NCBI RefSeq assembly: GCF_910592395.1
Contig: NC_088325.1
Coordinates: forward strand, 10,046,109-10,110,108
Origin: Lineus longissimus
Taxonomy: Eukaryota > Nemertea > Pilidiophora > Heteronemertea > Lineidae
Length of the DNA stretch: 64,000 nt
Direction of reading: 5' to 3'
Under the pieces are notes generated by a model. It ran no database searches. It was not told the origin of the DNA and was given only the letters and a program-made list of their open reading frames with translations. Positions 1 through 64,000 of the stretch are shown in pieces. Within the stretch, counting starts at the first letter, position 1, and every line of letters starts with the position of its first letter. Made by a program: the position numbers and the translations under genes.

Positions 1-3000
1 TTGTGCTTTAGTAAAAAAATGTGTATTTGTAAAAATGGAATAAAATACAGTTTGACGAATTAATGTTCCTGTTATTCCTGTGTGGGGTTGCATGGGGTAA
101 TAGTGCAGTCAAAGCCAACAGTAAAATTTCATAGCTTCATGAACCAGTAGAATATATTTTCATGCCAATAGCATACCTCAAAAATTCTGAGCTCAAACTG
201 AATGAATATGCCCCATCGCTGATTATTTGGTGCCTTGTACTGTAAAACCATGGAAGTTCGCAAAGCGAAGCATTAATTGCTTTTTCAGTCATGGTGAACC
301 TTTTTCATAAAAATATAATTTTCCAAAATTGTGTAACGCTAAAATGATTAATGACAGTAACTAAAAATCTTGAGCAACAGTTTGTTAAAATTAGAATGTC
401 CCATGGTGTGGATGTTCCACGTGATTTTTGGTTTTTTCAGTCTCATACTGAATGCAGTAGTAACCTACTGAAGTTATGAAACTTTTCCTGTGCAAACTGT
501 TGTATAAAATGGAAAATTGCACAAAGAAATTTAGGCCATCTAATAAATCGGGCCATAGATTCATCTCATTTTGAAACCTTAAAGCCTGATGTCAAATTAT
601 GATGGAGTTTTTAAAAAATTATTTGGGACGAGCACCAAAAAATATAGAATGTGTCTTCAACAATACTTTGTGCAATTTCAATGGTTCACATGACAGGCCT
701 GCCCTAACTGGGCCAAGCGGAGAGGACCGTCATTTTAGTTGACCTTTGACCTCCGGCCTTCATATGCAAAACAGTTGTGACAGTTCTATTCATTTCATTC
801 GTTAGTAGGAAAATAAACATCTTTCAACGACTAATCACAAAAGACCTGGTTTCTGCACCACAAGCCTTGAATAGAAGAAGAAATTTCCCAATTTTGCCAA
901 AACTATAGAAATTTATTTGACCTTTGGCCTCTGCCCCCTGAACTTTGCAAATTAGCATTTAAAGCGTTATGTTTACCGGCCCCTTAGGCATACAATCATC
1001 ATTCTGGTCATCCTGGTATTTCAGATTTGTCTCTCTTGTATAAGGATTACCACTTTGGTTCATTCCTTAGAGTTTTATTAGGTGGGATTGGGTCCAAGCT
1101 AGGGGATTTGCTATTGGTATATTGAGCAGCTTTTTCCACTGAAATTCAAAAAACACCCATCAGTGGGAACAGATAGGGAAGGCTGTTTATATATTCGATC
1201 AAGAGCATTTAAAGGAAATATTCCAAATCTTTGCTGAAAATACCTAAAATTGAACAAAAACAGTTTTCCTGTGAGGCCAATACAGGTAAATTGATACACA
1301 AAGGGAAAAAAATCACTTACCTCCAAAAATATGACAGAAGATTTTTCTTTTTTTGTATTTGTATATCTGTCTACCCAACCGCAATATTGAAAGTCATATT
1401 CAGTGCATATTTATGTAATTGGAAAGTTTCAAATTCAACTAAAAATTTCGAATTTTAAATAAACGGCGTAGGTCAATTGAAAACAGAATAAACAGAGTAT
1501 ACTGCAAACACTGAAGGGAAATACTTGCGAAGTTTCTTCATTTTCATTTGGCGTTAGACTATATTCTACGTTTGTTGCTGAAATTTAAAATACAGTTGAC
1601 AATTACTTTTGTCAGTTAATTATTGTTCGCGTCTGCCTCCCAAATCGAAAAAAAGGTGCGAACATTACCTGTTCGACAGTCGATGATTGATTGAATAAGT
1701 TTATTTCAGGAGGGCCTAGAATTTACAAATGTTGTTGAAGTCTAAAATGTGAGTAATTCTGCTGTATTCAAGTTATAGTTACTTGTACAGATAATTATTT
1801 GTTCGTATTATTTTGTTTCAAATTTCTCGCAATAACTAGTTTTAATTTCGCTTCAGGATTTCATAGCGTCGATCATCTGCTTAATCTCGGCCATTTTCTT
1901 TTCTTTATGAAATCATAGATGCGTAGAGAATTTTATCAATATTTAACCCTTTAACTGCCAACGTTGCCTTATTTCCTGGAAGTCTTCTCTGTTTCAAGCT
2001 ACAGTCTACCTCTTGAGTCCCAAAACTTGAAAAGCCTGGGATCCCTGAGTGGTCACGTTACAAAATTGGGTCTGACTTTCACGATGTATAGCACCCGCAT
2101 ACAACCACCAAAGTCCGGTACCGAGGCGCCATCTACCCAGGCATGCTCTAACTGACCCTACTGTACATCAAACACGCTAAAACAAGCAATAAACTAGCGT
2201 CCCAGCTCAAGGGAATAAAAATATCACTGAGACTGACCTGTCGGTCGTTGGGAAAAAAACGTTGTTTCAAAATGACCGGTCACCGGGATTCAAGAGGTTA
2301 AAAAAGGTTATCGGAATTTTTTTTAAACCTTTAAAAATGTATTCGGCAGTTAAAGGGTTAGACGAATTGACTTCATTTATTCTTTATGTTACCTATATGA
2401 TAGATTTCTGCCAAACATTCACTTCAAACTTTTCTTCTTCACAGATTTTCGTTCAATTCTGTTGCTGTTTGTAGCTTTTACTTTTAAACTTCTATTCTTA
2501 CGCTTAATTTTCTCACCAATTTTAATTTTCAAAGATAGTTTATGCGCACTCGTTGTGGGTTGCTGGTGTCAGTTCTTGTAATGGGCTGCGGGCAACGCCA
2601 TCTTTTGTTGTGTAAAGTATAAAATGTTGAAGAAATCCAATCCAATCCAAAGTTTAAAGTGCTTAACTCCTTTGCTGTGGGTGACGTGCATAACACGTCA
2701 TGTACAATCCCCGATGACATGCAGATGATGTACATAGCACGTCGTGCCCTACTAAAATGTTATTTCACTAGCGCTTGGTCGCATCCTCTCTAAAGACACC
2801 CAACAAACTTTGGCAATATTATGTTCTTTTTTAAGTAAAGATGGCGCTCAAAAATAACCGTTCTGGCGCTGAAAAATGGCTGCTGCAGCCGAAGGGTCTA
2901 ACAGGAATATTTTTCACCAAGAAGTCGTACATATTGCCTTGTTCTTACACTAACAGGACATACAAATGCCTAAAATTTTGTTCTGTAAACTTAGAAAAAT

Positions 3001-3060
3001 TTGCAATATTTATTTTTTGCGACTATTATTGCGAAATTACCAGTGTGGCCGTCAAAATTA
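1..3060. other. Non-coding, no gene recognised
   Basis: AT-rich sequence with only short open frames, none with convincing splice borders or protein-like composition. Part of it (about 1340-1485) is a copy of a dispersed repeat that recurs at about 30064-30250 and 32110-32315; the shared part includes a run reading 'gtatatctgtct' and 'ttcagtgcatattta'. Confidence 0.6.
1340..1485 (+). repeat. Dispersed repeat, family 1 (copy 1)
   Basis: This stretch is similar in the same orientation to 30064-30250 and 32110-32315. All three share 'tttgtat.tctgtct', a stretch ending near 'catatttacgcaa', and 'aacg.cgtagg' at the end. The copies at 30 kb and 32 kb also share a left part starting 'ggtggtcca'. 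It has no coding capacity. Confidence 0.6.
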
Positions 3061-4154
3061 AAATCTAATTGACTTTCTGTTATGAAGGTATACATGTAAT
3101 ACTGGGAGTGGACACCTCTCTATCAAGGACACTAGATATGGTCCCATTCAATTTTACCTCTTTTAACAGGATACTTCTCTATCAAAGACAGCATTATATG
3201 ACAGTTCCAAAGGTGTCCTTATTATGGAGGTTTAACCGTAACAATTTTGGGCATACTCTAGTGGATCCAATAACAGTCCTATATGAAAAAATCCTTTTAC
3301 ATGTTATATAGCTTTATATTGTAAAAGCATCTCGTGAATGCTCGTAGCTGGAACTATTAAAGTCTGGTGACTATGAAAATCCATGGAGTGTCGGGGAATT
3401 CCTCCGATCAGATGACCAAATGATATACCATGTAGGTGCATTGGTTACTCATAGGATGTTTATGTGACCTATTTAGAGAGAAAGTAGACCGCTCTTTACA
3501 ATAGAGTAGGCCAAATTGCATGGACAATGGCGAAATCAAGGCATTCTAAAATGATTTATGCTTGTTTGACAGACGGTCAAAAGTGGCTTTTTATCTTCCC
3601 TGTTCATGCCTTTAACCCAAATTCATAGTTCTGGAATACCTATATAACACTTTTATAATATCCCGTCCTATTACATAGTATGTGTAATAGTGCTTCCTGC
3701 TCTTCAAAAAACAGTTTTCCAGAGCTACACTTTTCTGCAGTTTATCATGGTAATGAGACATCATTAATGCAGCTGTCAAGTTTATGCCCGGACCCCCTCG
3801 TCACAGGCTTCACCAGTCCTACGTCACTAAAATTTGTAGAGTCCCAATTGTTTTGGCACAACATTGTAGTCGAATTTCCCGCTTGTCACATTTTTTCGGC
3901 ATTCATAATCGCACGAGTGACTGGTCTTTTCAAATAGCCCCTGGCACGAGTGCCTGATGAAACGAAGAAGCCGCCATGTTGGCATTCTTGGGACTGGCGA
4001 GTGGACCACGGCCACCGTGGAAGAGAACAAATCGCCCAAAGACACATGACCATGGCGGCCTCCTTGGAGAATCGTACCCGGTAGCCTTAATTGATAAAAG
4101 GATTTGACTAGACAGATTGTAATGTCAACGCACAAGCTTTTCATTCTTTTATTA
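3061..4154. other. Non-coding; degraded repeat pieces
   Basis: Holds a diverged relative of the 'cctctctattaaggaca' element (about 3100-3240) and a segment at 3765-3800 whose reverse complement recurs at 4712-4748 (around 'tttatgcccggacccc'). No supported gene. Confidence 0.5.
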
Positions 4155-5171
4155 TTAAAGGGTGACTCGTGTCAAATTTCACCATATAATGTTTTAGCTG
4201 TTTTTGACAAATGACTACATCACTTTCTCATAATTCGGTAAGGTTTTTGAATTTAAAATGCACATTTTCTAGAAATTGATGGTTTAATCCCGCCCGGACG
4301 GCTCGCTTCGACGACGTTTTAGTTGATGACGTCACAACATGAACATTTTCGCGATCGCGGTGGTTTACATTCAGCGATTTTATAATAAATCTAATCAAAA
4401 ATGGAAAATTTGAGCTTTACATTTGTGATCAACAATTAAAAACGGACGTATTTCCGCAAAGTTGTAAATCACATCATAGTATCACTTTAAAGCACTTTCA
4501 ATTCGCATCAAATTACAATATTCAACCATTATATTGATGTTTTAAAATCTTTTTCGACCTTGTTTACATTGACTTTGGAAGGTATAGGCTTGACTAGTTA
4601 GAGGCGTGTCTCCACTCACTTTTCAGAGGAAAGTGAGTGTCAAAGATCTAATGACTAGTTCCCAACCTCAGGGATTTGGTGGACTGGCAAGTTAGCGTCG
4701 AGTGCCCGAGGAGGGGGGGTCCGGGCATAAACTTGATAGCTGCATAAATGTATGAGAACCTTTTTATAACTATCTCTATTTTAGAAATTTTGCTGAGCCA
4801 CCATTAAATACACTGAACACGAATAGTGTATACCTTTAAAGTGATACTTTGATGTGATTTACAACTTTGCGGAAATACGTCCGTTTTTAATTGTTGATCA
4901 CAAATGTAAAGCTCAAATTTTCCATTTTTGATTAGATTTATTATAAAATTGCTGAAGGTAAACCACCACGACCGCGAAAATGTTCATTTTGTGACGTCAT
5001 CAACTAAAACGGCATCGAAGCGAGCCGTCCGGGCGGGATTAAACCATCAATTTCTAGAAAATGTGCATTTCGATTCGAAAACCTTACCGATTTATGAGAA
5101 AATGACGTAGTCATTTGTCAAAAAACAACTAAAACATTATATGGTGAAATTTGACACCAGTTACCCTTTAA
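4155..5171. repeat. Foldback (MITE-like) element with ~335-bp inverted arms
   Basis: The left arm (4155-4492, beginning 'ttaaagggtgactcgtgtc') is the reverse complement of the right arm (4837-5171, ending 'gacaccagttaccctttaa'). The arms match over most of their length, including 'cccgcccggacggctcgc' and its complement. The centre is unique and no transposase is present. The structure is that of a non-autonomous terminal-inverted-repeat element. A target-site duplication is not clear. Confidence 0.85.
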
Positions 5172-5457
5172 ATGAATAAAAATCCTTTTACAGTAGCGTC
5201 AGGAAAACAAGGCAAGTTTTACCTAGAGAGGTTCGTATAAAGATCTCTATAAATGCCACCATCAAACTGCTTCATCCTCCTATACATCCCTGCAAGATGG
5301 GAGTCACTTGTCAATGTCATGCCAAAATATATGTTTCCCCTGTGCTCAAATTCTCCCAAGAAATGTATGCAATTCTGCCCCTTCACCTGGCATATCCGCT
5401 TAGATGATTTCATAGGATTGTCTGAGGCTTCGTGTAGGGTACTGGTAAGCGACCATC
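5172..5457. other. Non-coding spacer
   Basis: I see no gene or clear repeat between the foldback element and the satellite that follows. Confidence 0.4.
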
Positions 5458-6770
5458 AGGTCAAGTTTGTTGGGTGGATGCCTCTGGCCCTATCATCCCT
5501 CTTTCCTGGTATCAGTGAGCTTGGTGTTAAAGAGCTTTTGTCTGCTTAGTGTCGATATGTTTGCTTCTGCTGATCTGATCTCTGGGAGTCCACAAGCTAA
5601 GAATATCCAGCAGGTACCGGACCATCCACCCATCTGGTCAGTTTGTTGGGTGTACCCTTTCCTCCCTCTTTCCTGGCATCAGTGAGCTTGGTGTTAAAGA
5701 ACTTTTGTCTGCTTAGTGTCGATCTGTTTGCTTCTGCTGATCTGAACTCTGCGAGTCCACAAGCTAAGAATATCCAGCAGGTACCGGACCATCCATCCAT
5801 CTGGTCAGTTTGTTGGGTGTACCCTTTCCTCCCTCCTTCCTGGCATCAGTGAGCTTGGTGTTAAAGAACTTTGTCTGCTTAGTGTCAATCAGTTTGTTTC
5901 TGCTGATCTGAACTCTGCGAGTCCACAAGCTAAGAATATCCAGCAGGTACCGGACCATCCACCCATCTGGTCAGTTTGTTGGGTGTACCCTTTCCTCCCT
6001 CCTTCCTGGCATCAGTGAGCTTGGTGTTAAAGAACTTTGTCTGCTTAGTGTCAATCAGTTTGTTTCTGCTGATCTGAACTCTGCGAGTCCACAAGCTAAG
6101 AATATCCAGCAGGTACCGGACCATCCACCCATCTGGTCAGTTTGTTGGGTGTACCCTTTCCTCCCTCCTTCCTGGCATCAGTGAGCTTGGTGTTAAAGAA
6201 CTTTTGTCTGCTTAGTGTCGATCTGTTTGCTTCTGCTGATCTGAACTCTGCGAGTCCACAAGCTAAGAATATCCCGCAGGTACCGGACCATCCATCCATC
6301 AGGTCAGTTTGTTGGATGTACCCTTTCCTCCCTCTTTCCTGGCATCCGTGATCTTGGTGTTAAAGAACTTTGTCTGCTTAGTGTCAATCAGTTTGCTTCT
6401 GCTGATCTGATCTCTGCGAGTCCACTAGCTAAGAATATCCAGCAGGTACCGGACCATCCATCCATCCATCAGGTCAGTTTGTTGGGTGTACCCTTTCATC
6501 CCTCTTTCCTGGCATCAGTGAGCTTGGTGTTAAATACCTTTTGTCTGCTTAGTGTGATCTGTTTGCTTCTGCTGATCTGATCTCTGCGAGTCCACAAGCT
6601 AAGAATATCCAGCAGGTACCGGACCATCCATCCATCAGGTCAGTTTGTTGGGTGTACCTGTCCGGCCCTTTTATCCCACTTTCCTGGCATCAGTGAGCTT
6701 GGTGTTATTTGTCTGCGATTTGTCAACTTCCGCTGATCTGGTCTCTGCTAGTCCACAAGCTGTGTATATC
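5458..6770. repeat. 166-bp tandem satellite, about 7.5 copies
   Basis: The phrase 'ggtcagtttgttggg' returns at 5636, 5802, 5968, about 6134, 6301, 6470 and 6637, a period of about 166 bp. Units differ by a few substitutions and by 3-4 bp 'catc' indels; the first and last are more diverged. Short open frames on both strands recur with the same period and are by-products of the repeat. Confidence 0.93.
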
Positions 6771-7405
6771 CAGCCTGGCTTAAAACTTCTTCTCGTGTTC
6801 CACCCAAACTCCAAGCCTCACAAAAAAGTTTCAAGTTTACAGCATCTCATGATTTCGACACTAAACCACCAAATTTTTGCTTCTGCTTATTTTTGCAGAT
6901 TTCACTGATAGCCACAATTCGCATAATAAAAAAAATGGCAAAAGTACTTTTTCATTGGAAGAACTGGAATTCTTTTCATTCGTTGCCAAAAGTTAGAATT
7001 TTTTTTGATATTTTCCTGATTTAAAGTCCACTGAACAACTTTTATAAGTTGTTGACTTTCAAGACTTACTCTGAATAGACACATTACACAAACAGGTCTA
7101 TTACAATTAATGTATCTTATCTTGAATTGGTTTTAAACTTTTGATATACTAATCCGTTAAAAGCCATACAGAGATACCACAACCATTAATTGTTTACACA
7201 GCACTATGGTAACCATACTCTGTGAAGTTTACATTAACGCTTTTATTGGGCATATTTGGAGAGAAAATAAGAAGTTGTGTTGGAGGGCTTATAGTAGAAT
7301 ACAATATTTCATATCCACACTGGTGTTGAGACTTGAATCAATCTATTTGAGGAGGGTGTCACAGGCAAAATTTTCCATCCAGAAAAGTTTATGTTGATTT
7401 ATCAT
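6771..7405. other. Non-coding, nothing recognised
   Basis: AT-rich sequence with no coding signal or obvious repeat. Confidence 0.4.
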
Positions 7406-7720
7406 GTAGGTTCCATCCATGAGCTATCCATGGATAGTTGATCATGGATGGAATGTCCATGGGCCATCAGTGGATAGTTGATGGAGAATCTCCATCAGCT
7501 ATCCATGTATGGCCCTCATGGATGGAACGTCCATGGGCCATCCATGGATCGTTGATGGATGATCATCCATCAGCTATCCATGGATGGCCCTCGTGGATGG
7601 AACGTCCATGGGCCATCCATGGATAGTTGGTGGAGAATCTCCATCAGCTATCCATGGATGACCCTCGTAGATGGAACGTCGATGGGCCATCAGTGGATAG
7701 TTGATGTAATCCATTATAGA
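7406..7720. repeat. Palindromic 'atccatggat' minisatellite
   Basis: Roughly 90-bp units built from inverted words such as 'ctatccatggatag', 'gatgatcatc' and 'ggaacgtccatgggccatc' occur about three times. A further trace lies at 7890-7960. Each unit can fold back on itself. Confidence 0.8.
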
Positions 7721-7964
7721 ATCTATGATGGGCCATGATAGATTCTATGATGGAACACGGGTAAACTCGGCCAATTAATTTTTATTTTCCATAGGTTTGA
7801 ATACTGCCACTCTTTGATGCTTTACATATCGTTTTGTGGCCCATCTTGAGTGTTTCGTTTTGGATTTAACAGTTGTTTGTGATAATCATGAATGTTCCAT
7901 CCATGGACCTCCTTGGGCGGAACGACCATGGGCCATCAACTATCTGTGGACGGATACTTTTGCC

Positions 7965-9244
7965 TGTGTAGCCTTGACGTCAGCAGATATCCATCTATAG
8001 TGATGGCAAGAAAGCTTCTTTTTTCCTAAAGAATTGTACAAAAAGACCACCAAGCATGAATGATTGATACACCCACTTTATTTTTCCACATGAATGTCTA
8101 TTTCACCATGAAGAACCCAAGTGGCATGCAGATTTGGATGAGAACACCCGTCACCAAAAACATAGTGTCTTACTTCAAAACATATTACTTTGAAGTATCC
8201 GGTTATATGTTTTGGCTGTCAGTAATTGTATCTATGGCGAGTTTTGACCAAATGTTTTTTCCATCACCAAATTTCCTTGAACTTTATGTAGGGCATATGT
8301 TAGATATGTTAGATATGTTAGATATGTAAGATATTGTTGTATAGCACCAGGAAGTATCGTTGCTCTATTTATTCTTGTTTACCTGTGTGATAAAAAATTT
8401 GTTGCCAAGTAGGAGGTGCTACCCTCTGGTGTTCCGTTTCGGGACTGAAATTTTCAAACGATATGGTCGTTGTGCCAATTACGTTTGAGTTCATTTTGCC
8501 AGTGCTTCCTGGTTTCCATAAACCTTTGGTGACAAGGCGTATCACTTCCTTGTCTAGGACCATTCCGGTCTAAATTCCAAAGAACTTCTAGGTCACAATT
8601 GTCTTTCTATTGGTATCAAACATACCAGCAGAGTTCACAAAAAACCCAACATTGATTATAAATTTTCAAGAGGTTCGAAGTAGAAAGAAATATTCAATTG
8701 GGATTGACCAATCGAAACGTGAGATCAAACCTAGCAAAGACAAAAAGGAGTCAAAAGCTGACTTTGGTTAAATTTACTTAAAGGTCTGCAGTAGATGAAA
8801 GTAACTTCCACTGTTAAACACCCCACCTGGCCAATTAGCACCTCTCAATTTTCACACGATCTTGAAAGTTGTAAAATTATACCTTACGGACTTATTTGTA
8901 ATGTTAATGAATTCTGTTAAGCATTGGCCTTCTTTGAATTCACTCTAAACCGGAAAATATTTGTTCTGCCTTTTATTTTCCTGTACACAGTTAAATTGTG
9001 ACAATATATGGCCGGGGAAATATAAAATGTAATTTCACTACTGTCACGGGGTGGAATAAATAAATAATAAAAAGAAAATAAACGAAAACCGATTCCGATT
9101 AAAAGACCCACCACAACAAACAGGAAGATTCTCCTTATGAAGTCTTCCCTTCAGTTGTCTCCTTTGTTTTCATGACTGTTTATCAGTCATCTTCTGCACG
9201 TTATCCTTTTTCTAACCTCAAATTTTCTTGCTGTATATTTCCAG
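7965..9244. other. Non-coding or intronic to the gene ending at 10656
   Basis: If the gene at 9245-10656 has more 5' exons, some could lie here, but I could not find one with both splice borders. A short run of 'atgttagat' repeats sits at 8296-8330. An 89-codon open frame at 8060-8329 runs into that repeat and shows no family resemblance. Confidence 0.4.
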
Positions 9245-10656
9245 CCCGCAGACCCAAAAAGGATAAGCCAGAAAGTAGGCCCCCATCTACAAATCCTCCT
9301 CTGTAAGTATTAAAACTCTTCTTCAGCATACACTTTTCTGAACATTAGTTGCCTGGCTTGCCAGTCAAAACTTCTGGTTATGAGAGTCAAAATGTCCTCG
9401 CTTTTAAATTCTGTCCAACTAAAGTCTTTTCAATCTATGATAAAAAATACTGCTATTTTTTGCAATCGTATTGCTATTTCGACTTTGACATTTGATCGAT
9501 ATGTTTTTTAAAGAAGTATTTGGTGTAGTGATGCATTTTTCACCTCTTAATCATAATTCAAAGATGAGGAAGGTAGTTAAGTTGGCTAAAAGCCTGCAAA
9601 GTTGCAGGAAGAGCTGTAGTGCAGTGGAAGAGCATTGACCTCATAATCAGGAGGACGTGGGTTCGACTCCCTGCCGTGTCACTGCTTAGTTCCCCTGCTG
9701 GTCGAGTTCAAGTGAGCGCCTGTTGAAACAAGGTGCAACAAAGGCAATGGTCAAAAACACAAGGGCAACAACTTCTTTATTTCTTTCTTTAGCTAAAGTT
9801 TATTTGAAATGAAAGAAAATCTCCCAGTAGAACCTCAGAATCATTTAAGAAATCTGAAAGTGAGGACATTTTGACTCTTGCTAAATTTGAGGAATTTTGC
9901 CTCCTGCTAAATTTGAGGACATTTTGACTCTTGCTAAATCTGAGGACATTTTGCCTCTTGTTGACAAGTATCTTAATCAATTCTGGGCTTGAGTCATGTC
10001 ATGTTATCTCTCCAGCCTAAGTCAATTAACAAACATACCTGTAACACGGGTAATGTGCAGCTTGAATCTGATGTAAACCAGCAGTGCTATTTCCTCTCCA
10101 TTGATGATGTTTACTTCCGTAACTGATACAATTCTGTTCTTTCTTCAGCTCTCACACGCAAGTCTATCCATGCCTTGAAGATAAAGAAAAATCACAGATT
10201 GAAAATGAGACTGACACCGAAACAACTCCACGCAAAAAGAAGCAGAGCGCGCTTCGGAACAGACAAAACAAGGTTGATCCAGTGCCATCTGGTGACGACG
10301 ATGTAAAGGAAATGCAGCCATCATGGGATGATAATGAAAGAACTTTCGCCAATGGACATTCTGTGCCCGTGTCTGGATCGACCGCGGGACAGCTCAGCTA
10401 TATGACGCCCGAAAGGCATCCGCGGACGAAATTAGACCCGATTATTACCGTACCCGAAGGTGGTGATCCGCCAGTTGATGGAAATGGGGAGTCGCCGCGG
10501 AAGAAACACAAGAAACGTAAGAAGCGCCATCATCGTAGTCTGCCACAGCCACAGGTAGGCGGAAATACTGTGGAGGCAGGTCCGAACGAGGTGTTCTCTG
10601 AGGAAAGCCCAGGGTTACGCCCTGGCAAAGGGCCTAACGAAACTGCTGACTGCTAA
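9245..10656 (+). CDS. Unrecognised gene, last two coding exons; lysine/arginine-rich C-terminus
   Basis: Two exons are supported. The first, 9245-9302, lies between 'ttccag' and 'gtaagt'. The second, 10149-10656, lies between 'cttcag' and the TAA stop. The join is in frame: CT plus C gives Leu. The visible protein is about 187 residues, hydrophilic, and without a membrane segment or signal peptide. It starts with an RRPKKDKP-type basic stretch, has acidic and Ser/Pro/Thr-rich parts, and carries a basic cluster RKKHKKRKKRHHR about 45 residues before the end, which could act as a nuclear localisation signal. Upstream exons were not found, so the N-terminus is unknown and may lie outside the window. 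I do not recognise the family. A possible poly(A) signal 'aataaa' lies near 10855. The gene points the same way as ISY1. Confidence 0.7.
9605..9790 (+). repeat. tRNA-derived SINE (partial, in intron)
   Basis: The head resembles a tRNA, with an A-box-like 'tgtagtgcagtgg' and a B-box-like 'gggttcgactccc' about 40 bp later. It is followed by 'actgcttagttcccctgctgg'-type sequence shared in reverse orientation with 19605-19866 and 29374-29604. The copy is cut short at its 3' end. Confidence 0.75.
9835..9965. repeat. Short tandem repeat of 'gaggacattttg' units
   Basis: Three to four copies of a roughly 30-bp unit contain 'gaggacattttgactcttgc' and the variant with 'cctcttg'. It lies in the intron of the gene ending at 10656. 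Confidence 0.6.
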
Positions 10657-12974
10657 CTTGGATAAGTGGGATCATGATTTTTATAGTGATTCAGGTGATG
10701 CATAATCCGTCCAAGGCGAAAGGACTAATCGCTCTCGATTTCTAAGGGAGAGAGGGAGAGAACGGGGAAATTGAGTAGGCTCGGGGAGATGCCATCAGCC
10801 TACTTTTATAGAGTTTTTATAAAAGATTTTACAAAAAACATCGAAAATAAATATTGTGGAAATATTTTTTGATTAGAAAAAATCTTTTTGCGAGATGTGG
10901 TTTGCAGTTTACTGTAACCAACTCCTGTTCATTAGTTGGAGAGACAATGCAGCGGAGGACTGTGGTGTAATTAGAATATATCAGGCACGAACATACAGTA
11001 CGGTTTTGTTCTTTGCCTGTGATATGCTGTGATATGTAATTTTGGCATAGAAAAAAGCAGCGTAATTTTTATATTCAAGTTCTGGTGGGTTGCAATTTCA
11101 TTTCAATCAAAAATAATTTCTGGCGTTTTATTTTTCTTGGATTTTGTTGGAAATAAAAACGAATATGTGAAAATTTCCTTGTTGAGAGTAACCCAAGGTT
11201 GCTGAATTTGAAATGATGTGCAACTATATGATTGTAAAAAGTTAATCTGTTGTTATTGTTGTTAATTGTTAATTGTTCATTAAATGTTTAGATGTGCAGT
11301 GGTGGATCTAGATGGGGGGCACAGTCCCTCCAGAGAGCACAGGCAGGTGTTGTGTTTACAAAACAAGAGAGGGTCCTGGGCCCACCCTAGACAAAAATGG
11401 AAATTTGTGACCCGTCACAGCAAAATGAGGCGAATGTCACAGAAAAGATGAGCCTGAATGCCACCAGGAGATAATGGAAGAAATTGATGTGCTCAGACTT
11501 CTCAAAAGGCAGACAGAAATTTGCCATCCTAATGTAAAACCTTTAGAAATTTTTATTTGGAAAAAAGCTGCATTAAAAAAGTCTGTGGTGATTCATACTC
11601 CATAGCAGGGTTTTGGAATGTTTCTAAAAAAAGCTCAAGTACATTGTAAATATTCACACATGCTTGATGGATGCCATTAAGCACTTGACCTGGCTTTGAT
11701 TTGATGATGTAGTAAGTTAATTAATAATCTAGATCGATGAAACGCGAGTATGCATGGCCAATGTTTTGTTAAACAGCCTGTATGAGCTATGATTAGTTCC
11801 TAATTATGGTTGTATTGTACTTATATGTATATAATCCGTCCAAAGTGTAGTTATTAGTTAGATGATGTTATGTATTAAGTGTTTTCATGAAGGAATCGAC
11901 ACTATAGGTTACATTGGCCATCAAAATCTGCTAAAGGGCGCGATTTCTCATCATGTACCTTTTTGGGATCATAAGGAGGTCAGTTTAAACCAGAAAATTA
12001 ACAAACAATTTGAAATAACCAAGGCGAAAGTTTGGCGAAATATTTTTTTCAAACTGTTTTAAACAAATACGGGAGGAATTTGGCAGCATTTGATTGCAAT
12101 AGGTTTACAGAGAGCATATAGCGATTACTTTAAAAAAACTCTCATTCCAATTTACTGTTGTTTTTGTTTTAGAAAAACATGTAAATGTTCTTTTCGTGTC
12201 ACTGAAGAGTGGTGTTAGGCGCATGAAGAAATTGCTTTGGATGTGCTCTGGTGTACATTGTAAAATTTTTCAACAAAATTAAAGTTTGATTTGAATAAAA
12301 TTTTATAGTTTCTAAGTTGGGTGTATGTCTTTTCATTCTTTAGTTACTGGTGGAGTTGTCCCTGTTGTGGGCTCTCTGCATCATAGGCTCTATGATTGTG
12401 TCCTTCTTTCTAGAAGTCCCTAAGTCAGGGTTCTATCATGTCCTGGTTGATGTGTCCCAGTTGTAGGGGAAGTTGGTGGTTAAGAGTTGTTTGTAGGGTC
12501 GGACTGTTCGAAAATCCCCACGTTAGCAATTATTAGCTCTCTCAGCTGACAGAGTCAGCAGAGCGATCGATGTTCATTAAAATGTACACAGAATGTACAC
12601 GCTGGCTAATAGAGGTCTCTGGCCTACAGAATTGGCGTAGACGACAGTGGCGCTGTCTCGCGGCAGAAATAGGAACTGAAATCTTCGTCCAAAACTCTCA
12701 GTTCTACTTTCTACCGCTAGGTAGTACCACTGTCGCCTAAGTCAATCCTATGAAATTGAGCATGTTTTTAGGCCTTTTGCATGAATAGATTTTTTGGTAT
12801 TGCCAATGATATAAGACACAGGATGGGGCCCATTAGCTGTATTTGCGTGTACTAGTCTTGCAGTCGACAGATCTACCATGTCTTCAACAAATGTTTTAAA
12901 ACTTTTGATGACAGTTGTGATGATGGACTGGAACCTAGGCCTACCTCCAAGCAATTGCAGTAAGACTTTTTCAC

Positions 12975-13135
12975 AGTGGAACCTACCTCAGCAAACACCT
13001 CTCTATTAAGAACACTAGTTTTAGTCCCAAAGTTGTAGTTTCCATTAAATTCCATTAAATTCGACCTCTCTAATCAGGACACCTCTAGGACAGCACTTGT
13101 CAGTCCCAAAGAGTGTCCTTGAGCGGTTCTACTGT
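12975..13135. repeat. 'ttaaggacac' dispersed element
   Basis: This is a member of the short palindromic family defined by 'acctctctattaaggacac' and its complement. It begins around 'ggaacctacctcagcaaac' and ends 'gcggttctactgta'. Other copies lie at 16770-17012, 18272-18435, 19303-19487, 33385-33485, 46925-47090 and 50560-50632. Confidence 0.75.
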
Positions 13136-14970
13136 ACTCCTTTATTTTTGTTCCCCAATCCATTGCTGTACTTACCACTCCAGAGCCAAACAAGGCTAGG
13201 GACTCCAATACAGTCCCTTTCGTCATCCTGATTGTCCTTCCTCAATGTACAAGGCGATAAGACAAGGCCTGTCCATTGCATCTGGAGTGTAAATGGGGCA
13301 TCTGAAGCTAATAGTTAGATTAAGTACTCCAAGCAAATAGATTTACTAGCTCTTCTACTGTATTAGAGGGGACTGAGGGCTTCACTTCCCTCCAAGGGAC
13401 GATGTCACAACCTACTCAACACCAGCTTCAGCATGGGCTTACCACATGTTATGACATTGTCCTTTTCAACCTTGTTGGATTCGTGGTAGAGCAAGCAGAG
13501 TCAGCAGAGTCCGGCATGATGGTAACATTAGAGCAAGGAATAAAAGAAGGGAACATGTGTTTGCATTGAACGCAGAACGGGAACTGACTTATTCTTTATT
13601 GTAATATCCTGACAAGCCTTAACGGTAATCACTTGCATACATGAATATATAATGAGCAAACATAGGTGGCAGCACCTTACAGTATAGGAAGGAGATCACC
13701 ATATTCTAACAAACCTGTTTGCAGCATGGTGAACAGAGAGGGCTACTTATTTAGTATGTGCATTCCGGGGGGGGGGGGGGGGGGAAGGTTAAAATATCAT
13801 GAACATTGGAAGACATGGGCAGCTTGAATAGGGGATCCGGCACACAGAGCAATTTATTATTAAGCTGGCAAATTGCATTAAGTGTTTCAGCTGAGCGCCA
13901 GGCCCTTGAGCCTCTTGTTCAACCTTCCCTTACAACTGGGACGCAGAGTGCCCGAGATGCAAAGAATCTGGGTCATGTAGACCCCATCCATCTTTAATGA
14001 TGTGTAAAATGAGTGGAAAGATTGACCCAGTTCTGGTGTTTCCAATCCTTAGGGGTTAACATTTTTGCCTAAATTCCTCTGTATGAAATTCTCAGGACCC
14101 CCTTGACCATTGTTCTGTGACATTGTGACTTGCTCTTTCGTTGCAGACTGGCAAGGACACTAACCATATCTCACTGAAAATTGTATTACAATCATTATCA
14201 CAGAATGCCATAAATCTGCGCAGTAACTAGATCATGTTGGGGCTGATGTAAAAGAAGAGACCCAATGACATGTCTTCGCGTTGATGAAGACAATGTCACA
14301 ACCAAGACATTCGTCCTAATCCAAACATATAACACTTAAAAATTTGACCGCTGAGGACAATAATTGTATTTCAGCTTTGGACAATGCCCCCCCCCCCCCC
14401 CACCACCAACCCCTTTTTCACATGTAAACGTTGGAAAAAGACGTTTCAGCCCCGCCCGGCAGCTTTGGAAATAAACAAAAGTTTCAAAATGGTAACTGCG
14501 CATAACCGGATATAGAAAACCCATGGACATCAAAACAACGTGAATTTTTCGATTTTTGTTCTTTTCCTCTTCAAAAAGTCGACTTACCCAGAGAGAAAAA
14601 TGGTAAATCATGAGTTTTTTCATAGATAAAGATGTGTTAGTGCAATTAACTATACTGTTATTGTCATCGATGAGCAATTAGCGTTCTTAAAAGGGAACTG
14701 TGTCACCAAATGTTGTCTTGTGTGGTGTACTAAATCAATGTATCATGTAGGAGCCAGTTTTCGCGGGTCTTATCACTAAGTGCAGATTTACTAGCTTCCA
14801 GCGATTCAATACACGCAAAAGCTTATTTATTACGAAATTTGAGATCAATAACGAAATATCTGGGGTGCTGCGTGGATGTTTTAAGCGTGAATTAATCTTG
14901 AAATCGCTCACTGAAAGATCGATGCAGTCCAAAACAAATCCGAAGCGGCTCCCCCATTTTCGCGGGTATT

Positions 14971-14980
14971 GCGCATGCGC
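14971..14980. promoter_or_regulatory. NRF-1-like palindrome, possible ISY1 promoter
   Basis: The sequence 'tgcgcatgcgcg' matches the palindromic NRF-1 consensus, common in animal housekeeping promoters. It sits in a locally CpG-richer stretch (about 14900-15200), upstream of the first ISY1 coding exon that I can place. However, similar 'cgcatgcgca' words also occur inside foldback elements at about 30770 and 45480, so it could be part of a repeat. Confidence 0.3.
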
Positions 14981-15297
14981 GACTGATTGTTGTGTTTCCG
15001 TGTGTGTAGTGCATGATCCTAGGTATTGACCCAGTGTTTTGAACGTAATTAGAGAATTGCTTGCCTGTTTAGGACGCATTTTGGGCGCTTTCTTTGCGGA
15101 ACGAAATGAAAATAAAAAATCAGAAAATTTCTTCTCTGGAAACGAAGTGACGCGCGAGAAAACGGGAAAAAACGGGTTTTCGCGAAATTGGGGAGCAGCA
15201 CCATACAACATGGTGTGAAGCATGCTTGCATGTCAAGTGTGTGCGCTCTCGTCTCGCTGTGTATACAGAGAGTGGTGTCTTCTTCCAATACGATACT

Positions 15298-15475
15298 TAA
15301 AGGGGTTAAAATTTACAATCCCCGATCAGAAATGACGTAGTTTGATGGCATTCAAATTATAGATCCATTGAACAGTGCCGTGGCACTTAGTTAATAGTTA
15401 GTCAACCGATGACGTTTTTTTGGTCCGTGAACGGGGATTGTAAACTCGTTCCCTTAAAAAGCGCAAAAGGGAGGA
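15298..15475. repeat. MITE-like foldback, family 2 (copy 1)
   Basis: The ends are inverted: 'tttacaatccccg' near 15311 and 'cggggattgtaaac' near 15434. A second copy in opposite orientation lies at 52578-52718 and shares the interior words 'gacgtagtttgat' and 'agtcaaccgatgac'. Confidence 0.8.
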
Positions 15476-15797
15476 CATAGGCAGGAGCAGAGAGGCTAAT
15501 TTGGCCTTCTTCAACATCTTAGACAATGGGAGACTGCTAAAATGTGGAATCGGTAATGATTGCATGCTCGCTTTGCTAGTTAGCAGGTTCTGTGAAGTGA
15601 CTGTTGTCTCTTTTCCTTAGGCTACATGTAAGTGTAGGACAAATCATTTGTCAATGCAAGTCGATTGATTTTTTGCTTGGCTTTGCTTTGCATCGCCTAC
15701 AAGGCTACTGCCCTGCTGGTGGCACCTCGCACTGGATCAGCAAAATGTTAAAAATGTATTTCATAATGTTTATCAATTTGTATATGTTCTGTTCCAG

Positions 15798-18700
15798 GCT
15801 CGAAATTCGGAAAAAGCAATGTAAGTACGGTAAAGATTTCTAGTGCACATGTTCGAACAAATGTACTTGACTTTTGGCCAGTGATCTTTGAAAATGAATA
15901 GAGCCTGAATCCAAACCACAATCGGGGCTACCATTTAGTGTACAAGTACGTGGATGGCAGTCAATGAACTCGGTACTTTAGCCTCAAAGGCAAATTAAAG
16001 TGGTGTTTTATTCAATTATTGCTGGCTACAATACATGCGCTCTGCTTGTGCATTTTGTAACTTTTTGACTGGGGATACCTTGATTGTAAGCCTGTCAATT
16101 GAACAAATGGGTGCAGTGATGTTTGTTGGTGAAGGCTGTGTTAACAATACTTACTTAGTCCTCTTCTTCACTCATGCCGGGACATAATACCTTCACCATT
16201 TCTCTCCATCTTCCCCTGTCCCTGGCTACTCTTAACGTCTTATCCCAAGACAATCTGCAGCTTTCCAACTCCTTTGTCATTGTGCAGCGCCATGTGTTCC
16301 TTTGCTGCCCACCTTTCCATCTTCATTGTGAGGTCCTTCTGTGTGTCACCTTGCAACCTGGTTCCATTGTCAGCACATGGCCTAGCCATCAGAATCTTTT
16401 CCCCCTGATCTGGTTCTGGGAGCAAAGTGATGCACTCCCCTTAAAAAAGTGGGGGTAGGTTCTAATGCTAATTTATGATACTTTAGTAAACAAAAACTGA
16501 TGATGGTACCGGTGTTAACATTTTAAACTGAAATGAAAAAAGATAAAAGCTGTTCCTTGAAACGTCTAGTTTTCTGTTTGCGGTGTTTAACCCCATTGTG
16601 TCGAGTCTTCAGACCAAAATACATTTCATCATGAAAAAGTTGTCATCCTCTTTACTTTACTGTTAAAACTCTACACTGTGATCTCATTCATAATTCCAGG
16701 ACCACCTTGGCCAGATGGAGAGCCGCGCATCTGGACAAAACAACCGATCGAGGAGTAAGTTATTGATATAGTAGAACCTCCCTTAGCAGACACCTCGCTA
16801 TTAAGGACACCCTCTCTCTTAAGGACAACCTCTCTATTAAGGACAACCTCTCTATTGAGGACAACCTCTCTATTAAGGACAACCTCTCTATTAAGGACAC
16901 TGGTTCTAGTCCCAATTAGGTTGTTTTCATTCAATTTGACCTCTGTAATCAGGACGCCTCTCTATCAAGGACAGAATTTGTCAGTCCCAAGGCTGTCCTT
17001 GCTGAGGTGTCCGACCAATAACATGAATTAAAGAGATCTATCTGAGTTGAAGAAAAACTCAACCAGATGTGCTAGTCAAATTAGAGAACCATTTTAGTAT
17101 TAAGCCTGTGAACTTCAATTATTGAATACCTCGCTTTGAATATTTCAGGATCGGAGACCGTTTTTAGCGTCCGAGTGTGACGACCTTCACAAATCGGAGA
17201 AATGGCGCCGACAGATCATCGGAGAAGTCTCGCGCAAAGTGGCACAGATTCAGAATGGTATGTTGTCATTATTGGTTGGGAAGTTAATCTGTGATAGACC
17301 AGCATCCTATCCTGGGGTAGTATTTATACGCCTAGTCGCTTATGCTACAGAAACCGGGATAAGCTCTGGCCGGATGAGCCATTCACGGCTCAGGCTGTAG
17401 CATAGCTGATGGCGCCGATTTTGAACTTGTAGTATTAGTGTGGTGAATCCCAATGGCATGTTTGGCTAAAGATCTGATACGTATGCGGGTAATCTGTGAT
17501 CCCCAAATCGGCTGAAGACGGAATCAAGGGTGCTCTATGGGGCTACGTTAAAAAAACGATATAGATGCAAGAAAGCACCCAGAAGAAGAAGAAGGGAGTG
17601 TATGATTTGCTGATCTGCCAGACATGCTGGATGGATGTTGTATTCGACGATGGAGAGAGTGCTGGGGTCCCCAAGAGACGTGCTGACTAAGATGGCGCTG
17701 GTCGGTAATGCCTGCTGGTACATTTGGCATAGAAGAGTCGAGATCCAGGATTGAGTGAGGGAGTGTTGTCTACTTATTTTCTTCTTCTTTTTCAGCTGGT
17801 CTTGGTGAATTCAAACTGAGAGATCTAAACGATGAAATCAACAAGCTGTTACGAGAGAAGGGCCACTGGGAAGACAGGATTAAGGAATTAAATGGTCCAG
17901 ACTACAGGGTAAGAATTGATGATCGGGACTTTAAAAAAATGTAGTGAAGTTTTGTTCAGTTCCAGTTCTGTCTTGGTTGATATGAAGTCTGTTGGGCTAT
18001 TAACCGATTTGTCAAATAGCTCATCAAAGCAGGCGCTTATCCTTGACTGTAGCACTAGGTGAAAAGAAGTATCACTCCCCCTTGGCAAGATGTTAGTTCA
18101 ATGCAGATCAACTTTTGAGACATGCCTGGTACCAGCCATTGTCTTTTAAATTTTTGCCTGTACCCGTTTATGCCCCTGGGTTGAGAGAAGCAAGTATAAG
18201 AGTTTAAAAATATCTGCTCTGGGACACAAATACGAAAGAGCAGTGATCCTTTAAGGTTGCAAAAAAGAGTTACCGTGTAACCTCCCTTAGCGGACACCTC
18301 TCTATTAAGGACACTAGTTTTGGTCCCAAATTGGTTGTTTCCATTCAGTTTGACCTCTCTAATCAGGACACCTCTCTATTAAGGACAGCACTTGTCAGTC
18401 CTTAGGGTGTCCTTAATAGAGAGGTTCTACTGTATTTTCAAGAATTCTCCAGTATCGATAGGGTGTTCTATTCCTTCTTCAGAAAGTTGGTCCACGTATG
18501 CTTGACCACGAGGGGAAGGAAGTCCCGGGAAATCGGGGATACAAATATTTTGGTGCTGCAAAGGATCTACCGGGTGTGAGAGAATTATTTGAACAGGAAC
18601 GTAAGTCAGTGTTCTCCAACTTTTCACTGTTTAACTCAGTGGGCCAGCTCTAATAGCATGACCTTGCACGTGTATTGCCTGATCCCCTTTAATTTCTAAA

Positions 18701-21147
18701 AAGCAGTTCAAACCAGCAAGTCTCAAACAAAATGTTGTCACAAAAAATTGACAATGAACAAGTATTTAGTGCAGTCCAGACGTATTTTACTGCCTCTACT
18801 AAGTTCTGGGGGCTTAAAAGGAATTAGGTTAGTTTCAATTAGCTAATTTGACATGAAATCTTGAGCTACCTACAAAATCATCAGTAGACCTGGACCGAGT
18901 GGTAGAATATATTGACTTGGTGGCAAGGCCCCATTTGAAATTTGATTGGGTGGTTTGAAACTTTGACTCGGCGATAGGTAGGCAATGATAGGAGTTGACT
19001 GGCAAGTTAGAAAAAGTTAGCATGGAAAGTATGTTGAAAGATGAGTGTCCTGATATAATACCTACCAAAATTCAAAATGCCGGGTTAGAATTTATATCCT
19101 CTGTTCCTAGATTTAACTGCGTTAAAATTCGACGTTACTTCATTGGTCTTCGACAACTTTTTCTTTTACAGCACCTCCGCAGTCGAGAAAAACTCGAGCC
19201 GACCTGATGAAAAATATCGATGCCGATTACTATGGTTACCGAGATGAGGACGATGGCGTGTTGGTGCCACTGGAGCAGGAACATGAAAAAGAAGGTAACT
19301 GATACAATAGAACCTCTCTATTAAGGACACCCTCGGGACATACAAGTGCTGTCCTTAATAGAGAGGTATCCTGATAAGGGAGGTCAAATTAAATGGAAGC
19401 AACCAATTTGGGAGCAAAAGTAGTGTCTTTTATAGAGAGGTTGTCCTTAGTAGAGAGGTGTCCGCTAAGGGAGGTTCCACTGCAGATGGCGTGGTTGCGT
19501 AAGGTGTCGTAAGAATGATTGCCCTTACTAAAATCTCGGGGATGCATAGTTTAGTTTCAACTTAATTTATTGTTAGCAAGGAAGACCTTACACCACTAAC
19601 AGTCATGATTATAATAATAATAATAATGAGTCTTTTATATAGCATAATTCCGTGACACTATAGTTCTCACTCAAAGCGCTTTGGGATATCATATATTATT
19701 ACCCCGGTCTCCACAGAAATCAATCAGGGGTTTCATGGAGCAACCAGAAGGTGCTCACTTGAACTCGACCAGTAGGGGAACTAAGCAGTGACTCGGCCGG
19801 GAGTCGAATCCACGACCTCCTGATCATGAGGCCGACTCTCTTCCACTGCCCTACCGCTGCCCCATGATGACTGCAAGGCGGTACTTCTCAAGAAAGACTC
19901 TTGCCCTTTGAGCCTCCATCTTGAGACCACAGCCACACCTCAACGTATGACCCGTCATGTCATCTGGCGCTAAAAAGAACAAAAGGCGTGTACAAAAAAA
20001 ATTTGATCCGTCCGCAAGTTGCGGAATTGGAATACCATGTAAAATCACCTAAGTCCTGGGTTGGGTTGTTCAAAAACCCAACAGCTGAACAAAGTTATTC
20101 AGTCTTAACGTGAACAGTTTTAATGGAATTAACTGTATGAGACGACGTCTTTAAGGAAACTTAACATAACTGTTACAGATAAGGTGAATTTTATGCCCTG
20201 TGCCTGACTGTGTGGCCGACTTAGTTCCTTGGGCAATGCACTTTATTACATTAGCGGCTAACCCGTGCAATTCAAGACTTGACACATATCAATAAGCCCA
20301 CACAACGGGTAATTTGGTAATACGCTGTATCCTCTCTCATTCTAGTCATCGCCAGCTATGTTGCGCAATGGAGGGCTCGGAAGGAAGCCATGTTGTCCGG
20401 GGAAATACCAAAAACAGATGACGTGGCGTCGGACGAGGAAGATATTTATGCTGTGAAAGAACACGAGGTAATATCAGTTGATTTAAAGGCCAATACTCAC
20501 CGTTTTTTGGCATTTCCTGGTGTAAGACGATTGCAAAAATGCACAAGGCAATTCATGCAACACAGAAAACCCCATGCAATTTGCCCAATCCATTCGAAGG
20601 ATACAACCAATTTTGTGTTCGACTTACTGTCTATGGCAGTAAACCTGCTGCCTGACTTCGCTTAGAAACCAAACCAAAGTTGCCGCATAACGTGTTAACA
20701 AGTATTCCTTCTTTTACGATAGCATGACATGTCGTAAGCACCCAGTCCAGAGATAAAACAAATTGACTGCACAAAAAACTGACAACTTTATTTTTCGTTT
20801 TTGACATGTTTGAGGCAGATATCTCTGGACTGGGTGCCTGTACTTGTCGGGCTGTCCTGAAAGCAGAAATATTGGCCTTTGGGCGTTCGGAGGGCTAAAG
20901 GGTTAAGCAGTCGAGGAGCAAACCTTATCGCATCATATTTACATTTCAGTCCGATGAGGAAGCTGACTCCAGCCTCACCGAAGCATCGACTGCAGAATCG
21001 CAATTCATCGCCCACGTTCCGATTCCGTCTCAGAAAGAGGTCGAAGAGGCGTTATTACGGCGAAAGAAAATGGAGCTTTTGCAACAATACACAAGCGACA
21101 CGTTACAGATGGATACGAGCGAAACAAAGAAAATGCTAGGATTATAG
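15798..21147 (+). CDS. ISY1: Pre-mRNA-splicing factor ISY1
   Basis: Eight exons: 15798-15820, 16700-16754, 17149-17257, 17796-17908, 18483-18600, 19172-19294, 20346-20467 and 20950-21147 (stop TAG). All have AG/GT borders and all phases agree. The product, with the initiator Met, is 287 residues; human ISY1 is about 285. Recognisable in order are ARNSEKAM at the N-terminus, ARWR, RRPFLASE, EKWRRQIIGE, IQNAGLGEF, DLNDEINKLLREKGHWE, GNRGYKYFGAAKDLPGVREL, RKTRADLM, YYGYRDEDDGV, and the C-terminal FIAHVPIPSQ...RRKKMELLQ block. ISY1 belongs to the NTC (Prp19-associated) part of the spliceosome and helps first-step splicing in the nucleus. The exon at 15798 starts directly with the Ala codon, so the ATG must end a separate upstream exon. 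ATG followed by GT occurs at 14489, 14600 and 15210, but I cannot choose among them. Confidence 0.97.
16143..16440 (-). repeat. 3' fragment of a non-LTR retrotransposon (in ISY1 intron)
   Basis: On the minus strand this encodes a decayed C-terminus typical of LINE ORF2: a W-L-G-H motif, then a basic stretch with R-W-K, W-R and K-E-L-E, and finally a D-K-T-L-R-V-A-R-D-R segment followed by WREMVKVLCPGMSEEED and a stop. In-frame stops (before WLGH and before RWK) and a shift show that it is dead. It lies between ISY1 exons 15798-15820 and 16700-16754. Confidence 0.7.
16770..17012. repeat. 'ttaaggacac' element with internal tandem expansion
   Basis: The element carries five to six copies of a 20-bp 'acctctctattaaggacaa' unit inside an otherwise standard copy of the family. 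It lies in an ISY1 intron. The open frame across it (repeating NREVVL) is an artefact of the repeat. Confidence 0.85.
18272..18435. repeat. 'ttaaggacac' element in ISY1 intron
   Basis: A full-looking copy with imperfect inverted ends: 'taacctcccttagcggacac' on the left and 'aatagagaggttctactgta' on the right. Confidence 0.85.
19303..19487. repeat. 'ttaaggacac' element in ISY1 intron (inverted)
   Basis: Begins 'atacaatagaacctctct' and ends 'ggaggttccactgca', the opposite orientation to the copy at 18272. It starts only about 9 bp after an ISY1 splice donor. Confidence 0.85.
19605..19866 (-). repeat. tRNA-derived SINE with (ATT)n tail
   Basis: Read on the minus strand, a tRNA-like head (B-box-like 'ggattcgactccc') is followed by a middle 'ctgcttagttcccctactgg' and a 3' part with 'aaagcgctttgag'. 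It then runs into 'atataaaagactcattatt' and an ATT microsatellite. The 3' part resembles the tails of L2/CR1-type LINEs, which would supply the retrotransposition machinery. It is a near-identical family member to 29374-29604. Confidence 0.85.
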
Positions 21148-21349
21148 TGGTTGCCATAGTGACGGTGAGTCTCTGCAATAATTGTGACCCGTTTTTGAAA
21201 AACCAGTCTCTTGTCGCCAAAATTTGAAAGGAGGTTGCTTTTCGTGTCCTTGTAGCACTTCCTGAAATTCCAACACAGTAGAAAAAATGAAGACAAATAC
21301 TTTTGTCGGGAAATATGGGAAGAGTGAGAAAATGCTGTCTGCAGCCTGG

Positions 21350-21420
21350 GTGCCTGGTGGTTAACACTGCTGGCTACCACGCAGGGCTGGGGTTCAATCC
21401 CAGGAGAACCCAGGATCGTG
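21350..21420 (+). repeat. tRNA-like SINE head
   Basis: An A-box-like 'gcctggtggttaacactgc' and a B-box-like 'ggggttcaatcccagg' have spacing like a tRNA gene. The acceptor stem does not pair and there is no clean anticodon loop, so it is a SINE relic and not a functional tRNA. Confidence 0.5.
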
Positions 21421-21644
21421 TCACTGGATGAACCGTTGTGGCTTTCAAGGAACTAAAGTTCCTGGCTTTACAAAGCCCTTCCTTTGCATGGCTCCACCTC
21501 TGGCCAAAGATGTGTCACACGGCCAGTAAAATCCAGTTGGGGCCTAACGGTAGTGGCACATCTTCCTGGGGCATAACGCTTCCAAGTTCAAAGTGGAGGC
21601 TGAAGAAATAGATTCTTTAAAAAAACGGTGTGAAAATTATTTTC

Positions 21645-22135
21645 TTTTTGGCTCACTGTAGGTGAGTCTATACAACACCGCAGTGTCTGTCGTCTGTCGT
21701 CGTATACTGTTTCAAAAACAGTGGCAGGTTTTTAACCGCTAGGGCTATGAACTTGAAACTTCGGACACAGGACCCCTAGGTCAGGTGACCTCTGACAATG
21801 AATTTCGGTCCGATCTGATTCTTGACTTGGCCACCAGGGGGCTAGAAGTGGAAACCTAAGTGTGATATCTTTCTTATGAGTGACTCGTTTTCGACAACAT
21901 TTTTGTGGTAGGTTCTCCTAGCAAGGATACATCACATATCATACGGGTTTTTTACTTAAAATCAAATTGGGTTGTCAGCGACATGAGATTGTTTTTGCAA
22001 GAACAGGTTACAATTCACAGAGGTGAGACCCCTGCCGACTTGGAAATTTGGCTCGATTCTGTTAAGATGTTGTCCCGAAAGCATGTTGCTCGCTTTCTGA
22101 TAACTTATAACGTATAACAGAGACAAGACATTAAA
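21645..22135 (+). repeat. 'gtccgtcgtc' element (copy 1)
   Basis: Begins 'tttggctcactgtaggtgag' followed by 'gtctgtcgtctgtcgtcg', then 'gccaccagggggctagaagtg'. Related copies are at 23489-24120 and, much larger, at 61201-62370. Confidence 0.7.
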
Positions 22136-22245
22136 TCTGCGATTTTTCTCTCATCGTCGGATGGTAGTATGTGCTACAGTGTGTCTCATGTCTGTAAAAT
22201 TGCATTTATATTGGAACTGCCTAGGATTCTTTGGAAAGGATATAT

Positions 22246-22650
22246 TTGTGTGACTTTGCTTCATGTGCAATTGTCACAAAACATGTGGATTCGATGATTT
22301 TGTGACTTTGCTTCATGTGCAATTGTCATAAAACACGTGGATTCGATGATTTTGTGACTTTGCTTCATGTGCAATTGTCACAAAACACGTGGATTCAATG
22401 ATTTTGTGACTTTGCTTCATGTGCAATTGTCACAAAACACGTGGATTCAATGATTTTGTGACTTTGCTTCATGTGCAATTGTCACAAAACGTGGATTCTT
22501 TACAGTGGATAATTTTGTGAATTTGCGTCCAGTGCATTTGTCACAAAACATGTGGATTCTTTGCAATGGAAATTGTTGTGACATGTCCACTTATCACAAT
22601 TCACCTGGATTGATAATTTTGTTACTTTGTGACATGTGCCTTTGTCACAA
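22246..22650. repeat. 52-bp minisatellite
   Basis: The word 'gactttgcttcatgtgcaat' recurs at 22252, 22304, 22356, 22408 and 22460 (period 52 bp), followed by two decayed units. Each unit contains the inverted pair 'ttttgtgac' and 'gtcacaaaa', so single strands could form a stem in every unit. Confidence 0.9.
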
Positions 22651-23488
22651 AAGAAACGCTCACCAAGTTCAGAGATTCTCTGGAGTATTTCTGGTCGTTC
22701 CAAGCCGTTGACGTTGATATTTCTACAAAAAAATTATTTGTTTCCACACGAAACATTTTGAAAACCTGCCAAGTTGCCTTCCAAAGATTAGAAAAGAAAT
22801 TATGACCCCCATTTTAAGGACTCAAATTGTCATAGGTACATCATATACAACAATTCATTGGACTATTGCACATTAACTTTTTTACTTCGTTGCTCTGTTG
22901 CTAATGCAGCCCTCAAAAATTGCTGTGTCAAGAGTCGCCTTTTCCACGAAGGCCAATTACACTAAAATGGGCGTCCGAAGCTGGCTTCAACCCCTCAAGA
23001 CAGCATATCATGATTTATCAGCGGATATCGTTGATAGTAGGAAGTTTCATCATAAACTTCCTGCTTTCTTGCCTACTGCCGGCCTTCTCTCTTCACAGTA
23101 AATGGAATATTTCCCAATCCGCCAACCAATTCGATGTCCTCCGAGTGAGGAACTTTTTGGAAGGCTTGATTTCTTAGCCACTCCTTTTTTTTGATGGTTA
23201 CCAATTCAGTTTGCCATCAGTTGGCCTTCTGAATTGTGTTGTGGCAGTTTAAAAAACTGCCATAATTTGTAAGATGTCGCTTTTTGATGATATTGATATT
23301 GTAAATACATTTTGATACCAGAATATTTTTTGTATTTGTAACTTTTTTCATTAATCTTCCTCGCTGTTTTCTTGGAATTCTCACAACCAGACGAGAGGGG
23401 AGTTGATGATGAAGACAATTGGCATCTTTCAGTGGAAGGCTGATTCTTACAGGCCTTTCAATAAGATCTACAACTTTACACTTGATGA

Positions 23489-24120
23489 TTTTTGGCTCAC
23501 CGTTTGGGGAGTCTATACAATACCGCTGTGTCCGTCGTCCGTCGTCGTATCCTGTGGCACGTTTCTTAACCGCTAGGGCAAGATGGCTGAAGTTCGCTAA
23601 ATCACCGATTGGTGGCACGTTTCGTTTCTATTTGAGCTAGAAGGTTCTAAACTTGTGAGGACATATATCGAGGGACCCTCTATTCTACCCCAAACATTTG
23701 TTCCGCTCGGACTTAAAATATGGCGGCCATCTTGAAAATGAAACAAAGTCGGATTGCAACCAAATTTCATGTGATTGTATATCTATGTACTCTCTACAAC
23801 GTCCCTGATTTTCAGTCAAATCCATTGACCAATATGGCCGCCAGGCGGCCATCTTGAAAATTAAACAAAGTCCGAAACTAATGATTGGATTGCAACCAAA
23901 CTTTATGTTATTATGTATCTAAATCAAATGCTATAGTTAGATGGTACCGGTTATTTTCTTTTGTGCCATTGAGCCATGAAGAATAATATTGTTCAATGGA
24001 ATCAAAACTGGTGAAACTAGCCATAAACTGTTTTCCCCATATCCAATGCAAATGACATGCATCACATGGTGAGTTGAGCACATGGTCCCTGGACCATTTC
24101 ATTTAGCCTTTTTCGGGGGT
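23489..24120 (+). repeat. 'gtccgtcgtc' element (copy 2)
   Basis: Begins 'tttttggctcaccgtttggg' and 'gtccgtcgtccgtcgtcg', and ends 'ccctggaccatttcattta'. Start and end match the ends of the large insertion at 61201-62370. It includes repeated 'atggcggccatcttgaaaat' words. Confidence 0.7.
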
Positions 24121-24979
24121 ATGTTTTTCCTCACTTTTCAGCCAAATTAGTGACATTTTCAGCTCTTTACTGTTTATTTTGTCAGTCATGTAGTTAAATG
24201 ACAACCTGATCTCAGCTGGAACCAAATGAAGACAACTCATATAGATAGATAGCATTCAATTTTATTGCCAAAAGTGCGTCTACATGTATGAAAATAATAA
24301 CCAAGGAAAAACGCCTATGAAAAACAGATAACCCCCATCTACATACAAATTGCAATGGCCACACCTATTATGTCTGAATTTGAGTGCACTTCCAGGTGAC
24401 GTCGTGTAATGTCAAATAATACAGGTTTCCCTTGTGCAGTGATATCTACCATCCGTTTACTAAGTTCTATGAATTGATATATATGACTGTAGACTAGTCG
24501 TGTCCTCATTTTTTTTTGGGCTCTGGAAAGCCAACTACTGGTCTGATTTAAGTACAGTTTTAACCCTTTAGATCCTGGAACATTTTTATGTGCTTGCCGT
24601 ATTTCCCGGGAGCGTTTCAGCAAATTTCAACCCAAAAGACCCCCCAAAGCACCCCGGTTCAAGTCGGCCACTAAATGTCTATACATCAATAGATCCCTAG
24701 CCGGCTGAAAAATGGCCTTAGTTTCATGCTTAAATAAAGATGGTGATGGTGTCGCTCGAGAATCGGTATGTACTGACGGGCAGTTAGCGGCCGGTCAGGG
24801 ATATATAGACGAAAGTCAGTGGCTAGATATTGGCCGGTTGGGATCTAAAGGGTTAATTGATCTGGGTTATGAAACAAAACTATATTTTAGGAAACAGGGT
24901 TGTCAGTTCACCTGCTCTGGGAGCATCCAGAATTTGTAAAGGCTACAGCCTTGATCAATTCTTTGTAGCATTTATAAGC

Positions 24980-24985
24980 TTTATT
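24980..24985 (-). terminator. Probable poly(A) signal of receptor gene A
   Basis: AATAAA on the minus strand lies about 50 bp past the stop codon of gene A (25035-25037). Confidence 0.6.
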
Positions 24986-25034
24986 GGACTCCACCTAATT
25001 AAACTAAAAAAGATATCTCATCTTTAGAAATGTT

Positions 25035-25459
25035 CTACACAGGAACGGACGGATCATTGTTGCTAACGCTTCCAATGTCGCCAACAGAGGGTGCCTCACC
25101 CCCAACATGCACTCCCTCGTCCTCTGATATTGAATCTTTTTTCTGATTGACCTCCGCCAAGGAGGACTGCTGCGGTTCGAATTCCTTCGAACCAAACTCT
25201 GTCCTTTCGGTTGGGGGTGTGGTGCCGGATTTCGCAGTCGTCTGGGAACTATCGCCTTGGTTACTCATGTTCATTTCCTGTCCAGTTTCGGGCATTAAAA
25301 CGTTAGTTGAGTGGACCGATGGTGTACCCTCACGGGCCACGGCGTAGCCTTTCTTGTTTTTTACCCGATAGTGGACTTGCCAAATGACGAGGACAATGAT
25401 TAGGACAGAGATGATGGTGAGAATAATTGTTCCCACCGTCAGGCTGGAGTCCAGGCGAT
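25035..25459 (-). CDS. Gene A helix 3 and cytoplasmic tail exon
   Basis: One exon holds the third hydrophobic helix ([17 protein letters not shown]) and the entire tail through the stop. In genes B and C the third helix and the tail are on two exons. The tail is hydrophilic and has no Cys, so no zinc finger. Confidence 0.85.
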
Positions 25460-28400
25460 CTGAAAAAACGAATTTGTATTTGAATAAAGAGGTGTGCAGG
25501 GTTCAGGTGTTGACCGTCAGTTGTGTCACACTGTTTTTCAACGTTACAGGACCCTTGTCATGGTGAAAATTGCTCCACTGACTTTTGTCAGCTTGTCATA
25601 TAGCTATTCGAGTGGTGCCTGTCCTTCCATCCATCCATCCATCCACCCATCCATCGATCCATCCGTCCGTCTGTCCGTCCATCCACCAACCATCCGTCCA
25701 CCCATCCATCCACCCATCCATCCACCTATCCATACACCCATCCATCCATCCACCCATCCATCCATCCACCCACCCATCCATCCATCCATCCAGCCAAGGA
25801 AATGCCGCTGACAGAAATTTAGGCGCAATATATTGGCTATATTTCTGCCGAAAAAATGTGGTAAGTTTTGATTTATCCCGCTGTTGTCTCACAGGTTCAC
25901 AGTATTTCGAATGATTTTAAAGGCTGTCTACAAAACTTTAAGCCGTTTGAACATTACACATGTCTTTGTTATTCTTACGATGGCCTATAATAACTTTCAT
26001 AATAGACTTCTGTGATTTCTCTAACTTCTTATATTCTGCATATTGCCCAAATAAAGTATCATCTAGAGAAAACAAAATATCCCAGAACCCTGAAAACTGC
26101 ATGCCCTATCTTGCTGAAAACACTTTGGGCCACAGCTTCCTAAAAAGTGATATTTTCTCTGACAATACGTGAATTTGTTCTCAAAATACCTCTGGCCATG
26201 CAAGATCTTATTACAAAGGAAAAGGCTTTTCTTTTGTTTGCATCTGAAATGAGCAGATGCCAGTGATTTACTACTCGTAACTGGGTCAAGCCTGAGGGTC
26301 ATTCCAATGCCAAGAATGCGAAAATGAGTTCGATGGGATGTATTCTGAAAGCCTTTCTGGTAAACATATCTGACCTACTGTTCCCTCAAGCATGTTGGGA
26401 GATCTAACATTTGTGCAAGGTTTTGTGCTGTAGTCAAATTCTCAGCGCTTGAATTGCCGAAAGTTACATAAAATAGTTATATTGTCAAATTCTGTTGATT
26501 TTGATGTCATGGGTAATGAAAAACGTCACTGCTGACATCATGACGAAAGTATATAATGTTGACACCGTCGGTCAACCATTTTGTTTCATCCCACCACCAG
26601 GAGGTGCTGATTTGGAAAGAAATAGTCAGCTTTACCTGTAGATTTCATTCATCGTTTTGTTGCCAGTAGAGCTTCTTGCAATATCGCAGTCTGCAGACGA
26701 GGTTTATTGTCGAGGTTGGTTGGTCCACAGCACTGCGATATTTTAAAGATAGGCTCCCACCCAAAATCGAAATATTTACAAAGTAGGGCAGAATTTGCCT
26801 GAGGTGAAAACAATGTCAGGTGAGGACTTAAGCGACGATCATCTGACCAGAGGGTGTACAGGGAGCATATTGACTGCAGCATTATCGTCACTGTGATGCT
26901 TACCTGTGCAGTTGACTGACTCGCAGTTCTTCATGATGTAGCTGATGTAGCCGCGGCTTGCCTGAGTGACCGCTACCCCTATTAGGGCCAGGAGAACGAT
27001 CAGTGCTACAATGCCGACTGTAATCAGAATGCAGAGGAAACCTCGCTGGCCATTGGGAGCTGTGAAAGGTGAAGAAGTAAAAATATTAAAGTATGATGTG
27101 ATCACGTAATTGTGTTTTTTCCAGCTTTCCCATATACAGAAGCTTTGCCCAAATAGTGCTTTTTCCAATTTCCTTAGCACAGATTCCTTGCCCAAAAACA
27201 GTGTTTTCCCACTTTCATTTACAAATCCTTGCCCAAATAGTGCTTTGCCCACTTTCCTTTGCACAGATTCCTTGCCAAAAATAGTGCTTTTACAGTCACA
27301 AAATCCTTGCCCAAATAGTGTTTTTCCTGCTTTCCTATGCACAGATTCCTTGCTCAAAAATAGTGCTTTTCCAAACTTTCCCGTGTACAGAATCCTTGCT
27401 CAAATAGTTTTATCCCCTGCACAAAATCCTTGTTTTTAATACTGCTTTTTCTGCTTTACCATTTATGGAACCCTTACCAAAATGATGCTTTTCCCAACTT
27501 CCCATGCACAGAATCCCTTGCCTGAGGGTTAGGGGGTGGGGGTTAACAGGAGCAGCTACCGACCAAACCAGTTAACCTTTGACCCCTGACATTGGAAACA
27601 GGGAAGTTGATAAGAGAGGATGCGAACTCTTAATCTCTTGATTTTGAAGCTGGCAACCAAGCCACTACACCACCGTAATCCCCTATTCTGTGCAAGCTGT
27701 AGAAGACAAGTTCAACTCACGAGGAGATTGATGGGATATGAGTAGAGGCAACCTCAAGTCATAGCCACCATCTTGGCAGAGAGTTCTGAAATCTTTAGAG
27801 AGTTGACTGCCTGAGTGGTGCTGTGGTGACACTGATGTTTATCTGTATCACCTGATGGTGTGTACCACCTCTCCCATGCGTGCGACAGCCTCAGCAAGCC
27901 CATGACCCACACAGGCAACAAAGGTCATGGCCCACATAGGCAACAAAGGCCATTACCCACACAGGCAACAAAGGTCATGACCCACACAGGCAACAAAGGT
28001 CATGACCCACATAGGCAACAAAGGACATTACCCACACAGGCAACAAAGGTCATGACCCACATAGGCAACAAAGACCATTACCCACACAGGCAACAAAGGT
28101 CATGACCCACATAGGCAACAAAGGCCATTTCCCACACAGGCAACAAAGGTCATGACCCACATAGGCAACAAAGGCCATTACCCACACAGGCAACAAAGGT
28201 CATGACCCTCATAGGCAACAAAGGCCATGACCCTCACAGCCAACAAAGGTCATGACACACATAGGCAACAAAGGTCATGACCCACACAGGCAACAAAGGT
28301 CATGACACACATAGGCAACAAAGGCCATTACCCACACAGGCAACAAAGGTCATGACCCACATAGGCAAAAAAGGCCATGACCCACACAGGCAGCAAAGGC

Positions 28401-29371
28401 CATTACCAACATAGGCAACAAAGGTCATTACCCACACAGGCAACAATAGACTCTTTCACCAGTCTCCTCCATTCACACATTACAGAGACTGGTACTTAAT
28501 AATAATAATGATATTGAGTTCTCATGTAGCACTTTTCCATGTGTGCCTGATCAAAGCGCTTTTGGGATATCATATTGACGTCATTTCACTTGTCATGGCT
28601 TCAGCTTCTGGTGTCCGATCACTTGTTTTTCACAGAGATGGGTAACCTCGAGAATGTGAATGATCAGGAATACCAGAGTGCTCAGTATGGACAGTGTACC
28701 CACTGAATGCACTGAAAATATTTGGCCCGCCTCTGGTAAATCAATAAAGCTGTGCGGCAGATAGGGCAACAAAGCCCATGACCCACACGGGCAACAAAGC
28801 CCATGACCCACACGAGCAACGAAGACCCACACAAGCAACAAAGCTCATGATCCACATAGGTTACGAAGCCCATGAGACATATGGGCAACAAAACCCATGA
28901 CCCACATTCATGTAGGCAATGCCTGAGCCTAAGTCGAAAAGCAGAGGAAGAAAATGACGACTCTGACTGTACCTTGTTCTGTGACCTGCCTCCTCCAGGT
29001 GTAGATTGCATAGATGATGATGATGATGCAGACCAGGTCAACTACTGCTACTATGATGAAGCATATCACGAGAGGCTGGACAGGACATTCTGGATTTCCT
29101 GAAATCGTGGACTTTGAATTTAATAGCCGAAATGTTCTCAAGGGGCCACAAACCTTTCAATTTTGCCTGTTGTGTTCCCTCTGAATATCCCTAGCCCTCA
29201 CTTTCACCCACTAAATCTCATTGCTGCAAGATCAAATGCAGCAACGCCTTTGCATTACAGATCTTGTGGCTCGTGGCAAAAACAAGTGGTTAGGAATAAA
29301 CTGTTGTTGAAGACGGACTGATCTTATTTTATGGCACTGCACGTTTCAGTAAAAACCTCTAATACATGTAC

Positions 29372-29428
<57 letters not shown>

Positions 29429-32400
29429 TATATAGCATAATTCCGTGACACTATAGTTCTCGCTCAAAGCGCTTTGGGATATCATATTATTACCCCAGTC
29501 TCCACAGAAATCAATCAGGGGTTTCAAGGAGCAACCAGAAGGCGCTCACTTGAACTCGACCAGTAGGGGAACCAAGCAGTGACTCGGCCGGGAGTCGAAC
29601 CCACTTAGTGTTTGTTCAAGACATAAATACAAGGGAGAAGAACCCAGAGCAACACTCTTTTATGATGTCACTTGTTTCCAAAGAGAGGTAAAAAACCTAC
29701 CATCCTGGCAGCACACTTTGAAAATTGGCTCTTCCCCAGTTCCTATTTCGTCGTCGACATAAAGGGAATATAGTCCATATCGGTTCCACGGACACTGGAA
29801 CGTTTCGTTGAAAATTGTTGTAATGTTTTCGAATCGATATGTTACTTTGTCTGTTCCAGTGTAGCATCCGGTTGGTGTCCGGTTTGGCTGAACAAATGTT
29901 ATCTTCTTTCCCCTATTTTGGGCGATGGATAACGAACTGTCTTTTGTTTGCTGGAACTGAATTTAAAGAATTGTTTTTAAGAGTTGTTAGCCAGAACATT
30001 CCATGCTGATAGGTTAATCTGGTTTCTTTTTCCCCTTCTCCGTGAAGTGGTACCTTGTTTATAATTACTGGTGGTCCAGGAAAACAGAAATGCAATTGTA
30101 CACAATGCCGTAGTGCAGTTATTATGCTTACAAATTTGCTGAAACTTAGTATTTGCTGTCTTTGTATCTGTCTTCACAACAGGAACTTAGGACGTATTTA
30201 CGCAACTGGATATTTTCAAATTCAAGTAAAAATTTAAAGTTTTTAACTGACGACGTAGGCCTTTAACATCCCTGGAGCACTGCGGGATGCTGTTGCGCAT
30301 TGTGCAGTGTTAACTGTGAAAGTGCTATAGAAAAATGCCAAACTTTTACTTTTGATGGTTTGTCATCGTACCCACCTTCCACCTCCACTGAAACTCTCTC
30401 TTTTTCCCCGGAGAGGTACACCCGCAGTCAAGCTCCACTCCGATAGGTTCCCTCTGTTTCTGATCGGTAATCGTCAGGAGGGCGCCTTTCTTGCACGTCC
30501 TGATGACCTCTGAGGAACTCCCACCAGTGACATAGCTGCAGTTATTACAGGGTGCTGAAGTAAGAGACGGAGATCATATGAGTCGTAGTCCCACCTATCA
30601 TAAAACCCCGTGTTTTTTCAAGACCCGTGTCTTCGCCGTGTGTCAAAAAACCCGGGGCGCACTTACACCTATCAGTGGTGTTAGATAATGGTTAATAGCC
30701 CCGGCGACAGGTGCGCTGTAGGTAGGGAGCTCTCCTGTGTTTATCTTCCCATTGGAGGGGAATTTCGCATGCGCAATACCGAGGCAACTACACCGCGCCA
30801 TCTGTCGCCGGATCTTAGAACTTGCAATTGCCGTGTCTATTCAGATTCCACCTATCAAAAAACCCGTGTTGAACACGGGTCTAAATTAGCCCCCGATTAG
30901 ACACGGGGATTTGACACACGGGTCTATTTAGACACGGCAATTCATAGGTGTAAGGGCAAAAGACACGGGGATTTGATAGGTGGAAGTACGACTATTGTTT
31001 GGCTGAATTAAAGCTAACTGGTCGCTTACTGCCAGCAATGCCTCCTATTGAAAGCTGATTCTCTAATGCCAGGCGTTTGGTGAGAAGGCAGTTTGTACCT
31101 TATATCTAACTAGCTAGCGGCTAACCAAGCGGTCGCATCGCAAAGAGGTTACCAGCGGGCCTCGAACCTTCGACCTTCCGTTCACGAGGCAGACGCCTTA
31201 ACCACTAGGCCATCGAGATCGGTATATATGCAATTCGAAAATTTACTTATTCAAACACAAATTAAAAATTTTTAAAGACCACTGTCGATCTTTAAAGTGA
31301 CACTTAACAAGTAAGAACCTGAAATCTATGTAAAACAAATTTGAAAGGTAAAAACGAAAAACACGTACTCTTGACCGATAGGTAATATTGCAGTCCCCCG
31401 GACTGACACGTGCAATTGTACTTCCCAGGGTCATTCGGTTCGACAACAAATCTCAACGTATAGACGTTCGCCTCGAGGCTGACGTTAAACTTTTTGATAT
31501 ACTTGGACACGACGATGTCATCCTCTGACATCACTTCGCTGCCGCGCTTCCAGTGAAGTGTATCCGTCGACGTTTTTGACGAGACGTCGCATTTTAGTTC
31601 GGCGATTTCTCCGACTGCGTAATTGGGTGTCAGGGTGCCACCCGGTAGGAGCTTTGGGGGGCATAGTGCGTCTGTAAAAAAAGTGTAAAAAAGTAACCTG
31701 GCTGTGGGAGGGAACGGGATAATGAGATTGGGGCCATCATGAGTCATTTAGGCCAATGGCTGTTGTCACAGCATTTCTGCCCGGATTGATATAAAGGGGG
31801 GGGGGGGTTACCCAAAAAATGTATTTTTTAATTACTAACCTAATCAGGCCCCCTCCCCCCTCCGCACACACACACCCGATATGTTTGCACATGAAATTAT
31901 CGAGGGACATGGGCCTGGTTTTGCTATGATGGGCCATGGTTAAGGGCAATGTATTACAATGATTTTCTTTTTCATCTCAACAAGCTGGCCGAGGAGAAAA
32001 AATGCATTGCGCATGTTGCATAGGATAATGCATTTTGCCATATATCGAACGGAATCAGTACAGCTGTTGTTGATACATGCAGCTGGTGCCTGGATCAGAA
32101 TGATGCTATAAAATTAATCACCGGTGGTCCAAGTAAATAGAAATACAGCTACACACAATGTCGTAGTGCAGTTATTATGCAAACAAATTTGCTCAAGTAT
32201 TTGTATATCTGTCTAGACAACAGCAATGTTGAAATTTACATTCAGTGCATATTTACGCAATTGGAGATTTTCCAATTCAATTACAAATTCAAATTTTCAA
32301 CGAACGGCATAGGCCTTTTAAAATAAAATCCAATATATCATGTATATGAATTGGCTTTCTGAGCATCACAACCGCTGTCCACAGTACATCTTGGGCCTTT

Positions 32401-32958
32401 GTGTTACATGCACTATGGGCAGTATAAGCCAGTGGGCTGTGTAAATGTAGGCCTTTAAAAACTGCCGGGTATTTAGGCCTTTATAAGACCAGAATAGATA
32501 AACTACAGCTAAATAGATAAGAAAATTCCATTAGAATATTTGATGTGCTCAGTGCATCAGGATAGCTATATTGTGCATGTTTTAGCTTATTCTGCACTCC
32601 ATGCAAAAAAGATCCGTATGCACCAAGTTTGTTTTGGTTTTGAGACAAGGTCTTTTGTTCGACCCATTGTTAGGGCCTATTTTTAGACCAACATATTTGT
32701 TTGCTGGCCAATAGAAAGCCTCATTTGGGCATGTACGAAGTTGTCTATGGCTGGTTACAGTAGCGGTTTGGAAGTCCATAAGAGTCCTCCACCTTTTTGG
32801 GTGTGGTCTCTCTTGGCTCCCCGTCAGTCATGTCATGTATCAATTGGCAGTCGGAAATTCCTAATCAAATTTGTATCATGTGTTGACTTACCTGAATGCA
32901 GAAGCAGTTGGAACACCATATAACACACACTGAAAACCAATCCTAATGCTTTCTCCAT
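25035..32958 (-). CDS. Receptor gene A: Ig domain, three membrane helices, RING-less tail
   Basis: Seven coding exons in transcription order: 32892-32958 (signal peptide), 31369-31671 (Ig), 30376-30554 and 29701-29956 (membrane-proximal domain), 28973-29098 (helix 1), 26904-27059 (helix 2) and 25035-25459 (helix 3 plus tail). All borders are AG/GT and all phases agree, giving 503 residues. The Ig domain (about residues 23-123) has the canonical Cys, Trp and DPGKYNC. Helices lie at about residues 277-302, 319-341 and 369-391. WRRQ after helix 1 and YRVKNKKG after helix 3 fit cytoplasmic sides, and an NCT glycosylation site between helices 2 and 3 fits an outer loop. The ~110-residue tail is Ser/Thr/Glu-rich and has one tyrosine (GYAV) and no RING. 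It is a clear relative of gene B (VMSEDD, TPxGCYTG, VTYR, DCxCT). The role is unknown; I infer a cell-surface recognition receptor. Confidence 0.85.
25622..25797. repeat. (CCAT)n microsatellite
   Basis: An imperfect CCAT/CCAC tetranucleotide run in the intron between helix 2 and helix 3 of gene A. Open frames reading PSIHPSIHP or GWMDGWMD across it are artefacts. Confidence 0.95.
27110..27520. repeat. Roughly 60-bp minisatellite with 'ccttgcccaaa' units
   Basis: Words such as 'cacagattccttgcccaaa' and 'aatagtgcttttcc' alternate about six to seven times. It lies in the gene A intron between helix 1 and helix 2. The open frame there is repeat-derived. Confidence 0.8.
27600..27690 (-). repeat. 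tRNA-like SINE head
   Basis: On the minus strand, 'ggtggtgtagtggcttgg' (A-box-like) and 'gagttcgcatcctctc' (B-box-like) have tRNA-like spacing. There is no full cloverleaf. Confidence 0.5.
27897..28447. repeat. 25-bp minisatellite, about 22 copies
   Basis: A unit 'caggcaacaaaggtcatgac' plus five bases recurs strictly every 25 bp (for example 27914 and 27939). Two variants tend to alternate: 'cacacaggcaac...gtcatga' and 'cacataggcaac...gccatta'. A decayed patch of the same repeat is at 28760-28920. It lies in the gene A intron between helices 1 and 2. Confidence 0.95.
28495..28580 (-). repeat. SINE 3' end fragment
   Basis: Shares 'aataataat', 'tgagttctc' and 'caaagcgctttt.ggatatcat' with the tails of the SINEs at 19605-19866 and 29374-29604, but is more diverged. 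Confidence 0.6.
29374..29604 (-). repeat. tRNA-derived SINE with (ATT)n tail
   Basis: Nearly identical to the SINE at 19605-19866, with a longer ATT run (29376-29420) and the tRNA-like head cut off after 'gggagtcgaacccac'. It lies in a gene A intron. Confidence 0.85.
30064..30250 (+). repeat. Dispersed repeat, family 1 (copy 2)
   Basis: Shares 'ggtggtcca', 'gtagtgcagttattatgc' and 'gtaggcctttaa' with 32110-32315. It lies in a gene A intron. Confidence 0.7.
30581..30993. repeat. Foldback element in gene A intron
   Basis: Inverted ends: left 'agtcgtagtcccacctatca', right complementary 'tgataggtggaagtacgact'. Inside, 'acccgtgtcttcgccgtgt' and 'gacacggcaattcat' pair as well. It has no transposase. 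Confidence 0.85.
31110..31220 (-). repeat. tRNA-like SINE head
   Basis: On the minus strand, 'gatggcctagtggttaaggc' (A-box-like) and 'aggttcgaggcccgc' (B-box-like) sit about 40 bp apart. The anticodon stem is imperfect and no acceptor stem is seen, so I call it a SINE relic and not a tRNA gene. Confidence 0.6.
31369..31671 (-). CDS. Gene A Ig-domain exon
   Basis: A phase 1-1 exon of 303 bp, typical for Ig domains. It holds a B-strand Cys (LKCDV), Trp (LHWKRG), a VMSEDD motif shared with gene B, and an F-strand DPGKYNCTC. The donor is 'gtacgt'. Confidence 0.9.
32110..32315 (+). repeat. Dispersed repeat, family 1 (copy 3)
   Basis: The longest of the three copies; it covers both the left part shared with 30064-30250 and the right part shared with 1340-1485. 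Confidence 0.7.
32892..32958 (-). CDS. Gene A signal peptide exon
   Basis: Starts at ATG and codes for a short Lys-containing N-terminus, then a hydrophobic core ([16 protein letters not shown]), ending in phase 1 at 'gtaagt'. This gives the usual secretory start of an Ig receptor and joins to the Ig exon as Asp. Confidence 0.85.
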
Positions 32959-33384
32959 ATTTTAAATCTGTCAATTCTAGATCCTTCCTTGATCGTATCC
33001 TCACGGCATCTCTGCATTAGTGTTTTGCCTTACATTGATAAAATCTGCTGGTATCCAATAACGCAGAGCTATTCTGGTTCAATCATAGTTCCAGTTGAAT
33101 GTCACATTGCGTGGTGTGCCATGTCTAAAACCACTTGCTATAATGGTATTGTAAGCTTGTATGAATGAAAACCATAATGGATGTGACCCAGATCTGATCA
33201 TGCGTGCCTCAACAGTTGTCCCATGAGTGGTCATTTGTATCTGTTATGCATTGATCCCCCTTGTAAAAGGACAGTATAACGTAGTTTAGGACAAACGTGC
33301 ATAACACCTTCACTATTGGGACGCCTTGAAGCATTGTACACCTCTATTTTGGACACATCAAACGAAGTCAATCATATACAGTCA

Positions 33385-33485
33385 ATCATTTACAGTGGAC
33401 ACCTCTCTATTAAGGACAACCTCTCTATTAAGGACAGCACTTGTCAGTCCTGAGAGTGTCCTTAATAGAGCGGTTCTACTGTATA
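33385..33485. repeat. 'ttaaggacac' element (short copy)
   Basis: Reads 'gtggacacctctctattaag' on the left and 'cttaatagagcggttctact' on the right. Confidence 0.8.
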
Positions 33486-34618
33486 CACCTTTCCAGAAAT
33501 GGGGCGCTGAGTGTCCGAAATAGTGATGTCATAAGGGGAAACTAGTCCTTATGGTGGAGGGACAAAGGAGATAGTCATGGTTGACCAACACACTTGAATG
33601 CCTTCAATGACGGACAAGGGGGAAAAAGTTAGTTCCAATGCAAGCCACCAATTTCGGGAAGCATGTATACCCTTGCTTTTGGGACAAACATGCATGGCAC
33701 CTACTTTTGGGAGAAGCATTGAAGACCTCTACTTTGGACACATCACACTAATGGACCACCTTTAGGAGGACACCTTAGATGTTTAAGATGTCTCTAGAGT
33801 GAGAAACTACCATTTGAGACAGACACTGAAAACAACTTCGACATGAGGACACACGTTTCTTTTTGCAAGAGTCGTCTTTATTCATTCTTGTTCTTGGTAT
33901 TTGGAATGAGCATGGAAGACATCTCTCTCCTTAGGACACCTAACTTTTAGGACCACTCTGAAAGAAATCCCTGACTTGACCTCTGTGATTTAAGGAGCAT
34001 TTAAGAGTCACCTCTAACTTGAGGACACCTTGCCATTGATGACATACATTGAAGCAACGTTGGCACTAACATTGATGGCATATAGTCTCAGCTTCTTGGA
34101 CATCGTATATCTCTGGTTTGAAGACGCTCGACTGTTGTGGTCATCTCCTGCATTGACCTATCATGTTCTGGGACACTTCCATGTTTGCAGCTTATTTTCT
34201 CTGTAAGCAAAATATGCATTAAAATGGTTGCCAATCAATGCTATATGCATTCCACTGATGCAAATGCATATGCAATGCTTTTTTTAAGCCTTTTGCAATT
34301 AACTCTGCCACACAGGTACATGTTCACGTCTGAATTAAAATGCTATGGCCGACAGCAAAGGTAATTTATGCTCGCCTTATAGATTTTTGCCGAGAGGGAT
34401 TCAACATGCTTTTCCCAGTTATTGACTGGGGTCGTTGTCATAAAAGGTCACCATGGTTGCCTCATGCAGGTCAATTAAAGAGATCCAGTCGTGGCACAAA
34501 ATCTTTATTTAGACTAGTAGACATAGTGGTTGAGTCACTCTAGAAGCTACTTGGTGATAACAAATGACGGACCTAACCAAAATTGCTTACATTTTCACAT
34601 TGCTACAATGAAAGACCT

Positions 34619-34768
34619 AATACTGAAACCACATGTCTGTTGACTGTGCTTTAAGAGCGACTGGCATCATGCCTAGTCTATCTTAAAACACAGTCAACAG
34701 ACACCACTATACCCCCTCACACTCAGAAACCACAAACGTCCACCCCTGCCTGCTGCCTTAATACTTCT
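34619..34768. repeat. Hairpin repeat, family 3 (copy 1)
   Basis: Contains 'tgttgactgtgctttaagag' and, about 30 bp on, its complement, then 'ctcagaaaccacaaacg' and 'taatacttctgg'. A close copy is at 54118-54270 and a half copy at 53765-53822. Confidence 0.85.
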
Positions 34769-35685
34769 GGGTGAAATTGTGGAAAATGGCCGATTCCTTA
34801 TTGGTGCCATTTTCGGGGCTCTAGCGTTTTCAGTTTTTGACAGATCCTGTTCATTTTTCGTATGTATGTATATGACCCTAAAATCGAGGTCGAGTTCGAT
34901 TTTGGGTGCGGTGTGATTCTTAGTTTGCCAACTAGGTGGCTTTTTCTAAAATCTTAAAACTGGTCTAGCTCCCATATCCTTTGAGCTAAGATGCTTATAT
35001 TTCTACTGTAGGTGCAGACACTACAAGTACATCATATATAATACCGAATTTGAAAACATCCCCCCCCCCCCCGTGCCAAGCGGGCACAGTGCCCTTGGCA
35101 CTATTTTTTGTAATTAGTATTGTCTCGAAAAACTTGAAAAATACTGACAGTTAATAAAACACATAATATATCAAATAGTAATACTGCAGTTATACATTTG
35201 CTGTTGTTTTTTTATAGTGCAAGTTAAGGCTCAAAAAAATGTTCTTCATTTCTTATTGAATACATGTGTTGGTAGAGCACTTTTTTCAATATCTATTTTA
35301 ATTTTAATTGCTTTGCTCTTGGCAGGAATTCAAGAGTCTGGCAAGATTCGATTGGCAATTCTAGTCATTTGTCCAAGAGTCTATGAATCTATGAATATGG
35401 TATAGACATCTCAATATGATTAAAAAAATCGAGGTTGAAAGTTAGCCACAGGTAATTTCCATGTTGTGTAAATTGACCCATGCATATCAGTTGAGCGCTA
35501 GGCCCTTGGGCCTCTTATTAGTTAAGGCGAAGCTAGTTATGGAGCCATGGTTGGTCTGGTACTTCCAGGGGTAAGTACTTGTGCTGTTCCCAGGGCCATG
35601 AGATCTGATCCGTCTTGCTCCAGATTGCTGCTGATCAAGGCCGATGTTTCGGCAGGCAAGTCGTGCCTGAGTGCCCCATCACAAT

Positions 35686-36046
35686 ATACTGGATCCACTC
35701 ACCAATAAGATCCCAAGCCCGACAACACCCGATTTCTACTCCCGCCTCGAAGGGTCGAGCTCAAACAACTGGACATAAAAGTAGGCCTTTCGCAGCCATA
35801 AAAGGGGTGGGATATCTTGTGTTTGTTTCTTCCAATTGGTCTTTAATTGCAACATGAAAAGTTCCGCTGTAGAGTCATGACTATTCATGACGATTACGTT
35901 GTAAACCCTTGAATAGATATCCCACCCCTTGTATGGCAGCGAAAGGCCTACTATTGTGTTCAGCTGTTTAGACTCTACCCATTGAGGCGGTGGTAAAAAA
36001 ATTGGGTATTGTCAGGCTTGGGATCTTATTTGTAAGCGGATCAAGT
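35686..36046. repeat. Foldback element at the duplication border
   Basis: The left arm contains 'ccaataagatcccaagcc' and 'gtaggcctttcgcagcc'; the right arm has the complements 'ggcttgggatcttatttg' and 'ggcagcgaaaggcctac'. Its right end coincides with the start of the block duplicated at 55264. Confidence 0.8.
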
Positions 36047-36621
36047 AATTGGTCCACAAATCACCAATAGAATAAACAAATAAAGACAATCATTTCTAAA
36101 AATAAAACATTTATATCATCACAAATTGTGCATTTTTTCTATTCAAAACTAGTACCGCTACTTAGAAAAAGTCTAAGATAAAGAAGAGAATGGCACTGAA
36201 ACCCACATATATTTACATGTTGCCTACATACATAAAACTACCAATGCACATCAAAGTTTCTTGATAATATTTAATACACAAAAAATCTTTGTCATAGTTG
36301 AGCTACACAATCAATACACAGCACGTTTTTAAAATTGGATATTTTCAAGTGACTGTTTTGAAATTCATATAGGCCATTCCCACTCACATCGTGGAAACGT
36401 TTAAGGCTACTTTTCTATTTTCACTTTGTTTGGACATTTTTGTTGTCAATAGAACAAAGCCGTCATCAGGAATGCAAACAAATAAATATTGAAACCACTT
36501 GAATCTGTACGAGCCCCTATTTGGTGATCAAATTTGGTAACGAATAAATAGAAAGAAGATTTTTGATGTGGGAGAAAGTATACTTGCAGGGATGATAAAC
36601 AAACATTTTATTCATTGGGCC

Positions 36622-37161
36622 TGATGGATGAACTAACTAAAGTGTAAGACATTTGAACACATCTTGGATAAAGTGGGTTACGCATCACTTGGAAACTTTT
36701 AACGACACTAGGATGCATAAAAAATCACAGAATCTGTGATTTACTATTTTCTTTATTTACCATAAACGGATATATTTTAGCGGATAAACATTTTCACAGT
36801 GGTCAACTTTTCTGAACCGATTCCTCTACGGCTTGCCCAAACAGATTTTTATTTTCGCGATGTTTCATGATTTTTATGGCAATATTTATTCCTGATGGAT
36901 GAACTAACTAAAGTGTAAGACATTTGAACACATCTTGGATAAAGTGGGTTACGCATCACTTGGAAACTTTTAACGACACTAGGATGCATAAAAAATCACA
37001 GAATCTGTGATTTACTATTTTCTTTATTTACCATAAACGGATATATTTTAGCGGATAAACATTTTCACAGTGGTCAACTTTTCTGAACCGATTCCTCTAC
37101 GGCTTGCCCAAACAGATTTTTATTTTCGCGATGTTTCATGATTTTTATGGCAATATTTATT
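36622..37161. repeat. 270-bp local tandem duplication (copy B only)
   Basis: Positions 36622-36891 are repeated almost exactly at 36892-37161. The matching place in copy C (about 55838) has a single unit, so the local doubling postdates the B/C split or was lost in C. Confidence 0.9.
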
Positions 37162-37884
37162 CGTGAACATATTTCCGTGTACGATATATAGTCACATGGT
37201 ATATATGGTCGTCCCACTTTACTGCTGCCATTAATTCGCCGTTGACAAAGTGGGCAACATGGGTCGGTGAAATAAAGTTGATGTCCAGAATGCCATCTTT
37301 ATAATGTCATTTGCATCAAAGATTATGTACAGAGATTCATATTTACAAATACTAAATATACAGTCCCAATCACAATTGACATCCCCGAGTCTGTGTATGT
37401 AATGCGCAGTGTATCCGCAACCTACACACAACCTGAGTGTAGGTTGCATGAATGCTCCGAGTAGGTCTAGCTGACTTCTCCATGAGCTGTCTGACTCAAC
37501 TTACCTGCACCATTTCCCAAATGTTGGATTGCTGTATGTTGTGTTTGCCTACATGTCGCTTTTTTTCCTTTTGCTTTTAGAATGCGACCCTTGTCTTCCT
37601 TGGTTTCGGGGGTATACGCAACTTCCACACAACCTGAGCATAGGTTTCATGAAAGCTCCGACCACATCGAGGTGACCTTTACATGAGCTGTGCGCAACTT
37701 GCATGCACCTTCTGCCAAGTTGGATTGCGGAATTTTACGCCCTAACATAAGGAAAGTGATGTGCACATAACCAGAGTGTAAGCAGCTGGTGGCACTAAAG
37801 TGCAGGTTCTGCGCAGCCTGCGCAAAAGAGGGTGTGTTAATTGTGACTAGGACTGTATAAAACAATATATTAATCTCAATATAT

Positions 37885-38215
37885 CAGGCTTGGCTCTTGG
37901 GTAATAAAGAAAATGTAATTAATAACTCTATATCATAAAATATCGACAGTTCATATACAGAGATTCATTTTCATGAACATGATGAATAGTAAAGGTTTGG
38001 CTCTTGGGTAATAAAGAAAATTTAATTAATAACTCTATATCATAAAATATCGACAGTTCATATACAGAGATTCATTTTCATGAACATGATGAATAGTAAA
38101 GGTTTGGCTCTTGGGTAATAAAGTAAATTTAATCAATAACTCTATATCATAAAATATTGACAGTTCATATACAGAGATTCATTTTCATGAACATGATGAA
38201 TAGTAAAGGTATTTT
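37885..38215. repeat. 107-bp tandem repeat, three units
   Basis: 'ggctcttgggtaataaag' recurs at 37892, 37999 and 38106. Copy C has two units (about 56880 and 56986). Confidence 0.9.
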
Positions 38216-38534
38216 ATCATACCTCATCTTAGAAGCGATTTTATGATACTGTTGACCACAATACAATACAATCAGCGATAGATAAATGGCCATCGTATGG
38301 CGATAGCAAATCGAAAATGATAAAAAAGTGACACTGACAGCGTGGTTTGTGTTTACATAATATGTGTGATTCTAATCTCCGCAAAGATTCAAGATTCAAA
38401 TAAGTTTATTTTACCGTAAATCATGTACTCGGATACAAAATAGGAGTGAAATAAACTTGTGCAAGTGCGAGATCTAAACTATATTGCAACCGAAAATACA
38501 ATGTAAAAATTGTCTGTGATGACAGAGTATACCG

Positions 38535-38765
38535 GTATAATGAGGAGAGTTCCTACAAGCGCCATCTGTAGCCGGGCCCAGTAAACGTTATAACCCAGCT
38601 TTTTTTGTCCACACCATGCCCAAAGCCGGGCTAAATTTTGATCCTGGGCAAAAGATGGGTCTGACCCTCTAATCATTGCCGGGTTAAAATAGCCCGGCAA
38701 TTGGCGGTCTAAACTAATCCGGATCAAATTTTCAAAGGTGTGAACGTGTACAGGGGGCAGGGGGG
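38535..38765. repeat. MITE-like 'agcccggcaa' element
   Basis: Contains inverted words ('gccgggc', 'gcccggc', 'acccagctttttttg', 'aagccgggctaaa'). In copy C the right part is missing: at 57592 the sequence jumps from 'agcccggcaa' straight to 'tccaggttttagtg'. Confidence 0.6.
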
Positions 38766-38987
38766 TACGAAAATCCAGGTTTTAGTGTACACGTACTTTA
38801 TGGACGGTCGTTTAGACACAAGCTACATAATTTCTTCATTTGAATAATGTCCTTCTCGCTCTGGCATCGCAACCAGGACTAGGACACTTGGTTTTACACC
38901 TTTCAAAGGACGAGGCTCCAAAGTAGATTTGGTGTGTCATTCATTTTGCAATGAAAAGATATGATTGCTAAATTTTGTATGAAATAA

Positions 38988-39509
38988 TTACAGATTGTAA
39001 TCAAAGACCTCTTTGTTGCAGTAAGGGCAGAACGCAACAGATTTCTTCATCAATTCAGTGGCGCATGATTTACAAACTACTTTATCGAGACAGGGTGTGA
39101 GGTACCCAAGGATTGGATTTTCCAAACACACCATGCAGAGTGTTTGGAAGTCTGTCACTGGTATCCTACACACTGGGCAGTTTGCTTGTGTGTTTTCAGC
39201 TTTATCTTGCATGCTCTTGGCGCAAGAATTGCAAACAGCCACGTGTTTGCAGGGTTTGAAATAAACTTGTACAGGATTCTTACAGCAAATCGTACAAAGC
39301 TTCGCATTCCGGCGTTGTGCTCCAGGAAGGATATAGTCATTTTCAGTTTCTTTTTTACGTTGATGTGGCAGAACGTTTTCATAATCCTTCTGGATGTTCG
39401 GATGAGCGAGTTTGGTGTTAGTTGGAGCAGTTGCCTCTCCTTCATCTGGTGGAGGTGTTCTTGAGTCAGTCGTTTCAGGGATGTTACTAAAATTTGGGTT
39501 TTCTTGCCC
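38988..39509 (-). CDS. Gene B cytoplasmic tail exon with two RING fingers
   Basis: 173 residues. The first 70 are Pro/Thr/Glu-rich with tyrosines in DYENVLP and NDYILP. RING 1 is C-x2-C-x11-C-x-H-x3-C-x2-C-x14-C-x2-C (tail residues 72-114). RING 2 is C-x2-C-x11-C-x-D-x3-C-x2-C-x11-C-x2-C (125-164), with Asp where His is expected (tail residue 142). Spacing up to the sixth ligand is like the IAP/MDM2 class of RINGs. The reading continues upstream of the Val codon at 39240, so the RING region is not a separate small gene. Confidence 0.92.
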   Translation of the reverse strand, partial: GQENPNFSNIPETTDSRTPPPDEGEATAPTNTKLAHPNIQKDYENVLPHQRKKETENDYILPGAQRRNAKLCTICCKNPVQVYFKPCKHVAVCNSCAKSMQDKAENTQANCPVCRIPVTDFQTLCMVCLENPILGYLTPCLDKVVCKSCATELMKKSVAFCPYCNKEVFDYNL

Positions 39510-42500
39510 CTAGAGAAAGGAATAATATGATCATTGATTTTGATAGCATCACACAGTCATCATTTAATATTCTTCAGCATGACAATTCACACTCCTTAAT
39601 CAAATAAGAAGAAGGGTAACTATTCCTCTGTGCCGCCTGCTGTATCTGCCATAGAGGGATATTTCAGTTGGGTGGCAAGGCTTTCCAACTTCTTCTTATC
39701 ACAGCTTCTCCCTGAAGAAGGTCCTCACAATTAAGAGATAATGACATAAAAACTCGCATTTCATGCATTATTTAGCCCCAATATGGAAGTTTTGAAGCTG
39801 AAATAGACTTATGTATACTCGCGGCTATGGACATAAATTGAGGTCTCCTCAAGTGGTCTTGATTAGACAACCAAGGAACTACTGTAAGGTGTCAATAATT
39901 TCTTTTCTAAAACGACTCAAAGCTAATTTTTGCCACCAAATCAGAACCAAGCGTTCCGTGGTTGTAACATCAATGACTGCTGGGAGAAAAGCACGGCCTA
40001 ACATATTTTCTGTTACATTCACTGACATCCTGTCCTGTGGCAGTGGCCTTTCATAATGAGCAAATTTGTAGTTCTGTTACAATCAACTGCTTGTCCTCAA
40101 TCTCACTACATACCCTGCCAGCAATCTTTATCGAATCCATCAATCAAAAAAGGCCTTTCCATGCATTTTCTGGGACCAAGGCACAATTATTTCAGGCAGA
40201 ATGAGATAAAATACTGACCTTAACCATATGATTTCCTTTTGGTGCTTCTGTCTTTTTTAACCAACATAGGAATACAATGCTGACAATGATGGCCACAATA
40301 GCCAAATTCGTGACCATAATAATGCCGAACAAAGTACCCACTCGAAGGGGCGGTGCTGAAAAAGAGGGTTTGAAAATTTATTACACTGTGCAGGACTGCA
40401 CAAAATGGGTTCTTCCATTATTGCTTTGTAAAAATGCTTGTTTCATGATAAAAAAGGTAATAACTGCTCCTCTGTTATAAAATTCCCACAAAAATAGTTA
40501 CACATTAACTGGATATACCGTTTTTGATCACAAGATTGTCCAATGCTGAGAGCAGTTTTTTAGTCTATCATGTGGCTGAACCAGCTTTCTTCATTTGTTC
40601 AGGTGCACCATCTAAAGGGTGTTTACATTTTTCCACTTTAGCACCCGAACGAATTCATAGAACATGTAGGAACAGAAATGATTTTTCTAAAGTTTGAATT
40701 TCCTGCTCTTGTATAGTTGCCAAGGTTGTGGGTTCAGACCCACTTCAGGGCACCACTGGCAAAACACTCTGATTTTGTTTGATCATTTTTTTCACTTGTA
40801 AGTTTATGTCATATTTTCTTTCTTTTGAAAAAATTTGGTTGGTGGCCATCTTTGAAATATTCTTTAAGGCCATTTTAAAGCTGGATGTTGCCAAAGTGAC
40901 TACATTTTTATGGTTATTGTTTCTTATAAGTCTCCAATACTTATCACCCAGGCTCTTAAATTTCACTGGTAAGTTGCACATTTTGTCATTATTTGTCCAG
41001 GAGTCTCAGGATGTCAACAAAATCGAGGTTGAAAGTGACCTACCTACAAATACATGCTGAAAATACACTGACCCATGTATTTTAGCAGAGTGCCTAGGCC
41101 CTTGGGCCTTTTGTTTAATTGAACTTCTTTCTCTCGTGAATTAGCTAGATATGCATTCTAGAAGACCTTTTTTGCGTTCAGACTTTCTTGAGGCGCAAGC
41201 TAGGCAGTTAGTCTGTTTTGGGCAATGATGTTGGCTGTCCTATAGAGTTTCCCACAGATATCCAGAGCTTTTATTGTGAGGGTGGTGTCTTCTAGCCAAT
41301 ATTTTGTGGTATGATCATCTAAAAATGTCTGTGGAAAAATTGTATGCAAAAAATAGCCATGACATAAAAATTGTTACCTACCTTCGCGGGTGAAGCCTTT
41401 GGTGCAAATGCCTCCCAGGCCAAGAGCTACACCAAGAACCGCTATGATCCCCACTATAAGCAAAGTTATGAAGATACATTTCGTGTTTATTTGCCTGTTG
41501 GCATCTGGAAAAATCAATGCAGAGAATAAGTTTGGTATATGTCATGTCCCTGTCCTCCCCTCTTGAAGCTGCCAAAGAAAAGATCTCTGGCCATGGTTTT
41601 GGTTGGTTTGAATGGGAGTTTTAAAAATCCATGAGAGGTGGTGAACATTTTCGTACTGAACATGGTGGTTTCATTCTACAGAATTATCATAATTGGCGTC
41701 ACAGACCTAGTGGCTCCATACTTCCACTTTTGGAAGTGGCAGTGATAGACTGTTCGGAGCAATCAAAAACAAGAGGTCTGGAGTTTGTTCCTGTCTTATC
41801 TTCTTTGGGAGTGGCTAAGGCCTTATGCAACTTTTGGGAGGAAGAGGGAAGAAAAGGGGTGATTATGGGAGTTCCAAACATGTTCCTGTTGCTGTGTCTT
41901 CTGCCTAAAAAATTGGCGCTGGTGCAGTGGCTTCATTTTTTATTGATATGTCTCATTGCATCACTACATTAATTCCGCTGTTTGATGTGCAGAAACATTG
42001 TGGGAACATGTTTGCTTGGAGCTTGAAGATCACCGCATAAGTTACCTTTTTGTTTCGCACGTCTCGCAGCTAGAGTGACCAGAAGCCAGATGATAGTGCA
42101 GATGCCGGCATAGGCTAGGACATTACCTGATCCATAATTGTCACAATAACTGGCTGAAAAAAGGAAAGGATAGTTTGAGAAATCAGGTGCTGGGGCCCAT
42201 TGCTCAATCATCGGTGCCAAGCACTGTAGTTTTATCCTCCATTCAGATTATCTAAAGGTTGTTTTTGGACTACAACAGGATGTCATTTATGATAAAGTAA
42301 AGATTTTGAACCAGTAGTATAAAAAAGCCATTGTAGTTAAATCTTTGACAAAGCATCATAACTTGCAATACATGTTTTTTGTGGTTGGGATTATGGATTT
42401 AAGATGAGCAACAAGTATCATAGGTGAACTTCGAGGTTAGTGGCCCCCTCTAAGTCAACCCAAGAACAAGAAAATAAAGCATCAATTTGAACTTGGACAA

Positions 42501-45500
42501 GAACTTGGACAAGAACCTGGACAACTACAGGCAATTGGACATTGGCTTGTCTCTTTGTATGCATGTACTCTTGGACACACCCAAGTTTTCTCTTGGTTAT
42601 AATGCCCTTAATACTTCCCTTAATAATGATGATTGTATTGAGAACTATAAACGCAGCGTAGGGCAACAATAGTTTTCACAGGCTTTAGTGGTGATGCCTT
42701 AGCCTCATTGCAATAAGAAAAATCCTTTCCTTTTCTATATCCCCGGTACTGCTTTTCAAGATGGTGGCAACTTACTAGTACCAGAGGTGTTGTAAGGAAG
42801 GAAGTCAGCGCCTCTAGTGTCAAGATTGATAGATCTATGTCACTTTTCTGCCAAAAATACCCCCTCCAGCTGTTTATCAGTTCTGAGACAATACCACCAT
42901 TGAATATTCATAGGTTGGAGGGTCCAGGCCTATCATTTTTATCAATTAGACGAGTGCATGTTTTTAACTCTCAAGTACATATTTGGAGAGGTATTGAAAA
43001 AATATTTGCTGTGGCAAGTCTACAGATATAAAGAAATTATTTGATGAAAAAATTAATTTCAAATTTTGCTAATTTGGTAATAAGGGGCGTGTTTGGGATT
43101 TTTCTGCCAGTTGGCTGAAAAGAGTGGAAATATCAATGTCTGTCCAATTTGTCGATTATCAAAATATTTCTGTGGTCAACTACCAGTTTACTTTTCACCA
43201 TTTACTTGCCCTACTGTCCGGAATATCATATCAAAATTTCAGATTCAAAACCCCACGCAGTATTTGAGCTATCTCTTGATAGATTTTTCAACTCCTAGTG
43301 ATCATGCTAAGATTAAGGGGCCTAGTTGGTCACCACTTCTGTGATTGTAGCTTGTGTAAAACTTACCTTTGCAGGAGATGCTCATAATTGTGGTGAACTC
43401 CTCCGGCTTTTTCTCCTCCACCTCATCGATGTAAAAATTGTATGTTTTGTCTATCTCCGCAATTGGGCACTTGAATTCTACATTGGCAAAAGATCCGAAA
43501 ACATTTCTGTACCGATACGTCACGCTTCCTTTGCCAGTGTAGCATCCAATAGGCGTCTTGGTAGAATCTTGATCTTGAGTTCCATTTACAGATCGGCTTG
43601 GCAAAAGGTCGCTTAAGCTAGGGTCCTGCAATAAGATTCGAGGTTGGGGAGTTTTGACGAAAACAAATCAGTTTTAAAAATCAACTCTTTCAATATAATT
43701 GACATAAGTTACAGGCACATTCGAAATTACTTCATTATAACACCTTATGACATTTCTAGTGGAGGTAATTTTGATTTGCCAACATTGATATTAGCAAGTT
43801 GTGTTCGTACGCTACATAGACAGTGTACATATATTTAATCAGTTGTAGCAATTGATTGAGCAACTACACACCAAGCTTTATTCTCTGTAATTAGAGAATG
43901 TTGCAATAAGGTATCTTGGCATAATGATGCGCAGTGAAGATAATAAACAAAACATTCGGTTTAAATTAGGGGAGCAGAGGACATTAAATTCATTCCACCC
44001 TCTAATTAACTGAATACAGTGTCTAATTATGTTAATAAATTATGCAAACTTCTCACCTGTTATGCCTAATTGACTACCTAAGTTAACACAGGAAGCCATC
44101 GTTTTTGTATACTGTCCCTAATTGCGAGGTGATTGGATCAAAAAGTCACTATGGCAGGTCGGCAATTCAGAGTAGAGAGGTGTCTGCGTCACTGAGGTTT
44201 TGGCTGAAGAAAACCACTTAGAAAAAAACAGGACTGAACGGACGTGTCCGTAATGGGGCGGTGTTCGCCTGGCAGAGGTGTCCGCAAGGGGACGTTCTAC
44301 TGTATACATTACTTACATCTGTACTGGTGCCATACCATTTTCCTTGGAAAGTCCTGTTGACTTCTGGCCAAGTGCAGTTGCAGTCCAGGCCAACTTTGAA
44401 ATTGAGAGGTGTATTTGCTTGAAGAGGATAGCTTTTATTTGTCTTCAAGTAATTGAGAACTACTGGAGATGTCGTCGTATTTGTTTGGCGGACATTTTCT
44501 CGTTTATTGCAGGGGCCTAAAAAAATTAATAGAACATTAGGATGGAAGCCATCTTGGTTTCTTACGAAACATTTTGGCTAGATTTCTGCCGATAACTTCT
44601 CTCTTGCATCTTTTTTGGACGCCAGTATTCACAAGCACTCAAAGTAATCGGCACACATGTATGTAGACGTTTTGGGGTGAAATATTCCTTTGGAAAGGTG
44701 TTGTGTATTGCCAGAGATTTGGAAATATGCAACAATACTCAAAAAGCAGCGTTTTGCCCTAAAATGTGTATTACCTTCTATGCGCATTGTCATTGCTTGA
44801 GTGCCTACAGGTATTATGGTGTGTTCACACTGGATGCGAATTGAAATCGAATTCCGTAGAGCGCTCTCCGGAATACGAATTGGTTAATCCAGTTTCAGAA
44901 CGGTCGCGTCACACTGGCCCGAATACGCATTCAAATCGGTTTAAAACGCGCCACACTCAATGCATACTAACGACGCACCATCTATTATTATTATTATTAT
45001 TATTTATTAACCTCCCATATGGGAGAATAAAATTTACAAGTACAAAACATATAAGTATATAATATCACAGTATCACACAGTCATTATTAACAAGTTAAAA
45101 TCGCGTAAGGTGCTTGACCATTTCCATCTCCCGGCCATGCCTATTGCCAAAGTTCGGGTCAAAGAGGAGTGTCCTCAGCGAGTCAACACCACCGTCGCTA
45201 AATGCGGAGAATCCCGGCCTCGCCCTCGAAAACGAGGTCAAAACCGGGGAAACCCCGCCGCGACGATGTTGCTGACCAGCGTACCTTTGACCAACGAACT
45301 GGCGGCAACATACCTTGTCAGGAAATGGAAATGCAAGTCACGTGCAAGGGAGTTGATTTTTCCCTATTCGATGGCATAACAAAAAACGATTTGAGTTAAT
45401 GAGATCATTTAAATACATCAGTTAACTAGTTCGGAGCACTAGTTCCCGCGGTCAAAGGTCACTTGCCATGCGCCAGGCGCATGCGCAGTGCGATCGAAAA

Positions 45501-48500
45501 CCTTCATTCGTATCAAGCGCGTCACACTTGAAATCTCAATACGGTTTCGTTGATTCGGATTAGCTGATTCGCATTCAATTCGGTTTAAGAACCGTGTTGG
45601 TCAAAGCGGATTGAGATCGGTATGAACCGAATTGAGTGTGACGCCCCAATACGTATCAACGTTTTAATTCGAATTCAATTCGTGTTAAAACCCCAGTGTG
45701 ACCACGGCATTGGCGTGCAAAAAGAATGCAAGAGAAGAAAGCATGGATACCGGTGATGACCAATGTGCGTTCTCACCAAAAACGTCCTGCTGGTCCTAAT
45801 GCAGCTTTGTCATATTGGTAGGGTATATGCTTTGGTCATTCTCCTTGCAAATCAGTTATCTCAAATGAAAATCAGTATTGCTTATCCTCCCATATTTTTG
45901 GAATTGATATTCGGCTTGCTGCAGGGGGATGGCATTGCTGGCCAGTTACATAACTATACTTGCTAAAAGAAATGAATTTTGTATGTGATCTTGATATTTC
46001 CAATCGAAAGGATCTGTTTTAAGTTCACGTTTGCCTTCCAAGTTGCAAAAATTGCCAACAAAATCATTTGGTCACTAACATTACCCATCACAGAAAATGT
46101 TATACACGAGATGCTGTTGCTCATCAACGTGTACAATTTCTGTTACATCCCAGAGCTGACCTCTTTTGAAGGACTCCGTAACTAAACAGGAGTGACTGGC
46201 ATCAAGAATTGACAGAACTCTGCAAATAAGTAATTTCTATTGCTGCCGGTGCTGAACAGTAAAATAAAGCTTGACAATATAACAATGTTTAATACATTTA
46301 GGTCAAGCGACAACCACTTTTTAATTAAAATTTTCATTTTGTCACAGCTCCTTTCTGGTCACAGTGAGAGAAATGACTTGTTTACAGAGCGCTTTCATGA
46401 TTGGCCTTTGGGCCTTAGCCCTCTTGTTTTGAGGCTTAAGTGCTTACGTCTTATCCAAACTCTGAATCTTATTCCACCTGTTGAGCATGTACAGTTATAA
46501 GTCCCTGCATCGTCTAACTCTGCTATCCATGAGATTGTGTAGAGAACTGTCCCTTTCGCATTCTTCCCATAAGATACATTATATTTAGACTGAAATTTTG
46601 GAATTACACCATCATCCTCGGACATCACGGCTTTATCAGTCTTCCAGTAGACCACATCCGTTGTTTCGTTGACCGCAGACAAATCACATTTGAGTGTTAT
46701 CTTTTCCCCAACTGTAACTATATGTTTGGTATCCGGTGTTTGTCCATCTAAATATTTCTCCTGACATGTTGCAGAACAATTTACTGAAAGAAACAAGAAA
46801 AGCATTGTATGGTTGTTGGCTTGACTTTTTGTTACAATTAACAGATTATTTCATTAGTGCTATTGAAATGACGATCGTAAAAAATTAACCTATAACATTA
46901 AAAAAAACCCTGCCCATATGCATGTACAGTAGAACCTCTCTATTGAGGACACCTTTGGGACTGACAAGTGTCGTCCTTAATAGAGAGGTGTCCTGATTAG
47001 GGAGGTCAATTTGAATGGAAATAACCAATTTGTGACTAAAATGAATGTCCCTAATACAGAGGTTGTCCTTGATAGAGAGGTGTCTGCTGTATCACCAATT
47101 TTTATATAAGTTGCCTTCTTTCAACCCCCATGTTGCATTTTTCCAATGGATTGTTATGGTTTTGGGTATCAAAATGAACCTATGCTCTCCCCTTAAAGAA
47201 TTAAACCATGTATTATTGTAAACCACTAACCTTTGGGGGCATTTTATATTTTGCAGATTTTACGAATAACCTCAATTCACAAATTGGAAAAAACGGAAGG
47301 AAATTTTGTTATCGCAAATTGCAATAATAAAATGTTGCTTAAATTTGGCATATTACTGTATTAAATGGGTATTTGACGATATATAAAATGCAGAATGTTC
47401 ACCTTCCCTCAAATGATCTTCCTTGCCCAAAAAGACTGAAATGGGGGATTTAAGAGCCCTTTTTAGCAGGTTTGAGCTTATGAGGTCATGTCTTGTCTGG
47501 CATTCGATGTCTGTCGTCCGGCATTGTCAATGTTGTTTGTCAATGATGGTGGCACGTTTGATCACATAAAATTTGTTGTGTTGTTGTCTTCTGACAATAT
47601 GACTTCACAAACAAAAAAAGGATCATCCTGATTTGACCTACTTTCTGGGCTCTAAGCGGTCACCTGAAAATTATATTTTTTCAGTATCTCATGAACTGTT
47701 ATAGCAAGAATCATGAAAGATTCACTGCTTTGGATAGATGAGACTTCTTTTTAAGGTCACAGACACCAAACACTAATAAATATTCATCAAAGGTGGCACA
47801 TTCCGTCACTTTTCGTCCACGACTTTTAAAGTTTTATGCGTAGAGACCTATTAGGCATATCTACATGTTCAAAGAGATAGGTCAATGTGACCTACTTTGC
47901 CTGTGTAAGTAGGTCAATAGGTCATAAAATCATATAACGGTCATTTATCCTGAAACCTTCGTTATGTAATCTTCTTTTGTATATCATTGATTTATCTGAT
48001 CAAGCTTAACATAATACTTGAAAGAATTTGACTTTAACCTACTTTTGTAGGGCACAGAGGTCAAACTCTAAATTTCACTTGTCATTACTTGTCCTACACT
48101 GTTCAAATCTGATATAAGACACCCATTGGTCATCTCTACACACTGACAAGATTTAGGTCAGTGTGAAATACTTTGTTGGGTCAATAGAGTCAGACACATT
48201 CAATACATGCGTAACCATAGTGGACGGTCATGACAGTGTTCACAGGTTACCATGGTGAAAATGGTGGTATCAACCAATGTATACCAGCCAAGGGGGGTGC
48301 ACTGCGGAAACCAGTATGTTCACATTGTGGTCGGTATTCCCTATATTGGCTATCAGTCATGTTCAATGGTTAAGATCATTCAAAGTGAAAGTTCAGTAGA
48401 ACCTCCCTTAGCGGGGGTCTGTGAAGTTGGCTCCCAGTTCCAAGTTCCCAGTTCCTTATTTGTGCCCATTTTGAAACATGGTATGTTTGGGTACGAATAA

Positions 48501-50972
48501 GGAACTAGCAAATGGGCTAAGCATTTCCCAGTTCCCAATTCAAATTTCTTTCAAATATTAACCCTCCACAGTCCGATAACTCAACTTGGTGGTTTTAACC
48601 CTTTCCTACCAAGCTCCCGATTCAGCTATCAGTGACTTTAACCCTTTCTAAGCCCATTTCCCGGTTCAAAACACCAGCTCCTTATTCGTCTCAACTCATT
48701 TTAACCCTTTATAACTCCATTTCCCGATTCATTTACAGTCACTTGAACCCTTTCTAACGCTATTTCCCGGTTCAAAATGCCAACTCCTTATTCGTCTTAA
48801 CGTATTTTAGCCCTCTATAACTCCATTTCCCGATTCAAATGCTAGCTCCCGATTCAGCTACAAGTCACTTTAACCCTTTCTGACTCCATTTCCTGGTTCA
48901 AAATGCCAGCTCCTTATTCGTCTTAACTCATTTTAACACCCTATAAGTCCATTTCCCGATACAAATACTGGCTCCCGATTCAGCTACATGTCACTTTAAC
49001 CCTTTCTAAGCCCATTTCCCGGTTCAAAAGCCAGCTACTTATTCGTCTTAACTCATTTTAACCCTCTATAACTCCATTTCCCAATTCCCGGAGCCAGCAT
49101 TTGAATCGGGACATGGACTTATAGAGGGTTAAAATGAGTTAAGACGAATAAGGAACTGGCATTTTGAACTGGGAAATGGAGTCAGAAAGGGTTAAAGTGA
49201 CTTGCAAATGAATGAAATGGAGTCAGAAAGTGTTAAAGTGACTTGTAGCTGAATCGGGAGCCAGTATTTGAATCGGGAAATGGAGTTATAGAGGGTTAAA
49301 ATGCGTTAAGATGAATAAGTAGCTGGCTTTTGAACTGGGAAATGGGCTTAGAAAGGGTTAAAGTGACTTGTAGCTGAATTGGGAGCCAGTATTTGAATCG
49401 GGAAATGGACTTATAAATGGCCAAAATGCGTTAAGACGAATAAGGAGTTGGCATTTTGAACCGGGAAATAGCGTCAGAAAGGGTTAAAGTGACTGTAAAT
49501 GAATCGGGAAATGGAGTTATAAAGGGTTAAAATGAGTTAAGACGAATAAGGAGCTGGCTTTTGAACTGGGAAATGGGCTTAGAAAGGGTTAAAGTGACTT
49601 GTAGCTGAATTGGGAGCCAGTATTTGAATCGGGAAAGTGACTTATAAATGGCCAAAATGCGTTAAGGCGAATAAGGAGTTGGCATTTTGAACCGGGAAAT
49701 AGCGTCAGAAAGGGTTAAAGTGACTGTAAATGAATCGGGAAATGGAGTTATAAAGGGTTAAAATGAGTTAAGACGAATAAGGAGCTGGCTTTTGAACTGG
49801 GAAATGGGCTTAGAAAGGGTTAAAGTGACTTGTAGCTGAATTGGGAGCCAGTATTTGAATCGGGAAAGTGACTTATAAATGGCCAAAATGCGTTAAGACG
49901 AATAAGGAGCTGGTATTTTGAACCGGGAAATGGGTCAGAAAGGGTTAAAGTCACTGATAGTTGAATCGGGAGCTTGGTAGGAAAGGGTTAAAACCACCAA
50001 GTTGAGTTATCGGACTGTGTCCAATTCCCTCCCAATTACGAACAGTAGGCAAAAACAATGGTTTCCCACGTGCGCTTGGAGAGTCGAGTAGGCCCGACAG
50101 GTGTGATATTTGCGTAATTAATCAACGTAATTACCCCATGGCATTGTGTTTTTGTATCCTAATTAAGCCGACGCATTTGTTTACTCATCTTTTCAACTAA
50201 TCACATAGGCCTATTGTGTCAATGGACACTCATAAATCCACGGGGTTTTGTCAGTGTTGCGGCGAATATGCGTTAGTAGAGAAATTAGAAAAAATTAACT
50301 ATTAATCAAAGGTGGCTGATGGACAGAAATTATGGTGTTTTTTCACACATTATGACATGTCGAGGAGATTTTGCAATAAAAGGGGCACCTTTTACTATAT
50401 TCACTCTCTGAGTTCCAAAGTAGCTCACGTCATTCAACGCAACATCACAAGCAAATACCGATCATCCAACAGGTTTAAAGTTTCTACGCTAGATGTCGTC
50501 ACAGAGAAAACCAAGACCTGCAAGGCGGGAACTTCAAATCCACCTATCGGACGATTTGGCATAACCTCTCTATTGCGGACACCTGGGCCCAGTCCCATGG
50601 GTGTCCACAATAGAGAGGTTGTACTGTACTGGTCTCTTTTCTGGTTAATTATAACTTTTGCTGCTCTTTTACCCACAGAGCAGTATGCAAAAAGACACTG
50701 CTAAAATACTGTTTCCCCTGCAGCGCGGTGGATTCCCCTTTTTAATACTTTTGACTATATACACTAAGTCATCTTGCTGTCATCTTTGAACATGTTTGTG
50801 ACAAGAGTGAGATCCCCACCAACTACAGTATAAAAAAACTCAATAAGGTTGAGCACAAAGTATTCTGCATTTTGATAAGAGGACAGCTGCAGAGGTTACA
50901 CGAAGTCTACTCACCATTTGGAATCAAAAGCACCAGGCCAACGCCCAGGGTCAACATTCTTACCAAAGACAT
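38988..50972 (-). CDS. Receptor gene B: Ig domain, three membrane helices, tandem RING tail
   Basis: Eight coding exons in order: 50915-50972 (signal peptide), 46448-46783 (Ig), 44317-44516 and 43367-43625 (membrane-proximal domain), 42046-42153 (helix 1), 41382-41504 (helix 2), 40219-40355 (helix 3) and 38988-39509 (tail). Every border is AG/GT and every phase agrees, giving 580 residues. The Ig domain is about residues 20-131, helices about 293-312, 328-350 and 367-393, RING 1 479-521 and RING 2 532-571. Several N-glycosylation sites lie in the ectodomain. Positive residues follow helix 1 (ARRAKQK) and helix 3 (LKK), which fits N-terminus outside and tail inside. RING fingers of this C3HC4 type usually recruit E2 enzymes for ubiquitin transfer. 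I infer a surface receptor that ubiquitinates itself or a partner. I know of no described family with this order of domains. Confidence 0.88.
40219..42153 (-). CDS. Gene B three single-helix exons
   Basis: Exons 42046-42153 (108 bp), 41382-41504 (123 bp) and 40219-40355 (137 bp). The first two start and end in phase 1 and can be skipped without a shift. The third starts in phase 1 and ends in phase 0, and is needed to reach the tail exon. Each codes one hydrophobic helix. The same three-exon plan is present in gene C, and in gene A with helix 3 fused to the tail exon. Confidence 0.88.
40730..41115 (+). repeat. Dispersed element ending 'gcccttgggccttttgttt'
   Basis: The 3' end motif is shared with sequences near 13890 and 35500 and with copy C at about 59910-59935. 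It lies in the gene B intron between helices 2 and 3. Confidence 0.5.
43367..44516 (-). CDS. Gene B membrane-proximal domain (two exons, 44317-44516 and 43367-43625)
   Basis: The two exons are joined in phase 0 and code about 153 residues. Conserved with gene A are RPCN/TPCN at the start, LDCNCT/LDCGCT, a W near the exon junction, TPxGCYTG, VTYR, and FxCP later. The cysteines suggest a disulfide-bonded fold, but the residue pattern is not a standard Ig domain and I cannot assign it to a family. Confidence 0.85.
44814..45710. repeat. Foldback element in gene B intron
   Basis: The left end 'atggtgtgttcacactggat' pairs with the right end 'cccagtgtgaccacggcat', and the adjoining 'gcgaattgaaatcgaattc' pairs with 'gaattcaattcgtg'. 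The interior has an ATT run (44986-45003) and a CpG-rich 300-bp part with open frames that look like by-products. Confidence 0.8.
46448..46783 (-). CDS. Gene B Ig-domain exon
   Basis: A 336-bp phase 1-1 exon. It holds the core Cys (LKCDL), Trp (VYWKTD), VMSEDD, and DDAGTYNCTC before the last strand. It aligns with the Ig exon of gene A over its whole length. Confidence 0.9.
46925..47090. repeat. 'ttaaggacac' element in gene B intron
   Basis: Begins 'cagtagaacctctctattga' and ends 'gatagagaggtgtctgctgt'. It is in the first intron of gene B. Confidence 0.85.
48567..50019. repeat. Large asymmetric palindrome of tandem units
   Basis: The outer ends are exact complements ('cacagtccgataactcaact' at 48567; 'gttgagttatcggactgtg' ending at 50019). 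Both arms are built from a roughly 60-bp vocabulary ('aaccctttctaa.ccatttccc', 'ttcgtcttaactcatttta', 'gctcccgattcagct'). The left arm is about 520 bp and the right about 930 bp, the right having extra tandem units. The turn is near 49085-49100. It lies in the first intron of gene B. Confidence 0.9.
50560..50632. repeat. 'ttaaggacac' element (short copy)
   Basis: An inverted pair 'aacctctctattgcggacac' and 'tgtccacaatagagaggttg'. It lies about 280 bp from the signal peptide exon of gene B, inside its first intron. Confidence 0.7.
50915..50972 (-). CDS. Gene B signal peptide exon
   Basis: MSLVRM followed by a hydrophobic core (LTLGVGLVLLI), ending in phase 1 at 'gtgagt'. An in-frame ATG farther upstream (51090-51092) would add a charged 40-residue extension without secretory character, so the start just before the hydrophobic core is preferred. 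Confidence 0.8.
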
Positions 50973-51269
50973 CTTAGTCGATCTTACGGTTTGTTTCATG
51001 TCTGCCTCGCTAGTTGCTAACTTCCTGGTTGGTCTGTTTTTGATTGGTCGGGTGTCGAGGTCAGGTGACATGCCGAGTGTTGACTCGAGCATGCAAGGAG
51101 GAAGTGTTATGTAGGACTAGGCCTATGGAGTTAATGTTGTGTATATTGTGCTACCATCTTGGTACATTAGGACTGACTACCTATTGTGTGGACCTCTTGG
51201 GGAGTCATGAATAAATCATCGAGCATTCCTGAATTTTGTTGTCTCACAAGACTCGAGAGTAAATTGGGC

Positions 51270-51440
51270 CAGGTTCCAGTGTGGGGATTCGGACAGTGTC
51301 AGCAAAGCACTGTCCACTATGGTTACTGCAGCGCTAGCAGACGACAATAAAAAATTTGAAGAACTCGGCCAGATTGAACAGCAAATAATTCCTGTTCTGT
51401 GGTACTCGACGTGGATTTCCTGGTAGATATTTCTAGAGGA
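51270..51440 (+). repeat. Inverted repeat partner of 54515-54665
   Basis: Both copies share 'cactgtccactatggttac', 'gcgctagc', 'gacaataa', 'ttcctgttct' and 'tggatttcctggta', in opposite orientation. Here a short frame starting at the shared ATG runs 35 codons. Confidence 0.75.
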
Positions 51441-51909
51441 TAACTTGAACTCATCGGTTAATTGGTTTTTTTTGTGTAGCTAAATAGATAGAGGAAGCAG
51501 AGTTTGTGTAGCTCGACGCAAGGGCCCAACGCGCCGCGTAGCGGCAAAAAAGCGAAGCTGGCGAAACATTTATAACGGGTCACCGTCACTTATTATTGGA
51601 CTTATAGCGCATTTACGGGGTTGCAACTATTTTGCTTTATAGTGTCACCAGGAAAGAAAAGCATGCGACCTAACGCCGATCTATTTGTATAAAGTGATAA
51701 TTGGAAGGTATATAGTAGGAAATATCAATAAAATAATCATTCCATGTCGTCTTTTGAGGGCATTTTTGATTGTAAAAAATATATGTGTACGTCACCGTAG
51801 TCTCTGCAATGATAATTTTATCAGAGCAGTCTCGCGCAAGTAGAAGTTCTTTACCTACTAGTTCTTCACTTATTAGTCTCAACGTCTGGCGCAAAGCCAG
51901 ACGTTTTCC

Positions 51910-52050
51910 ATTACGATTTCACTACGATGTTTGACAATAAGGAGCAGTGCGCGAGATATGCTAATGAGCAGACTTCCCTCGCTTGAGTTTCTGAAGAATG
52001 TTCCATATCGCGCTAAGCTCATCACTGCTGATTATGACAGGCGTGCAGCG
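51910..52050 (+). repeat. Direct repeat, copy 1 (with 53465-53604)
   Basis: Contains 'aggagcagtgcgcgagata' and 'gttccatatcgcgctaagct', shared with 53465-53604 at about 90 percent or better. The same reading frame stays open in both (RSSARD, LMSRLPSLEF, NVPYRAKL), so it may derive from a coding element, but I do not recognise the protein. Confidence 0.8.
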
Positions 52051-52577
52051 GTAGGTATCTGCTCCCCAACTTCCACCCTAATACGGTACAATAAGTTACC
52101 ATTTGATGAGAATGGGACAATGCCCTCACTGTGTATGGAGTCATAGGGATAAGAAGACATTATTCATTAGTGTTGGTACAAGTGATTTTGCCCAAAAAGC
52201 ATGCGCATTCAAAAAACAAAATATGCAAGGTATCACGTACATGACCATGACGACGTGCAGAAAGTGCACTGGCCAGTGCATACCCTATGGCTATGTATAG
52301 TAAACATGGTAAACATGAACAACATCATTATTCATCGGCAGTTCATTTTACTCCGAGCTTTTCCTGAAACATATTGCCATGATGATTAGGCCTACCATGT
52401 ACCATGACCAATAACGGCACTAGATCATGTAGATGTCAACAAGTTCACATGAACCGTATAATCCCGCATAATCCCGCATGGCGCATGTTGGGCATGCGTC
52501 TAAACCAAAGCCCCAAAATCACTTGTTTTGGTCTATTTCACTTGTGTTTCCCCCGTCTCCCAGTCCATAATATTACA

Positions 52578-52718
52578 TTTACAGTTTACAATCCCCGATC
52601 ATGGCCCAACAAAAGGTCATCGGTTGACTAAAGCCAAGGAACACAACTGTTCAATGGATTTATAGTTGAATGCGATCAAACTACGTCTTTTCAATCGTGG
52701 ATTGTAAATTTAACCCCA
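52578..52718. repeat. MITE-like foldback, family 2 (copy 2)
   Basis: Reverse-orientation copy of the element at 15298-15475, with ends 'gtttacaatccccgatc' and 'gattgtaaatttaacccc'. Confidence 0.8.
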
Positions 52719-53464
52719 TGGGCCTAGGGAAGGCCCTATAACAATACTTTCGACACAGTTATTATCTCCGCTGCCTCCACCATGTTGCACACAGTGCTCA
52801 CTGCTGATTCTAAAATGCGCCACCTAGTCAATTGCACTATCGTCATCACCTCATCATACTTCATTGACATTACAGGCACACATTGACATAGACCACTGTT
52901 GCAATCAACGACACAGTCGCTATCCAAGTAGCATTATAGAGGTAATTATCATTATCATACCTCATTAGCATGTGAACCAATCGCGTCGCGTCCTTTGCGA
53001 TCACGGCAAAGCCTCATGGAATAATGTCTTTCAACGTTGAATAATTTTTCATATTCCATGCCTACAACTTCAATTTCTTCATAATCCATGGCTAGAAGTT
53101 CAATACTAATATAATATCCAAGATAAAGTTACAAGAAGTAGTCAATAGGGGTCTCTCACCTCTCACTGTATGTCCACACTATTCACGCTTGTACGAGGAA
53201 TACATTCAATGCTGAATCTAACAACACCCAGTGCCCTTACTCTGTATATTAGTCACTGGAAGATGGCCCATTTCACTCCTTGCTTCTACTTCACCTATAG
53301 TCTCATTGCAAACGCCTCAGTTCTATGATATCACATTCACTTTCAGCTGTCATGCAACGCAACAACTGTGCTATCTGCCATCGCACATCAACGAAGAAGT
53401 GCAGCCGCCCACATTCCACCTCACGTCTGTCCGACCAGCTGCAATCCTCGAGGACGCCCCACTG

Positions 53465-53604
53465 TACCACGATTTCACTACAATGTTTGACAAGAAGGAG
53501 CAGTGCGCGAGATAGGCTAATGAGCAGACTTCCCTCGCTTGAGTTTCGGAAGAATGTTCCATATCGCGCTAAGCTGACCACTGCTGACCATGACAGGCGT
53601 GCAT
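53465..53604 (+). repeat. Direct repeat, copy 2
   Basis: Partner of 51910-52050. The open frame continues another 18 codons here (DWYRLELNIEYAGGDAF) before a stop at about 53658. Confidence 0.8.
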
Positions 53605-54117
53605 TGGACTGGTACAGGTTGGAACTGAACATTGAATATGCTGGTGGTGACGCTTTCTGATGAGAAGTTGGTCGTGACTGATGCAGTATCCTTTGACTTG
53701 TCCACAGCATCGTTCAATCATTGCTCTCTGAGCTGCCTTGATTCTGCCTTGATTCTGTACCCAAATACTAAGACCAAATGCCTGTTGACTGTGCTTTAAG
53801 AGAGACTGGCGCCATGCCTAGAGATATGACTGACCCCTATTGGCAAATTTGTATGACTTTATCTTGCCTACCTAGCTGCTGCCTATAGTCTCCCTTTAAC
53901 TGCGGAACACTTCAAAGTCGATAAAATGCCATGTTCCACCTTTTAATGTGTTCAGACTGCCATTTTCAAAATAATCAAGTCAGGACACTGCCTTCTAGTC
54001 TCATAATAAATTTTGCTTTCCTCAATATATGATAACATTTCTTCTTCTTCAATGCTTTCATCATTCCAAACTTCTCCTCCTCTGACTTTTACAGGGGTAC
54101 AGTCCTGGCAATCAAAA

Positions 54118-54270
54118 CCCAAATACTGAGACCAAATGCCTGTTGACTGTGCTTTAAGAGAGACTGGCGCCATGCCTAGTCTCTCTTAAAGCACAGTCAA
54201 CAGACACCAACCCCCTCAGACTCAGAAACCACAAACGCCCAACCCTTCCTGCTACCCTAATACTTCTGGA
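54118..54270. repeat. Hairpin repeat, family 3 (copy 2)
   Basis: 'tgttgactgtgctttaagag' followed by its complement, then 'actcagaaaccacaaacg'. It matches 34619-34768. A left-half copy at 53765-53822 is in the same orientation. Confidence 0.85.
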
Positions 54271-54514
54271 TGACTAATTTAGGGTACAATTTATGCATAT
54301 TTCTACCATATCTGCCAAAGTTGCCAAGATTATTGCATAGTGCTGTGTTGTGCAGCATGAACACCAGATTAGGCAGATATGAGATAGCAAGCACTTGGTA
54401 CAACGTGCTCTATAGAGTGACTTAAAAATGCAATAAGAGAAGGCAGACTGTCTGCTATGGTTACCTGTGTCACTGTCATGACTGTACAAGTGTAACCATA
54501 GCGGACAGTCATGA

Positions 54515-54665
54515 TAGTGCATCTACCAGGAAATCCACGCCAAGAACAGGAATTATTCACTGTTGACTCTGCATGAGTTGTCATCAAATTTGTTATTGTC
54601 GCCAGCTAGCGCTGTGGTAACCATAGTGGACAGTGCCTTGCAAATCCCCACACTGGGTTCTGGCA
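54515..54665 (-). repeat. Inverted repeat partner of 51270-51440
   Basis: See 51270-51440. Together the two copies bracket about 3 kb. Confidence 0.75.
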
Positions 54666-57600
54666 CTGCTTAGTCACATGTGACACCCCTCTACCCGAGC
54701 CTAAGTTGAGGTAGGTGATCAGTTGACGAGTGAGTTATGCTAAACTGAGAAATGTAAAGAAAACATATTCTCGCCAACCTTTCAGCAAATGGGAAAATAA
54801 CATCGGTATAATTTAGTGTGCTTATAATTCTACCAAAGACCAGTCGGACATATCATGTATCCGTAGTAATACACTCACCTGATAAATTGCATAAAACTCT
54901 ACTGATATGTAACACATTTGCTGCATATCACCCCGGAGAATCAAAATCCGGAACTCCGGGCATTACGTGCCAAATCCTGATTCCGAGTCGTCTCGTATTT
55001 CGGAATTCTGAGTCCCACTGTTGTTCGTCTAGGAAAACAGTGCTCCTTTCCTTCAAAGACGCGATGAAAATCTTATTCAACTTGTGCATTCGGATCTTGG
55101 GATCTTGCGGAGCACGATAGTTGAAGTTTCATATCAAAGGTTGCATCTGATAGGCATACGATAACATGAATAAGGGAAAAGCTTTTGTTTTTCTTGTTTG
55201 CTTATTGATCTTTTGCTTCGTCACAATGTCTTAGTAGAGATAATGTACTTGAAATCACAATATAATTGGTCCAAAAATCTCCAATAGAAAAAATAAGTAA
55301 AGACAATCATTTCTAAAAATAAAACATTTATTTCATCACAAATTGTGCATCTTTTCTATTCAAAACTAGTACCGCTACTTAGAAAAAGTCTAAGATAAAG
55401 AAGAGAATGGCACTGAAACCCACATATATTTACATGTAGCCTACATACATAAAACTACCAATGCACATCAAAGTTTCTTGATCATATTTTATACACAAAA
55501 AATCTTTGTCATAGTTTAGCTACACAATCAATACACAGCAGCACGTTTTTGAAATTGGATATTTTCAAGTGGTTGTTTTGAAATTCATACAGGCCATTCC
55601 CATAAACATTGTGGAAACGTTTAAGGCTACTTTTCTATTTTACTTTGTTTGGACATGTTTGTTGTCAATAGAACAAAGCCGTCATCAGGAAAGCAAACAA
55701 ATATTGAAACCACTTGAATCTGTATGAGCCCCTATTTGGTGATCAAATTTTGTAACGAATAGATAGAAAGAAGATTTTTGATGCGGGAGAAAGTATACTT
55801 GCGGGGATGATAAACAAACACTTATTCATAGGGCCTGATGGATGAACTAACTAAACAGTAAGACATTTGAACACATCTCGAATAAAGTAGATTACGCATC
55901 ACTTGGAAAATTTTGGCCCAGTGACTTTTGGGCTTAATTATGACACTAGGATGCATAAAAAATCACAGAGTCTGTGATTTACTATTTTCTTTATTTACCA
56001 GAAACGGATATATTTTAGCGGATAAACATTTTCACAGTGGTCAACTTTTCTGAACCGATTCCTCTCCGGCTGCAACATTACCCAAACAGAATATTGCCTC
56101 GCAAAATTTTATTTTCGCGGTATTTCATGGTTTTTATGGCAATATTTATTCGCGAACATATTTCCGTGTACGATATATAGTCACATGTTATATATGGTCG
56201 TCCCACTTTACTGCTGCCATTAATTCGCCGTTGACAAAGTGGGCAACATGGGTCGGTGAAATAAAGTTGATGTCCAGAATGCCATCTTTATAATGTCATT
56301 TGCATCAAAGATTATGTACAGAGATTCATATTTACAAATACTATGAAATACAGTCCCAATCACAATTGACATCCCCGAGTCTGTGTATGTAATGCGCAGT
56401 GTATCCGCAACCTACACACAACCTGAGCGTAGGTTGCATGAATGCTCCGAGTAGGTCTAGCTGACTTCTCCATGAGCTGTCTGGCTCAACTTACCTGCAC
56501 CATTTCCCAAATGTTGGATTGCTGTATGTTGTGTTTGCCTACATGTCGCTTTTTTTCCTTTTGCTTTTAGAATGTGACCCTTGTCTTCCTTGGTTTCGGG
56601 GGTTTAGCACCTTCCACACAACCTGAGCATAGGTTTCATGAAAGCTCCGACCACATCGAGGTGACCTTTGCATGAGCTGTGCGCAACTTGCATGCACCTT
56701 CTGCCAAGTTGGATTGCGGAATTTTACGCCCTAACATAAGGAAAGTGATGTGCACATAACCAGAGTGTAAGCAGCTGGCGGCACTAAAGTGCAGGTTCTA
56801 CGCAGCCTGCGCAAAACAGGGTGTGTTAATTGTGACTAGGACTGTATAAAACAATATATTAATCTCAATATATCAGGTTTGGCTCTTGGGTAATAAAGTA
56901 AATTTAATTAATAACTCTACATCATAAAATATTGACAGTTCATATACAGAGATTCATTTTCATGAACATGATGAATAGTAAAGGTTTGGCTCTTGGGTAA
57001 TAAAGAAAATTTAACTAATAACTATATCGTAAAATATTGACAGTTCATATACAGAGATTCATTTTCATGAACATGATGAATAGTAAAGGTATTTTATCAT
57101 ACCTCATCTTCATTCAGAAGCGATTTTATGATACTGTTGACCACAATACAATACAATCAGCGATAGATAAATTGCCATCGTATGGCGATAGCAAATCGAA
57201 AATGATGAAAAAGTGACACTGACACCTTGGTTTGTGTTTACATAATATGTGTGATTCTAATCTCCGCAAAGATTCAAGATTCAAATAAGTTTATTCTACC
57301 GTAAATCATGTACTCGGATACAAAATAGATATGAGGAGTGAAATAAACTTGTGCAAGTGCGAGATCTAAACTATATTGCAACCGAAAATACAATGTAAAA
57401 ATTGTCTGTGATGACAGAGTATACCGGTATAATGAGGAGAGTTCCTACAAGCGCCATCTGTAGCTGGGCCCAGTAAACGTTATAACCCAGCTTTTTTTGT
57501 CCACACCATGCCCAAAGCCGGGCAAAATTTTGATCCTGGGCAAAAGATGGGTCTGACCCTCTAATCATTGCCGGGTTAAAATAGCCCGGCAATCCAGGTT

Positions 57601-57806
57601 TTAGTGTACACGTACTTTATGGACGGTCGTTTAGACACAAGCTACATAATTTCTTCATTTGAATAATGTCCTTCTCGCTCTGGCATCGCAACCAAGACTA
57701 GGACACTTGGTTTTACACCTTTCAAAGGATGAGGCTCCAAAGTAGATTTGGTGTGTCATTCATTTTGCAATGAAAAAATATGATTGCTAAATTTTGTATG
57801 AAATAA

Positions 57807-58328
57807 TTACAGATTGTAATCAAAGACCTCTTTGTTGCAGTAAGGGCAGAACGCAACAGATTTCTTCATCAATTCAGTGGCGCATGATTTACAAACTACT
57901 TCATGGAGACAGGGTGTGAGGTACCCAAGGATTGGATTTTCCAAACACACCATGCAGAGTGTCTGGAAGTCTGTCACTGGTATCCTACACACTGGGCAGT
58001 TTGCTTGTGTGTTTTCAGCTTTATCTTGCATGCTCTTGGCGCAAGAATTGCAAACAGCCACGTGTTTGCAGGGTTTGAAATAAACTTGTACAGGATTCTT
58101 ACAGCAAATCGTACAAATCTTCGCATTCCGGTGTTGTGCTCCAGGAAGGATATTGTCATATTCAGTTTCTTTTTTACGTTGATGTGGCAGAACATTTTCA
58201 TAATCCTTCTGGATGTTCGGATGAGCGAGTTTGGTGTTGGTTGGAGCAGTTGTCTCTCCTTCATCTGGTGGAGGTGTTCTTGAGTCAGTCGTTTTAGGGA
58301 TGTCACTAAAATTTGGGTTTTCTTGCCC
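57807..58328 (-). CDS. Gene C cytoplasmic tail exon with two RING fingers
   Basis: 173 residues, nine of them different from gene B: tail positions 9, 12, 26, 57, 59, 66, 71, 142 and 143. Three synonymous changes were seen. All eight ligands are present in both RINGs. Confidence 0.92.
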   Translation of the reverse strand, partial: GQENPNFSDIPKTTDSRTPPPDEGETTAPTNTKLAHPNIQKDYENVLPHQRKKETEYDNILPGAQHRNAKICTICCKNPVQVYFKPCKHVAVCNSCAKSMQDKAENTQANCPVCRIPVTDFQTLCMVCLENPILGYLTPCLHEVVCKSCATELMKKSVAFCPYCNKEVFDYNL

Positions 58329-60971
58329 CTAGAGAAAAGAATAATATGATCATTGATTTTGATAGCATCACACAGTCATCATTTAATATTCTTCAGCATG
58401 ACAATTTACACTCCTTAATCAAATAAGAAGAAGGGTAACTATTCCTCTGTGCCGCCTGCTGTATCTGCCATAGAGGGATATTTCAGTTGGGTGGCAAGGC
58501 TTTCCAACTTCTTCTTATCACAGCTTCTCCCTGAAGAAAGTCCTCACTATTAAGAGATAATGACATAAAAACTCGCATTTCATGCATTATTTAGCCCCAA
58601 TATGGAAGTTTTGAAGCTGAAATAGACTTTTGTATACTTGCAGCAATGGACATAAATTGAGGTCTCCTCAAGTGGTCTTGATTAGACAACCAAGGAACTA
58701 CCGTAAGGTGTCAATAATTTCTTTTCTAAAACGACTCAAAGCAAATTTTTGCCACCAAATCAGAACCAAGCGTTCCGTGGTTGTAACATGAATGACTGCT
58801 GGGAGAAAAGCACGGCCTAACATATTTTCTGTTACATTCACTGACATCCTGTCCTGTGGCAGTGGTCTTTCATAATGAGCAAATTTGTAGTTCTGTTACA
58901 ATCAACTGCTTGTCCTCAATCTCACTACATACCCTGCCAGCAATCTTTATCGAATCCATCAATCAAAAAAGGCCTTTCCATGCATTTTCTGGGACCAAGG
59001 CACAATTATTTCAGGCAGAATGAGATAAAATACTGACCTTAACCATATGATTTCCTTTTGGTGCTTTTGTCTTTTTTAACCAACATAGGAATAGAATGCT
59101 GACAATGATGGCCACAATAGCCAAAATAATGACTATAATAATGCCGACCAAAGTACCCACTGGAGGGGGCAGTGCTGAAAAAGAGGGTTTGAAAATTTAT
59201 TACACTGTGCAGGACTGCACAAAATAGGTTCTTCCATTATTGCTTTGTAAAAATGCCTGTTTCATGATAAAAAAGGTAATAACTGCTCCTCTGTTATAAA
59301 ATTCCCACAAAAATAGTTACACATTAACCAGATATACCGTTTTTGATCACAAGATTGTCCAATGCTGAGAGCAGTTTTTTAGTCTATCATGTGGCTGAAA
59401 CAGCTTTCTTCATTTGTTCAGGTGCACCATCCAAAGGATGTTCACATTTTTCCACTTTAGCACCCGAACGAATTCATAGAACATGTAGGAACAGAAATTA
59501 TTTTTCTAAAGTTTGAATTTCCTGCTCTTGTATAATTGCAAAAGTTGTGGGTTCAGACCCACTTCAGGGCACCACTGGCAAAACACTCTGATTTGTTTTG
59601 ATCATTTTTTTCACTTGTAAGCTTATGTCATATTTTCTTTCTTTTGAAAAAATTTGGTTGTTTGCCATCTTTGAAATATTCTTTAAGGCCATTTTAAAGC
59701 TGGATGTTGCCAAAGTGACTACATTTTTATGGTTATTGTTTCTTATATTCTCCAATACCTATCACCCAGGCTCTTAAATTTCACTGGTAAGTTGCACATT
59801 TTGTCATTATTTGTCCAGGAGTCTCAGGATGTCAACAAAATCGAGGTTGAAAGTGACCTACCTACAAATACATGCTGAAAATACACTGACCCATGTATTT
59901 CAGCAGAGTGCCTAGGCCCTTGGGCCTTTTGTTTAATTGAACTTCTTTCTCTCGTGAATTAGCTAGATATGCATTCCAGAAGACCTTTTTTGCATTCAGA
60001 CTTTCTTGAGGCACAAGCTAGGCAGTTAGCCTGTTTTGGGCAATGAAGTTAGCTGTCCTATAGAGTTTGCCATAGAGGTCCAGAGCTTTTATTGTGAGGG
60101 TGGTGTCCTCTAGCCAATATTTTGTAGTATGATCATCTAAAAATGTCTGTGGAAAAATTGTATGCAAAAAATAGCCATGACATAAAAATTGTTACCTACC
60201 TTCGCGGGTGAAGCCTTTGGTGCAAATGCCTCCCAGGCCAAGAGCTACACCAAGAACCGCTATGATCCCCACTATAAGCAAAGTTATGAAGATACGTTTC
60301 GTGTTTATTTGCTTCTTGGCATCTGGAAAAATCAATGCAGAGAATAAGTTTGGTATATGTCATGTCCCTGTCCTCCCCTCTTGAAGTTGCCAAAGAAAAG
60401 ATCTCTGGCCATGGTTTTGGTTGGTTTGAATGGGAGTTTTAAAAATCCATGAGAGGTGGTTGAAATTTTCGTGCTGAACATGGTGGTTTCATTCTACAGA
60501 ATTATCATAATTGGCGTCACAGACCTAGTTACTCCATACTTGCACTGCTGGAAGTGGCAGTGATAGACTGTTCGGAGCAATCAAAAACAAGAGGTCTGGA
60601 ATTTGTTCCTGTCCTATCTTCTTTGGTGGTGGCAAAGGCCTTATGAAACTTTTGGGAGGAAGAGGGAAGAAAAGGGGTGATTAATCGAGTTCCAAACATG
60701 TTCCTGTTGCTGTGTCTTCTGCCGAAAAAAATTGGCGCTGGTGCAGTGGTCTCATTTTTGACTGATATGTCTCATTGCACACTACATTAATTCCGCTGTT
60801 TGATGTGCAGAAACATTGTGGGAACATGTTTGCTTGGAGCTGGAAGATCACCGCATAAGTTACCTTTTTGTTTCAGACATCCCATGGCTATAGCGAACAC
60901 AAGGTAGATGAAAACGAAGATGCCGGCCCCGATTAGGACAAAATGTAATTCATAATTTTCACAATAACTGG
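57807..60971 (-). CDS. Receptor gene C (partial): three membrane helices, tandem RING tail
   Basis: Four 3' exons are visible: 60864-60971 (helix 1), 60200-60322 (helix 2), 59038-59174 (helix 3) and 57807-58328 (tail with stop). Lengths and phases equal those of gene B. The signal peptide, Ig and membrane-proximal exons should lie beyond 64000. RING 1 equals that of B. RING 2 has the full C3HC4 ligand set, with His (PCLHEVVC) where B has Asp. The tail tyrosines are in YENV and YDNI, ten residues apart, an ITAM-like spacing. Helix 1 differs from B at 19 of 35 whole codons although neighbouring introns are almost identical. The role is inferred as for gene B. Confidence 0.88.
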
Positions 60972-61200
60972 CTGAAAAAAGGAAAGGATAGTTTGAGAAA
61001 TCAGGTGCTGGGCCCCATTGCTCAATCATCGGTGCCAAGCACTGTAGTTTTATCCTCCATTCAGATTATCTAAAGGTTGTATTTGGACTACAACAGGATG
61101 TCATTTATGATAAAGTAAAGATTTTGAACCAGTAGTATAAAAAAAAACCCATTGTAGTTAAATCTTTGACAAAGCATCATAACTTGCAATACATGTTTTT

Positions 61201-61251
61201 AGCTCACCTCTTAGCAGAGGTGAGCTTATCCCATACCGTGGCGTCCGTCGT

Positions 61252-61331
<80 letters not shown>

Positions 61332-62370
61332 CGTCGTCCGTTAGCAGGGCACGTTTCGTAACTGTTAGAGCTATTGAGTTGAAACTTGGTACACATGTAC
61401 CCTTATGTAATGACACCTTGGAGACCAAGTTTCGGTCCGATTCGCTTCATGGTTTGGCCACCAGGGGGCCAAACGTTAAAAGTGAAAATATGCAATATCT
61501 CCCTTAATAGTAGTCGGGAAATTTTGAAAAAAATATGGTAGGTACTTCTAGCAAAGGTGCATCATATATCCTCCGGGTTTTTGATTTGACCTCCTTTTCA
61601 AGGTCACAGAGGTCAAATGGTGTAAATTGGCCGTTAGGATGTAACGATGGCACGTTTCTAAACTGCAATGACTATTGATACCAAATTTGGTACACATTTA
61701 CCCCTTAGTCAGGTGATCTCAGGGACCGAAGTTTGGTCCAATATGATTCACCACTTGACCACCAGGGGGCAAAATCCAAAAACCTTAAAAATGTGATTAT
61801 TCCTCAACTTCTTGCCCGATTGCCACCAATTTGATATCATGGGTACATCTAACCACCATACAGTATATGTCACACAGGTTTTTAATTTGACCTTCTTGTC
61901 AAGGTCACAGAGGTCAAATGGCGTAAATTCGCCGTCGGGCCGTAAACTATGGCACATTTCTTAACTGCAATGACTATTGATCACAAATTAAGTACACATG
62001 TACCCCTTGGTCAGGTGATCTCAGGTACCGAAGTTTGGTGCGATCTGATTTGCCGTTTGGCCTCCAGGGAGGGGGCCAAATCCTAAATTCTTCAAAATGC
62101 CATTATTCCTAGTAATGACTTGCCCGATTGGCACCAATTTTATATCATAGGTACATCTAATTCTAACAACCATTCAATGTGTCACCCGGGTCTTCTTTGA
62201 TTTGACCTACTTTTCAAGGTCACAGAGGTCGAATGTACTGTAAATTGGCCATTTTGGGGAAATTGTAATTGCTTGGACCTACATCAAACCTAACACTACA
62301 TGACACAAGACCATGCTCTTTATCCATCTTTCCTCCACATGAGGTGAGCACAATGGCCCTGGCCATTTCA
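61201..62370 (+). mobile_element. 1.17-kb 'gtccgtcgtc' insertion in copy C
   Basis: Absent from the matching place in copy B (about 42376). It starts with the hairpin 'gctcacctcttagcagaggtgagc', then a CGT trinucleotide run (61253-61332), then about three internal units of roughly 295 bp, each with 'ccaccagggggc' and 'aaggtcacagaggtc'. It ends 'atggccctggccatttca'. The ends match the smaller copies at 21645 and 23489. No protein is encoded and no clear target-site duplication is seen beyond a T run. Arg-only open frames across the CGT run are artefacts. Confidence 0.85.
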
Positions 62371-62688
62371 TTTGTGGTTGGGATTATGGATTTAAGATGA
62401 GCAACAAGTACCGCAGATGAGTTTGAGGTAAGTGGCCCCCTCTAAGTCAACCCAAGAACAAGAAAATAAAGCATCAATTTGAACTTCTTAAGAACCTGGA
62501 CAACTACAGGCAATTGGACATTGGCTTGTCTCTTTGTATGCATGTACTCTTGGTCACACCCAAGTTTTCTCTTGGTTATAATGCCCTTAATACTTCCCTT
62601 AATAATGATGATTGTATGGAGAACTATAAACGCAGCGTAGGGCAACAATCATTTTCACCGGCTTTAGTGGTGATGCGTTAGCCTCATT

Positions 62689-63801
62689 ATCATCAAATAC
62701 GCTTTCCGTCATTGGCTGACATTACGCGCGTCACAAGGCATCTCCATGCCGCCCTATCATTTGCCAGTTCGGTCACGTGATCTATGTCAAAGTTTATGTT
62801 GATAGTAGCGAGGTCTGTTTTTATTTGGCTCATCCACGTGGTTCTTGGTTTGCCTCTGGGTCTTCTTGTCGGCTTTTAGAATTCATCTATGGCTTGTTTT
62901 GCTGGTGTTCCCTCTGGTAGTCTTAGGAGGTGTCCAAGCTAGTTCAGTCTTCTTCTTTTTACATCTTGGCTCCATGGGTGGGTTTTGGTTGTTTGGTACA
63001 GTTCTTGGTTTGAGATTCTGTCTGCTCTTTTGACATTAATTATTCTTCTCAGGAGGGTTCTTTGGAAGGTGTCGATTTTGTTTCCCAGTAGTTTCGTGAG
63101 GGTCCAGAGTTCACTGTTGTAAAGAAAGATGCTGGTGATGAAAGTTCTGAAGATGTTCATTTTGATTCTGGTTGTGGCTCTTGGGTTGGTGAAGTATTTG
63201 GATAGGGTGTTGAAGGCGTCCATGGCTAGGCCTTTTCTTCTCTTTATATCCTTTCCATGTCAAGGTGGCTTCCCAGGTATTTGCTTTTTTCCATTCCTCG
63301 TCTCCTGTTCGGCTGATGGTAAATTCTTCTGTTTTCTCTAGGTTGACATGGAGGTTTCTCTTCTTTAGTTTTGGTGGGATGTTTTCTTTGACGTAGCTTC
63401 TGATTCCTTTACTTGTTGTGACCCATCCTATATCGTCTGCATACTGTTGATCAATGTTGAGTTTCTTTGGCTGGGTTTGGTTGGTGATAGTTATGGTCTT
63501 GGAGATGTGGAGGGGTAATCTCTGGCTGTGGATTGGCTCTGTGATAGTTGTGATCAAGGAGGTCGGTGGTCTGGCTTCTTGAATGCACTTTGCAAAATAC
63601 AGTGTGAAGAGAATGGCGCTGGCGCAGTCTCCTTGTGGTGTTCCTATATTGGTTTTGAAATTTTCTCCGAAAGTTTTCCCGCATCTGACTTTTATTTGGA
63701 CATCTCGTAGGAGTAGATCAAACATATGGACCTCGTCTTCTTCTAGTACTTCTCCTAGGTCTTTGATTAGATCTGCTCGTCCCACTGTATCGAAGGCAAT
63801 G
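62689..63801 (-). mobile_element. 5'-truncated non-LTR retrotransposon inserted in copy C
   Basis: Absent from copy B. It is flanked by a 10-bp target-site duplication, 'tagcctcatt' at 62679-62688 and 63802-63811. On the minus strand it codes the later part of a reverse transcriptase: GTPQGD at about 63645, the YADD catalytic box at about 63435, then the thumb region with SELWTLTK and the C-terminal LGHLLRLPEGTP region. The frame shifts near 63240, and stops interrupt the region after 62945, so it is inactive. The 3' end is a short 'tgatgataatga' tail. The clade is not determined. Confidence 0.93.
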
Positions 63802-64000
63802 TAGCCTCATTGCAATAAGAAAAATCCTTTCCTTTTCTATATCCGCGGTACTGCTTTTCAAGATGGTGGCAACTTACTAGTACCAGAGGTGTTGTAAGGA
63901 AGGAAGTCAGCGCCTCTAGTGTCAAGATTGATAGATCTACATGTATGTCACTTTTCTGCCAAAAATACACCCTCCAGCTGTTTATCAGTTCTGAGACAAT

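Follow-up and report, generated by a model that had tools for sequence, protein, structure and literature searches.

LOC135502043 of Lineus longissimus, here called gene A and named "uncharacterized protein" by NCBI, belongs to a tandem gene family with a uniform outer domain and diversified membrane helices. The Ig exon alone is shared, through gene conversion, between the RING-tailed copies and a RING-less sister gene, and the excess amino-acid change between copies sits in the exons for the membrane helices. One tentative interpretation, given somewhat less than an even chance, is that the protein acts on the cell surface as a RING ubiquitin ligase of the receptor type, whose partners would be chosen via its membrane helices. 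If true, this would make it a family joining a receptor ligase and a paired Ig receptor, with intramembrane recognition as a target of conflict.

The window, meaning the whole stretch of 64,000 nucleotides that was analysed, spans C19:10046109-10110108 (NC_088325.1) of the 391 Mb L. longissimus genome, for which PMC8593623 gives 19 chromosomal molecules. Gene A lies on its minus strand. Exon 1 (e1), placed by the phases and the NCBI model, encodes the signal peptide (window positions 50915..50999, or 50915-50972 from the ATG chosen in the preliminary description). It is followed by e2 with the Ig-like domain (46448..46783), which has a near-identical counterpart in LOC135502040. The two halves of a cysteine-containing membrane-proximal domain occupy e3 (44317..44516) and e4 (43367..43625). 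Hydropathy places membrane helices 1, 2, and 3 (TM1 to TM3) in e5 (42046..42153), e6 (41382..41504), and e7 (40219..40355). Finally, e8 (38988..39509) carries the cytosolic tail with two RINGs and the stop codon.

All seven introns of gene A run from GT to AG, with phases 1,1,0,1,1,1,0, and the reading frame shows no internal stop over the 580 codons from the ATG at 50972. The NCBI model starts at 50999, 27 nt upstream of that ATG. When gene A is assembled from there, it equals the NCBI prediction at 589 of 589 residues; in a protein search, the 580-residue query likewise matched LOC135502043 at 100% identity over its full length. The preliminary description had proposed an eight-exon gene with consistent phases, which the introns, phases, open frame, and identical NCBI prediction bear out. 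Its domain series (signal peptide, Ig domain, membrane-proximal domain, three helices, two RINGs) was also found, by hydropathy, profiles, and motifs. Rfam gave no matches at gathering scores.

Could the RING exon be a separate gene, joined to the others by an artefact of prediction? The NCBI entries are indeed predictions. However, the phase-0 join of e7 to e8 has usable splice sites in all four copies of the family, and it also appears in the NCBI models of copies A and B, which are letter-identical to the assemblies made here. On these grounds the idea was rejected as very improbable; the NCBI prediction joins RING and Ig exons in one gene. Copies B, C, and D contain exons in matching phases, a recurrence that is not to be expected by chance.

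The surroundings of gene A were surveyed by tblastn and exon mapping over 214 kb of contiguous chromosome. Four RING-tailed copies (A, B, C, and D) stand in tandem on the minus strand, 18.8 to 20.1 kb apart. Copies A, B, and D are open, and C carries one stop, in its Ig exon. Copy B is LOC135502042, and its NCBI model agrees letter for letter with the assembly made here. Its e5, e6, and e7, with helices 1, 2, and 3, were located by exon mapping (60864..60971, 60200..60322, and 59038..59174, minus strand); its e8, with both RINGs (57807..58328, minus strand), was located by tblastn, exon mapping, and the NCBI model. The remaining exons, e4 to e1, lie beyond the window.

Two RING-less relatives adjoin the RING-tailed copies. 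The first, LOC135502040, is on the plus strand and extends from C19:10002490 into the first 11 kb of the window. Since it starts outside the window, only its end is seen there: exon 8 (9245..9302) and the last exon, given here in the longer of two frames (10149..10656), the other being used by NCBI isoform X2. The second, gene E, is on the minus strand at 31671-25035 and was found from e2 onward, e1 having been looked for and not found. It consists of an Ig-like e2 (31369..31671), e3 (30376..30554), e4 (29701..29956), e5 and e6 with membrane helices 1 and 2 (28973..29098 and 26904..27059), and e7 with membrane helix 3, a RING-less cytosolic tail, and the stop (25035..25459). In both relatives the exons follow the order seen in the RING copies, with e2 to e6 agreeing in phase, and each protein has three hydrophobic regions. 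No RING is found in gene E among the 14 Pfam families listed up to E 1, nor in P0003, the protein of LOC135502040, whose long last-exon frame matches no Pfam family.

A genome-wide scan with PF13920 gave at least 68 matches; among those listed, two matches within one 173-residue frame occur in A to D only. A six-frame genome search with protein A gave at least 35 matches, of which 33 among those listed fall in the cluster. Both counts are lower bounds; the six-frame search missed e5 in copies B, C, and D and so is not exhaustive. The other two listed matches, one on C1 and one on C17, are weak and confined to the RING1 region. Among the matches listed, then, the family is confined to one cluster in the L. 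longissimus genome.

The RING tail was compared with profiles of RING families, as the preliminary description had suggested, and both RINGs matched PF13920 (C3HC4_3). Whole protein A contains two matching stretches, scoring 71.2 bits against a cut-off of 27. Scored singly, RING1 (39150..39305, minus strand) reaches 51.0 bits and RING2 (39006..39143, minus strand) 39.7 bits, both above the same cut-off. RING1 is a complete C3HC4 with an arginine after the last cysteine pair. This position matters for contact between a RING and E2-ubiquitin; in RING2 it is held by an asparagine. In addition, RING2 of copy A reads PCLD where B, C, and D read PCLH, so that aspartate replaces the histidine ligand of C3HC4. 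The claim of two C3HC4-type RINGs thus stands as far as the profile goes, and needs amending for RING2 of copy A.

The description of these RINGs as "IAP-like" is apt only in the broad sense of PF13920. The best PDB matches lie elsewhere: the sequences closest to RING1 are CBL and CBL-B (E 3e-5 and weaker), with IAP RINGs behind them at weaker scores, and the one closest to RING2 is MEX3C (E 1.5e-4). An E3 role for RING1 is plausible; a part in immune or self recognition, raised by the preliminary description, is conjectural.

The Ig-like domain lies slightly below the Pfam cut-offs in each gene: 23.9 bits for Ig_2 in gene A and 26.8 bits in P0003 (cut-off 27), and 29.4 bits for Ig_3 in gene E (cut-off 30). 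With E 0.01 as the limit, a profile built from three sequences of the domain found nine PDB sequences, and every one is an Ig protein. They include LRIG1, IL-1R1, basigin, and VEGFR2 (E 1.3e-4 to 0.0062); the four IL-1R1 rows alone have a stretch that passes by itself. The framework motif of the Ig superfamily is Cys-Trp-DxGxYxC. It is present in A as LKC, YWK, and DDAGTYNC, and is retained in LOC135502040 as LRC, YWK, and DDAGSYNC and in gene E over 14 protein letters. For the domain encoded by e3 and e4, a search up to E 1 gave no PDB relatives; gene E has a weak V-set match that touches this domain (E 0.0078), none of whose stretches passes by itself.

Hydropathy of the 580-residue form shows the signal peptide and segments at 296-314, 330-348, and 373-391. 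Nine of the ten N-glycosylation sequons of protein A come before the first membrane segment. Basic residues are found at the start of the tail and in the loop that joins helix 1 to helix 2, which by the positive-inside rule for membrane protein topology fits an Ig-like domain outside and RINGs inside. Some basic residues also occur in the loop from helix 2 to helix 3, which would lie outside, so charge alone leaves the topology unsettled. Protein A would thus have its Ig-like tip outside the cell and its RINGs in the cytosol, as its residues suggest.

Evidence for gene conversion comes from comparing LOC135502040 with the RING copies. Its Ig exon is 96.7% identical to that of copy B over 369 aligned columns, in a block that extends 21 bp before and 12 bp after the exon; no other match between these regions exceeds 88%. 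Synonymous differences follow the same boundary. In e2, e3, and e4 they are 0.04, 0.68, and 0.70 against B, 0.06, 0.68, and 0.74 against A, and 0.03, 0.68, and 0.70 against D, the comparison covering these three copies. Since e2 is near-identical while e3 and e4 are far diverged, e2 must have been copied recently between otherwise old relatives. Gene E has an Ig exon outside the homogenised set, with 43% identity to A.

No diversification of the Ig domain is seen between the copies: pooled over e2 to e4, nonsynonymous differences (N) number 17/1844 and synonymous ones (S) 6/499, with 92/4284 in introns. Because gene conversion keeps the Ig domain alike and the helices diverge, the Ig domain is not the variable recogniser in these copies.

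The helix exons differ from their surroundings. With the flanking introns as reference, 250 bp to either side of an exon, e5 differs between A and D at 29/108 bases compared with 17/496 in the introns (p=1e-12), e6 between C and D at 10/123 compared with 2/500 (p=3e-6), and e7 between A and D at 10/137 compared with 7/500 (p=8e-4). Pooled counts use the contrasts A-D, C-D, and B-D and simple Nei-Gojobori counting, with stop codons skipped and the codon of C's stop left out. In the helix exons they give N 54.2/824 (6.6%), S 2.8/256 (1.1%), and introns 68/4494 (1.5%), with p=1.8e-14 for N against introns and p=3.1e-4 for N against S. In the same pooled contrasts the nonsynonymous excess is absent from the ectodomain exons and from the RING exon (N 21/1236, S 3/321, introns 39/1500).

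Compensating frameshifts, considered as a source of the differences in e5 and e6, were rejected, as gap-permitting alignments of A-B e5 and B-C e6 contain no gaps. A search for alternatives to e5, by tblastn over the 214 kb up to E 1, found no B-like e5 in A and no A-like e5 in B to D.

Another explanation is that the protein is an Ig receptor of an ordinary kind, for adhesion or scavenging, whose RINGs serve solely to turn over the receptor itself. Differences between the helices would then result from local mutation, or from conversion by an unseen donor, without selection. Self-ubiquitination of receptors is common, and conversion is active in this cluster. A donor of e5 could also have escaped notice, considering that copies B, C, and D have known e5 exons which the genome search with protein A did not list. 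Nevertheless, a donor or a mutational hot spot should raise synonymous change as well, and the pooled S of 2.8/256 is no higher than the intron level.

A permutation that keeps the base changes bears on the same point. In the three main contrasts it finds 1 synonymous change among 38 changed codons where 8.3 are expected (P=0.0011), and in all seven contrasts 1 among 45 where 9.9 are expected (P=0.0002). For single exons, the shortage of synonymous change is weak (P 0.12, 0.05, and 0.06), which leaves the account without selection some room. Hydrophobic coding alone is an insufficient cause of the pattern, since the signal-peptide exon is hydrophobic too and does not show it: its pooled counts, in which D's exon 1 enters three times over, are N 23/190 and S 15/62. 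That exon of D and its flanks align poorly, the flank differing from A at 146/436 bases. Overall, an ordinary receptor without selection on its helices is distinctly unlikely.

The sample behind the helix counts is also small: four copies from a single haplotype, one of them (C) broken, and the pairs compared are not mutually independent. Between B and D, e5 and e7 are identical and e6 has one change, so divergence has not been continuous. The e5 flanks of these two copies differ at 16/500 bases, and in e8 there are 8 nonsynonymous differences and 1 synonymous one.

These details weigh on a second explanation, that of insulation between paralogues. Here the helices would build oligomers, selection after duplication would have split them so that copies stay unmixed, and the RINGs would act on the receptor or its neighbours after ligand binding. 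The change is located in the helix exons, as this explanation predicts, and neighbouring genes whose ectodomains and tails are near-identical would presumably co-assemble otherwise. However, B and D, both open, share e5 and e7 and differ once in e6, and so are not insulated from each other, and the most changed helix 2 exon belongs to the broken copy C. Insulation is therefore unlikely as the cause.

The tentatively preferred interpretation remains that of a receptor ligase choosing partners through its helices. In this model, the Ig-like tip would bind a ligand common to the RING-less sister receptor, in the layout of paired receptors. The three membrane helices would hold the RINGs in the cytosol and gather membrane partners, which RING1 would ubiquitinate, leading to their removal from the surface. 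RING1 would be the working half of the ligase; RING2, altered in copy A, may be a dimer or scaffold half. Divergence of the helices could then reflect selection on the membrane partner, or the parasite antagonist, that each copy meets. A more specific version holds that target recognition happens inside the bilayer, the helices being the fast-evolving surface and the Ig tip being kept constant by conversion with a sister that has the same ligand and another output. This version is possible but rather doubtful.

That changes in the helices bear on the choice of partner may be argued by analogy with precedents; selection on helices does not by itself mean that helices pick substrates. According to PMC8319528, MARCH1 needs a proline in the membrane segment of CD86, and viral MIR2 is described there as needing no specific sequence in that segment. 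For tetherin, PMC2912774 ascribes selective pressure on the N-terminal and membrane regions to viruses, and describes the protein as a whole as neutral in primates. With genes in tandem and two haplotypes on deposit, which PMC8593623 names as GCA_910592395.1 and GCA_910592375.1, the helix reading can be tested at once.

Receptor-type ligases and paired Ig receptors are each known separately. The preliminary description knew of no family joining an Ig ectodomain to two RINGs, and this agrees with the literature searched: among the open-licence papers listed, a set in which absence weighs little, no Ig-multi-helix-RING family appears. Protein searches found 3 matches with whole protein A, 3 with the first 410 residues of the RING-less sister, and 2 with the RING tail, all from L. 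longissimus. They scored 8000 (those with most shared words), 2091, and 24 candidates, respectively, and depend on shared five-residue words, so that fast-evolving relatives in other animals may be missed.

Among known systems, RNF43 and ZNRF3 (PA-TM-RING) resemble gene A in having a signal peptide, a folded ectodomain, and a cytosolic RING, and in the idea of a ligand-facing ligase. Gene A differs in that its ectodomain is Ig-like, and the 12 Pfam families listed for its protein (E of 1 or lower) do not include a PA domain; hydropathy shows three membrane segments in place of one; and two C3HC4_3 RINGs stand at the C-terminus. From MARCH and viral MIR proteins, gene A differs by its C-terminal RINGs, large Ig ectodomain, and three helices; the Pfam families listed for protein A include no RING-CH (C4HC3), and C3HC4_3 matches instead. 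The two have in common a RING on a membrane anchor, and according to PMC8319528 the membrane segment of a MARCH1 substrate matters.

Paired Ig receptors (Siglec-11/16, CEACAM, CD300) combine a homogenised Ig exon with unlike tails. The L. longissimus genes show the same feature, an ectodomain alike by conversion and tails unlike, for the Ig exon only, as e3 and e4 are unshared; they also differ by having three helices and RING tails, not tails of ITIM/ITAM type, and by belonging to an invertebrate. Tetherin (BST2) is not known to have an Ig domain or a RING, and PMC2912774 gives it one membrane anchor and a GPI anchor. It resembles gene A in its positively selected sites in the membrane segment, reported in PMC2912774. 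Siglecs 11 and 16 are described in PMC5701461 as paired receptors whose Ig exons are kept alike by conversion. The protein of gene A is thus best compared to a receptor ligase of the membrane that also has traits of the paired Ig receptors, and is neither a PA-TM-RING nor a MARCH protein.

LOC135502040, a RING-less relative of the RING-tailed receptor genes, contains a tandem series in which the helix-1 exon (exon 5, encoding membrane helix 1 in the receptors) is matched 18 times over its initial portion together with the splice acceptor (C19:10033311-10035364, in chromosome numbering). The matches are mostly spaced about 113 bp apart, and only the last of them extends to the whole exon. In the last exon of the same gene, an open frame (window 10123-10656) differs from the frame used by NCBI isoform X2. 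A Pfam search of this open frame returned no matches.

Copy C (at C19:10132720-10133082) shares the eight-exon layout of its tandem RING-tailed sisters. It carries a single stop codon, located in the Ig exon (exon 2).

Intron 1 of gene A (LOC135502043) holds tandem arrays with units of 62-231 bp (window 48615-49973). Judged by eye, the two halves of these arrays appear to be mutual inverted complements.

Finally, intron 4 of gene B (LOC135502042) includes a 231-residue open frame on the minus strand (window 63111-63806). Its predicted product resembles a reverse transcriptase, with a YADD motif.
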